DNA of 64,000 nucleotides. It comes from Watersipora subatra. Lineage: Eukaryota > Bryozoa > Gymnolaemata > Cheilostomatida > Watersiporidae. This document shows positions 1-64,000 of the stretch, piece by piece. The stretch covers positions 27,433,870 through 27,497,869 of the forward strand of contig NC_088712.1 in the NCBI RefSeq assembly GCF_963576615.1. The letters are read 5' to 3'. Every line of letters starts with the position of its first letter. The first letter of the stretch is position 1. The position numbers and the translations under genes are program-made. Under the pieces are notes generated by a model. It saw only the letters and a program-made list of their open reading frames with translations, searched no databases and was not told the DNA's origin.

Positions 1-2424
1 CATCAATATATTGGCTTTAACTACTGTAACAGTAGACCCTCGGATCTTGAACATTATTCATTCCAGAAGGATATTCGCAAACCGAGTTGTTCGAGATCTG
101 AAGCACGTTTTCCCATTAAAATTAATATATGTAAGTTTTAATCTGTTCAAAGTATATTTAACAATTTCGGTAAGCTATTTTCTAACAGTTTACACCATAA
201 ACTGCTATAAACACCATAAAGCCCCAGAGCCACCTGTTGGAAATGTCTGCACCAAGCAACAGCTCCTACTTTTACTAGCAGCAATATCATTAAGACTCAT
301 TAAATACCTGGTAGGCGGTCTTTTGTACTTAGTAATAAATTTAATCTCTTTATAAAATGTTACAACCTTCTGAACATAAACGTGATGAGCAGGTGGGCTG
401 CCACAGTTTATCCCCTTTACAAGAGTTGAAAGAGAAGCGTTTCATATTCACCAGCCACTGGGTCCGTAGTAAGCTGGTCTTTGTAGACCGATGGAAAGTA
501 AACCCCAAGCCTCGATTAGTGCAAAGATGTGCTGCACAACTGCTTGGCACTAGAACTAATTTAAAAGGTCAGCCTGATGTAGATTAGATGTACATGTAAA
601 ACTTCTAAGGGTACATTGAGGTTAATCTTGGCAGGCCTGTAGTAGTAGATTGTTGTTTGCTTGGTGGGATTGGAGGTGAGGAAAGCAGCATTTTATGACT
701 TAGAAAACTGATACTATATTTTGAGTAGGTCTATGTTAAAATTACTAATAATTTGAAAATCGCTGATGCACAACCAGTCTTTGGAAAAAAGTTCTTGGAT
801 GGTGGTGCGTGCATGGTGTATTATTGAACCATAACTGTCACGTACAACTTTTATCGTATTTTTTAAGTAAATTAGACACGCTGATTCAGATTTTTTACTC
901 CAAATAAAGATTGGTTCACTAAACTTCAAAGTCATAAGGCTATTTTAAAGCGTTTCAATATCCGTCTCGAAAACAACACAATTGGCCCAACAAGCTCCGC
1001 CCATAAAATTTGACGTAGCGTAACTATCTAGGAATGAAAGTTAGGGATGTTTAGTCCGATTTAGAATGATAGAAGTAGGTAGAAAAGTAGATAAACTGTT
1101 TAAAATTGCTCACAGCTTGTCCCGTAATGTTTAATAGGCTGAACGCCAAAAAAATTAGCACAAAGAAGAGCGATTTTATCACATGTTAGAGTCATTATTA
1201 CACCTGATAATTATTAGTCATTATTAAACTTTGTTCTGAACCTTAAGTTCCATCTGATCAGTTGATGTTTAAAGTTGTTGAACAGCAACTGCTGCATCTA
1301 GTGATCCTATCACTGTTAATAGCCTGGTCATGCTTATGGCTTTGGGCATAATAATGAAGTCATCCACATAACTAAACAATCAACACAGGAATGTTGAGTG
1401 AAAAGATGTCTGAAAAAGGTTGAATAACCACCACCTTACATAAAAAGAAACTTGGTTATGTTGTTGGCCAATATTGCTGAACCCTACTTTACTAGTAATA
1501 CATGAAAACCTTGATACAATTATTTGATTTGTTGCAGCAATAAAAGTTTCTTTGCTTATATAGCCAGTATCTACAGCTTGTCTCTGCAGTTCTAGCAGTA
1601 TTTATATCAGCATCTACAGTAGTATCTATAGCTTGTCTATACAATTGATTAGTGACGCCAGTACCATATTTCTACATATTTGTCAAGCGACACCTACATG
1701 TACAAGGCTTATGTATAATTGCTGGTAGCACACACACACAGCTTGCCAAAACGTTTGCCTAAAGGCACTTGTAAAGGTTGTCTGTGTGCATCACTAGTAA
1801 CACCTGTAAAGCTTGTCTGTATGTCTGACTAGCTAGAGAGCAGCCAGTACACAATTTTTTCACTGTTCTGTTTCACGAAAGATGTTCAGGCGTAGTAACT
1901 ACATACTGTATACAGTTACTCAAAAAACCCGGCATTTGATTGATTGGTGCAGGTGATAACAAGCATTTGATTGGTTGGTGCAGGTGTTAACAAGTTAGTA
2001 TAAAAGGCTGAAGGTCAGGAGTTTGAATCTCTCATCAAAAGTTACCAAATATATCGAGTATGCAATTTTTTTCCAACCTTTAACTGTTTCGATTCTTATT
2101 AGAGTGAAGACTGCAGAAACTCTACATGCAACTAAAGAAACAATCAATATATTATGATAAACATTGAAGAATAATTGTAGAGAGAGCAATCATAACAGCA
2201 AGCACCAGTAACAATATTATAATTAACAGAAATACAACTAGTTGAGCATTTGTTTGATTGTCTAATAGGTGGAGGAAGGGTAATGAAAAACTAAATCTAA
2301 TCCACAACAGCAATTAAGAATAAAACAGAAAAATGCAAATGAAAGATAAAGCTCAGCCTTTTATGTACTCAAGGTCAAACATAGATCTATAAATGGTCAA
2401 TATCCAGGCAGTGACAGGGAGGAT
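1..2424. other. No gene recognised
   Basis: Short ORFs are present but have no family signature, splice context or repeat-independent support. A direct duplication of about 38 bp (motif GCATTTGATTG.TTGGTGCAGGTG) lies at 1932-1993, followed by a tRNA B-box-like string GAGTTTGAATCTC near 2020, which may be a SINE trace. Confidence 0.6.
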
Positions 2425-2558
2425 TTACGTCGCAGGTTCTTGCCCAGCCATGAATTCATAGAAACTCACATAGCCATCTTTGTTTACATCATCATTAACG
2501 AGTACGTTGTCAACAATAGCTATGACTTCATCATCAGTGGACTGTTTCTGTTGATCAG
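2425..2558 (-). CDS. MCFD2: MCFD2 exon 3 (EF-hand 2, stop)
   Basis: The acceptor is CTGTTACAG. After a split Thr codon, 43 codons follow, ending in FMAGQEPAT and TAA at 2427-2425. The second EF-hand loop DVNKDGYVSFYE has Asp1, Asn3, Asp5, Gly6 and Glu12. No AATAAA signal is evident in the next 100 bases on this strand. Confidence 0.9.
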
Positions 2559-5275
2559 CTGTAACAGAGGAAGTGATGCAGATCAACAGAACATGTCAGA
2601 GTTTAGAGTTTGCCCAGCAGGCATTCTTATGGAGACGCTAACATTGTGCATAACAGAAGACAACTACTAAAGCAGCAATTTCTGTATTTAAAACAAATAT
2701 CAACAAACACAACTTGATAAGCTTCGGTATTTAGAGTAGTATGATAATTTCAACGACTTGAAAAATGGGGAAAGAAAGTATTGAGAACGTTAAGTAAGAT
2801 GTGGTTGAGGCGCACCCAACCAGTAACCAGTAACAGTAAATGCTTTGTTGACTTGGTCAACACATCGGCATTAAATCAGAAATAAGTTGTCACAGCATCA
2901 TGTCTGAGTAAACATGCTGGTCTGTGGTAGGTTGTCACAGCATCATGTCTGAGTAAACATGCTGGTCTGTGGTAGGTTGTCACAGCATCATGTCTGAGCA
3001 AACATGCTGGTCTGTGGTAGGTTGTCACAGCATCATGTCTGAGTAAACATGCTGGTCTGTGGTAGGTTGTCACAGCATCATGTCTGAGTAAACATGCTGG
3101 TCTGGGGTAGGTTGTCACAGCATCATGTCTGAGTAAACATGCTGGTCTGTGGTAGGTTGTCACAGCATCATGTCTGAGTAAACATGCTGGTCTGTGGTAG
3201 GTGTCACAGCATCATGTATGAGTAAACATGCTGGTCTGTAGTAGGTTGTCACAGCATCATGTCTGAGTAAACATGCTGGTCTGTGGTAGGTTGTCACAGC
3301 ATCATGTCTGAGTAAACATGCTGGTCTGTGGTGATCAAAAAGAAACCGAAACAGTTGTGATAAGTTTAAACGAGTTACTTTCAAACGAATAGTCTCGACT
3401 CACTTTTATTCATTACAAGCAAAAGCTGAATTTATTTGAGACACCTTCCAACACATGACAGATTTTCCCACTTGATAACAGGGTTTCAAACCGATGAAAA
3501 GGTTTCAAACCGATAAAAGGTTTTCACAAGGATGACAGGCTTTCACAGCAATGACATGGTTTCACAACGATGACAAGATTTCACAATGATGACAGAGTTT
3601 CACCACGATGACAGGGTTTCACGACAATGACATGGTTTCACAACGATGACAAGATTTCACAATGATGACAGAGTTTCACCACGATGACAGGGTTTCACAA
3701 CAATGACAGGGTTTCACAACAATGACAGGGATTTCACACAAATAACTATTTAAATATGAACACAAACAAATATGTTCCTACTTGTAACAGATTGGCCTAT
3801 ATGACGACTTTTAGCAGAAATGAAAAATGTTTATGAAACCTTTGAAGAAATTGTTCAAACAATTAAATCAGGTGAAACTGCAAGTTTTCTCAATGTGACC
3901 CATTTTGTGAGCTTGATCGATTTTTCTCATGAGCAATGTAGCACTTGTTTTCGTGAGCAAAAATATAACAACTTACTCTGCTCATGGTTGTGTCGCAGGG
4001 CCTTCACAATTTCGAGACCATCCAGAAGGTTGTTATCATCAAAATCATGGAGCTTGAAATAATGAAACTGTAGTTCTTTCTCTGTCATATCCTTTTTATC
4101 CTTTGTGTTGATTTGGTGTTCAAGTTCCTCAAGAACATGGCTGTTCAAACAGAATACCAAGTGCAGAAAATAGAAAATAACAGTACTTAAGCCTACTGAT
4201 CACTCTTGACATATATATTTGGTAATTTTACAGTTATGCAACAATTATTAAAAATAAACTGCCAGCAAAAGTTGAATGTTTAGGATGCGAAATGCATGCA
4301 AAATCTAAATTCAGCTAATCTTAACCCTTTGACCAGGTATAAGCCCCCCAAAAACAACCGAGACTCATGTAATTCATTTTCGAAAATTCAATAAAATCGA
4401 TATTCTATGAACATGCATAGCTCAAATCTTAAACTTATTTCTATGAACAAAAATTTTTGTACATATACATTCATTCACATATCTACTACTCAAAAAAAAT
4501 TACAACCATGTGCAATTGTCCCTGTATGAAATGCTTGGAAGCTTTTTTTTCGGTAGAGTCAAACGCTATAACGTAGCCGTGCGAGCCACCATAACGATCG
4601 TTTTTTCTGCATATTCCAAGTATATTAAAAGTCCAAAAAGTTTACATCACTTCTATCATTTGAATTATTATTATTCTGATCAGACAAAAAATCACTAACG
4701 ATCGCAGGATAAAATAAACTTTTATTTTACCGTATTGAAAGTCGAGCCGATGTTGACTGGTTTTTCCAACTTTTAATCTTTTCCAAGGAATCGCGATTTG
4801 TTTAGCTTTTAGCACAAAGCAACGCCTCTCAGATAATCGCTTCATATTGTAAATCATCGACTGATATCTTGTTGATGATATTTAAAACTTACTAGTGTTC
4901 ATATCCTTTGTTTAACGTTACAAAATGACAGATTTATAAACGTCTACCGAAATAGACATAAATGTCGTTTCCCCACGCAACCGGTAAACGAAATTCTGGT
5001 CGTTTCCTCTGCCAAAGGGTTAACATTAGCTTTAACTATAAGCAGATTTTAAGAACTAAAACACAGAGACACCAATCTACAAGGAAAAGCAAAGCTGGAA
5101 ATAGAACAGACGAAAGTAAATAAAATAGACGTAAGTAATGGCACGATGCATAATTAACTCACTCTTTTGTGATTCGCTGCCTTAGGTCATGATTCTCAAC
5201 ATCCTCGACTGGATCGAACTGATCAGCCACAGCAAAAAGAAGCCATACAGGGAGAAACAGAACACACCAATTCAT
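2425..5275 (-). CDS. MCFD2: MCFD2-like EF-hand protein, complete, 3 exons
   Basis: Exons (minus strand) are 5163-5275, 3977-4140 and 2425-2558; they join in phases 2 and 1 with GT-AG borders and give 136 aa ending in TAA (human MCFD2 is about 146 aa). Residues 1-17 form a hydrophobic signal peptide starting MNWCVLFLPV. The middle part carries the MCFD2 signature KELQFHYFKLHDFDDNNLLD, including EF-hand loop 1 (DFDDNNLLDGLE). The C-terminal part has loop 2 (DVNKDGYVSFYE). Both loops keep the acidic calcium ligands and the final Glu. Known role of the family: a soluble ER/ERGIC luminal protein that binds the lectin LMAN1 and helps export glycoproteins such as coagulation factors V and VIII in vertebrates; the invertebrate cargo is unknown. 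Intron 1 holds a piggyBac-like MITE and intron 2 holds two minisatellites. The related CGREF1 family is the main alternative, but the short length favours MCFD2. Confidence 0.9.
2885..3333. repeat. 45-bp minisatellite, about 10 copies
   Basis: The unit starts GGTTGTCACAGCATCATGTC and ends in GCTGGTCTGTGGTA. Copies are nearly identical, and one is a base shorter. Because 45 is a multiple of 3, it yields repetitive minus-strand ORFs that are not genes. It lies in MCFD2 intron 2. Confidence 0.95.
3480..3735. repeat. About 20-bp minisatellite, about 13 copies
   Basis: Degenerate units of the type TTTCACAACGATGACAGGG, some grouped in larger repeated blocks (a three-unit block recurs at about 3551-3700). 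It is the second array in MCFD2 intron 2. Confidence 0.85.
3977..4140 (-). CDS. MCFD2: MCFD2 exon 2 (EF-hand 1)
   Basis: The acceptor reads TTTGAACAG; one base completes the split Asp codon, then come 54 codons and one base before a GTAAGT donor. It encodes HVLEELEHQIN and the first EF-hand, the part most similar to vertebrate MCFD2. Confidence 0.9.
4325..5019. mobile_element. piggyBac-like MITE in MCFD2 intron 1
   Basis: A 695-bp element flanked by TTAA on both sides (4321-4324 and 5020-5023). The ends are inverted: CCCTTTGACCAGG on the left, and CCCTTTGGCAGAGG when the right end is read on the other strand. TTAA duplication with CCC-starting ends is the piggyBac hallmark. No transposase ORF is visible, so it is non-autonomous. 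Confidence 0.75.
5163..5275 (-). CDS. MCFD2: MCFD2 exon 1 (signal peptide)
   Basis: ATG at 5275-5273, then 37 codons and two bases of the next. The donor is GTGAGT directly after 5163. The hydrophobic run CVLFLPVWLLFAVA is followed by an acidic stretch (DQFDPVEDVE). Three bases upstream of the ATG, a T-rich stretch ends in TTTTAAG, which could be the acceptor of a 5'UTR intron. Confidence 0.88.
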
Positions 5276-5322
5276 CACCTTAAAACAAAATAAGGACTAT
5301 GTGATTAAGCCTACAACATAGC

Positions 5323-6595
5323 CAGGCCCGTATTCCCTGGAGCGGCTGGGCGGCTGAGCCGCCCCAACGTTTTGTAATTTTCAGCGGCTGAGTACTAAGA
5401 ATTGCAGTTTAAGTTCATTCACTTGGAATTTCCAACTACTAATTATTAGCGCGAGAGCGCTAGTTGCGCTCTAGCACAATTAGCGATGAAGTGCAGAGGC
5501 TCACTAGTCTAGTTTTGCCTGCCACTAATGAACTGAATGAGAGATCGTTTTCTGCCTTGATGCAAATCAAAACATCGATGAGGAGCACTATGGGACAGGC
5601 TCGTCTAAACAATCTTCTAATATTACACATATGTATATAAATATGTTGACATAGATACAGAATCAGTTGTGAAAGATTTCTGCCATGGACACATTGACAG
5701 AACAAGAGCTATTGCAATAAAGAAGTAACACCTCTTGTTCTGTCAATGTCCCTTGCAGAAATCTGTAGTGTCATGAGCTTTATATTGTTATGGATTTCCG
5801 GAGTTAGCGAGTGGGTGAGATTCGATTTTGTGGCTTGCTGGCCGTGAACCCACAACTACTGGTTAGTTGCCCTGTCGCCGCAGCAGTCCGCTTTTGCCCT
5901 AAGGCTAGCTTTCTTAAGAAGCCTCGCAAAAGCTAGGACCGATTTGTTGTGTTAGGATTTAGAGACACTCTTGAATTGGCAGAGCTAGGAAACGTTTCTG
6001 TTTTTGTATCAGAACATACATTTATTCACTCGTTTACTATATACTGGTGCGGTGATTTATTTGCTTTACGTTATTTTGTTTGACTTTCCTTTCACGATAT
6101 TTTGCTTGACTTTCCTTTTACGATATTTTGCATTAACGGTAACCCGGGTAAGCTAACGTTTATATGATATATCTATGTGGTGATTAATAATAATTCGACT
6201 CATCTTGATCGTGGTGTTGTCCTTTGGTTATTGCTACTGAATCTTTAACGTAGGCTCGTAAAATAACAAGATTCACTGGGAAAAGGACCCTAATTACCGA
6301 AGTGGGAATTGTTTGCCCCTAACCAGGGCGAATTCCATTTCAATATCGTTCGTTGAATAAAGAAAAGGTTTTGCCTATCAAGAACCATAAGCAATATATT
6401 TATGTAGATTGTGATGCTTACAATTGATTGCATTTATGCATACTTTAAGGGTTGTTGATGCTTAAAAGGTCCAGAGCTTCGGGACGCTGCCCCAAACCCC
6501 GTTGGAGGGCTTACACCACCCCCAAACCTTCAGGTGTTCATAACTAGTCGCATAACATTTGCAGCCCCAACTTACAACCGGGGAATACAGGCCTG
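5323..6595. mobile_element. hAT-like non-autonomous element with 8-bp TSD
   Basis: The ends are inverted: CAGGCCCGTATTCCCTGG on the left and CAGGCCTGTATTCCCCGG on the right (other strand). The flanking 8-bp direct repeat AACATAGC (5315-5322 and 6596-6603) is exact. An 8-bp duplication and CAG termini suggest the hAT superfamily. No transposase is recognised. It contains a GC-rich GGCGGCTGAGCCGCC hairpin near the left end and a strong internal hairpin at 5674-5764. It lies 47 bp upstream of the MCFD2 start codon. Confidence 0.8.
5674..5764. repeat. Long hairpin inside the hAT-like element
   Basis: Two arms of about 33 bp pair with few mismatches. The core ACATTGACAGAACAAGAG is mirrored by CTCTTGTTCTGTCAATGT, and the outer parts are AGATTTCTGC and GCAGAAATCT. 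The loop is about 23 bases. Confidence 0.75.
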
Positions 6596-6603
6596 AACAT
6601 AGC

Positions 6604-9600
6604 TCAAAGCATAAACGTATTACAGTAATGAATGTAAAATCTGAATACAAACAAAGCAAAAAATATAGAATCGTAGCAATTCGGAGAACTCATAGTACAT
6701 TGGTGCAAGACGTAAAAATTTACTATAATAAAGGCTAAAATTTATGAGACAGAACTTGCGCACACCGCTTATTTCTTGCTCTGAGTAAAACCACCACAAA
6801 AAGTTACTAGCACATACTTTATGCAATGGCAATAGGAAACAGCTCTATCCAAAATTAACTATCCAAAGTGTCTATCCAAAGTGAACTGACATTCACTGAG
6901 TGGTTAATAACTTCAAAAATTCAAACAAACAAACATAAAACTATATTAAACTATAAAACTAAAAAACTAAGTAAAACAAACATTTACTTGCCGTGGTACC
7001 TTGTGGAAAACATATTGTGAGATATGACTATTGATTACCACAATAAAGATTGCTCATATATATATAAAGCTCAAGTAAACAAACAAATTCAACGTAATGT
7101 AAAGCTGCAAAATACCAGTAACCATAGGCATTTAATGAATATATACTACGGGGTGTGTGTTAATAACAATTTTTTTAATAATCTTCAAGAAACTTAAGCA
7201 AATCTACTTTAGTTCAGCTCCACGATCTACTCAAAGAAGCTACGTACGAATCGAGCGAGTATTTGAAAGCCCTAAAGAGAATATAGTTTGTACGAGCTTT
7301 GCTAACAAACTGGCGAATCCATTATATTATGTCGTCTTCAGTGTTTAAGCGTTTCCTGCGACGTGAATCGCGCGAACCGGATCCGATAAAAGACATTCCA
7401 TGTATTATAGGTTTCGGTCATGTCTAAACCGGATACAAAGATTGATTTGCCAGCTCACATGTTGCAACGCTAATTTTGAGTGCCGTTTATTAGCTTTTTG
7501 ATATATTTATTGGTTGAACTCTTATCATTTCTTTTCATGTGTCGCTATTTCATTAATTCTTGGTCACGATATGATAAAATTGTTATACAAACTGAGAATG
7601 TTACAGCTATTTAATTTTCGTTTTTGCTTCTTTGCCACCTTTACGCTAGCACCACTTTGGTAACGAACATCACCATCGAAATGAACCACCGGTTGTTACC
7701 TGCAACACATTGGCCACTCACTGTATTGCAACTAAGTTTGATTTTTGTATATCTATTTTATAAAGCTGGCTCCGTATTTTGCAAAGGCCAATATTTTTGT
7801 ACAACATTTCAAAAACAAACTTATTATAAATCATGTTAAGTTTTCTTTTGTAAGCACGACTATGTACACCAATGGATGCAAAGTATATGCAATGCTCACA
7901 CATATCTAATTTGTGGGTCAAAGACTAACTATACATCTATACAATACAAATAATCCTGTGAACGTGACTCTGACTCGCTGAGTGCCGTCCCTGCCAGCGG
8001 CTATGGGGGAAGATATTAACATATAGATACATCTACTCTCTACTAAATATTAACAGTTTGTTTGGATGTTGCCGCTGGCTGTGGGTGTGTGTTAGATGTC
8101 AGCAAATTATCAGCAATGTACGCGCAGGGATGGGTTGTAAGATTATGTAGCAAGAGAGCGATATCTATTGCAACAGGGGTGAGACAGAGGGTGTTGCAGA
8201 GATGGCTGTGAATAGTTGTGAAGTTTTCATTGTATAGGTCATAGTTTTTGACTTATGGTGGAACCTGTGTTCTATGATTTTGTTTACCAAATGAACATAC
8301 CTTGTTAGCTGACATTGAAGGCATTTGTGTTTCTCCAATTCGTATTCATTTCTGATTGCTTTTCATAGGGTGCAAGTGATGATAAGACTGTTATCTTGTT
8401 ACAAACAGGCAACTTGCACAAAGTCAGCAGTAAAACTATTATTTTGCTGAATTGACATTTGCATACAAAAGCAACTGGTCAAATGTTTTGAATTAACAAA
8501 TTAGTCAAATAAAATTTGATAACAGGAAAATCATAGTATTTGGTTTCGAATATTTTTCTCAACTTTCAACCGTGACGTCGGACGCACAGACAGACCGTTT
8601 AATGGACACTGCTTTTATTATAGTAACGATTGTTCTAACACTCTGGTTATAAATTCTAAAGGAATTACTTTATTTAATGGTCTGATGGTTTACTTCACAG
8701 ATGTTGAAGTAATTTGTTAAAGCACTTAAATTACATGATTTTTTTATCATATATTTCAATACATCAGAGTCTTGGCTTTCGAATGAGCCATTGTTTGACA
8801 TGGTGAGATAGACATTGGTTGGCGTTTATAGGATTTCCCCAGAGCTCTATCACAGAAATGTTCAATCGTATAGACTCGAAAAATGTGGCGTCAAAATTTT
8901 CATATGCGGGGTTGTGTGCTCTTATTGCTTATTTTATTGCTTACTGCTTATATTTATTAACTACAATAATCACGCTAGTGGCAGGCGAAGATAAGGCAAC
9001 TCCTGAGAACCAATGAACATGACAAAGGAATCAGTGTCATTAGTTTTCCATGTACAGATTATTTTTATGATAAATAACTCAGATTCCAAGCACCATACTA
9101 TGTTTTCCCGATGATATTATGCACTAGCCCTATCTTTTTACTGTTTTGTTGAGGGTCACGACTGTGACTAATTAATTTCAAGCATTGCATGATCTCGCGA
9201 AAGTGCTATTGACATATAGTCCTAGGATGACGCAACCGCAGGTCGCAATTTAATCGATATGATTTCATTACCTTTATCAACAACAGTATATTTATTGAAG
9301 CATAATTAATTAACCCAGAACATCTGTTTGTATTGGTCGGACGTTAGCACGATCCCCGGGCATTGTTGATTATCTAGAATCCTAGTTTATTATTAGCGCT
9401 CCCTGGGTTTAACAGCGCCGATTGTCACAGAAAAGCGCAGCCTCAATGGCAGCGAAAGGGATCGACTACCTAAGGCTAAATAATAATTGTGACATCACAT
9501 TGTGGGAACCGCAACCGAGTGTTTTTTTATTGCAGGACATACTTTTGACACCCTGTTTTTCATAGTTCTATTATTCTTTGTGTATTGAGTATAGGCTCAT

Positions 9601-9619
9601 TCGAAAGCCAAGCCTCTGA
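6604..9619. other. Gene-poor stretch
   Basis: No gene is recognised. Near 8580-8640, a string GACGCACAGACAGACCG followed by CTTTTATTATAGTAA resembles the tail of the SINE-like copies near 43 kb. A 65-codon ORF at 8819-9016 has one hydrophobic segment but no other support. Confidence 0.5.
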
Positions 9620-10216
9620 TGTATTGAACTATATAATAAAAATATTATGTCATTTATGTGCTTTAAACACAGCAATTCCAGTATTTGGCATAGAACAGTA
9701 CAACCCGCATAAAGTGCATGGCCGCCAAGCTGATGTATCATTATCATAGCAGTCTGATGATGCGACAATGGCTGTCCTCATTATTCTCTGATCAAACATC
9801 TCCAAACATCTTTATTCTTAGCTCTCTTGTCATTCATTCCTATCTATATCTAGCTTCTTCATATTTCACTTCACGATGTCTTTGAAGCGCAACCTGGGCC
9901 TCCTCTGGTTACGCTTTCTTTCACAAAGCCGAGAATAGAGAAGTTGTCAAAGTAAGCGCTCATGATCCGTTCTCTCGACATTTCCAAGCCCTCTAACATT
10001 TATCTGTATTAGAATGGACTTGAGTGGTGTTATGCCTTTTTTTCTCTATACCTTGCTGCATCGGTGATCTTATCCCTCCATGAGATACCTATAATTGATC
10101 GAAGATGTCGCATCACATTTGTTTGCGGCTTGTCAGATTGCATACTGTATACAGTTCATGTCTCAGCGCCTTACAGTAAGGCAGTAAGCACAGTAGGTCG
10201 ATTAATCTGCAACTTG

Positions 10217-11127
10217 AAATGTTTACTTAAAACCAATTTAACATTACGGTTATTTGATATCAAAAGATTCATCATGTTTTACTCCGCTGTGTTGTAGGTG
10301 CAAAATATGTGGAAATGAGATTACAAGCTCCTAACAGCTAAAAACAAACAGTCAATCGCAACCATCACGAAAACGCCGTAGATTGGAATTGATTTTCAAA
10401 ATGGCTCAAATGGGACGTAGCTGAACAAGATGGCTTCTATTTACACTTTCATGAAACCTCATTCACCGAAATATTTTTACAAATATGCTTCACGCATTGA
10501 ATGAAACCATGTCTATTGTTCTTACACATTTTTTCATCATAGCTGTAATGCCGTCAATTTGAGCACTGATATCTCAAAACCTACCGTAAAAATTTGTTTA
10601 TTTTTTTAACCCTAGCTCGAAGAAATGCATATCATCCTTTAATAAACATGATGAGCCTATTGGTCGGAGGTACTTGTCGAAAAATGCTGCAGAAATTGTT
10701 CGCGCTATTTGGCAAGATGTACGGATCACATGATCAGATTACGACTAGATTATTAGACCAAGCCGAAACAAAACTGTAACATAGCCAGCATCTATATTTC
10801 ATACGGGCTTTTCAGTAGAACCCGAAGTGTTTACCATAGACTAGTGCTACAAGACGTTTTATATTGAGCCTTTTATTGGCCTTTCAATCAACGTGATAAC
10901 ACCACCTGTCATAACAATAACCAAGTTAGCTTGAGTACGTCAGCAAAATAAAAAGATTCTAGCCTGTTGCGCTTTCGTAATGGCTGCGATTAATCGTTCG
11001 TTTTGAGCTTTTAAGATCTTGTAATCACATTTGTACATATTTGGCACCTACAGCACAGCAGAGTAAGACATGGTGAATCTTTTGATACAAAATAAATGTA
11101 ATGTGAATTTTGTTGCAAGTAAACCTT
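10217..11127. mobile_element. Foldback element, family A, nested in the LINE
   Basis: Long inverted ends: AAATGTTTACTTAAAACC on the left and AAAGGTTTACTTGCAACAAA on the right (other strand), with similarity over more than 100 bp including ATCAAAAGATTCA. The interior matches the copy at 17.6-18.5 kb. LINE coding resumes on both sides, and the flanks share an approximate CAAAGTT target repeat. No transposase is seen. Confidence 0.8.
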
Positions 11128-12513
11128 TAACTTTGATTGGTACATGGTGGTTGTTCCATAGTCTAAGCCTTAAGTTTCCATACACCGCACTCGCATTTCC
11201 CAATCTCAATAAGATTTCATTATTCAGCCTAGCATTGTCAGCTACAGTGCTTGAAAGATTTATACTGTACCGAAGGTTCACCGTCTATGGTAACTGAGCA
11301 ATGTTGGACTACTCTGCTAAGGAACTTAGGTGGCTGAAAGAGACATTCTGTTTTTCTAATATGGATTTTCAAGCTAAACTGTCTTGCAGTCACCGCCAAA
11401 TGATTGTATAACATCAGATTGGTGAGCTACCAGGGCACTATCATCTGTACAAAGCAGATATCTCACTAGTGTTGTTGTTGTTTTGGTCTTTGATTTGAAT
11501 TAGGCAACATTAAACAGATCTGTTTTCTTTCTGGTCTGAAGATAGACCCTTTTCGAGCTGTTCTTAAAGGCAACTTCAAGAAAAGCAGATAGATAAAAAG
11601 AGATGTCGGTGCAAGCACACATCCTTGTTCTACTCCATTGCTCACTTTAAAGTCCCTAGAGACGTGACCGCCCATAGCTACATTTGCCTGCATGTCTGTG
11701 TGGAGAGCCTCGATGATGCTAATAAATTTATCTGTGCAGCCAATTTTCAACAACCTGCCAAAGACCAACTCTAGACACGGTGTCAAAAGCCTTTTTGAAA
11801 TCAACATAAGCACATATAGTGGGATGTTTTGTTCAGTACATTTCTCCTGCACTTGCTTTAAACAGAACATCATGTCAATTGTACTCCTCCCACTTCTCAA
11901 ACCACACTGAGATTCGGGTAGCACATTCAGAGTGATATGCGCTGTACGTTCAGTAGTACTAGCGATTCAGTAGTAATCGAGAATTTTCCAACAATGGAAA
12001 AAAGGAATATTCTCCTGTGATTTCCACACTCCTTCCTATTGCCTTTCTTAAATAGAGGACCAATAATTGCATTCATCCAGTCATGTGGTACCACCTGTGT
12101 ATCCTAGATAATCTGTATCAGTTTGTATAAACAATCTACTATCTCTTACCTATTATGGTTCCATACCTCATATGGTATACCATCTCTGCCAAGGGCTTTA
12201 CTGTCCTGGAGTCAACCAATTGCCATCATGAGTTCATTCATATCGGGCGAATCATCCAATGATAATACAGTTAGCATCTGTGCTATGTCGTTCCTCGCCG
12301 CCTCATCAAGATCTTCCGGTATGTTCAGCAGCTGATTAAAGTAGTCCAAGAATCTTTTCAAGATTTTATCGCTTTCTTGTAGAACTGTCATTCCATTGTG
12401 ATCCAGTAGGTAGATAAGGCCTCTTGGCTTTGGACTATTAGTTTCCCTTATGCCAGTGTAGAATGCTTTCATGTCTCTCCTACCAGCCGCATTCTGTAAC
12501 CCCTGGCCCTCTC

Positions 12514-12575
12514 CTCTCATCATCTGGCCTTCATCTGTCTGGGACACTAGACAGATGAAGGCCAGATGATGAGAG
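12514..12575. repeat. Perfect 27-bp hairpin
   Basis: Left arm 12514-12540 and right arm 12549-12575 are exact reverse complements (core TCTGGCCTTCATCTGTCT), with an 8-base spacer GGGACACT. It interrupts the LINE coding remnant. Confidence 0.9.
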
Positions 12576-13900
12576 CTCCTCATCACACGCTCCTCTGTGC
12601 TTCCGAGTATGTCCTTCTTGATCTGGTTGAGCACTGGATATTAGCTGTCCTTATTTCTTTCCTCAATTAACTGCTTCAAGTGCTCATCATGTTCATCAAA
12701 CCAATCCTGATGCTTACGTTTTTTGTTTGCCAATCACATTAAAAGTAGTTAAGTAAATAGCATCCTTCTGGTTCACCCACTTTTGTTCCAATTCACCATT
12801 GTCTGCATCCAGTGCTCCAGCTTCTCATCCATCTTTCTTAAGTTGCTCCTTTACTAACTGGTCACTCAGTGAATATGTGTCTAACTTACATGGTGGCTTC
12901 GACCTAAACTTGCTGTGCTTTAATACCCTTCTCATCATCCACTTAGATCTTAACATTACATGGTCTTTCCCACAGTCTGCTCCTCTCATAGCATGAGTAT
13001 CCATAATTTCTTTCACATCTCTCTACTGGAGAATGATATAATCCAGCAAATGCCAGTGTTTATACCTTGGGTGTTTAGACGTTGAATGTGGAATTAGTAA
13101 TCACAAGGCAGAGAGCAGAACAGCGAGCTAATAGTAACTTTCCATTGTTGTTGCACTTCCCTACTCCATGACTACCAAGCACTCTTCCACTTTGCAGTGT
13201 CTGATCCTTTTCCTGTATTGAAATCACCGATCAATACTAATTTATTATCAGCTGGAACTTTCCTGATTGTATTCCTCAGATCACTGTAAAACTGCTCCTT
13301 TGCTTCCTCACTGTTTCTCATTGTTGGGGCTTATGAAGGTTGCACATAACCTCTTCTGTAATGGAAGTCCCATTGTCATGATTCGGTTATGGATAGGTGT
13401 TGGATCTTCATCTATATTGGCAGCAATCTGTTTTTTAAGACATATTACTCCAGCTTCTCGTTTTCCAGTTCCGACCTTCCACTCCAGTAGAAGACATGAT
13501 CTATGACCTATGATCTTCCAAGCTATCATATCTTGGCAATCTTGTTTCGCTTAGTGCGGCTATACTTGTACCATACATGTCCAACTCGATGGCCACAAGG
13601 GCAGTCTGCCTCTCTGGGCGCTGCGACTCCGTCTTATCCATCAGCATACATACATTCCACTACACATAGAACTACTTCTCTCCCTTTCTTCCTTCCATCT
13701 CCTAGCATACTTTTCGCTGTCTGTCGCAGTGAAAACAGATCAGCTTGGACCTTGTTTGGCTGGTCGCCGTCTGAGCTGGGATGAGTTGATTTTTGATAGA
13801 CCATTTCATGAAAGCTGCTCACAAAAGGGTTTAAGGTGCTACTAGCTTTTGCTGGACTAGTAACACACCCTTGGCAGTGATGAGGGTTAGCAGTGGCAAG

Positions 13901-15255
13901 GACAAGTCAAGACAGACTGAATCCCTCTCCCATTGCGGTGACCACTTGGAAAAAAAGTGTGTTAATCCCTGCTTTTGTGGCTGTGCATGTCATATCACAC
14001 TGACTAGCATGGTCCACCACAAACCTGTGACGTATGACTGGATGTCCAATCTCACTAATCAGGCCCGAGGGCGTGATGGTCAGTTTAGTCGCTGACCGCT
14101 CAACCCATGTGACAGGTTGTACTGGTTTTCATAGTTATCCGATAGCAGGCATAATCACCTGTACCTGATGTATACAAGTGAATACAGAATACTAGTAAAC
14201 ACACTGCTCAGCATTGGTGACTTACATGCTTTATATGACAAATTCTTATATCTCTTTCATTCAACAGCCAGCCATGTAAAATTATAATGTGCAAACTAGA
14301 TGTAAGTTAGGGGAGTAGAGCTACTGACATTTTCACACAAAGTACGAAAGAGAGTGAAAGACATAAAGGCATTATGAAATATTAAAGCATCTTCCCGTGT
14401 GAAGAATGTGATGTGTATCTGATTTGTTTGTGATCGATGCGATGTGATCGACGCGATGTGATCAAGGCGATGTGATCAAGGCGATGTGATCAAGGCTGCT
14501 GATCGTTTTGAAATATAATTACCAGCTTGCAGTCTTTTTCAGTATCTAGCTGGTTTCATATTTTTAAAAGGAGGAAACCAAAAGTGGAGAATCCTTTTTT
14601 AATGCTTGCACCTGACCCGATTGCGGTAGAGAGTTTGACGTCATTTATTAAACAGTAGTGAGGGAAAACTACCAGTTACAGTTGTCACTTTACAATAACT
14701 CCTGTTTTGAGAGCTACTAAATAATCTCGCAAGTCTTACTTTCAAAGGTCCCTCTGTAGTATTGTGCTACACCTGCTGTCAATTATCTCCATCACACTTG
14801 TTAATTCTTGGTGGAGGGTTATTTCCATATTTGATTTCTCACACATCAAAACAAGATTGTTTGTCATGAAACATTTGTTTTTGCAGAATTTGCAGAATCG
14901 AAATCATGATTAAAATCATTTGATTTTTTGTGCCAACCTTGAATACTGGTATTTGTGGTGAATTGTTTTTAAATGTAACATATATCATTGTATGGCAGCT
15001 GGTATTATGACTGAAAATAATTTTTTTCCCTTTTTGACCCTTTATTTTGTCAATCAATATTATATAAAAGTATAACACAGTAATATAATATAGTCATATT
15101 AAGGCTGTTTGTACTAATCAGCTTTACAGCGCTTTGGTTTTCTTTCTAGTAAAAATACATTTAGTCATCAAAGTTTAGTCTCATACAAACTTTCGATTGT
15201 TAGTTTTAGAGGGATGCCGTGACAGATGTTGGTATATACATGACGACCCATTGTA
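13901..15255. other. Intergenic, B3GAT3 upstream region
   Basis: No gene is recognised. A 14-bp array (GCGATGTGATCAAG type, about five copies) occupies 14432-14496. Any B3GAT3 promoter or 5'UTR should lie in the 3' part, but no clear TATA or initiator can be assigned. Confidence 0.5.
14432..14496. repeat. 14-bp minisatellite, about 5 copies
   Basis: Units of the form GCGATGTGATCAAG with small changes (GATCGACGCGATGT in the first copies). Confidence 0.85.
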
Positions 15256-15340
15256 ATGGCTCATTTCTCTGGCAGGGACTTGATTTATGTCCTGATGCTA
15301 TGCAGTGCTGTTTGGTTTCTTATTATGTTTGTCCAGCTAG
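15256..15340 (+). CDS. B3GAT3: B3GAT3 exon 1 (signal anchor)
   Basis: ATG at 15256 opens 28 codons plus one base, ending at a GTAAGAG donor. The peptide MAHFSGRD is followed by the hydrophobic run [20 protein letters not shown], a type II anchor of the length seen in this family. The phase (1) matches the exon 2 acceptor. This exon is inferred by position and phase rather than sequence similarity. Confidence 0.8.
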
Positions 15341-18300
15341 GTAAGAGCCTTAATTCTGTGTTTTTGTGAGTTTATGTACACTATTATACCAAAAACCCTC
15401 TTAATTGAATGCCATGATGGTCTATTTTTCAACCCTTCTTCTATAGTGGCGGTCAATTGGAGGCAGTGTTCAAAGGCTGTCGAGCTTGGCGGTGTATTTT
15501 TCAAACAACTCGTCAGAATTGTCGAAAGATAAATTTAGCCCTATTACGTGCGAAACCAATGTCACCTATATTTCGCCCTCTTTTTCCGGTGGAGCTATAT
15601 TAACCCTTTTAGAGGCAATAAATCTGCTAACTTACCCCCAACTTGTCAAGGATCTCGTAATAAATATATGCATTGAGAAACCGAGAAATACCTGACGGCT
15701 AATATCTATTGCTTGCATTGACCTACGTTAATATTATAGTCTGTGTCCTTTTTTTCAATTTGTTGGCAATTTCAATTCTAAATTTGAAGGCGTGTTTTTA
15801 TTTTATATTTTTCAATGTTGCGTAAAAACTCATTGCACTGATTGACATGCTTGCTACAGTTTGCAGCCAAAAATAGCTTTTTATGCGCAATAGAGGTGGA
15901 GTTATGAGCATTGATCCATTGTAAGCCGTGTTAAGATAGCCGCAAGGATGCTATTAAATAGCGTGCTGTAAATATGCATATTTTTTAAATTATTTAATGA
16001 TAATCTAACAAATGATACAAATATATATTCATGAACAAGTGACATAAACGAACCACACTTATATTATACGCAGAAACAAAAATTAACGTTTTTAAAACAA
16101 AAATATTTCCATCGCTTGCTCGGATAGCTGCGTTCTGATTGTTGCTATCGATGGAACAAACATTGTCTAGTTGTCCAATACCTTCTACAATAACTTCTGG
16201 CCTCAAATTTTCTTCTGTACTGTGGAACTAATCGATATTAGCGTCCTAACAATTTTTTGACAGCAAAACGTTCACGCTTTGCATTTAGCACAATTGCAAC
16301 CCGTAAAAGTTTGCTCGCTAAATGTAACCCTTGGCCCAAAACTGCAAACCATTGTATATGCATGTTCGTGCATGTTCTTGTTATATGCATGCATGTTAAA
16401 CAAGTAACTACTATTAGCCTGAGACCGTTAGTGATTATTTTCTATGGTGTTGCTTTCAAAGTTTTAACGAAGAAAAGTGAAAACTTTGGAGTTGGACAAC
16501 GAAATAACTTATTGTTATCAATTTAAACGATTCTTTATTAATATGATTTTGTGGACACTTTTCTAATGATCTTTTGATTTTATGGGTTCATAAAGATCAA
16601 AGATAGTCAAAGTTGCGGTCAAATAGAGGTGGTGTTCAAATAGAGGGTGGTGCTCTATTTCTCGACCCCTCTCTCGTAGTGGCAGTCAAAGAGAAGTGGC
16701 GTTCAAATAGAGGTGGCGTTCAATTAGAGGTTTTATGGTAAATCTCTTCTACCTATATATATGTACAATATGTACACTTATCCTTGCTACTTGATTTTGG
16801 ACCAGCCACCGAACTCAGACTTTGTATGAAATGAAAACTGAAATTTTTAACAGTCACTATTTTAATACTTTTAAAATGTTTTGTATTAATATAGAAGATA
16901 CTTGATTGAAGCTAATATAGACTTAGCTTCATACAAAGGATGGAACTAAATCTATAAATAGTTTAAGGAATAGTTCGTGCTTGACTTTCAGCTTTTGTCA
17001 GTTTCTAGGACTCACTACTTTTTTTCAGGCTGCCCTCCAAAATTGGAGGAAAGACTGTATCCTTGGAACTGACAGCTAAAAACCATTCTAGCGCTGTGCA
17101 AACTATTCTATAAATAATTAAATGGAAAGGAAAAACATGAAATAACGAAAAACTCAAACAACCTACATACATATCTTGTAGGTTAAGTTAATCAAGTATA
17201 TCAACCGTTGCTAAGCCTACTCGTCTTGTTTATGTGTTTTTAATTTCAAGTAACAATATTAACCTTTTTACTCATTGCTTTGTTGATTTGTTTTTTACAT
17301 CTAATTTAGGTTTTTACATGTATTTTATACACGTGATGCACTCGTCTAGTGCTATGTACTGTTACTCGAACTATTTAAAATGTTGTTTTTGATCTTTGGA
17401 ACAAATTAAATAAAATTTGGTGCATTCTTGTGAAAAAATTCGCTCTAACTTGTGCTTGGGGTTTCAGCACGGTAGCAGATAATTTGAGGTTTGATTTTCA
17501 TTTTACTTTTTTGTGTTGATGAAATTTGTGGAGCTCTCAACTAGACTTGCGTCTCTAGACTTTATTAGGAGTCGTACCTCTGAGACAGATCTTTTTGAAT
17601 ATTTCTACACTTAGAGGTTGACTTGCAACAAAATTCACGTTACAGTTATTTGATATCAAAAGATTCACCATGTCTTACTCTGTTGTGTTTAGGTACAAAA
17701 TATGTGGGAATATGATTACAAGCTCTTAAAAGCTAAAAAGCAAATAGTTAATTGCAGCTACACGAGACCGCCGTAGTTTGGAATCTTTTTCCAAAACGGC
17801 TCAAATGGGGCGTAGTTGTACAAGATGGCTTCTGTTTACACTTTCATGCAACCTCATTCATCGAAATATTTTCTCAAATATACTTCACGCATTCAATAAA
17901 ACCATGTCTATTGTTCTTACGCGTCTATTTCATCATTATTGTAATGAAGTCACTTTGAGCACTAATATCTCAAAACCTACCATAAGAATCTGTTTAATTT
18001 TTTAATCTTAGCTTGAACAATTGCATATCATCCTCTGATAAACATGACGAGTCTGTTGGTCACCTGTGATAATCGAAAAATGCTGCAGAAATTGTTCGCG
18101 AAGTATTGGTCACATGATCAGATTACGACTAGACGATTATACCAAGACGAAACAAAACTGTAAAGTAGCGAGCGTCTATATTTGGTAAGGGCTCTTCGGT
18201 AAAACCCGAAGTGTTTGTCAATAACTACTGCTACGATAAGTTTTATATTGAGCCTTTTATTGGCCTTTCAATTCACGTGAGAACATCGCGTGACAAAACA

Positions 18301-21300
18301 ATAACCAAATGTAATGACAATGTCGGAGAAATAAACAGATTCCAATCTACGGCGGCTTTTCGTTTTCGAGCTTTTAAGAGCTTGTAATCACATTTCCACA
18401 TATTTTGCGCCTCCAACACAACAGAGTAAGACACGTTGAATCTTTTGATACCAAATAACTGTAATGTGAATTTTGTTGCAAGTCAACCTTTAAGTTAATC
18501 GAAGCTTCACAGAGATGCAGTGTGGAATAAGATAACTTCCACTTTTTAAAATACTGCTACCTATTGACTCGCTCTGATTTAACTCAGAAAACAAAGGTAT
18601 AGTTTAGTAGAATACTCTTTCGTCACAAGTTGTCAAGTTGTCAAGTTGTCAAGTTGTCAAGTAAGGAGTTATTAAAGACGACTACTGGAGAAGGTCAGAT
18701 AACTCAATCATAATATTGCACTGAGAATAGGAAATTCTGTGGAACATGGCTGATTTCTTTTCAGTTATTTCTGCTTCTTGTAGAAAGCTGCAGAGGCGGC
18801 ATCAATGATCATCAACCTTCTTCCTTAGTCACTTACAGAAAAGCTCTCGCTGCCAAAGAGAAGGAAATAAAATATCTTCGGGAACATGCGGACAGCTTGA
18901 ACCGGCGGCAGCATGTTGTTGGTCTTCCTACTATTTATATCATCACTCCAACGTATACTCGTCCTGTTCAGGCTAGTCGATTTCTCTGTAAATCATGATA
19001 TAGGTTGTCGTCGTCTTAAAACCGCATCGCACACCACGTGCTGCTGACTCAATGACCTTCTTTGAAGCTGAATCTTCACAAAATTGTAGTGGATTTTATC
19101 AGAAAGTCTCGATATTTATTATAAGTTTGCGATTGTTCTTGATGTTTGAGGTGATCTGACTGTCAAGATGCTTCAAGATTAAAATCGACAAAACTCGATC
19201 GATACAGTTGAATCGCTCAAGTCAAGCGAAACTGTGATTATGATATGTCTATAGTTACAAACTGACTGACAGAATAGAGACGCATAACACTTCAACTTGA
19301 ACAGAATAGCTAATATCAACTATCACAGTGATAACAACTAGTGATGTCATTTTGGTATTTATTTCTCGTCTGAGTGTTTTAATGGTGATTAAGTTTTGCC
19401 GATTTTAATCTTGAAACATCCTGGCAGTCAAACCACCTCAAATATCAAAAACAATTGAAATGATAGAACAATAACGATACTTTCTGATGAACTCTACTGA
19501 AATTTTGTGGACGTTCTTCACTAATTTAGATTTCCTTAGAATGATTTTTTTCGTATTTGTTGAGATATTTTTGGTCACAGATCAAATGCAGTAGGCCTAC
19601 AATTTGTTTATGTAGCCTAAATCCTAAGTACAGTCACGGTAGATTTTTGTTTACACTGTAGTCTATTGTCGATAAAAATGTTTACTTCAGTAAAAAAATT
19701 GACTGCTTTGATAAATCGTATTCTGATTTTATATTCAAAGGTTGGTATAAGTAGTTTGAGTAATTTATAAAGTAATCCCTCACTTCTCACGGTAATGGGG
19801 ACTTCTCACGGGGACCGATGTCCTAAACGCTCAGTGAAAATCAGCAAAATAGAAGCTATTTTTTTCAAATACCGTAAAACCTGTATTTAATTGCCACCTT
19901 TTTCTACATGTATATACCACCTCTATTTCACCGCCACTATAGAAGAAGGGTTGAAAAATAGAGCGCCACCCTGTAATTGAACACCACCTTTATTTCACGC
20001 CACTTTGACATTCTTTGATTTTTAAGAGTTCATGATGGCAAATGGGCACTAGAAAAGTTCCACAAAATTGTACCAATAGTTTTTGATAGCATCATCTGTA
20101 GCATTTCGTACACTACTATTATATAACATGAATTCGCAGATTTATAGCATATTATTTGATAGCATCACTGCAGTAATCTGATCTTAAAAGTGATCGACGC
20201 TCGTAACTCTTCTTCTACTGCACATAAAAAGCTAGTTTTGGCTACAAACTGTACTAAACATATCAATGAGTGCAATGAGCTTTTATGTAACATTATTAGA
20301 TATAAAATTAAAATATGTCTTCAAATTTAGAATAAAATAAAATTAAAAGCTCCAAGAAATTGCAACTATGCCTGTAAGCTCATTATAGTTAAATGTAAGC
20401 AAAAGATATCAACTGGTAGAGATATTTCTCAGCTTTCAATTGCATATTTATTTAGTGTTCTACAACAAGTTGGAGATGAGTTACAGCAGATGGCTTGTGT
20501 ACAATAGGGTTAATACTGCTCAGATCAAAAGAGAGGGCAAAATATCGGCAACATTCGATCCGCCCATAAAAGGGTTAAATTTATTTTCCCAAAATTTTAA
20601 CGACCTATTTGAAAAAAGCAACACCACCCTTATTTCAACTCGCCTCTAATAGAGCGCCACTACTGAGGAGTGTAGAAAAATACAGCGCCGTGGCATTCAA
20701 ATAAAGGTTTTACCATATCTGCATGAACCAAAATTTTAACCTAAATGGTAATGGCATAGTTTGTACTTAATTTGGTTTGTATATTCATACTTGTTACTAA
20801 CTAGTCTTGCTGTAAGAAGGAAGTCATATGTTTGTATTTATGTATTCTTGTATGTATATTCATATATTTGAATTTTGTAAAGTTTTTTTCAAGTAATCTG
20901 TCAAATATTTCTTAACCGAGAAGTACTGAAACCAAGGAAGGTGAATCGTGAACGTGTTACTGTATTTAACCCTTTCAGCCTCAAGTAAATAACTCTATTG
21001 CACGCATCTACGCCCAATTAATCAATTGGTTGCTCACAAGGGATAGACTCGGTATTATTAAGTTGTTTGTATCTTTTTTATGTTAATTTTATTTTAATTC
21101 TGTTTTTATTGAGGAAGAAGACATCTCAAACTAGATTTCTATATTAAATTAATGTAGTTATGAACAAGCAAAAAACTTTCAATGAGCAAAAGAAAAAAAC
21201 TGATTCAAATCACTTAACAATTTAAAAAGTACTAGCTACTAAAAACATGACAAACCAAACCAGCTTGGCAAACTATAAGTTTAGGTTGTTGGCACATCTG

Positions 21301-24300
21301 TTAGGATGAACAGTAAAAATAGTTATTTAGATCGATGCACTACAAGCTGAGATAATTGTGATTATGTAAACATGGCTGGTCAACTTCCGATTGTATTCCA
21401 CGGCTCTTGAGTAAATATTATTGTCAATACAGACGGTTCCCAACCTACGAACGCGTTACGTTCCAAACGATTGTTCGTAAGGTGAATTTGTTCGTAAGTT
21501 GCTTCAGTGCTATATTTTGTATTATAATTTATGTTTAAGGCCTATATAAGTATTTTGAAGGTTTATATAAGTATGTTTAAGGCTTGTATAATTAACCTGT
21601 ATTGGTTTGTACTGAAAAAAATATTTAATGAAATGGAAATAATACTTTGGTGGACGCCGGGCCATGACACTGCATTTCTTATTTATTGTCCTTTCTATTA
21701 TAATGTTGTTTTAATCACTTATGCTATCACTTATCGTTGTTGTCTTATTTTTTGTATGTGTTGTCCGTTTATTATATCGTTGTTTCACTCGTTATGCTAT
21801 TGTTATATCTGATATACCGCCATAACACCATCACTTATCGTCACTTAGATTGTTGTCATACTAACGCGCTAGCGGTCCTATTCATTCACATTGTTAGCCG
21901 GTGTTCTTACCGTTTGCCGTTAGCCGGAACGGTTGATATTATTGTATATAAATGAGTGCGCGCATTTAGTTGAGCAGAGCAAATAGCCGTATGCTCCTCG
22001 GCTGATGAAATTTCCTTCGCTAATTAAAAGCTGAATGAAACTACATGCACTCTCTTATCTTTATTTATTAGTAGAGATCTTGCCAAGTAAAGGCCGGCAA
22101 ATCTCTTTACAATACGCATGTAAAGTTCAAACAAAGTTCAAACAAATAATTCGAAAGTTAATCGAGTTACGAACAACGGTACATATGTTCATATGTACCG
22201 TTGTTTGTAACTCGAATGTTCGTAAGTAGGGAACCGTCTGTATTTTCAATTTTAGCAGCAAGTAGTGAAACTGCTTGAAAATAAAATCTTACTACATCAA
22301 AGTTTACTCAACTCGTAAAAAACTGCTATCACAGCTGTCGGACTCAGTCAGATAGTAGAAACTATCGCTATTCTTTGATACGTCTTGCTAAGCTTCTATT
22401 CAAAGTCTTGTACTCACCTGTAAGTAAATCTTATTATCACATCTGCTCTTGAGACTCACCTAGAGCTAGTGGTAAGGTATTTAAGTTGTAGAGTTGGAAT
22501 ATAATATTGAAATTATAATCATACAGCTGAAACAAACGATCTTCAAACTGTCAATATTGCTAATTTTTCTGGCAGCGACGAAAAAAAAAGCCTTATTGGT
22601 CTGTTTTAAGAGTTTCAACCTATAGCAAACTGGTAGTCATTTAAAAGCTTAGAATGTGTACTTTGGGAGTATTATGAATTATGATACAGCAAACAACTTT
22701 CGCACGAGTTGCTTAAAAAATTGATCTTGATCAGTTCGAGATTCTGCCCAGGGGATAGCAACTTTTTCCCAAATATTTTTAGGATTAGGGCTGAAACGGT
22801 TAACAGTTCGGTTTACATTAGACAGCCTTACAACCTGTCGGTCAGAACGTAACGCAGTCGTAGCGCAACACAGTCGTAACACAAGACTAACTGTATTGTC
22901 GTAACGCACCAACAATACAGTTAGTCGTTAGCAACCTGTATTGTTGGTAATACCTGCTTTATTTTTGTTCTTGCTCACGGCAAACGTCTCACTTACGTCT
23001 TACTCTTGCAGAAGGCAGAGTTGACGAGGCTCTCCACTGTCTTCCATTCCATTTCCAACGTTCATTGGATTGTTGTCGAAGATTCTGATGTTAAGTCAAA
23101 TCTGGTTGTCGACTTCTTGAAGGACTGCGAGCTAAATACAACCCATCTGCTGAGTGTCACGCCTCCAGATGTAAAACTTCGTGAAAAAGATCCAAATTGG
23201 TTGAAGCCTCGAGGTAATATGAGTGCGTGGTGTGTAGTAATATTCTACTCGACAAGTTGTTGGCCTACAAGGATTCATTTATGCTATACGATCTATTTTA
23301 AACACATACTAAGTTTCAATACAGTGGTAGTGTTGAGACAAACTTCCATATGGCACCGTAAAGCCATCATGGAAACAGCCATGTCACTCTCATTTTGTCA
23401 TGGTTCAGTGTCACTGTTTGGAAGTAAACCATTCGTACAATGCGCCTTTTTGCGCCATGGGGACAGCCTTAGCGACCAACGGCATCGCGCATACATGTAG
23501 GTCTTGATTTCCTGCTGCTTGCTTGATTAACTACTGTCATATGCATAACATATAATGACATAAGAATCAGCAGTTTTTTCTTCTGATCATCCATGGTTTG
23601 TTTTGTCTTTTATCTCCTAAATATACAACCATAAGACATAAGACGTCACACAGCCATTGCTCTACTATTATTAGAACCCGATGAAAACATGATTTGCTTG
23701 TTGGCGCTTCAACACTGGCCTACCCAGGTGTAACTACACTATCACTCTATGTAGTAACTGTATATATATAACACCCAGGTGTCGCTAGACTATCACTGTA
23801 TGGAAACTCATTAATTGTTGAAAAGGAGAAACTTAGAAAAATCTGTTGTCGTTTTTTCATTCCCACAAGGATGCTTGCAAGTGTGCTCCATATCTATAGA
23901 GTGAAATTTTAGCACACAAAGTTGTTCTATTCGAGATTTTATTCTGTAGTCAAATCGTCGTGCGTCGGAGCAACAATCTTTATAACAATAAACTGCGTTC
24001 TATTCAATTTGTTCCCAACTCGAAAACATAGCAGTTACCTATTCAGTCAATTATATACTGCTTTGATCTAAATACATTGTATGAAAGAATGTAAACTGTA
24101 GTGTATAAATCTAAATTAGTTCAGCTATCTTCACTATAACAATAGTCGGGTTCGTCTGTAACAATGGTTATGGGTTGGAAAAAGAAATGTACTGTATGGG
24201 ATTTGAACCCATGACATTCAGCTTCACCAGCTGGTTTGCTAATATTTGCTCCAAACATTCGCTTCTCAGTGTTTTAGAATTATTTTGCCTATGCTCTATG

Positions 24301-27300
24301 CTTCATCAGAACACCTGATGATCATTCATGGCACACGAGACTATCAGGGTACTAGCGGCAATCCTCACTTCAATTTCAGGTCAAGGACAGCTAAGTGAAG
24401 GGTTGCGGGAGTGGTTATGTATGTCAAATAAGATACTGTACATATGTAATGGTCTCAGTAGAGATACAGGGCTAGTTTAACATAAACTATGTAGACCTTA
24501 AATTACCATAACTTGGCGGTATTTGTTTAGTTTTATATCGGTTTTCTAATTTTATTTTTTGTTACCCTCCTGTTTGTATTCTCACTTTCAGTAGATTAAA
24601 GCTAGCTCTAGCTAGTAAACAGTTTCGTAGATTTTTTAAATAGCTATTACTTATAGGCTTTCACAAATATTTCAAAGCCAATATTTGATCAAACTTGGAG
24701 GTTCAGATCAAGTAGAGGTTTGACTGTATGTAGAGGTGATCATAAGTAGAGGTTTGACTGTATGTTGAGGTGGTCATAACTAGAGGTTTGACTGTATGAT
24801 AAGGTGATCATAAGTAGAGGTTTGACTGTATATTGAGGTGGTCATAAGTAGAGGTTTGACTGTATATTGAGGCGGTCATAAGTAGAGGTTTGACTGTATA
24901 TTGAGGTGGTCATAAGTAGAGGTTTGACTGTATGTAGAGGTGATTATAAGTAGAGGTTTGACTGTATGTTGAGGTGGTCATAAGTAGAGGTTTGACTGTA
25001 TGTAGAGGTGATTATAAGTAGAGGTTTGACTGTATATTGAGGTGATCATAAGTAGAGGTTTTACTGTATGTTGAGGTGATCATAAGTAAAGGTTTGACTG
25101 TATGTTGAGGTGATCATAAGTAGAGGTTTGACTGTATGTTGAGGTGATCATAAGTAGAGGTTTGACTGTATATTGAGGTGGTCATAAGTAGAGGTTTGAC
25201 TGTATGTTGAGGTGATTTTAAGTAGAGGTTTGACTGTATGTTGAGGTGATCATAAGTAGAGGTTTGACTGTATGTTGAGGTGATCATAAGTAGAGGTTTG
25301 ACTGTATGTTGAGGTGATCAAAAGTAGAGGTTTGACTGTATGTAGAGGTGATTATAAGTAGAGGTTTGACTGTATGTTGAGATGATCATAAGTAGAGGTT
25401 TGACTGTATATTGAGGTGGTCATAAGTAGAGGTTTGACTGTATATTGAGGTGATCATACGTAGATGTTTGACTGTATGTTGAGGTGATCATAAGTAGAGG
25501 TTTGATTGTATGTTGAGGTGATCATAAGTTGATGTTTGACTGTATGTTGAGGTGATCATAAGTAGAGGTTTGACTGTATGTTGAGGTGATCATAAGTAGA
25601 GGTTTGACTGTATGTTGAAGTAATCATAAATCTATGATTTTACTGAGTGTAAAGCAAATAATTGGGTGGATTGCTTTTGCTTCCAGGCGTCCTGCAGAGA
25701 AACACGGGATTGGCCTGGCTGCGTTCTAACCTCAACGCTGACTTCAACCACGGAGTTGTCTACTTTGCGGATGATGACAATACATACAGTGTCAAGCTTT
25801 TCGCCGAAGTGGGTGTTTTATGATAGTACTTTTCATCTTTGATTATTAATTACAATGCAGTCATACCTTGACATACGAGCTGAATGCATTCCTGAGCACT
25901 GATGCACTGAGCTCATATGTCATATTGTTCATATATCTCAAAGCATTTCCTACATGATATAGCGAAATAAAAATTATCCATTCCTCTAAAAAGAAACACA
26001 TAAAACATGTATACAGTGGACCTCCGCCATGCAACGTTGATTCTTTTCAGTGTTGGCATTGTAAGGCGAAAATATTGTATAGAGCGGTAAAACCCATAGT
26101 AATTATCTACCGCAAACACTCCCTGGAAAAAACATCAAAATTTTATATAAGTACTGTACGTATCAAAAATTAGTAACAAAATAATATGTTAACCTTAGTA
26201 ACTATAGTTACCTACAGTAACTTTAGTGTATTTAGTTGTTATGTTCTGCAATAAAATGTAACATTACAATGTCATATGTGGAGTACATACCCTAGGGAGT
26301 TCTTACTTTTGAGACAGACGTATAAGAAAACTTCTGAATACTAAACACATACTTGAAGCTAAGTTTCAGTATGTATTTTACCAAATTTTGCCGTCTAAAA
26401 TCTTATCGTTTATTTGTTGCCGGTTTCGTTTTCACTATAACGAATAACGCTAAACTGAGAGAGCTAGCATCGTATCATTGTCAGGCGTTGTTGGAGGGAT
26501 TTCGGCGAATAGCATATCGACATCTTTACTATTCCGACGTGTTTAGCGAATCAACTGCCAAATTTGAACGTCGAAAGAAATTTTTGTTGGTGTCGAAAAT
26601 GGAGAAAGAAGTGTCGAATGGCTGGGACAAAGAACATCATTTTCTAAACCATAAGGCGAAAAAATCATGAAACCGAGACATTTTAATTCAGGGTGCACGG
26701 TATTGTAAAGGGAAATGTGTTTAAATTGTTGTAATTCACTACCTATGCTTACAAGGTAACAAATACCATCTTATGACTAAGAGCAAGCGATGCTGTTCTC
26801 AAACTTTTCGAAACTTAACATTTCGCATACTTGATCACCTAGCCGTCGCATTGAAAACCAGCTCAGATGCTCCTACCTCAAATTTGTCTCATATATTAAG
26901 GTCATCTCATGTGTCAAGGTCATCTCCTTTTTCAAGGTCATCTCATATATCAAGGTCATCTCATATTTCAAGGTCATCTCATATCTCAAGGTACTCACTC
27001 GTATGTCGAGTAATAACTGTAGTTCAAGCGCGACTACTAGGGTCTATGCCTATGGTATGCTACTAGCATAGACCTATAGCAAGGCTAGCATGTTCTAAGG
27101 CTAGACTTGCTATAGGTCTATGGTATATTACTATCATGACTTATAGCAAGTTTAGCCTGTTTTAAAGCTAGTTCAAGTGATTGTAAACAGTGTGTCTCTA
27201 TAGTGTCTCTACGCTCATTCTATCCACCAAAGTAGGTATACTCCATCTTGTACAAGATGTAATACTTATGTAATATTCCATTGTTTGTTTGGTCCTCTGC

Positions 27301-30300
27301 AGATGCGGGACACAAAGAAGGTCTCTGTCTGGCCTGTTGGCCTCGTTGGCAAACTGCGATACGAGTCTCCGCTGATAGAAGCTGGAAAAGTAAGGAAGTT
27401 TTCGTATATATCTGTATCCAGAATGAGGCTTGATTTTAGTAAGCTAGCGAAGTGGTTATTGCATGATGGTACAGTCAAACCTCTGCTCATCATCATTTTA
27501 ATATCAGAGATGCTTTAAAAATGATTCAATTCTCAAGAAATTAACAGTTAAATTTCGTATTATTTTCTTCATAGATCATGTAAAAATCTATTCATTTCGG
27601 TATTTAAGCGCGAATCACTACAATTCAATTGTAAATTTCATAGCTATCCTAACTCAAATAATTGGTTCAATTCAATTCACCCAAATAGACAAAAGCAATT
27701 ATATATATAAAAACAAGATATCAAAATAACAATAAACCACAATCACTAACTTACCTGCACCCATTTTGCTCAGCCCATTGAATATTGTATTGCAAATGAT
27801 CAGGCAGGTATTCATGAATACAAATAAAAAGGCCATGAATACATGTTCATGAACACAAAACAAAAAATATATAAGCATGAAAATAAACATATCGTAAAAC
27901 CTCTAATTGAACGACACTTCTATATGAATGCTTCCATTTGATCGCCGCTGTGAGAGAAGAGTTGAGAAATAGAGCGTCACCATGTAATTGAACGCCACCT
28001 CCATTTGGACAATCTTTGATTTTTACAAACCCATAATAGTTAGTGAAGTGTCCACAAAATCGTATTATTAATTAATCATTTACATCAATAACAATTAATT
28101 CTCTCGTCCAGCCTCAAAGCTTTTCGGTTTTTTTTTCATTAAAACTTTGAAAGCAACATCATAAAAATGGTTAATAGCTGTTTCAGGCTGATAGTAGTTT
28201 CTTGTTTAGTCTTGATACTTTGAAGTGCATTATATAACAAACTGATCACATTTACGATGGTAGATGAACAACAAGTTTAAGGGTAAAAGTTGCGTTTAGC
28301 GAGCAAAGGTTTTACACGGTACATTTGTATTAAATGCCACACATGAAAGTTTCGCTCTGCCAAAAAGTTTTTGGGCGCTAATAATGACTAATTCAGCAGT
28401 GTAGAGGAAGAGTTGAGATCAAAAGACATTGTGGAATGTATTGGACAATTAGAAGATGTTCGTTCCATTGAAAGCAACAACCAGAAATCAGCTATCTGAG
28501 CAAACGATGGAAATATTTTCGTTTTAAAAACGTTAATTTTTCTTTCTGCATGTAATATAAGTATGGTTCGTTTATGTTACTTTTTCATGATTATATGTTT
28601 GATCGTATATCATTACCGAACTTATAAATATGCAGATTTATAGCATATTATTTTTATAGCATCATTGCGGCGATAATCTGATCTTTCAATGGATCGGCGC
28701 TCATAACTCCACTTCTATTGCACATTAAAAGCTAGTTTTGGCTGCGAACTGTAGAAAACATATCAATGAGAGCAATGAGTTTTATGCAACAATGTTAAAT
28801 ATAGATATAAAATCTATCTTCAAAACGCTATTTTCACATCTAATTTCAAATCTGAGGCTGTTTGAGGACAGAGTCGAATGGTCCAGACTGACAATCCTGG
28901 CTGACTGGCAAACATTAACTGGAGTTTGGTGAGAAGTGAAGTAAGAAGATATAAAATCAAAATAAGTTTTCAAGTTTAAAATAAAATAAAAATTGAAAGC
29001 TCCAACAAATTGCAAAGTCGTTCACAGGCTATAATATCATCGTCGCAGGTTAAATGCAAGCAATAGATATCGAATGGTAGAGATATTTCTCAGCTCCTCA
29101 ATGCATATTTATTAAAAGGTCTTTGACAAGTTGGAGGTAAGTTAGCTGATTCATTGCATCCGAACTGATTAATATCGCCTCCACCGGAAGGTGAGTGCAA
29201 AATATAGGTGACATTCTTTTTGCCCATAAGAGAACCATCTTTATTTTCCCAAAATTTTGACAAGCCATTTGAAAAATACAACGCCAGCCTCCAATTGACC
29301 GTCACTGTAGAGGAAGGGTTGAAAAATAGAGCGCCACGGCGTTTAATTACAGGTTTTATGGTATTTTTCTGGAGGACTAGCATGCAAAAATTTGCATTTA
29401 TTTGCAAGGCAATCAAAATGACATAGCTAAACATATTGCCAGTACGTACGCAAGCCATAGAATTATACAATATTTGTATGTAATACATATCGAAGACAAG
29501 TGAAGTATATGCAGGGCCCATCTCTGGTTGATATACAAATTTACCAAAATGAAATACTTTTTTGTTTTAATAACATCTGTAACTACTACATAGTCGCAAA
29601 CCAAAAGGCAGACCTTGAAGAATTTTGACTGATGCTTCTTTTCAGAGTTGTCTCATCCTGTTACCAATTTTCACATAAAATTCAAGTTCTCTGCTCATAT
29701 GTTGAATACACTCTGTTTTGCTCACATTATTAAAATAGAAAAGTTCTCAAGTTAAGATTTGACCCACAGTAAAATCATCAAGTTACAGTTCCGTTTCATT
29801 TTTTTTCTGCGCTTCTGTAACATATTTAGTCATAATATATTCAAAAACCATGTCAACTTTGGTTTGGTGATAAACCTTTTGTCATGCTTCATTCAAGATA
29901 AAAATGTTGAAACACTTTGGAAAACAGATCTTGGAATCCATTAATTTGTTACATAGAGTTTTGACTGTATTATGCACATGTGGGTACAGAAGGCGCGTCT
30001 CTAATTTATTACCAGCGAATAGATAGAATACTGTCTAGCAGGTAGTGATGGTAGGTTTGTTTACATGTAGGTTTGTCACAAGCTAGCAGGGGACCTGCAA
30101 GCTAGCAGGGGACCCACAAGCTAGCAGGGGACCCACAAGCTAGCAGGGGACCCACAAGCTAGCAGGGGACTCACAAGCTAGCAGGGGACCTGCAAGCTAG
30201 CAGGGGACCCACAAGCTAGCAGGGGACCCACAAGCTAGCAGGGGACCCACAAGCTAGCAGGGGACCCACAAGCTAGCAGGGGACTCACAAGCTAGTAGGG

Positions 30301-33242
30301 GACCCACAAGTTAGTAAAGGACTCACAAGCTAGTAGGGGACATGAAGGGATGTCATTGTACGTAGTGATCATATTTCAGGTAATTGGCTGGCACACCTAC
30401 TGGTTTCGCAACGAGAGACCATTTGCTATGGATATGGCAGGATTTGCTGTCAATCTACATGTGATTCTCGAGGTAGGCCTCATTGATCCTCTTCTTTGTA
30501 GTTGTGATATTTTTATTATTATTGTAGGCTCCTGTATAACATAAACTAGTACCCTGGCAGTACCATGTGCCGTGTGAGATCATCACATGGAATAACTATG
30601 CGCACAGTTATTACACAATGCAGTAGAGTGGTCGGGTGGTGCAGGCGAATATCCGCTTTTGATTCTTATGCAATATTTTTCTTAGCCTCCAAGTTTGGCA
30701 TTGGATGAACAAATGAACATGTTTCTTATTATAGTAAAGATTTAACTGAACATAAAATTTATGTCTAGTTTTTGTTACGTAAGAAATTCCATACAAAATT
30801 CATGTAGCATAAGGTGTCAAGCCGGTGCAGGTTTCCGAATTCAATTCTAATAACAGGAGTACCATAGTCAACCTTGAAAGTATTGCTGTCTCTCTTGTTG
30901 CTCTTAGGAGAGAAAACGGTGTGTAGAATTATCAGGGGTATTTATTTTTTTGCTTTATTTTAGACATGCACATGAACTTTTATGTAATGTATTTTATCTT
31001 TCCAGTACAGTAATGCTTCAACTTACGAGTGCTCCAACGTACGAGAAACTTGAGATACGAGCCAGCTTTTAAGCAAGTTTTAGCACTAACATACGAGCCA
31101 TGTTTGAGATACGAGCGCGTGAGTCAGTTGCTAAGTATGCCGGAGGTGTTTTATGAGAACAGCATCACTCTGTATTTTTCAACTGCTCAGGTTATACTTT
31201 AGTACCGTGTTTTTTGGGCGCGATTTTCAGTGCAGAATTATGTGAATTAAAAGTACTTTGCGTAGACCGAAAGTTTGCCAGTAAAATGAAAGATGAAATG
31301 CAAAGAAAAAGCAAATGATAACAATTATTAAATGGAAAATTATTAAAAAATGTGCGAAGTGTGTATGCGCGATTGAGCTATCTCAGCAATATGACAGAAA
31401 TACATTCACAATTATCAAACAGAAGGATTTTATTCTGGGCATTTATTTAGTTCGCAAAAGGACTAACCATAGTTTCTAAACGACGCAGCGATCTTCACGA
31501 CCGCTGATGGAGAGACTGCTCAGGCATTGGATAAAAGATCAACAATTGGCCGGTGACTACGTAACTGAAACGATACTATGTGAAAAGGCCGGTGCTATCT
31601 ATCAAAACTATAAACATTCGGACAAGTTGGCTAGTGGTCATACATTTACCGTTTGTGACGACACCTGTGTTCGTCCTAATCGCAACATGTTGAAAGGGCG
31701 ACAAAGGCAAACGTCCTTAGATAGGTTTATCTTAAAACGGCCGGCTAGTCGTGAAAGCGAAACAAAGGAAACATTAGCTAACCAGCGAGAAACTTCAAAC
31801 TACCGTATGAATGCCGAAGAAATTTTAATTACGTTAAGTTAAAAATGAAAGTTTGCTTTTAGGTTTGCTTCTAAGTTTGTCTTTTAAGACTTTGATAAAA
31901 TCCAAATTTATCAAAGTCAACTGTTGTAATGAAGGATAACTCTCTATAACTCCCTAGGATATCTCCCTCTCTGGCAAATGCTAGCGTTAGCTGCTATTGT
32001 ATGTATTTAATTTTACATTTTAATTAATCTTATCTCCTTGCATTATTTTTTATTTGTTGCTTTTTAAAAGCTTATGGTAAGTTAGGACAATAACCAACAT
32101 GTTCTTTCTGTTACAATATCTTGTTTCGAGTATTTTATTTGCATTTTTTAGAGTATGGAAACCAATCAATATATATTTAATCGTTCTATATATAAATAAA
32201 TTGCACCAACATGCGAGTAAATTGACATACGAGCTCAGTCTCGGAACGCATTAAGCTCGTAAGTTGAAGTATAACTGTATAGATTTTACTGTTGAAAAAA
32301 GCAGTGAGAAAATCTAATTAAATTGCCATTGAAGGCGTGCGCTCCCCCTTAACTTAACGTAAAGTTACCATAATCACGGACAATAAAATAAATGAAAGCA
32401 GTAAGAGTGAAACAGGGCAGGTTGTCGATACAAACTCTTTACAAACCACAGTTTCTGTCCAATCATTAAATTAGGATGTTAACTTTAGTTTTTTCATATT
32501 TTCAAGTGTCAAAATGGGTGAGTTTGGGGAGATTTTAACAGATTTTACATGTATTTTACTGTTCATATAACATAAAATCCTATTATGTAAACTTGTGTAA
32601 GCGAGTTATTTTTGTTGTAGTGATGTCTACTGTATTTTAATTTAGAATATTACGTTATATGGCGATCTACAAATGATTTTAATTGTAGAACTCATTGGCG
32701 AAGTTTGACATCAATGCTAAGAGAGGCTTCCAGGAATCAGTCTTCCTCCAGGCTCTAGGAATCACGCTTGAAGATTTGGAGCCAAAGGCTAGCATGTGTA
32801 CAAAGGTAACTTTTTGTTTTGATTTCATCAGGTTGGTTTATTTCGTGTTTGCCAGGCAAACTCTGGTTCACCTTGAATCTTATTCAGTGATACACTTGAG
32901 TGATATACAGTAATACCTTGAGATACGAATGTCTCAACAGACAAGCAATTTGAAGTATGAGGAAAGTTCTGAACAAATTTTTTCCTTGAGACATGAGATA
33001 AATTTGAGATCTGAGATGGTTGTCAATGCTGTACTTATGTTTGCTGTAGTTGTTACTGTACTTTGAAGTAAGGTGGTTTTGTGTTTTTGACACCTTTTGC
33101 AGGTAACAAAAACCCAAATTGAAGTTGGCACATTTTGCAGGTTCTTGTGTGGCACACCAGGACTGAGCCAGCCAATTTGTCGAATGAGGAGAAGATGGAG
33201 ATGAAGGGCTACAAGAAGTCAGACTCACACGTAGAAGTGTGA
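15256..33242 (+). CDS. B3GAT3: Beta-1,3-glucuronosyltransferase (GlcAT-I-like), complete, 8 exons
   Basis: Exons 15256-15340, 18784-18971, 23012-23213, 25687-25808, 27303-27389, 30380-30472, 32689-32805 and 33141-33242 join in frame to 331 aa (human B3GAT3 is 335). Exon 1 encodes a short cytosolic end and a membrane anchor, so the protein is type II. A charged stem (residues about 40-75) precedes the GT43 catalytic domain, which begins [16 protein letters not shown]. Family hallmarks follow in order: WIVVEDSD, the metal/UDP-binding [29 protein letters not shown], the candidate catalytic Glu in GFQESVFL, and the terminal VLVWHTRTE. Known role: Golgi transfer of glucuronate from UDP-GlcA to Gal-Gal-Xyl, completing the proteoglycan linker. 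The paralogues B3GAT1/2 make a HNK-1 precursor and cannot be fully excluded. The introns are 0.3-4 kb and full of repeats. Confidence 0.93.
15387..16740. mobile_element. Foldback element, family B, copy 1 (intron 1)
   Basis: The ends read TACCAAAAACCCTCTTAATT and, on the other strand, TACCATAAAACCTCTAATTG. Inside each end is a block that includes GAACGCCACC-like and TTTTTCAACCCTTCTTC-like strings. It begins only 46 bp after the exon 1 donor. A TA target site is possible. Confidence 0.7.
16741..17614. other. Intron 1, no further feature seen
   Basis: AT-rich intronic sequence between two inverted-repeat elements. No exon or recognisable repeat boundary is visible. Confidence 0.5.
17615..18489. 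mobile_element. Foldback element, family A, second copy (intron 1)
   Basis: The inverted ends AGGTTGACTTGCAACAAAAT (left) and the same string on the other strand (right) are nearly identical, with similarity over about 140 bp. The interior shares CAAGATGGCTTCT and TGCTGCAGAAATTGTTCGCG with the copy at 10.2-11.1 kb. No transposase is seen. Confidence 0.8.
18628..18662. repeat. Short tandem repeat (CAAGTTGT type)
   Basis: About four copies of TTGTCAAG-type units just upstream of B3GAT3 exon 2. Confidence 0.8.
18784..18971 (+). CDS. B3GAT3: B3GAT3 exon 2 (stem and start of catalytic domain)
   Basis: The acceptor is TTCTTGTAG. It completes the split Glu codon and reads 62 more codons: a stem rich in Lys, Glu and Leu ([18 protein letters not shown]), then [16 protein letters not shown]. 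The first alternative acceptor 19 bases upstream (TTTTCAG) leads to an in-frame TGA and is rejected. The exon ends at CAG followed by GCTAGT, so the intron appears to begin with GC. Confidence 0.87.
19075..19510. mobile_element. Foldback element, family C, copy 1 (intron 2)
   Basis: The left arm (TTTGAGGTGATCTGACTGTC and AAGATTAAAATCGACAAAAC) is mirrored by the right arm (GTTTTGCCGATTTTAATCTT and GGCAGTCAAACCACCTCAAA). The spacer is about 200 bp. It shares interior sequence (GACAGAATAGAGACG) with the copy at 62.1-62.6 kb. Confidence 0.78.
19870..20717. mobile_element. Foldback element, family B, copy 2 (intron 2)
   Basis: The ends TACCGTAAAACCTGTATTTA and, on the other strand, TATGGTAAAACCTTTATTTG are inverted, and the subterminal GAAGGGTTGAAAAATAGAGC block is present. 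About 850 bp. Confidence 0.75.
20718..21429. other. Intron 2, no further feature seen
   Basis: AT-rich intronic sequence. A TTTAACCCTTTCAGCC string near 20967 looks like a single piggyBac-type end, but no partner is found. Confidence 0.45.
21430..22240. mobile_element. Mariner-like MITE with TA target site (intron 2)
   Basis: CAGACGGTTCCCAACCTACG starts the left end, and CAGACGGTTCCCTACTTACG is the right end on the other strand. Both are flanked by TA (21428-21429 and 22241-22242). Size is 811 bp. A near-perfect hairpin around ACGGTACATATG lies inside the right end (about 22163-22216). No transposase is recognised. Confidence 0.8.
23012..23213 (+). CDS. B3GAT3: B3GAT3 exon 3
   Basis: The acceptor is CTCTTGCAG and the donor GTAATA. 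It encodes [25 protein letters not shown] and DPNWLKPRG, which align in order with the human enzyme. Starts in phase 0 and ends in phase 1. Confidence 0.92.
24185..24250 (-). repeat. Possible tRNA-derived SINE trace
   Basis: The minus strand carries a good tRNA B-box, GGGTTCAAATCCC, downstream of an AGCTGGTGAAGCTGAA stretch. No complete cloverleaf is evident, so a functional tRNA gene is unlikely. Confidence 0.35.
24712..25627. repeat. 34-bp minisatellite, about 27 copies (intron 3)
   Basis: The unit reads GAGGTGATCATAAGTAGAGG then TTTGACTGTATGTT, with variants at the GTT/GTA positions. The array ends about 60 bp before the exon 4 acceptor. It carries the dispersed motif AGAGGTTTGACTGTA. Confidence 0.95.
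25687..25808 (+). CDS. B3GAT3: B3GAT3 exon 4 (DDD motif)
   Basis: The acceptor is TTGCTTCCAG and the donor GTGGGT. It encodes [16 protein letters not shown] and [18 protein letters not shown]. The three aspartates coordinate Mn2+ and UDP in the GT43 family. Confidence 0.95.
25857..25950. mobile_element. Tigger/mariner-like end fragment (intron 4)
   Basis: CAGTCATACCTTGACATACG resembles the ends of the Tigger-like element at 31.0 kb (CAGTAATGCTTCAACTTACG). No matching right end is seen nearby. Confidence 0.45.
26885..26995. repeat. 18-bp minisatellite, about 6 copies
   Basis: Units of the type AAGGTCATCTCATATTTC in intron 4. Confidence 0.85.
27303..27389 (+). CDS. B3GAT3: B3GAT3 exon 5
   Basis: The acceptor is CCTCTGCAG and the donor GTAAGG; 29 full codons, phase 0 at both ends. 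It encodes [20 protein letters not shown]. Confidence 0.94.
27890..29362. mobile_element. Foldback element, family B, copy 3 (intron 5)
   Basis: The left end ATCGTAAAACCTCTAATTGA and the right end (other strand) TACCATAAAACCTGTAATTA are inverted, with the GTTGAGAAATAGAGCG and GTTGAAAAATAGAGCG subterminal blocks. The interior resembles copy 1 in inverted order. Confidence 0.72.
30075..30345. repeat. 19-bp minisatellite, about 14 copies (intron 5)
   Basis: Unit CACAAGCTAGCAGGGGACC, decaying toward the 3' end. It stops about 35 bp before B3GAT3 exon 6. Confidence 0.93.
30380..30472 (+). CDS. B3GAT3: B3GAT3 exon 6
   Basis: The acceptor is CATATTTCAG and the donor GTAGGC; 31 codons, phase 0 at both ends. 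It encodes [19 protein letters not shown] and AGFAVNL, the region around the acceptor-sugar site. Confidence 0.94.
30547..30860. repeat. Interspersed repeat, possible SINE (intron 6)
   Basis: Starts TAGTACCCTGGCAGT, a string also found at 43.13 kb and, as TAGTACTCTGGCAG, at 63.75 kb. A weak B-box-like GTTTCCGAATTCAATTC lies near its end. Confidence 0.4.
31008..32277. mobile_element. Tigger/pogo-like element with internally deleted transposase (intron 6)
   Basis: TA flanks both ends (31006-31007 and 32278-32279). The terminal repeats are CAGTAATGCTTCAACTTACG and, on the other strand, CAGTTATACTTCAACTTACG. Inside, 31507-31842 (+) encodes 111 aa. Its N-terminal half ([32 protein letters not shown]) resembles the CENP-B-type helix-turn-helix of Tigger transposases. 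The C-terminal [14 protein letters not shown] resembles their tail. The DDE catalytic domain is absent. Confidence 0.72.
31507..31842 (+). pseudogene. Truncated Tigger-like transposase remnant
   Basis: A 111-codon ORF. It joins a helix-turn-helix-like segment directly to a C-terminal tail-like segment, with no DDE core. It starts inside the family's HTH region, so the N-terminal DNA-binding part is missing or lies upstream in decayed form. Catalytically dead by design; domain identity is judged from remembered family patterns. Confidence 0.55.
32689..32805 (+). CDS. B3GAT3: B3GAT3 exon 7 (candidate catalytic Glu)
   Basis: The acceptor is TTAATTGTAG and the donor GTAACT; 39 codons, phase 0. 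It encodes [20 protein letters not shown] and [13 protein letters not shown]. The Glu in FQES aligns with the catalytic base of human GlcAT-I. Confidence 0.94.
32909..33080. mobile_element. Tigger-like end fragment (intron 7)
   Basis: TACAGTAATACCTTGAGATA matches the left end of the 31.0-kb element. No right end is visible before exon 8. Confidence 0.5.
33141..33242 (+). CDS. B3GAT3: B3GAT3 exon 8 (C-terminus)
   Basis: The acceptor is ATTTTGCAG. It reads [19 protein letters not shown] and ends SDSHVEV with TGA at 33240-33242; human B3GAT3 also ends in IEV. No AATAAA signal is evident close downstream. Confidence 0.95.
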   Translation, partial: VLVWHTRTEPANLSNEEKMEMKGYKKSDSHVEV

Positions 33243-34299
33243 ATCACCTCAATTAGACTCTTCGTATAAAAACAGATATTTACTGTTCTCACAATCAGTT
33301 GGTGCTATATTCTCGTGCAGTATTACTTGTTAAGTTTTAAATTTGTGTCGCACACCAGAGATTACTCGTAGTATATCGGTCTAGTAATTTTAGGTATCAC
33401 ACAGAGCTACTGCCACCCAGCAGTAGTTCTGTTGCTCATAGAGGCAACATTGTTTTGTATAACCCCAATAATATTTGTTAGTAATAGGTAATAGTCAGTA
33501 ATATTTGTTACCAAATATACTAATTAACAGTTTCCTAGCTGCCCTGTGGTCATTCCCTGGAACCAGATGATGCCTAATTACCTAAATGCAGTGCCACCAG
33601 TTTCCCTGGGCTCTCGCAGCTGCTATAGAAACCCAGACTAGGGGTTGTTTGCTACGAAAGGTGTGAACAAGGCCCATATTTACAATAACGATAATAATAT
33701 TCTTGTACACAAACAAAAAGGTTGCCTGTTGAATTGTTTCATCATTATTTCTACTGCACTCTGTTTTGACTTTTGACATAATTGCAATCAGCCAATCGGG
33801 CATTATTTTTTATCCTTTGGTACTTTGTCATTGAAAAGTGGCAAAGCTGACCGCTATCTTTACACCCATTGGCTGGGTTCTGCTGTCTTTTTCATCGGCA
33901 TACAATACAGGAAGTGTAATCAGTTTATTGATGATTTATTGCAAATGTATAAAACTTTTTGATCAAAATTTGCCTGGATGGATGCTTAAAAGAGTAAGCA
34001 ATATTCTACAGTTGTCTTGTTCATCTCGGCAGCGAGTGTCTGGTCTGGCCTCAAACTCTCTGTTCATGAAAACTGTCTCATGCTGTCGAGATGTACAGTT
34101 GATTGTGAGGCATTTACCTGTCCCTCTAAGTAGTTCTAGGATAATCATAGGATACTGCAGCATTTGGCACAGACAAGCTTTTCTCTTTTCATTCTTACTT
34201 TTCCCACTGTACAAAACAATAGAGGTGTTAGAATCTTGTCATTTTGGTTGGCAAAGTTACTAGACATGGAACATGCTCAGGGATGTATTACAGCTATCT
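33243..34299. other. B3GAT3 downstream region
   Basis: No gene is recognised. Modest ORFs exist but lack splice or family support. Confidence 0.45.
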
Positions 34300-34975
34300 G
34301 TAGCAACCATAGCACAATCAGTTGTAACCATAGAGCAATCTGCAGTAATCATAGAGATATATGTAGTAACCATAGAGCTATCTGCAGTAACCATAGAGCT
34401 ATTTGCAGTAACCATAGAGCTATCTGTAGTAATCATAGAGATTTATGTAGTAACCATAGAGCTATATGTAGTAACCATAGAGCTATCTGCAGTAATCATA
34501 GAGATATATGTAGTAACCATAGAGCTATATGTAGTAACCATAGAGCTATCTGCAGTAACCATAGAGCTATCTGCAGTAACCATAGAGCTATATGTAGTAA
34601 TCATAGAGATATATGTAGTAACCATTGAGCTATATGTAGTAACCATAGAGCTATCTGCAGTAACCATAGAGTTATATGTAGTAAGCATAGCTGTCTGCAG
34701 TAACCATAGAGTTATCTGTAGTAAGCATAGAGCTATCAGTAGTAAGTATAGAGCTATCAGTAGTAACCATAGAGTTGTCTGTAGTAACCATAGAGCCATC
34801 TGCAGTAACCATAGAGTTATCTGTAGTAAGCATAGAGTTATCTGTAGTGAGCATGGAGTTATCTGTAGTAAGCATAGAGTTGTCTGTAGTAAGCATAGAG
34901 CTATTTGTAGCAACCATAGATCCGTTTGTACTAACCAGTGAGTTATCTATAGTAACCTTACACATGTAGCTATCA
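34300..34975. repeat. 21-bp minisatellite, about 31 copies
   Basis: Unit GTAGTAACCATAGAGCTATCT with variants. Because the unit is a multiple of 3, it gives repetitive ORFs of up to 222 codons on both strands, which are not genes. Degenerate units (ATAGAGTTATC) continue to about 35130. Confidence 0.95.
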
Positions 34976-35162
34976 TATGCTGCCCACATAGTCTTGTCTG
35001 ATGGCTACAGAGGCATTTTAAATTTCTAAGAGCTATAAAGCTATCACCATTGCTAAGAAACTTTTATTGCTAAACAGAGACTCCTCATTTATCACTCAGT
35101 TATTTTTGCTTCCTATAGAGTTATGCCCATAGAGTTATCTCTTGCTGCTACAGCAATCATTA

Positions 35163-35300
35163 AAGGTTGACTTGCAACAAAATTCACATTACAGTTATTT
35201 GGTATCAAAAGATTCACCATATCTTACTCTGTTGTGTTGTAGGTGCAAAATATTTGGGAATGTGATTACAAGCTCTTAAAAGCTCAAAAAGCTCAAAGCT
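35163..35300. mobile_element. Foldback family A, single end
   Basis: AAAGGTTGACTTGCAACAAA and the following 100 bp match the left end of the copies at 17.6 and 10.2 kb. No right arm is found, so it is a solo end or a truncated copy. Confidence 0.7.
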
Positions 35301-36017
35301 TTCTAAAACTGTTTTATGCGTAAATTTGTGGAAGTCATCCCTCAAATCTTGAGTATGTCGGCTGAGCTTACTGCAAGCAGAGGCTGTGTGTGCTTCTTAA
35401 AAAGCATTGTACAAGCAATGGCTCTGTGATCTTGACTGCGTATGTCTGAGTTCAGTGACAAAAGAACATGGATGGCTGTAGACATGCCCAGTTGCAGAGA
35501 CTTGCCGTTACTGTCACCATCAGTGGGCCTTTTTGGGAGTTAAACCCCAACCTGCTGCTTGCAGTTTAGGTAAATGTAACAAATTGAAAATATAATTGAT
35601 AAAATCATTACTAGAAGGTTTTTGTTTTGTTTCCTAGGAGACCGAGAAAAGGAAGTGTAGGTTGTTAGAGATGAACAAAACTAAGACTTGATGTTTAAGT
35701 TTGTAAGTAGAGGAGGTGATAGAAGTGCGTAGCATAACTTACTCGAACCTGAACCAATTTAAACTAACTTAACATCTATATATTTATTATTAAATTTGTA
35801 TGTATTTCGCCTTATTTTTAATTTCCGTCAGCTTTCACAGATTAACTTACTAAGCTTGAAATGTCTTAAGAAAGTTCACATTATATTTGTTGGCAATGCA
35901 TTTGGGTGTCGAGTCAAATATGATCTCGACTTATGCATTGTCTGTTGAAAAATTTGACCGCAGAGATTTTACTGTATTTTCAAGTAGTTTTGATATTATC
36001 TTCCTTCATTACATCAG

Positions 36018-36051
36018 CATGACCTCCAGTATCAAAACCTAATCAACAGTG
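36018..36051 (+). CDS. Candidate plus-strand exon a (unassigned)
   Basis: 34 bases between a TTACATCAG acceptor and a GTAAGTTC donor, reading HDLQYQNLINS in the only open phase. It joins in frame to 36433-36582. The product is not recognised and no start or end of the gene is found. Confidence 0.25.
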
Positions 36052-36232
36052 GTAAGTTCTTCCAGCAAAATGTCTGTTTCTACGTTTATTCTACGCAAAT
36101 CTTGCAAACTGGTCATCAGACCAGCCAATCATTGAAATGTTAAGTAGTACTCGCACATGAGTATCTGCCATTTCCTGTTTGCTAACTTTATAGCATGAGC
36201 GGTGGGAGTAAAATGGATATGACCAGATATTG

Positions 36233-36380
36233 TTAAACCTATATTTGAACGTCACCCTTTATTTGAACGTCTCCCTTTATTTGAACGTCTCTCTTTATTT
36301 GAACGTCAACTCTAATAAAGCGTCACTCTAAGGGAAGGATAAAAATAGAGCGCCACTGCATCCAAATATAGGTTTGACGG
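36233..36380. mobile_element. Compact foldback, family B, copy 4
   Basis: AAACCTATATTTGAACGTCA is mirrored by the AGCGCCACTGCATCCAAATA and TAGGTTT end. CCTTTATTTGAACGTCTC units are tandemly repeated in the left arm. The interior is almost wholly deleted. Confidence 0.7.
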
Positions 36381-36432
36381 CACTTGCTACAAATTATACT
36401 TAATATTTACCAGGTGGGTTCGAGTTCTTTAG

Positions 36433-36582
36433 ATCAGTATTCAACTGCCCGATTTTGTTACCCGCCATTATTTCACTCATTCTGCTTTCAACCGCTCCTT
36501 GGTGAGGTGACTTGGCCGACAGCTCTACCTTCAAACAAAGCATACTACATAAAATCATCAACAGTTATGTATCAACTGATAT
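36433..36582 (+). CDS. Candidate plus-strand exon b (unassigned)
   Basis: Acceptor AGTTCTTTAG and a strong donor GTAAGTAAG; 49 codons between split codons, including STARFCYPPLFHSFCF and WPTALPSNKAYYIK. It overlaps a competing minus-strand terminal-exon candidate at 36488-36544, and only one can be right. No family is recognised. Confidence 0.28.
36488..36544 (-). CDS. Possible last exon of the EGF-like gene
   Basis: The acceptor TTTTATGTAG is followed in phase 0, as required after the exon at 41299-41360, by 18 codons (YALFEGRAVGQVTSPRSG) and TGA. Phase and stop fit, but the exon is short and the intron would hold the 3.7-kb satellite. It conflicts with the plus-strand candidate. Confidence 0.25.
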   Translation of the reverse strand, partial: YALFEGRAVGQVTSPRSG

Positions 36583-37045
36583 GTAAGTAAGTGTCACTCG
36601 CTCTCTTTTATCGCATTATTGGCTAGTTTCAAGGCTATGATTATGATTCTGGTCGCTATGAAACGGTTGTTGTTATACGGTTACTCCGAGACAGTTGCTA
36701 TGATACTCCTGCCAAGTTACAGTTGTTATGGTAGTTTTTATACCGCTCATCATAATTATAGTACTAATGATACAGTTCTTATGTTATAGTTAAGATGATG
36801 ACCTTGAACCTTTTAACTTATAATTAATATGCAACCTGTGCCAGCAATATTAAAAATATTGAATTGGTGTCAAGTGTAGCCAAACAAAGTTATGTTTTGT
36901 GAGGATTTTTACATTGTTAGAGTAAAACTGCCTCCTGTTAAATCAGCTGCATATAAAGGAGTCAAAGGAATAAAAAATGTGATAATTCATGTTGGTATTC
37001 TATCAAGAGAGATAATCATAGAGGTCTCATGTTAGAATCTTCTGG

Positions 37046-40000
37046 TTGCTAGGATACGTGTAATAGGATCCAGTTGGTACAAAATATTAGTTTGTGTTCT
37101 TGTTGCTAGGATACGTGTAATAGGATCCAGTTGGTACAAAATATTAGTTTGTGTTCTTGTTGCTAGGATACGTGTAATAGAATAAAGTTTGTACAAAATA
37201 TCAGTTGTGTTCCTGTTGCTAGGATACGTGTAGTAGGATCCAGTTGGTACAAAAATCGGTTGTGTTCATGTTGCTAGGATAAGTGTAATAGGATCCAGTT
37301 GGTACAAAATATTAGTTGTGTTCTTATTGCTAGGATACGTGTAGTAGGATCCAGTTGGTACAAAATATCAGTTGTGTTCCTGTTGCTAGGATACGTGTAA
37401 TAGGATCCAGTTGGTACAAAATATTAGTTTGTGTTCTTGTTGCTAGGATACGTGTAATAGAATAAAGTTTGTACAAAATATTAGTTTGTGTTCTTGTTGC
37501 TAGGATACGTGTAATAGGATCCAGTTGGTACAAAATATTAGTTTGTGTTCTTGTTGCTAGGATACGTGTAATAGAATAAAGTTTGTACAAAATATTAGTT
37601 TGTGTTCTTGTTGCTAGGATACGTGTAATAGGATCCAGTTGGTACAAAATATCAGTTGTGTTCCTGTTGCTAGGATACGTGTAATAGGATCCAGTTGGTA
37701 CAAACTATCAGTTGTGTTCTCATTGCTAGGATACGTGTAGTAGGATCCAGTTGGTACAAAATATCAATTGTGTTGTTGTTGCTAGGATACGTGTAGTAGG
37801 ATCCAGTTGGTACAAAATATCAGTTGTGTTGTTGTTGCTAGGATACGTGTAGTAGGATCCAGTTGGTACAAAATATTAGTTGTGTTCTTATTGCTAGGAT
37901 ACGTGGAGTAGGATCCAGTTGGTACAAAATATCAGTTGTGTTCCTGTTGCTAGGATACGTGTAATAGGATCCAGTTGGTACAAACTATCAGTTGTGTTCC
38001 TGTTGCTAGGATACGTGTAATAGGATCCAGTTGGTACAAAATATCAGTTGTGTTTTTATTGCTAGGATATGTGTAATAGGATCCACTTGGTACAAAATAT
38101 CAGTTGTGTTCCTGTTGCTAGGATACGTGTAATAGGATCCAGTTGGTACAAAATATCAGTTGTGTTCTCATTGCTAGGATATGTGTAGTAGGATCCAGTT
38201 GGTACAAAATATCAGTTGTGTTCTCATTGCTAGGATACGTGTAGTAAGATCCAGTTGGTACAAAATATCAGTTTTGTTCTCATTGCTAGGATACGTGTAG
38301 TAGGATCTAGTTGGTACAAAATATCAGTTGTGTTCTTATTGCTAGGATACGTGTAATAGGATCCAGTTGGTACAAAATATCAGTTGTGTTCTCATTGCTA
38401 GGATATGTGTAGTAGGATCCAGTTGGTACAAAATATCAGTTGTGTTCTCATTGCTAGGATACGTGTAGTAGGATCCAGTTGGTACAAAATATCAGTTGTG
38501 TTCTCATTGCTAGGATACGTGTAGTAGGATCTAGTTGGTACAAAATATCAGTTGTGTTCTTATTGCTAGGATACGTGTAGTAGGATCCAGTTGGTACAAA
38601 ATATCAGTTGTGTTCTTATTGCTAGGATACGTGTAGTAGGATCCAGTTGGTACAAAATATCAGTGGTGTTCCTGTTGCTAGGATACGTGTAATAGGATCC
38701 AGTTGGTACAAAATATCAGTTGTGTTCCTGTTGCTAGGATACGTGTAATAGGATCCAGTTGGTACAAAATATCAGTTGTGTTCTTATTGCTAGGATACGT
38801 GTAGTAGGATCCAGTTGGTACAAAATATCAATTGTGTTGTTGTTGCTAGGATACGTGTAGTAGGATCCAGTTGGTACAAAATATCAGTTGTGTTCCTGTT
38901 GCTAGGATATGTGTAATAGGATCCAGTTGGTACAAAATATTAGTTTGTGTTCTTGTTGCTAGGATACGTGTAATAGAATAAAGTTTGTACAAAATATTAG
39001 TTTGTGTTCTTGTTGCTAGGATACGTGTAATAGGATCCAGTTGGTACAAAATATCAGTTGTGTTCCTGTTGCTAGGATACGTGTAATAGGATCCAGTTGG
39101 TACAAACTATCAGTTGTGTTCTTATTGCTAGGATACGTGTAGTAGGATCCAGTTGGTACAAAATATCAATTGTGTTGTTGTTGCTAGGATACGTGTAGTA
39201 GGATCCAGTTGGTACAAAATATCAGTTGTGTTGTTGTTGCTAGGATACGTGTAGTAGGATCCAGTTGGTACAAAATATTAGTTGTGTTCTTATTGCTAGG
39301 ATACGTGGAGTAGGATCCAGTTGGTACAAAATATCAGTTGTGTTCCTGTTGCTAGGATACGTGTAATAGGATCCAGTTGGTACAAACTATCAGTTGTGTT
39401 CCTGTTGCTAGGATACGTGTAATAGGATCCAGTTGGTACAAAATATCAGTTGTGTTTTTATTGCTAGGATATGTGTAATAGGATCCACTTGGTACAAAAT
39501 ATCAGTTGTGTTCCTGTTGCTAGGATACGTGTAATAGGATCCAGTTGGTACAAAATATCAGTTGTGTTCTCATTGCTAGGATATGTGTAGTAGGATCCAG
39601 TTGGTACAAAATATCAGTTGTGTTCTCATTGCTAGGATACGTGTAGTAGGATCCAGTTGGTACAAAATATCAGTTGTGTTCTCATTGCTAGGATACGTGT
39701 AGTAGGATCTAGTTGGTACAAAATATCAGTTGTGTTCTTATTGCTAGGATACGTGTAATAGGATCCAGTTGGTACAAAATATCAGTTGTGTTCTCATTGC
39801 TAGGATATGTGTAGTAGGATCCAGTTGGTACAAAATATCAGTTGTGTTCTCATTGCTAGGATACGTGTAGTAGGATCCAGTTGGTACAAAATATCAGTTG
39901 TGTTCTCATTGCTAGGATACGTGTAGTAGGATCTAGTTGGTACAAAATATCAGTTGTGTTCTTATTGCTAGGATACGTGTAGTAGGATCCAGTTGGTACA

Positions 40001-40715
40001 AAATATCAGTTGTGTTCTCATTGCTAGGATATGTGTAGTAGGATCCAGTTGGTACAAAATATCAGTTGTGTTCTCATTGCTAGGATACGTGTAATAGGAT
40101 CCAGTTGGTACAAAATATCAGTTGTGTTCTCATTGCTAGGATACGTGCAATAGGATCCAGTTGGTACAAAATATCAGTTGTGTTCTTATTGCTAGGATAC
40201 GTGTAGTAGGATCCAGTTGGTACAAAATATCAGTGGTGTTCCTGTTGCTAGGATACGTGTAATAGGATCCAGTTGGTACAAAATATCAGTTGTGTTCCTG
40301 TTGCTAGGATACGTGTAATAGGATCCAGTTGGTACAAAATATCAGTTGTGTTCTTATTGCTAGGATACGTGTAGTAGGATCCACTTGGTACAAAATATCA
40401 ATTGTGTTGTTGTTGCTAGGATACGTGTAGTAGGATCCAGTTGGTACAAAATATCAGTTGTGTTCCTGTTGCTAGGATATGTGTAATAGGATCCAGTTGG
40501 TACAAAATATCAGTTGTGTTCTTATTGCTAGGATACGTGTAGTTGGATCCAGTTGGTACAAAATATCAGTTGTGTTCCTGTTGCTAGGATACGTGTAATA
40601 AGATCCAGTTGGTCCACTTTATCAGTTGTGGTCTTGTTGCTAGGATTCATGTTATAAGAACCAGTTCATACAATTTATCAGTTGTGTTCTTGTTGCTAGG
40701 ATACAAGTCATATGA
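37046..40715. repeat. 56-bp satellite array, about 65 copies, with higher-order structure
   Basis: The unit begins TTGCTAGGATACGTGTAGTA, continues GGATCCAGTTGGTACAAAAT and ends ATCAGTTGTGTTCTCA. Sequence-specific variants recur about 1402 bp apart (25 units): ACGTGGAGTAGG at 37901 and 39303, and GATCCACTTGG near 38080 and 39482. This shows a block duplication. Another variant pair (CAGTGGTGTT at 38661 and 40231) is 1570 bp apart, so three units were gained or lost. Confidence 0.97.
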
Positions 40716-40959
40716 TATCCAATACAAAGAGGTATAGATAAGAGACTATAGCTGCCACAAAACACAAGCATTGCCAATACAAGTGGGGTGCACATTTATC
40801 TATACAGCACATCTACATTGTATGTATGCTGTAGTTAGTAGTAGCGAGTTCATTAGGTAACATTTGTAACTATACAATAGCCACGCTTTAATAACACAGT
40901 TTTCATTACATACCGGTTGTATAGCTCAAAACAGTTGCTGGAATGCACCAGTTACTCTC

Positions 40960-41260
40960 TAGTTGCAAGGATGCAGCTGCCAAACTACAGTTAGTAGACT
41001 ACAACAGTTAGGCAGCAGTTGCTAGGATACAGTGGTTAAGGTAAACAACAGCTATGTCATTGCTGTGAGGATGCAGTTGCTAGAAATACAGTCACAGTCC
41101 TAGCAACCGGAGCTGTGTCCTATCTCTGGTTGCTAGGACACAGTTGCTAAGATGCAGCTACTAGAATACTACAGTTGCGTTCTGGTTGCTAGGACACAGT
41201 TGGTAAGATGCAGTTACTGGAATACTACAGTTACGTTCTGGTTGTTAGGATGCTGGTGCA
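40960..41260. repeat. Degenerate relatives of the 56-bp satellite
   Basis: Strings such as GTTGCTAGGACACAGTTG and ATGCAGTTACTGGAATACTA recur with spacing of about 50-60 bp. They look like older, diverged units next to the homogeneous array. Confidence 0.6.
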
Positions 41261-41298
41261 ATGATTGGTTGTTAACTATAGCGTGTGAGGAGATTTAC

Positions 41299-41360
41299 CT
41301 TAGAATCTGAGATGTCCTTAAAGTTGTGACCAACACGATTGAGGGTGAGCTTTGACAGAC
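41299..41360 (-). CDS. EGF-like gene, exon 11 of those found
   Basis: Acceptor TACTGTTTTAG, donor GTAAAT; phase 1 in, 0 out. It reads LSKLTLNRVGHNFKDISDSK. The reading frame stays open, so at least one more exon is required. Confidence 0.52.
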
Positions 41361-44300
41361 CTAAAACAGTAGACATAAGGAGTTAGACAAATATCTAATT
41401 GGGACCACATCATTTCAGAATTCCAAATAAGTCAACCAGTAATATGTTTGTCCTATTAATATTTAGACCATCGGAACAGCAATTTCATTGGTGGTTCAAA
41501 ATAGCAAACAGAGTCAAGTTTTTGTAAATGACCACTTTTACAAAGTATCACAAAAGATTGGTGGTCAAATAGAGAGTGAGATCAGAATGAGATGATGTAA
41601 GTGATATGTTTAGGTTTTAGGTGGTATGTTTAGGCTGTAGGTGGTATGTTTAGGCTGTAAGTGGTATGTTTAGGCTGTAAGTGGTATGTTTAGGCTGTAG
41701 GTGGTATGTTTAGGCTGTAAGTGGTATGTTTAGGCTGTAAGTAGTATGTTTAGGCTATAGGTGGTATGTTTAGGCTGTAAGTGGTATGTTTAGGCTGTAA
41801 GTGGTATGTTTGGGCTGTAGGTGGTATGTTTAGGCTGTAAGTGGTATGTTTAGGCTGTAAGTGGTATGTTTAGGCTGTAAGTGGTATGTTTAGGCTATAG
41901 GTGGTATGTTTAGGCTGTAAGTGGTATGTTTAGGCTGTAGGGGGTATGTTTAGGCTGTATATTAAGAAAAGGTTTAAGACATTTCTCTAAGCAGCTAACA
42001 GATATATCTTATCTTGCCTACCTTTGATGGGTCTCACATCACCTGAATCTTCCATAACAGCTGTAATAAAAATTTCAAACATTTATTTTCTAGTTTTTTC
42101 ATCCGTGATAGACTAAATTCTAACTATCAAAGGTTCGGACAAGTACAATGTGCTTGCTGAAAAAAAATCTAAAGCAGCAGACAACGGACATACAATATTT
42201 TGTTTCTTGTTCAAAAAGAAAAAGAACTTTGTACGATGTTTAGGCTTTAGGTGGTATGTTTAGGCTGTAGGTGGTATGGTTAGTCTGTAGGTGGTATGTT
42301 TAGGCTGTAGGTGGTATGTTTAGGTTGTAGGTGGTATGTTTAGGCTGTAGGTGGTAAGTTTACACTGTAGGTGGTAAGTTTAGGCTGTAAGTGGTATGTT
42401 TAGGTTTTAAGTGGTATGTTTAGGCTGTAGGTGGTATGTTTAGGCTGTATGTGGTATGTTTAGGCTGTAGGTTGTATGTTAGGCTGTAGGTGGTATGTTG
42501 ATGATCAAAACACACTTCAGGTCATAAGTTTGATTTTCATTTAAAGCAATTTCTCTCCTGAACTTCCAACTCAAGACTGCTAGTGTACTAGTCTTTACTG
42601 TAATATGAACTCTGTCTGTCTGTTTGTCTTTCTGAAGCCATTGTGGTTTTCAATGGACATACGTGGCCCTTATTATAGTAAGGACTAGCTGAATGCCCAA
42701 CATTGCATATGTAATAAATGTTTGCACAAAATATTTATCGCTAATCGACATATACAACATTTACTTTTATAACTTTTAAATGAAGGTGTTTGTTTATTTC
42801 TGTGTGTGCAATAAGTTTAATTAAGTTTATGCTATATATGCAAAACTTTATAGCATTTTGGGGAAGTCTGGGCATGTTTTCTTCTAGGAGTTTAAACATG
42901 GTGGTTGAAGCGTGCCTATTTAAAACCAATCTCCAGGTTGGCAGGTATAATAAGTATGTACACAAGTATTCTATAGTATGGCTAGGTAGTTAGCGCGCCT
43001 GTCAACGAAACTGAAGTTTGTGAGTTCAATTCCAGTGCAAAGCAGTTTTTCATACGCATGTTTTATTACTATAACTGGACATACGAACGACAGACCAACA
43101 AACACTTGGATTCATATATTATATATATTAGTACCCTGGCAGTCTTGTGTGTCGTGAAATACCCTCTGATGTATCAATAAAGCACAGTGAATATCTTATG
43201 CGCAGTACTTCTAACATTCTGAAAGGCGAATGAATAATAGGTGAAGGCGATTGTGCCAAGCAGTGGTTCTGAATGTCATGAGTTCGAATCCTATGCGAAG
43301 CAATCTGTTTTCTAACCACCAACCATGGCTTCAGACGAACAGACAGACACACATCTCCTATATATTATTTCCTATTTTGTAATCATATGACAGCCATATG
43401 GCTCTCTGCTCCAAAAGATCAGAATATCAATTGTAATGATTTTTTAAAAGTTCTAAAAAATCATCAAAATTAAGGTTTATGGTTGCTGCCGCATGACCAT
43501 AACTCTATGGAACAAAATATTTTACAATTTAGCTTTTGTAGTTTGTGAGCTGCCTATTTGGCTGCGATCAAAAGTATATTTAAATTTTCCAAGTTGGTTT
43601 GTCCATTTTTTCAAGGTTTACTCATTTTGGCTGTATGATATTAGTAACAACGTTTGACAGCCGGTAAGGTTTCTTATTGATAAATTTTCACTAGTGAAAT
43701 TACTTGAATATTACAGTGACGAGAGCACAACTATAGACACAACGTAACACTATAAAACTTTCTCCCAACACTCATACGAACAGCTGAGCTGACAGTAATA
43801 AAACATATACATTATCTAATTATATTGTCTCCAAAGTCATTTAGCTGAATTTAGTTTCAGCGTGCGACGGAGTTGTCAAACCTTTAAAAATGAACTCGCA
43901 CAAAATTTCATCAGTCTATCATCTTTTCTTTTGAGCATTTTAACCGCGATCACGTTTTACTGATTCTAATCTTGAATCATCCTGGCATTCAGATTACCTC
44001 GAACATCAAAAACATTGCAAATGATAGAAAAATGAAGCTTATACCGGTAACAGCGCATCTTAGGTCGGTACAACATGCATACAACGCATGCACAACGGAC
44101 ATGCAAGGCACTTGCAATGCACCAACATTGTGGATACAGTGCGCATACACTATCATCACAACACACATACATGTACAACGGTCTGACAGCGCATGCTTGT
44201 TGAACACCAGGCATCAAATAAGGATACATCGTTGGAGCCAAGTTTGTCTGATGATCCTACGTTGCGCTTAAATTGCACGTGCGGCAGTAGTTTGCTGCAA

Positions 44301-47300
44301 GTATCGTGTGATAGCATTGCTTGTGTGTTTGTGTTTACCGTGTCACATTGTGGCGCATGCGTTGTTAATTACTTGTGTCGGCGTTATATCCACCAATTTT
44401 TGTGCATTACAAGTGCCTTGTATGTCCGTTGCGCATGCGTTCTATGCGCGTTGTACTGATCTAAGACACACCATTACCCTTATACCTCATACCATGTATG
44501 ACCAAATGATTTTAGCCATGATCCATTACAGCCAAATCTGACGCATTAAAGATCCACAACGAGCTGAAGATGTGCATTTTTATTTTTTACTAAACATAAA
44601 TATGCAATTACTTAAAACAAGGCCTCAAACACGGTTTAATCATGTTTTTGCTTATATAAATAATTTGACTATAGATCAGTGAATAAATTTGCTGCATTAA
44701 ATATGTCTTATATCAGTGAGAAAAATGATGAGTGAGCTTTGACATCACAATACTTTCAAAATGCGGTTTTTTGCTACTTCTAGCAATTCTTAATGTTCAC
44801 GAAGATGAGTATTTGTGAGTCGTGTTCTATGATTGCTTTTTACAAAATTCATTGCTGAAAACAATGAATTTACAAAGATCTTAAGAAAAGTTCACACAAA
44901 AATTTTTAAGCTAAATTTTTAAAAAATACTTCAAAAATCTTTTTGACAGGCAACTGAAAGGTTCATAAAAAACTGCCAAGATCCGGATCTAGGTCTGCAA
45001 TTTGGCCATAGCTGCCTTATACCTACCTTCATTTAACAAGGGAAGATGAGCAACAGAGCTGGTTATTCTGGAATGAGCTGCATGCATAGGCCATAGTTCC
45101 GCTGGTACCTGATCCCGACCCACAGGTCCTCCTTTAGTTTCTACTGTACTCATTCTAAACTCTCAACTTAGATGGTATTCTTGGAATGTATGCTGTACCT
45201 ACTAATAATCACTGGCCCACGCTACGTCCTCAAGTTGTCTTACGTAGCTAGAATCCTATTTTGCGTATAGCAAATCCTATTTTGCGTATAGCAAATCCTA
45301 TCACCTCCAGGTGTCCTACACAGCCAGGATGTTATTTAGTGTATAGCCAATGTTATCATCTATATTTGTTCTACCCAGCTAGGATGTTACATGTATCTAG
45401 CATATAGCAAATGCTATCACATCCAGTTGTCCTACACAGCTAGGATGTTATCTGATGTATACCCAATCTATCACGTCCATTTGTTCCAGTTGTCCTACAC
45501 AGCTAGGTGTATTATATGTATCTAGCATATAGCAAATGCTATCACATCCATTTGCCCTACGCAGCTAGAATGGTATCTAGCATATAGCAAATGTTATTTG
45601 CTCCAGCTGTTCTATACAGTTAGTATGGTATCTGGCCTATTCCTAGCCTGTCTTGACAAACTGTTAATTCTGCAGAGTTGTTCCCCGTGTAGTGGAACGA
45701 GCATAACAACAGCTTGTCACAATACGCACTGCACCTGATGCGTCAGCTGCACTGAAAGGGAGTTGTTCTCTTCTGTCTATGCAGCTTGGCTGCAATGTTG
45801 CCGGTCGCTCCATTGGTAATCAACGGATTTAGCCCAAAAATTTATGTAGAAAAAAATAAGATCACAATGTTTAACCAAAGACCAGTCTCTGCGGTAATCT
45901 TTAGTAGAACTTAAGAACTTAGGCAACAACAGCAACTAAACATGTTGTTATTTGTGCACTCAGTCAATTTTGTTCTTACTGATTGTTTTTAATTCATTTT
46001 AATCTTAGGTTCTACTAAAGTTTACCGCAAAGGCTGGTCTCTGGTTAAACTTTTTTATCTTATTTTTTACATAGATTTTTGGGCTAAATCTGTTATGATT
46101 ACCAATGGAGCGACCGACAACATTGCAACCAACCACATAGACGAAAGACAACAACTCTCTTTCAGTGCAGCTGATGCATCAGGTGCAGTCTGTATTGTGA
46201 CAAGCTGTGGTTTTGCTCGGTCCGCTTGATGGGGGACAACTCCGCAAAAACCACAGTTTGTCAAGACAGGCTAGCCTATTCCCAATGTTACGTGTATTTT
46301 TGCAGAGACATTCTTCTTTCGCTGTAGATATATTGTGTACAGAAAAGACACTGTTCCATTCTCCGACCCTTTTATTAATAAAAGCATAAATCTTTCATTT
46401 CTGATGAACTAAAAAGTAACTATACAAGTGAAAAGTTTAACTTAGATCGTTATCTTCGCCTGAGTGAAATTCTTTCTCAGTAATAAATAATGGAATTCTA
46501 TTATGTTATTCCTTAATGAGTAGAACCAATAATAAATATTGAAACCTGAATATTCTATGATAGCAATACTGTGAATGACTCCAACGTAGAAGTCTCAATC
46601 TACTTGCTGCCTGTTGCCAATTCCTCTCACACATTCCGCAACCTGTTCTCACACATCGGCCCTCCGAATCCTGGCAAGCACGAACAGGTGGCTACTGTAT
46701 CAATTCCAGAACGGCCTCTTGAGCATGTCCCACCGTTCATGCACTCCACATTTACCGAGCACCTGACTGGAAATGAAGGTATTTGTGGGAATAGCGGATT
46801 GTCAACATACATGTATATATCATAAGTTATTTCTGTGCTTGTTATATAGAACTTACAGCTGTGAGAATATTAATTCTTTTAATAAATGCAATAAGTACAA
46901 TAACACTTCCGTGCTCTGCCATTGCACTAACATAAATATACTAAACTTTAAGTGTAAAATTTGTCAATTTATAAATTGGGTAAGTTTTAATCAATTTACA
47001 ATTTCCTTGATTTACTGATTAATTTACAGAATGACTGAAATTTTTAGGCATTTTACAAATTGACCAAATTCACACGTTTACTGCCGCATATATAAAACAT
47101 TTGGCTTTAATTATTAATGCACAAAGTAGCTTCATTAGAGCTAGCAAACAAATAATTATGGCAAACGGCAACCCTTTGCAACTCATCCAAGCATACCCAA
47201 ATCAGCCATTTGATATTAGCATCTGTTCAACTGTATATAATCCTCATATCTTCAATCAAATTACACACATCATATGTTGTATTTATTACACATTACATGT

Positions 47301-50300
47301 TGTACTAGTTACACATTACATGTTGTACTAGTTACACATTACATGTTGTACTAGTTACACATTACATGTTGTACTAGTTACACATCATATGTTGTACTAG
47401 TTACACATATGTTGTACTAGTTACACATCATATGTTGTACTTATTACACATCATATGTTGTACTAGTTACACATTATATGTTGTACTAGTTACACATCAT
47501 ATGTTGTACTAGTTACACATATGTTGTACTAGTTACACATCATATGTTGTACTAGTTACACATCATATGTTGTACTAGTTACACATCATATGTTGTACTA
47601 GTTACACATCATATAGATTAATATATAGATTAATATTCCTAGACTTGCACAGAGGAGAGTTATAAAAAGTTTCAATGGCCATTGTGAATAATATTAATAT
47701 TTTTACTATTTGTGAATGATGGCTCATAATGTCGTTGAAATAATAATATAATTCTCTCATTATCAGCCAATCACTGACTACTACTCTCATTAATCAGCCA
47801 ATCACTGACTACATGTATGGCTAACTTCCGTGTCAGTTGATATTAAGGTCTGTGACATAACCCATTCCTCTCAATAGTAATAAGTTAAACAATAGAAGCA
47901 TGCATATATCTGATAGTTGATGCTCTACTTTATGTAAATTACTTGTAATATTTCTTGTCAAGGTTTCAGGCAATCTGTAAAATAAATGGACTGACCTTTT
48001 GATCAATTTGTAAATTGAAAATTTTAGTCATTTTACAAATTCACTGGTTCTACAGATTGACTGTAATGTATATGAAAATGGTGGATTTTGGTTGCATAAA
48101 GCAGAAGGTCTAAAGACCAACATGGAAGATAAACTCAAGTCTAGATACATCTATGCTAGATACATCTATGCTAGATACATCTATGCTAGATACATCTATG
48201 CTAGATACATCTATGCTAGATACCTCTATGCTAAATACCTCTATGCTAGATACCTCTATGCTAGATACCGCTATGCTAGATACCGCTATGCTAGATACCT
48301 CTAAGCTAGATACCTCTAAGCTAGATACCTCTATGCTAGATACCTCTATGCTAGATACCTCTATGCTAGATACCTCTATGCTAGATACCTCTATGCTGAT
48401 AGTTTCAAGGAAATAATATTGTGCTGACAGCTTAATCTAGACTTAATCAAATTGTGTGCTAGATTGCAGTTGTTAGGCGCAGGTGTTAGGATATATAAAT
48501 ATTACATTTTCTAATACGCCAGAACAGCTAAAAGTAGACAATTAATGACTAGGTCCTTCAAAGTAAATCATACAGCTGCTTACATGCTTCGCATCGCCGC
48601 CCAGCCACGTACGGGTCAACGCAGTGGCATACTGCTCCGAGACATTGGTTCTCACATCTTCCTCCATTCAGACAACCATTCTGTTCTGCACAATAGTCTC
48701 TTGGTGGGCCCGTCGGACCTGCAAGTTGATACATCAGACCTTAAACTTGTACATGTAGGTGTACAAGTCGGTGTTCTAGAAGGTTCCCTATTAGCTGTAC
48801 TCAACTGTGCATGATTAAGTGTATAAGTACATTTGTTAGTAGGTGTACTAGCAGCTTACTGGTGAGTGTACCAGCAGCTTACTAGTGAGTGTACCGGTGG
48901 GTGTACCGGTGAGTGTACCGGTGAGTGTACCGGTGAGTGTACCGGTGAGTGTACCGGTGAGTGTACCGGTGAGTGTACCGGTGAGTAAACTAGTGAGTGT
49001 ACCGGTGAGTGTATTAGTGAGTGTACTAGTGAGTGTACTAGTGAGTGTACTAGTGAGTGTACTAGTGAGTGTACTAGTGAGTGTACTAGTGAGTGTACTT
49101 GTGAGTGTACTTGTAGCTGTACTAACATATTTCCCAGTGGATGCACTAGCAGGTACGCTGGTAGATAAGTGTGACAGGTGTATAAGTGCGTTTTGCTAAT
49201 AAGTGTGCTAGTAAGTGTACGAACAGATGTAACAACAGTGAGCTAGTATGTGTACTAATAACTATAAAAATGAGCAAATTTGCATGTGTAGTGGCATCAA
49301 ATAACTCTAAATGTCAAATTATTATTGATGGATATGCCCATATTGTTTTTCAGGCTTTTAAACAACTTTTCATTTTCATGGATGTAGTCTATGCTAGCTT
49401 CTCTAGAGTCCTAGTGAATCACATGGAATCTGGTCACTCACAAGGGTCGCCTGAGATGAATCTTCCGTTCTCATCAACAGACGCTACCGGGCGCCTATTG
49501 GGAATGCGAGGCGGCAGCGTTGGCGCTGCTGTCATTTCATTCGTCACATCATTTTCTTCAATGCTGTTTTCTGTTGTTACATCATCTTCAGCGAACTCAA
49601 CAAGCCCTACAGTGGCAGCATTCGTTACGGCAGCTGGTGGTGGATCCTAAAACGAGTTCAAGTGCATGAGTCACCAACAGGTGAAGTTAGAGAGTGAGCT
49701 TGCAAAGAAGCTACAAACACCAGCTTTTAAAACAGTCCGAGAAATATTTTTAAAGATGAACTAGCACATAATTTTAGTAGAATTTTAGTAGAACTTGCAC
49801 AAAATTTCAAAATGTATCAGTATTTTATTATAATTTGCAATTGTTTTAGATTTGATCTGGGTGCCAGGACATTTAAAAATTAAAATTGACAGAACTTGAT
49901 CACGGTTAAAACACTCAAAAGAAAAATAAATGCCAAAATTATATCGCTAGTTGTTATTGTAGCGATAGTTGATACCGGCTATCGCGTTCAAGTTGCAGCG
50001 TTATGCATTTCTATTGAGTTGGGCATCTCTATTGAGTTGGGCATTTCTATTGAGTTGGGCATCTCTATTGAGTTGGGCATCTCTATTGAGTTGGGCATCT
50101 CTATTGAGTTGCGCATCTCTATTCTGTCTATTTTATAATCACAACTTTGCTTGACTTGAGCGATTCAACTGCTATCGATCATGTTTTGACAATTTTAATC
50201 TTAAAGCATCTTGGCAGTCAGATCACCTCAAACATTAAAAAAAATCGTAAATAATAAATAAACATCAAGACTTTTTGATAAAATCTACTAAAATTTTGTG

Positions 50301-53300
50301 CTTTAATCAAATATACTGTCAAATATACTGTCAAATATATATATAATATATATATATATACTGTCTTACAATTACACCTGTACACCTGTACTTACAATCA
50401 TCTCAGTGCACAAATTTCTCAGCACACAAAATGAAATTTTAAAAACATTTGAAGCCATATTTAAAGTAATTTCTATCATGCAATATTTTGGTTTCTCAAA
50501 ACATTGTCATCTTTTAAGCACGAGTAAAGCTAAAAATTGAACATAAAAAATATGAATAAAAATGGAAAAATTCATAGATTGAGCTCATTTAAACTTTACC
50601 TAGTATAACTTCGAGTAAATTCCACATTGCTCCTCTGGCAGAAACTACCTTCGCACGAGGATGTAAACTGCACATACAATTTGAAGCAGTGCATGTACTT
50701 TAATTTTTAATTTTTTAGTTTTAATTTTTATCTTCAGCTCCTAATAATCCTTAATCTAGCATAATCGAGAGCAAGCAACTCTACGGAATAATTATATTTT
50801 TGCATTCATTTATAACATGCAGTTTTATCTTATTCAATAATGAAGGCCTATAAAGTTTAATTTTACAATCAAGGGCAGGCAACTCCACGGAATGGTTTCA
50901 TTTTAAATATTCATCAAAAGCATGCAGTTTCATTTTATTCAAATCTTATCCTAAATTTCTTAATAAAGGGTTAGCAATCCAACAAAATAATTTTATTCTC
51001 ATCCTTCAGCTATAGCATGCAGCTCTATCTTATTAAATAGCCAAACTTTAAATAAGAAAACACCATTGGATTAGTTATCATCTATTATCAAACCATAAGA
51101 CAAGTTCAAGTTGTGTTCGCCAGCGCTGTAACTAATGCAGTCATGTTGTTTTTAACTATTTTACTGGCCATCGCTAACAAAATAATATATAATATATATA
51201 ATATATAAATATAATAAAATTGTAAAAATAAATTATTACATAAGGTTGTTCTAGGCATAAAGTGGTCATGATGTTTATGTCTCGGGTATACCCAGCCATA
51301 AGCACAGCACTAAGTGCTTGAAACCATAATTCAAGGGAGATAAACCTTGACAGGTTTGGAGTATTATAATTATGCCATAATAGAAACTATTTGTTATTTC
51401 TTTTCACGCATTTCTGTATATGAAACTATAGTTTTTATGTAATAAATCTGTATTGAATAAATATATTTAATTTTTGAATGTTTATTAGGCTAGAAATTAA
51501 ATAATTGATTTATCAATTGATATTAGGGAAATCTTTTGAACAAATAAAATAAAATTTTTAGTTTATATTTTTGAAAATGATTACAAAATTAAAATTAATG
51601 TTATATCTGAATTTATCTATTAGTAAAATAACTTGTGCATCTTTTCTGCAATATAATTTGCCTGGAATAACATGAAAGTTTTGTAAATAAACATCATTAA
51701 AAATATGACATAGTCCATACAACTTAATGAAATATCTCACATAAAGAAATAGCCACATTTTACAATACGATAGTTTGATATTATCTATAGAATTATTTTA
51801 CCTCTATAAAAAGGAAGTCTTTGCTCGAAGTTTCACATAGTATGAAGTAAAACAGCTTACAGACGGAATTCGGCTCCTCAGTATAACACTTCAGTTTATA
51901 ATAATCCCGCAGTATTACATTTGAGTATATAATAATCCTGCAGTATTACATTTAAGTATATAATAATCCCGCAGTATTACATTTGAGTATATAATAATCC
52001 TGCAGTATTACATTTGAGTATATAATAATCCTGCAGTATTACATTTGAGTATATAATAATCCTGCAGTATTACATTTGAGTAAACAAGTTTTTGACAATT
52101 TGTTTTAAAAGTTTTCTGGCAAATAAACTTTAGGCCTACTGGATACATAATAAGGAAGCCTTTTTACCTACCTGGTTGCTTTGTTGCTGGGCCATCAGCC
52201 AAAACCTAAAATAGAATAAGATGATAATTAAATTCCTCTCAAATATTAACTCTTCTTTCAATAGATAAAATATTTTGCAGACTTACATCTGGGAAAGTGT
52301 TGCAACCGTTGGCATAACTTCTGCTTCTTCAATTAGTTCTTCACTTCCAACTTGCGGCTCCCTCAACTCCGATTGTAGGACTGTAGATGAGAAGGATTTA
52401 TAGAAACAATATTATATTTACTTTCTCTACACAACCAACAGTGAAACTAAACCAGAGATAACTAATTAACAACACAATTCATAGGTAAGACCGCTCATTG
52501 ATAAGGTAGCCAATCAAAGAGACAACTCGCCAGCGAGACAGTCAGCCAACCTGTATATTTAGAGTACTGTTGTTTACGGTTTTTGCTTAACATTTTATGT
52601 ACATGGCATTATCATCTAGTAGAGCAATAGAAATAGATAAATCGCAACAAGTCAAAACAGCACGCTTCCCCTTTTTTAAATTTAACAGCAATATATGTTA
52701 CCTCGATGTAGTGCTTTAATATGATGCATTAAAAAATTACATAATAAAATTTCACAAATGTTTCAAGATGTTTCAAGAAAATAGAAGTTCAAATCTACTA
52801 GTTATTGCCCCAAGCGGAAAAATGAATGTGAGAAGACAACTCTACAGGAAAGTTCAAGCTTTATTAATCTCTGCATCACATACCTATGGTACATTCATAG
52901 CCTGAGAACCCTGGAAGACAATCACACCAGCAAAGGTTTCCCTGTGATAGGACTCGACCACCATTCTTGCAGGTGCCTATAATATAGATAAATAAACAAT
53001 GAAATGCTAATTTACGAAGGGTATTTGAAATCTGGAAGCACCTATGGTCAAACCTCTTTCTATAAGTACAGTCAAACCTCTTTTTATAAGTACAGTCAAA
53101 CCTCTTTTTATAAGTACAGTCAAACTTCTTTTTATAAGTACAGTAAAACCTCTTTCTATAATTACAGTCAAACCTCTTTCTATAAGTACAGTCAAACCTC
53201 TAATGATAAGTACAGTCAAGCCTCTATGTATAACCACAGTTTGAAATTTAAAAGCGGAATTTAACCTCCAGCTACAAACACAGTCAAGCTTGTATGTACA

Positions 53301-56300
53301 TTACAGCCAAACCTCTACTCGCGATTACCACAATATATAAATTTTGCAAAATTAGGTCAAAACTATGTGCAAATATTTAATACCAGGTGCAAAGAAATTC
53401 CCATCATACAACTATTATTTATGAGCTTGTTGAGTGTCTTTGAAATATTTATGGATGACTGGGGAGTTACCCTCTCTAGAGTAATTGCTTTACTGATTAA
53501 AAGATGGCAGGCAAAAAATTTACTGAAAACATTTCTAGCATCTGCAGAATGCATTTGCTACATGGCAAGTGTTGTGCTGTTGTAGCCTACAAACAACTAT
53601 TTATAAAGATCTACCGACTATTTTTAAGGACCTCAGGCTATTACTTCTAAGTTATGTATCTAAAAACATGCTTTTATCAACTGCCAATGAAGCCTACACT
53701 AATTAAGACAAAAACTAGTTTAATATTTTTTTTCGATTGAAGTATCTGCTCTCCATCTGTGTAACAGGATTTTTTTACCGCAAAAGCTATAAATATTTTA
53801 AATGTAATAAATAAATCATTGAAATGAGTCGACAAGGTGTGAAATCATGTACAAAAATTGAGGCTAGTTTTGCAACAGGTGAAATCATGAAGTTATGAAA
53901 GTTTCCACCTACCATCTGGACACATCATCAATTATGTAGCCGAGCGGCCAATGTCTTCCAGCAACTCAATTAAAAGAATTCATTGATCAGATATTAGCAA
54001 ACTGGCAGACAAGGGAAATAACTGTGTTAAATAATATGATTCACACGTTTGGTATTTTGCTTTATTTTGAGTTTTGCTAGTAGATATTATTGGGCTGATC
54101 ATGATAGTGCAAGATTGTGGGCTACAAGTGTAGACTGGAATCCAGCTACAAAGTATGTGCCCCCAAACTGGTTTAAGGTTCGGAGCTAAGGAGATCAAAC
54201 AAACAAAGACAATGCGACTTCCTAATGACAGTTTTTGGAAATGCTAATACAGACTCTTTCTATGATGATGCATCTATGGCTGATGATTCTATGAGTGACG
54301 GCTTTATGGATGTTGTTTTTATAGATGCTGCCTTTATAGGCGTTGAATTCATAGGTGACACCTCTGTAGATAATGCCTCCATAGGTGACACTTTCATGGA
54401 AGCTATCTCAATAGATTGCTCCTTTATCAGCACAACCTCTATAAGTGGTACATTTATATTTGATACCTTTATAGGAGACACTTAATAGATGGCACCTTTT
54501 AAGGTGGCACTTCTAAAGGTGAGATCTATAAGTGAAACTTGTAAGCATGACCTCTCTAAAGGTCACATTTAAAGGTGACCACTCTAAAGGTGACACATTT
54601 AAAAGTGACATTTCTAAAGGTGACATCCATAAGTGACACTTCTGAAGGTGACATTTATAAGTGATACCTCTAAAGGTGACACCTCTGAAGGTGACATCTA
54701 TAAGTAACACCTCTAAAGGTGACATCTGTAAGTAACACCTCTAAAGGTGACATCTATAAGTAACACCTCTCTAGTTGGCAGGTAGGCTCAAGCTCAAAAT
54801 ATTTAAGCTGAAAAGGTGAGTATAACATATACTATATGTATATATTCCATATCAGATCTTTTTTTCTATCAAAGATGCTTGTAGCTAAAATAATTATATT
54901 ATTTGTTTAAATCACACAAAACTTTAATGCAACTAGTTTTGAAGTTACGATGTTGTTAAGTTTTTCCAATTTATTATTTCTTGCTTCATCCCAGAGACTT
55001 TCTAGCTCTATCAAGACCTGTCAATTGATTAGTTATTGTCTTGAAGTCTTCAAAGTAAAGTTTATTTTTTGTTTTAGTCTGAACATTTTCATTTATTGTG
55101 TTTCATTGTGTGATATATTTTTAACTGCGATTTTTATATTCATGTCATAATGACTTCACAGTTTTGTATTGCATAGACTTGTGGTTGGTATTTCTGGAGA
55201 TATTCAGGTTGCACCCAGTACATATGGCGTATGAATTTGTTCTCACCAGGTTAAAATCTGTGAGAATATGTCACTTAAATCTGCGCAATTATGTTACATA
55301 CATCAGAAGGCATAATTCGCATACATTTGTGTGCACAACTTGATACCTGGCCTGGTAATTTACACCATTTAGCGGATTATGCTCCTAATCTAATTTACAT
55401 AATCTAATCTAGCTATACCATCAATCATCTCGGTAAATACCATTCTTGTGTCAGTAAGGCTGTGATCAAGGAGACATGTTTGGCACCAACACATTGAAGA
55501 ACATGGGTGCTAAATAACACCTTCACTAAAAACAGCGTGTTTGCACGTTGTGTCTCATTGGCTAATATTAAAGTAGCTTAATAACCAGCTTGTATTTTAA
55601 TAAATTGGTGGATATGAAAGCGATAGCGGCTAATCTGTTAGCCTTAGGATTGTTAGACTAATTCTTGCCTAGTAAACACATAAAAAGACAACATACAGAT
55701 ATTATTAGCCTATGAAGGTGCTCAGGTCAAACATTGCGTAATACAAACCCATTAAATCGTCAACATTTAAAAGGCTGACTCGCCAACAGTTAAAAGACCA
55801 TGATAGAGCAAAAATAATCACAAATAATAAAATAGTAGTTGGTTGAAACAGCAAACTTTCTAAAGAGTTCAATGTTAGTAAAATATAAGCACTTTAATGT
55901 ACATAAATCCCAAAATATGTCAAAATCTAGTAATTTTAAAACTAGATTGTTTTAACCTAGAGTGACTTTGTGAAAGGTTTCAAACAATTGGCATATGTTC
56001 AGCCTAACAGTTAAATAGGTTTTCATAGAACCAAGTCTAAGATCTCTACAATGTTGGTTAGCTAATGAATTAGTAATGCTAAATGCTATGATGACGAGCC
56101 AAACTTTGTCAGTTTTATTTACTACAAACATCAGATCTAAAGTGCACACCACTGTATGCTGCTGTAGCAACATTTCAAACATTGAAAATGTAAGAAAAAT
56201 TTTCAACTTAATCAGCCTTTTACAATTTCATAACCAAGTTTATTTGAAGTTAGTTTTCATTTGATTAACTTAGATATTTATTAAATTAAGGTAAACATTC

Positions 56301-57073
56301 AGAACATGATTTTAAAATGTTGGCTAAGCTAGATGTGAAAAAAAGACTCGAGCTGTTACAATCAGCCGTCAGCACATAATCATGTTGTTGAGCTTGCAGC
56401 AGGACAAGGGAGACAAATCTAAATGTTGCCATAGATATTTGTTTTAATCACTCGACACAACCTATTATCACGCATGAGGAAAAAAACATGGCAGTTACCT
56501 TGCTGTTCATAGATTGCAATACAAGTTGGGTTGCCTTCCGGATCAAAGCCTTTTCTGGTACAGTCAAACTGAAGGCTGAGGTCCGTATTTGTTTCTAAAA
56601 TTCATGATTACATCTATGAATACAACATAATATTATACACAACATCCCGGAGACATGAACACATTGATGTTCCATTCCATGAATACAGCATAATGAAAAC
56701 AACATAAATGTATTGACAGCTATACCTAAATATATAAGACGATATTCTAAGCAATATCCAGGGAATATAAATGCATTGGTATTTAAGTTGTGAGTATAAC
56801 ATTTTATGCATGAGATCAAATCTCGTGTGGTGTAGTCTCTTTTTAACTACCAACCGTTGTCTCTGCTAGACGGATGCAGACAGCTAAATTAAGATTATAT
56901 CACACCCAAAAAAATACCATAGAAATATCACACAAACCTGTACAAGGGTTGTAATCGTCTCCTTCGTAAAACTCAGAAATAAATGTTTGCAGGCCGCAGC
57001 GTTTAAGCACGGGTCGACCCGCTGTACACTCCCAGTATTGACACTTGGTCTGTTGATCACTTATGTATCTAAT
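41299..57073 (-). CDS. Cysteine-rich protein with EGF-like domains, partial gene, 11 exons
   Basis: Minus-strand exons 56938-57073, 56499-56594, 52884-52976, 52287-52380, 52172-52205, 49442-49646, 48584-48718, 46643-46766, 45027-45154, 42022-42060 and 41299-41360 all have AG/GT borders, and every junction phase agrees. Together they give 382 codons without a stop. The order is: a cysteine-containing segment (CQYWECTAGRPVLKRC) that may resemble a chitin-binding peritrophin fold; an EGF-like domain over exons 2-3; an acidic, Thr/Pro-rich linker; two EGF-like domains (CLNGGRC and CMNGGTC cores); and a hydrophilic tail. No membrane segment is seen, so an extracellular or matrix role is inferred. 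The start exon is missing. The gene is not recognised as a named orthologue. Confidence 0.72.
41600..41962. repeat. 20-bp minisatellite, block 1, about 18 copies
   Basis: Unit GTGGTATGTTTAGGCTGTAA, with G/A variation at the last positions. Confidence 0.95.
42022..42060 (-). CDS. EGF-like gene, exon 10 (39 bp)
   Basis: Acceptor TTTATTACAG, donor GTAGGC; phase 1-1. It reads VMEDSGDVRPIK. It sits in a 270-bp island between two blocks of the same 20-bp minisatellite. Confidence 0.5.
42236..42500. repeat. 20-bp minisatellite, block 2, about 13 copies
   Basis: The same unit as block 1 (GTGGTATGTTTAGGCTGTAG), on the same strand, resuming after a non-repetitive 270-bp island. Confidence 0.95.
42501..42960. 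other. Intronic sequence, SINE tail-like piece
   Basis: CTGTCTGTCTGTTTGTCTTT and ATGGACATACGTGGCC near 42610-42670 resemble, in part, the reverse complement of the 43-kb SINE tails. Nothing else is seen. Confidence 0.4.
42970..43380 (+). repeat. Two adjacent tRNA-derived SINE-like copies
   Basis: The first has an A-box-like TGGCTAGGTAGTTAGCGCG and a B-box-like GAGTTCAATTCC about 45 bases later. The second has the B-box GAGTTCGAATCC near 43280. Both run into tails with GACAGAC(CAAC)-type strings and AT-rich ends. No intact cloverleaf, so not functional tRNA genes. Confidence 0.5.
43900..44033. mobile_element. Foldback family C, single right arm
   Basis: GAGCATTTTAACCGCGATCA and CTAATCTTGAATCATCCTGG match the right arm of the 62-kb and 19-kb copies. 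The next element starts right after it. Confidence 0.65.
44034..44490. mobile_element. Inverted-repeat MITE
   Basis: Arms of about 90 bp. GTACAACATGCATACAACGC then CATGCAAGGCACTTGCAATGC on the left; GCATTACAAGTGCCTTGTATG and CGTTGTACTGATCTAAG on the right, as the reverse complement. GC-richer than its surroundings. No coding capacity. Confidence 0.75.
45027..45154 (-). CDS. EGF-like gene, exon 9 (tail)
   Basis: Acceptor AGAGTTTAG, donor GTAGGT; phase 2 in, 1 out. It reads MSTVETKGGPVGRDQVPAEL and WPMHAAHSRITSSVAHLPLL. Hydrophilic, no cysteine. Confidence 0.6.
45236..45632. repeat. Imperfect 60-70 bp tandem repeat
   Basis: Units around CCTACACAGCTAGGATGTTA and GCATATAGCAAATGCTATCA, about six copies with length variation, in the intron between exons 8 and 9 of the EGF-like gene. 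Confidence 0.75.
45644..46273. mobile_element. Mutator-like foldback element with 9-bp TSD
   Basis: A perfect 20-bp end, TAGCCTGTCTTGACAAACTG, is repeated inverted at 46254-46273. Similarity continues along arms of about 270 bp (blocks CCAATGGAGCGACCG and TTTAGTAGAAC). The flanking GCCTATTCC (45635-45643 and 46274-46282) is an exact 9-bp duplication. Long arms plus a 9-bp duplication point to the Mutator superfamily. No transposase. Confidence 0.87.
46643..46766 (-). CDS. EGF-like gene, exon 8 (EGF-like domain)
   Basis: Acceptor CTTCATTTCCAG, phase 1 in. It reads RCSVNVECMNGGTCSRG and ATCSCLPGFGGPMCEN, a canonical EGF. The donor is taken as CAG/GTTGCG; a second choice, GTGAGA 14 bases further, keeps the same phase 2 and would add about five residues. 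Confidence 0.82.
47270..47612. repeat. 23-bp minisatellite, about 15 copies
   Basis: Unit TTGTACTAGTTACACATCATATG, with shorter 18-bp variants lacking CATCA. Confidence 0.93.
48140..48398. repeat. 15-bp minisatellite, about 17 copies
   Basis: Unit TCTATGCTAGATACC; variants ATCTATG, CGCTATG and CTCTAAG form runs, showing local homogenisation. Confidence 0.95.
48584..48718 (-). CDS. EGF-like gene, exon 7 (EGF-like domain)
   Basis: Acceptor CAACTTGCAG, donor GTAAGC; phase 1-1. It reads YCAEQNGCLNGGRCENQ and CLGAVCHCVDPYVAGRRCEA: an EGF pattern with an extra cysteine pair between Cys3 and Cys4. Minisatellites lie on both sides within 300 bp. Confidence 0.82.
48850..49135. repeat. 12-bp minisatellite, about 22 copies
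   Basis: Unit GTGAGTGTACCG in the first half and GTGAGTGTACTA in the second half; a clean switch between variants near 49010. Confidence 0.95.
49442..49646 (-). CDS. EGF-like gene, exon 6 (Thr/Pro/acidic linker)
   Basis: Acceptor CTCGTTTTAG, donor GTGAGT; 68 codons, phase 0 in and 1 out. It contains AEDDVTTENSIEENDVTNEM and APTLPPRIPNRRP, a low-complexity extracellular linker likely to be O-glycosylated (inference). An opposite-strand ORF of similar length exists, but splice signals and phase favour the minus strand. Confidence 0.65.
49790..50310. mobile_element. Foldback element, family C, copy with internal array
   Basis: The left arm (AATTTTAGTAGAACTTGCAC and AAAATTAAAATTGACAGAAC) is mirrored by the right arm (TTTGACAATTTTAATCTTAA and CTACTAAAATTTTGTGC). 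The loop contains the 18-bp array at 50008-50120. Confidence 0.75.
50008..50120. repeat. 18-bp minisatellite, about 6 copies
   Basis: Unit TCTATTGAGTTGGGCATC, in the loop of the surrounding foldback element. Confidence 0.92.
50600..50667 (-). CDS. Possible alternative exon of the EGF-like gene
   Basis: Acceptor TATGTGCAG, donor GTAAAG, phase 0 in and 2 out; reads FTSSCEGSFCQRSNVEFTRS. It could follow exon 5, but its outgoing phase does not fit the exon at 49442-49646, so it is left out of the main chain. Confidence 0.25.
50668..51880. other. AT-rich intronic sequence
   Basis: No exon is recognised. Three related paragraphs near 50770, 50880 and 51000 share CAAGCAACTCTACGGAATAA-like strings (roughly 115 bp spacing), probably an old degenerate tandem repeat. 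Confidence 0.4.
51895..52085. repeat. 31-bp minisatellite, about 6 copies
   Basis: Unit AATCCTGCAGTATTACATTT then GAGTATATAAT; it ends about 90 bp 3' (on the minus strand) of the 34-bp exon. Confidence 0.93.
52172..52205 (-). CDS. EGF-like gene, exon 5 (34 bp microexon)
   Basis: Acceptor TATTTTAG, donor GTAGGT; phase 2 in, 0 out. It reads FWLMAQQQSNQ after a split Met. The size is small, but both borders and both phases match the neighbours. Confidence 0.5.
52287..52380 (-). CDS. EGF-like gene, exon 4 (acidic linker)
   Basis: Acceptor TCATCTACAG, donor GTAAGT; phase 1 in, 2 out. It reads LQSELREPQVGSEELIEEAE and VMPTVATLSQ. Confidence 0.62.
52884..52976 (-). CDS. EGF-like gene, exon 3 (EGF core)
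   Basis: Acceptor TATATTATAG, donor GTATGT; phase 1-1. It reads GTCKNGGRVLSQGNLCW then CDCLPGFSGYECTI, with the typical EGF pattern CxNGG and CxCLPGFxGxxC. Confidence 0.85.
   Translation of the reverse strand, partial: APARMVVESYHRETFAGVIVFQGSQAMNVP
53045..53235. repeat. 24-bp minisatellite, about 8 copies
   Basis: Unit ATAAGTACAGTCAAACCTCT then TTCT. Read on the other strand it contains AGAGGTTTGACTGTA, the same motif as the intron 3 array of B3GAT3. Confidence 0.92.
53260..54489. other. Intronic sequence, degenerate 15-bp repeat at the end
   Basis: No exon is recognised. From about 54250, 15-base units of the type GATGCCTTTATAGGC produce repetitive ORFs; these merge into the array at 54490. 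Confidence 0.4.
54490..54775. repeat. Degenerate 14-30 bp minisatellite
   Basis: Units such as CTCTAAAGGTGACATCTATAAGTAACAC-type pairs (CTCTAAAGGTGACAT followed by CTATAAGTAACAC). Confidence 0.88.
54776..56498. other. Intronic sequence, nothing recognised
   Basis: AT-rich, with no family-recognisable exon or element boundary. Confidence 0.4.
56499..56594 (-). CDS. EGF-like gene, exon 2
   Basis: Acceptor GAATTTTAG, donor GTAACT; phase 1-1. It reads TNTDLSLQFDCTRKGFDPEG and NPTCIAIYEQQ. The last cysteine probably starts the EGF domain completed by the next exon. Confidence 0.68.
56938..57073 (-). CDS. EGF-like gene, exon 1 of those found (CxxxxC-rich segment)
   Basis: Acceptor TCTATTCTGCAG, donor GTTTGTG; phase 0 in, 1 out; only this phase is open. 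It reads ISDQQTKCQYWECTAGRPVL and KRCGLQ...YNPCT. The cysteine and aromatic spacing is loosely like peritrophin-A (CBM14), which is a weak call. An upstream exon with the start must exist. Confidence 0.7.
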
Positions 57074-58680
57074 CTGCAGAATAGAAAGAATTTGATTAAC
57101 CACAGCAGGAAATAAAACTTAGTCAAGTATGTTGTCTGCTTAGCAGAGGCTGCGTGTTTTATAACAGCATTCTTGCACAAACGATCTCTACGTGATTTTG
57201 GCTGTACTTTGTGAGTTCAGTGGCAACCTCAAAGACTAGAGACATGATCAGTCACAGAGAATAAATTAAGGCTAGATGTCATTTCACTTAACAATTGCCT
57301 TTGTAGGGAACTGAACCCCAACTTGTTGTTCACAGTTCAGATGTCCTAAAACTACTAGACCACGGATGCTCTCTAGTCACTTTACCCGAAAGTATTTAAG
57401 AACCAAGGCTATTAGGGAAGGCTATTTTTATAACAACAGTCCAAATAGCCAAACAACCATCAGCATTAGTTAGGATCGACTAAAAAGTAGCACTGGCCAA
57501 TTAGAATGACTGAATCGCTCATGGCAGCCAATCAATTATCAGCATACTAGCGAGTCATCCTTTATTTCTTTTTCAAAAACACGCAAGAAATAATTTGTGC
57601 AAAATGCAGAGGTCCTGCTATGGCAATTAGAGAGAAGCATCTGGTATCTATGAATATGAAATTGGAGAGAGAGGATTAGCTGCTTAACACAGTGACCAAA
57701 AGGTCAAAATCTGTAGCTACTAAATAATGCTACTACCATTGGCATTTTTTGATAGCTCAACTTTCTAGATAAGTACTGGCTATGCATTGTGTGAGGGTAG
57801 CAGCAAGCGTGGCAATGCCCTGGAGCTCTCTCATATTCCATCAGATAGTCAGCAGGTGTCAGCAGGTGTCAGCAGGTGGGTAAGAGGCTAGTTCTCAGGA
57901 ACCAAGAAGAGTTTTGCAACTAAATATTTTTAGTGACCAGACAGAGGAACGGTAAATATGCATGTACTATTTTGGTGAAACCAGCTTAAAAATGTGGAAA
58001 CACATAGCACACACACAAAAACACATTACGCGTGCGTAATGTGTTTTTGTGTGTGCGCGTATATGTGTGTGCGCGCGAGTATGTGTGTGTGCGCATACAC
58101 ATATACTCGCGCGCACATACATGCAATGATAAAATGGGGTTTACTAATATAGATTTATAATGAATAATATACTATAATAAATATAATAAGCTACATAATA
58201 CTGGGTATAGCTGTATAACTCAACTAGATATTTGCAGTATAGCTTTATGGCCCTGAAATATTAACTTCGGTCCTAATGCTATAGCTGACAGGCATAATCT
58301 CTATCAATGCAGCAACTGGAGTGTTTTTACAGGTTTGGTCTTAGACTTGCGTTGTATTAGGAAAGCACATTAACGTTAGCTTTGCTTGTTTATAAGCTAC
58401 TTTGCACGACACATCAGTGATCCCTGAAAAGTCGACAGCTCAAACGATTACCAAAAATCAAAATTTATATAAGTGGCAAACTAAAACACACAAAAAAATA
58501 AAAATACCCAATTTCGGAGTTATTCAATTGACCTCGATGCTGCTTTAGTACGGCTGCATCCGTTTTTATCTCAATGTTGATGGAATTTGTCACAATGGAG
58601 CCACTTAGAAAAGGTCGATTATATAACATGTCACATGATCTGCTTACAAATATCCTATTTGCACATATTAGCAAGATGGA
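57074..58680. other. Upstream region of the EGF-like gene as found
   Basis: The missing start exon(s) should lie here or further right, but no signal-peptide exon with a phase-0 donor could be identified. A GT-rich palindrome lies at 58009-58058, and a 10-bp GTCAGCAGGT triplication near 57848-57877. Confidence 0.45.
58009..58110. repeat. GT/CA palindrome and alternating purine-pyrimidine tract
   Basis: CACACACAAAAACACATTAC and its reverse complement meet at a GCGTGC centre, followed by GTGTGTGCGCGCGAG and its mirror. It can form a cruciform and favours Z-DNA. Confidence 0.75.
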
Positions 58681-58689
58681 TATTTTAGA

Positions 58690-59110
58690 TTATCAGTCGA
58701 ATTCTGTTCATAGGCAACGGCTAACAGAAACACTATATGTTAGTCTACATCCATCAACTCATGCAATAGTTCACCTCAGGAAGATAGGCGTGAAACAGAA
58801 AAGTCTATCGCTCTTTTACCAGAATTGTATATTGTCCGTTTTGTCGCATGCTACATCTAGCTGGTATCCCTTTGTACCCCTTTGACTAACCATGCATCAG
58901 GGTATCACTTTGATAAAGAAAATATAAAAAGCTTTCCAAAATTATGCTTCAGAGTTAAGCTACCTCATTTAAACAGACGATCAGCGTCTAAATGCTGAGA
59001 AGCTAAATGTGTTGCTAGATGTTTTTGTCTAAAACATTCAGATCGTATCTCCAATCTGCCTGACCACCCGTTCCATTCCTACTTTTTAGAAAAACCCTTA
59101 CATCTTATAG
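58690..59110 (+). pseudogene. LINE reverse-transcriptase C-terminal fragment
   Basis: HLRKIGVKQKSLSLFYQNCI then LSVLSHATSSWYPF resembles the post-RT region of invertebrate LINEs (…FYCSLIRSVLSYAAPVW…). Further motifs follow beyond stops and frameshifts to about 59100. The upstream RT core is absent, so it is a 5'-truncated insertion. Confidence 0.6.
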
Positions 59111-59587
59111 TGGACAGCAACACCTTACCAATCTACATTATAGAACAGTGTTATATAAAAATAGTTTATTTTCAAATTTTAATAATTTGACGTGAATATC
59201 TTTCATTTTTGTCCCATGATCTAATTTACTTTGAACGGCCTTGACAAGAGGCAATAAAGCTCATACTTGTCTAAGTACAGTTTTATATCCGTACATGCAA
59301 TATTTGCATCTAGCATGACTTAACATATTTCAACTAAATACATATCTGTGAGAATTAAATACTGTCAACCTTTAATGTGTTTAGTTAGGAGAGCGTGGGA
59401 AAGCAGCAAATAAAAAGATGGTACGAATAGAAACATCTGAGAGTGATAACTGTATGTGTCACTGTGAAAAGTTGGCAGAAGTTGGCAGAAGTTGTCAATG
59501 TTTAAAAACATCAACTAGGATGTTGATAAAGAAGACAGCATGATGAGTGATACTTAAGGACTGGACTTACATTGCTAATCTGATGGC

Positions 59588-60025
59588 GGTACGAGGCGAT
59601 ACGAGGCGCTACGAGGCGCTACGAGGCACTGTGAGGCACCTCACGAGGCACCTCACGAGGCACCTCGTGAGGTGCCTCGTGAGGTGCCTTTTAACAGGTG
59701 AAATTTTAATAACACATGAGGTACCGTGAGGCACCGTGAGGTACCGTGAGGCACCGTGAGGTACCGTGAGGTACCGTGAGGCACCGTGAGGCACCGTGAG
59801 GCACCGTGAGGCACCGTGAGGTACCGTGAGGTACCGTGAGGTACCGTGAGGTACAAAGAGGTACAACGAGGCACCACGAGATACTTCGAGGTACTTCGAG
59901 GTACTAAGAGGCACTATGAAGTACTTTGATGTACTATGAGGTACTATGAGGTACTATGAGGTACTATGAGGTACTATGAGGTACTATGAGGTATTATGAG
60001 GTACTATGAGGTACTCTGAGGTACC
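59588..60025. repeat. 10-bp minisatellite with inverted start, about 42 copies
   Basis: Units GAGGTACCGT, GAGGCACCGT, GAGGTACTAT in successive runs. At 59640-59692 the units reverse orientation (CCTCACGAGGCACCTC then GAGGTGCCTCGTGAGG), forming a long perfect palindrome. Confidence 0.93.
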
Positions 60026-60799
60026 TTAAATTACTATGGCTTCGTAGAAACCAAATTAAATTTAATTATCAGCATAAAACCTTTTAAACTATATTTAGCA
60101 TCAATATCATCTATAACAAAAGCTTTTCGTAATGTTCTATTAAGAACATAATTTAATGAATAGCTTTATAGATAACTCTGATGTATTTTAGCAGAGAGTT
60201 AAATGTAATGGTGATGTTACTATTAATCCGTCAGTGGGATATAATAGTAAGTAGTTGTCTCCCTTCTGATAGCTATGCTGGTTCCAAAGAAAGAGACCAG
60301 ATGTATGACTATATGACCATAAACAGATCAAAAGATATCTGTGTAAATACAGAAGAGAAAGAAAGTATGGATGATGACATAAACCAGTAGTATATGTTAA
60401 ATAAGAACTCGTGTTTCTTGTTCTGTTAATATTTGGTGACTAAAGAAAGGGATTTATGAGAGCATTGTGCATATCGGAATTAAAAATATTTTAAAACTTT
60501 ATTTGGCATCAGTATTATCTACAAAGAAAATGCTGTCTATAATGTGGTTTTAAAAACAATTTTTAAAAAAAGAAATAGGACAATAATTTTGACTATAAAC
60601 AGGTATAAGATGGATATCAACTTTATTTACACCAGTCAAGGCTTATTACAGTACATTAGACCATGAGAAAAAATAGTAAAGTGAAGTAAATTGAGTGAAC
60701 TCAAAAAAAGCTTTTTTGACATAATATTGACTATAACGTAAATTGGCCAGTTGTTGGTGTCTGGTATAAAGTATTATGATATTTTGCAGAAGCAGTTAT

Positions 60800-61010
60800 G
60801 CGGTGGATAGTCAGGCAAAAAGGTGATACCATTGGAGTATTTTAAACAGCAAAAATTTAAAAAGACATTTAGCTCTTCAGCGTTAAGAGCAACTAAATCC
60901 TCATCATAGCTGTCTATATCTAGCTTTCTTTTATCAGTTTTCGATACAGAGGGATACCAGCTTAGAGCAGCGTAAAACTAAATGGACAATATACAATTTT
61001 AATGAAAGAG
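60800..61010 (-). pseudogene. LINE fragment, opposite strand
   Basis: The minus-strand string TATTGTCCATTTAGTTTTAC then GCTGGTATCCCTCTGTA parallels TATTGTCCGTTTTGTCGCAT and GCTGGTATCCCTTTGTA at 58.83 kb. It belongs to the same LINE family, inserted in the opposite direction. Confidence 0.6.
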
Positions 61011-61149
61011 TGGTTTTTGTTTCACACATATCTTTGTGAGCTGAACTAGAAAAGGTACTTTATGTATAAACTTGATGTATTTCAGCAGAGAGTTAAATGT
61101 AGTGGCAAAAGTTTTACAAAGTCTGGCAGTTTGGTCAATAATTAGGGTT

Positions 61150-62089
61150 CTCTCCTCGGAGATTCCATGAATTCATAGTGCATGATCATTGACCTCTAAT
61201 TTAATCGAGTGACTCTAGCCTTTAAAAAGAAACAGTATAAGCTGACACAAGGGTGTGTGATTTAGAGGAAGTGGCTGAATTTGCTACAGAATCATCCCTC
61301 TCATTGCTTACAGTATAATATATTCTGTGTGAAGTGAAGGACATTTCCCTGAGCTTATCGTTTCCATGGAAACTACCTTATCTGGACATATTGTGGAAAA
61401 AGATTAACTAATCACTGTGTGTATGCGTGGGATCTGATAGGAGCACTTTAGTAACGAGCTATGATTCTTTAGAACTGTAAAGAGTGCTAACAAAAAAATT
61501 ATAAATAAAATAATAAACATTGCATAAACCATTTACATAATTATTATATAATCTTTAGACCAAACGCATCCATTTGGTTTAACTTTTATCAAGGTGAAAC
61601 TTGATATTTAGAAAAAAGGTTGTGATATATTAATATCTATATTATTACAATAACTATAATATTGTGATAACTATAATATTTGACTATCTGTTGCAAATTG
61701 GATTATAAATAAACTCTTGCTATAATAATGCTAGCAGAGATAATAAAGTAATATTAATATCATTACTGTTACATATACCATTAGTGGCAATAATTAAATA
61801 AATAATAATATTAGAAAATGATGAAAATAATATTAATTACAATAACAATAAAGGCATGAATATCTTAAAAATTGGGATGAATGGAATGATGATGATGATG
61901 AAAACAGTGACAATGATGATGATGATGATATGATAATAACAGGAATATAATCAAACTGACAGCAATGTCAACAGTGATGACAACGCTGGACACATTAGCA
62001 GTGGCAATAATTTAAATGTCAGCAACCACAAGATAAATTTTGCTCTCATTACAATAAACATTCTTGAAGGCTTTTGAAATAGAAATCAA
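61150..62089. other. AT-rich stretch with simple repeats
   Basis: No gene. ATA/TTA-rich sequence and a GATGATGAT run near 61888-61930. Confidence 0.5.
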
Positions 62090-62575
62090 TTTGAAGAAAC
62101 TTGGTCAAATTTATAAAATGAACTTGTACAAAATTTTGGTATATTTTATCAGAAAGTATCAGTCTTTTTCTATTATTTGTGATTGTTGTTGATGTTTGAA
62201 GTCATCTGACTGATCACATGTTTTGAAATTAAAATTGAAAAAATATGATTGTAGTTAAAACGCTCGGATCAAATCGTGACTGCATGATTATGGCCTCTGT
62301 AATAGCAAAGAGGCCGACAGAATAGAGACGGGTAATGCTGCAACTTGAACCAGATAGACGATAACCACTATCGTAACGATGACAACAAATAACACTATTC
62401 ACACATTTTTTACTCTAAAGAATTTTAACTGCGATCAAGTTTTGTCAATTTTAATCTTAAAACATCCTGGCATTCAAACCACCTCAAACATAAAAAAACA
62501 ATGGCAAATGTTAAAAACATATCAATACTTGCTGATAAAATCCACCCAAATTTTGTATCAATTCACGTTTAAGTT
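62090..62575. mobile_element. Foldback element, family C, copy 4
   Basis: The left arm (TTGATGTTTGAAGTCATCTG and GAAATTAAAATTGAAAAAAT) is mirrored by the right arm (AGTTTTGTCAATTTTAATCT and CAAACCACCTCAAACAT). The outer ends are ACTTGTACAAAATTTTGG and CCAAATTTTGTATCAATTCA. The loop matches the 19-kb copy (GACAGAATAGAGACG). Confidence 0.8.
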
Positions 62576-64000
62576 GGTGCATGTTATACCAGATAACAAC
62601 ATGCTTAAAGTTGTTAGCAGCTACAAAAATATATATAGCCATGCTAGTCAACCGCGCTAGTAATCCATTGGTCATGATAGCTGGCCTTGGGGGCAACAAG
62701 GAAACCACGACACAGCTAGCTGCGCAGGCAAGGAGTTATAGCCAATTGTTCGTCAACAACTAAGCTCTCTTAATCCTATACTACGGTGACAGGATAACAA
62801 TAACAGAAATATAATATTACAATTTAATAATAATTCATGACAAAATGATTGGCAGGTGACGGTATGATCCCAGTTTTCCTATTTGCATCAAAATGCCAAA
62901 TTCTAACTGTCGCCGTTTGTCAACCTCACTTACATCCGCATTCATCAGATGTTGCCATTGTGTGATGAGACAGTTCTTTCGTTAGCCACGCGCCTTAACG
63001 ACCTTCACCTCTGGGTTATGAGCGTGTCAGTAAGGACATCAGAGTCATAAATCTATTTTGAATTTTAAAGTGCTCATGAAGATCTTGCTCTCCATGTAAA
63101 TACAGACCACCAATTGAGAGCAGACATCAAAAATAGATGATGCTATCCCCTTTCAGTCTCTATTTCTATTAAAACCTAAAGCAAACATTCTTGGAAAAAC
63201 AAATTAATGTTCTAATTCACTGATTTCTTCTCAATAAAAAGTTTTTGCTATGATCAAGCTTAGACATCAATTAAATGGTTTATGTCATATTCTCAAGAGT
63301 AATGAGCTAAAGTAAAAGAAAATAATATGAAATTAAGATGAAATTGCATTTAAATTTAAACGCATCAGCAATATCACCTAGTGCTAAAATGATTTCACCA
63401 AGTTCCATTTTATGACAGATTTATCAAGATAGTGTCTACTGAATTTTCATAGTTGAAAGAAGTTGTCAGAAGTTGTCATTCCTTTGATCAGGTAATTTCA
63501 TTCATATTTATAATCCGAGAAGCTTGCGTGTAACCAAAGTTCTCAACTTTTAACTGATTACTTATAGCAGGTACATGAGTTAATAAACCATCGAGTACTT
63601 TTTCCGTGGTTATTAATCTGATCCATTTCTGTGACTATGTAATATCATTGACTCTCTTCTTGGGACTGTTTTTATTTGATAGTTTATTAGCAATAAGTGT
63701 CTATGTTTTATTGTTAGAGTAATAAATCTGTTCAACTTTAATATACAACTAGTACTCTGGCAGCTCGTATGCTGTGAGAGATTAGCAGATGTACCGATAA
63801 AAGATAGAGAATAAGTGTGTGTGCAACTATCCTTCGGTTTTTCAAGACGTCATTCTACCGTTGTAGGCATTTTTGTAGACAACTTTTATCATTAAAAACA
63901 CGAAGCTTTTGAAATAAATTTTCAAAACCGATGCTTTTGTTTGCAATTTTTTTATTATAGTATCAAAGCCACACCAAAAAATACTATTAAATAAAAGAAT
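62576..64000. other. No gene recognised
   Basis: Near 63748, TAGTACTCTGGCAGCTCGTA resembles the repeats at 30.55 and 43.13 kb. Nothing else can be supported. Confidence 0.45.

Follow-up and report, generated by a model that had tools for sequence, protein, structure and literature searches.

Molluscan shell matrix proteins with EGF or chitin-binding domains are among the described systems closest to the gene reported here, gene A: both are of a secreted type, carry Cys-rich EGF modules and have a possible calcified-tissue context. However, gene A has no Pfam CBM14, VWA or similar domain, and the two are likened by description, not by sequence. To our knowledge, bryozoan skeletal and cuticle proteins have been little studied. 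Among the best-ranked literature matches, none described a comparable matrix protein from a bryozoan, which does not prove its absence. One paper reports that bryozoans and phoronids appeared to lack a block of shell genes, which could not be found in them, and favours the view that certain bryozoan clades acquired mineralised skeletons secondarily (PMC9484238). A secreted-type, Cys-rich family would offer a concrete candidate set for the question of how the bryozoan skeleton originated.

The window that we analyzed comprises 64,000 nucleotides of the Watersipora subatra genome, in which an earlier note had proposed a modular secreted-type gene of eleven exons. All 11 minus-strand segments of that chain are present at positions 57073-41299, each with AG before and GT after it, and their phases join to give 1146 nt, or 382 codons, with zero stops. 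The claim that they form a single gene was nevertheless not borne out, as exons 9-11 resemble the opening of an adjacent gene; the description as a modular secreted-type gene fits exons 1-8 and most likely does not extend to exons 9-11 as their tail. We propose that the window holds exons 2-9 (E1-E8 below) of a nine-exon gene A with a predicted 353-residue secreted-type product, and we consider this gene model, taken alone, very probable. As our best reading, we infer that the product belongs to an unnamed family and is secreted and rich in disulfides, with a place in the extracellular matrix or cuticle; to the gene and family as modelled together with a structural extracellular role, we assign a probability of roughly 0.6. 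The features are as follows:

68433-68305 (window numbering; outside the window, 4.3-4.4 kb beyond it), minus strand: E0, signal-like peptide and module cysteine 1
56938..57073, minus strand: E1, module cysteines 2-5, acceptor phase 0, donor phase 1, aligned with paralogues
56499..56594, minus strand: E2, module cysteine 6 and first cysteine of EGF1
52884..52976, minus strand: E3, remainder of the noncanonical EGF1
52287..52380, minus strand: E4, acidic linker, modelled solely on its open frame and splice sites
52172..52205, minus strand: E5, 34-nt linker microexon, modelled from open frame and splice sites only, the least certain exon
49442..49646, minus strand: E6, acidic Thr/Pro linker whose last base opens a Cys codon that continues in E7
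48584..48718, minus strand: E7, eight-cysteine variant EGF2, one Cys being the split codon at the E6/E7 border
46627..46766, minus strand: E8, terminal exon, with EGF3, which scores above the Pfam EGF cut-off, and the stop TGA at 46629-46627
46371..46376, minus strand: AATAAA, candidate polyadenylation signal of gene A, 250 nt past the stop
45027..45154, minus strand: exon 9 of the chain, with an ATG at 45153-45151, most likely where the coding sequence of a downstream gene B opens
42022..42060, minus strand: exon 10, putative gene B
41299..41360, minus strand: exon 11, putative gene B
36411..36528, minus strand: candidate for the following exon of gene B (acceptor phase 0, donor phase 1), from open frame and splice sites only

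The encoded order would be a signal-like peptide, a six-cysteine module, EGF1, a 113-residue acidic Thr/Pro linker, EGF2, EGF3 and the stop. No Pfam family spans the whole of this layout, in agreement with the earlier note, whose author knew of no named protein built in this way, and the linker is acidic and Thr/Pro-rich as described, with 20 D/E against 5 K/R, 10 Thr and 11 Pro in its 113 residues. The secreted type likewise seems right, except that the signal peptide presumed by the note would lie outside the window, in the 5' exon E0. Upstream, 23 ORFs have signal-like starts; E0 was chosen among them for its matching phase and the position of its first cysteine, and it resembles the first exon of the nearest paralogue (CFT...NG.I..I.D....C.YW.C). 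In that paralogue, the content of E2 and part of that of E1 form one exon (C5:39820104-39819896). E5 was kept in the model because E4 and E6 need it to stay in frame, and E4-E6 have no counterpart in the paralogue models. A codon-usage log-likelihood, trained on Cys-rich EGF exons, gave E0, an exon with comparatively good support, the lowest score of 13 and was uninformative for telling E9-E11 from coding exons.

By sequence similarity, gene A is a member of a family with at least six loci in the genome. A whole-genome search placed the nearest paralogue at C5:39.815-39.823 Mb, which matches query residues 11-79, 224-266 and 261-311 in the same order and on one strand (E values of 1.4e-6, 1.3e-5 and 4.6e-9, respectively). 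We built start-to-stop models by hand for this locus (C5par), C10, C7a (two near-identical copies) and C7b. A signal-like exon, the six-cysteine module, a noncanonical EGF1 and an eight-cysteine EGF2 are common to the four paralogue models and the near-identical duplicate, and EGF3 is also found in two of the four. All 20 core cysteines are invariant in a five-member alignment, and all five members have, ahead of EGF2, a phase-1 intron that falls within a Cys codon. Gene A has the signal-like exon, six-cysteine module, EGF1, split-Cys intron and eight-cysteine EGF2 by which the family is defined, a definition drawn from these same members. The alignment omits the near-identical duplicate C7a- and a partial third C7a copy (16.6528-16.6536 Mb), as well as the divergent loci C7:49.5949 Mb (module only) and C7:19.830 Mb (module and EGFs), and the Thr/Pro tail of C10 was shortened in it. 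The genome searches gave further weak matches beyond the modelled loci.

Pfam found EGF above its cut-off in the joined 382-codon product (best stretch 267-301), in line with the three EGF-like modules claimed earlier, whereas no CBM14 was found and the matches to EGF_2 and hEGF fell below their cut-offs. The 353-aa model also passes the PF00008 cut-off (23.3 versus 21.5 bits), the best stretch, 310-344, being EGF3, and EGF2 matches EGF_2 (PF07974) with 17.1 bits, below the cut-off of 22.1. At E 10, EGF matched three of the five members and EGF_2 four. While gene A resembles EGF proteins in these matches and in its phase 1-1 exons E3 and E7, both EGF1 and EGF2 deviate from the usual spacing: the third cysteine of EGF1 is shifted beside C4, and EGF2 has two extra invariant cysteines. 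A further difference is that the EGFs of gene A are joined to an unassigned six-cysteine module.

The gene A protein is predicted to be exported. The best 19-residue mean hydropathy of the signal region was 1.46 in gene A, 1.87 in C10, 2.3-2.4 in C7a and C7b and 1.10 in C5par, where it was no higher than in another stretch of the same protein (1.16); among 19-residue stretches starting after residue 25, a mean above 1.2 was reached in none of the six models. The 26 cysteines would pair as 6+6+8+6, and the small disulfide-bonded modules, with an extended, acidic spacer between them, would make a structural or adhesive component of the extracellular matrix, most plausibly in the cuticle or the organic sheath of the skeleton, with binding via protein-protein contact and the acidic spacer. 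The protein may have an extracellular matrix or biomineral-matrix role, as the earlier note suggested. If the N-terminal module were a divergent CBM14 (peritrophin-A), the protein could be a chitin-binding organiser of cuticle or skeleton, and the module does share with PF01607 six cysteines, an aromatic residue between C2 and C3, Gln or a basic residue preceding C4 and a secreted-type context; moreover, the cheilostome cuticle is described as consisting of mucopolysaccharides, proteins and chitin (PMC11358562). However, the six cysteines, invariant in all five members, are spaced C2-x4-C3 and C4-x17-C5 in each of them, while CBM14 stretches of the same genome have x5 and x12 in eight of ten, the other two being without C3. 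At E 10, the module matched no Pfam family in any of the five members and had 0 matches in a PDB profile search, and its hhalign comparison with the ten CBM14 stretches gave 0.3% (P 0.11), against 99% for a CBM14 positive control and 0.1% for an EGF negative control. With Pfam and profile-profile tests negative, we rejected the CBM14 identity: the N-terminal segment is Cys-rich, as the earlier note had it, but its chitin-binding label was not supported, and a chitin-binding organiser is unlikely. It is possible, if doubtful, that the module represents a hitherto undescribed type of extracellular domain, which expanded in this bryozoan with EGFs into a lineage-specific cuticle or skeleton matrix toolkit, and that new exons gave gene A its acidic linker, which would make the product a candidate mineral-interacting protein. 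The protein might instead have a signalling or immunity role. A secreted ligand or modulator, putatively of EGF receptor or Notch type and acting via its EGF modules, would be consistent with the standard EGF3, with the C-x4-[ST]-C motif (the O-fucose consensus) in EGF3 of all three members having that module and with the best PDB sequence match, a Notch1 construct aligned over EGF2-EGF3 (E 9.5e-10). Yet Notch matches are expected from a tandem EGF pair, EGF3 is wholly missing from two of the five aligned members, and EGF1 and EGF2 are noncanonical; unlike Notch, the protein is short and has no membrane-like segment, and the other domains of Notch were not found by Pfam. We regard such a ligand as improbable.

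In the nine-exon model, gene A ends in E8, which, when read through without an internal GT, ends ...GGPMCENRLRNV-stop, the TGA lying seven residues past the last EGF cysteine. The nearest paralogue has the C-terminus ...GLMCELSILNVS-stop, and in each of the six models the stop follows closely on the final EGF or on the Thr/Pro tail behind it. Exons 9-11 most likely start the separate gene B, given that exon 9 opens, one base in, with an ATG preceded by an in-frame TGA four codons upstream. A single gene that joins E1-E11 and runs on, its longer product having a tail outside the EGF type, or a minor read-through isoform, would agree with the phases of all eleven segments, with the good splice sites of exons 10 and 11 and with a weak genome match at C1:53928133-53928447, which covers EGF3 and reaches the tail (query 258-368, 29%, E 0.03), but we consider it very unlikely. 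Using splice-site matrices built from our own gene models, with the exon 8 donor and exon 9 acceptor excluded, the donor needed for joining (CAGGTTGCG) scored below 22 of the 23 donors of the hand-built models and the acceptor below 21 of the 23 acceptors. Phase agreement at E8/E9 was near chance: with thresholds taken from exons 9-11, the 5.35 kb past exon 8 contained 3 candidate phase-2 exons, versus 1.2 (SD 1.2) for 30 dinucleotide-shuffled sequences. Neither exon 9 nor the rest of the tail was matched in any of the four paralogue regions, and a genome search at E 1 with exons 9-11 and the next candidate exon returned only themselves. The 116 residues of the putative gene B have neither a Pfam match nor a paralogue, and no convincing further exon was found beyond 36411. 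Phase consistency by itself can evidently fuse two adjacent genes. That gene A is a decaying duplicate with lost expression is highly improbable: its introns are rich in tandem repeats, but all nine exons are open, the 26 cysteines are intact and AG/GT is present at every modelled splice site. The nearest paralogue has no AATAAA or ATTAAA within 1 kb of its stop, and one of these hexamers lies <500 nt past the stop in four of the five loci checked.

The eleven minus-strand segments that the earlier note had joined as one gene (57073-41299) were all found (11/11), each preceded by AG, followed by GT and agreeing in phase, and their joined frame ran for 1146 nt, or 382 codons, with 0 stop codons. 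A whole-genome six-frame search with these 382 residues (783,720,542 bases, 239 contigs; window at C5:27433870-27497869) matched 30 places. Besides the exons of the query itself, these comprised one locus on C5 (39.815-39.820 Mb), fragments on C7 and on C10, and EGF-type places with weaker matches. At the C5 locus, three pieces followed the order and strand of the query with 41, 51, and 56% identity. We fetched the best loci, inspected their reading frames, and built paralogue models by hand; all comparisons of relatives are within the W. subatra genome.

Paralogue models of the window gene
C5par: 263 aa, hand-built model
C10: 428 aa, hand-built model
C7a: 214 aa, hand-built model; present twice, the copies inverted and nearly identical
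C7b: 218 aa, hand-built model

Every model begins with a hydrophobic, signal-like first exon, and the module order is identical throughout. In the five-member alignment, all 20 core cysteines were invariant (6 in the N-terminal module, 6 in EGF1, and 8 in EGF2), while EGF3, with six further cysteines, is present in the window gene, C5par, and C10. Outside the signal peptide, all cysteines fall within modules in 5/5 members (26, 26, 26, 20, and 20; totals were computed and signal-peptide cysteines deducted by eye). Two near-identical members lie inverted about 8 kb apart at C7:16.6475-16.6578 Mb, with a partial third copy in between, which probably reflects a recent inverted duplication. A module-only place at C7:49594858-49595058 matched C7b in a local search (E value of 6e-7) and had no convincing EGF neighbour within 16 kb, and a place at C7:19.830 Mb carried module and EGF; both are more distant relatives.

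The paralogues also bear on where the window gene ends. Read through without its internal donor, exon 8 terminates as CENRLRNV-stop, and the corresponding ends are CELSILNVS-stop in C5par, KRCEPGPQ-stop in C7a, KRCEPGPL-stop in the C7a duplicate, and KRCETSKKK-stop in C7b; in C10, EGF3 is followed by a Thr/Pro repeat and then a stop. An AATAAA lies 250 nt 3′ of the window gene's stop, and polyadenylation-type signals occur within 500 nt of the stop in C10, C7a, and C7b as well, with none within 1 kb in C5par. Splice sites were scored with matrices derived from our own gene models, from which the two sites in question were excluded. The internal exon 8 donor, CAGGTTGCG, scored 3.76; in a leave-one-out comparison, 22/23 modelled donors scored higher. 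For the exon 9 acceptor the score was 1.38, with 21/23 modelled acceptors higher (1.07 and 1.12 below it, 1.40 nearest above). The sites of exons 10 and 11 were good by the same matrices, and one weak C1 place in the first whole-genome search (E value of 0.03, 29%) overlaps EGF3 and part of the tail. The phase match after exon 8 is expected by chance, since the following 5.35 kb held 3 phase-fitting candidate exons at thresholds set by exons 9-11, versus 1.2 (sd 1.2) in 30 dinucleotide shuffles. In exon 9 itself, an ATG follows the first base, and an in-frame TGA lies four codons upstream of it. Because of the paralogue-like stop, the weak sites, the near-chance phase match, and this ATG, which together speak against a single gene, we read the chain as two genes fused, with exons 9-11 forming a separate gene at a probability of about 0.85. 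With a candidate next exon (36411-36528, minus strand), they yield a 116-residue piece that matched no Pfam family; searched against the genome at an E value of 1, it hit nothing beyond the exons that encode it.

The stretch between exons 8 and 9 contains a long, imperfect inverted repeat (45643-46274; arms 45643-45781 and 46136-46274, 139 nt, 86% complementary) with three shorter nested pairs inside, which looks like a palindromic insertion in a presumed intergenic stretch. A 56-bp minisatellite (37040-40704; about 65 copies, 93% match) separates exon 11 from the candidate next exon, and many other minisatellites occur in the window.

At the 5′ side, 23 ORFs with signal-like starts were present across the 27 kb upstream of exon 1. 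The ORF at 68433-68305, outside the window, ends in phase 0 at a GTAAGT donor, as exon 1 needs, and provides the first module cysteine; its end, LCFTRQPSNGRI joined to IRYISDQQTKCQYWEC, aligns with ICFTADENGGLITFIADARNAC-WYWQC of C5par.

The earlier note had suggested a chitin-binding type for the Cys-rich segment. A Pfam scan of the joined 382 residues gave EGF-type matches (EGF, E value of 1e-4; EGF_2 and hEGF weakly) and nothing else at E 10. Scanned singly, 0/5 modules matched Pfam at E 10, most very weak matches being filtered out, and a profile of the five found no PDB match at E 10. Against ten CBM14 stretches of the same genome, hhalign gave the module 0.3% (P of 0.11), versus 99% for CBM14 halves as the positive control and 0.1-0.2% for EGF comparisons. 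The module has C2-x4-C3 and C4-x17-C5 in 5/5 members, whereas the CBM14 stretches have x5 and x12 in 8/10, the remaining two lacking C3. CBM14 was thus rejected, and on these negative searches and the differing spacing we treat the segment as an unassigned six-cysteine module.

In the paralogues, the spacer from EGF1 to EGF2 is short, and a phase-1 intron interrupts a Cys codon there (T|GT or T|GC). This split codon is retained in the window gene at the border of exons 6 and 7, and 113 residues, almost all from exons 4-6, lead to it from EGF1 and make up an acidic linker. Exon 5 (34 nt) is required by phase when exons 4 and 6 are both used (frames judged by eye); the structure of this linker is putative, drawn from open frames and splice sites.

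EGF proteins of the secreted type are common, and the window gene differs from ordinary ones by its module and two noncanonical EGFs. Its predicted product has a putative export-type N-terminus by hydropathy, no later membrane-like span, and, as read from the sequence, disulfide-type modules and an acidic spacer. Rigid disulfide modules might bind partners while the extended acidic spacer holds them apart, and we infer a matrix or cuticle component; a signalling role is also conceivable, as is an immune one. PMC11358562 gives mucopolysaccharides, proteins, and chitin as constituents of the cheilostome cuticle. Among top-ranked papers on the subject and those listed for the species, we found no description of a bryozoan protein with the module-EGF layout.

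Other elements were observed in the window:
2428-2595 and 3930-4199, minus strand: two ORFs with a combined EF-hand_7 match (E value of 9.1e-11), which we take to resemble MCFD2
11469-11966, minus strand: reverse-transcriptase-like ORF (RVT_1, E value of 0.0014, below the Pfam cut-off at 18.9 of 29.6 bits), probably a decayed retroelement; two more ORFs close by have absent or only weak Pfam matches
31480-31842, plus strand: ORF with a Tc5 transposase DNA-binding domain (E value of 6e-5), a likely transposon remnant
22925-23500, plus strand, opposite to the window gene: ORF matching glycosyltransferase family 43 (E value of 8.5e-11), a putative glucuronyltransferase-like gene piece
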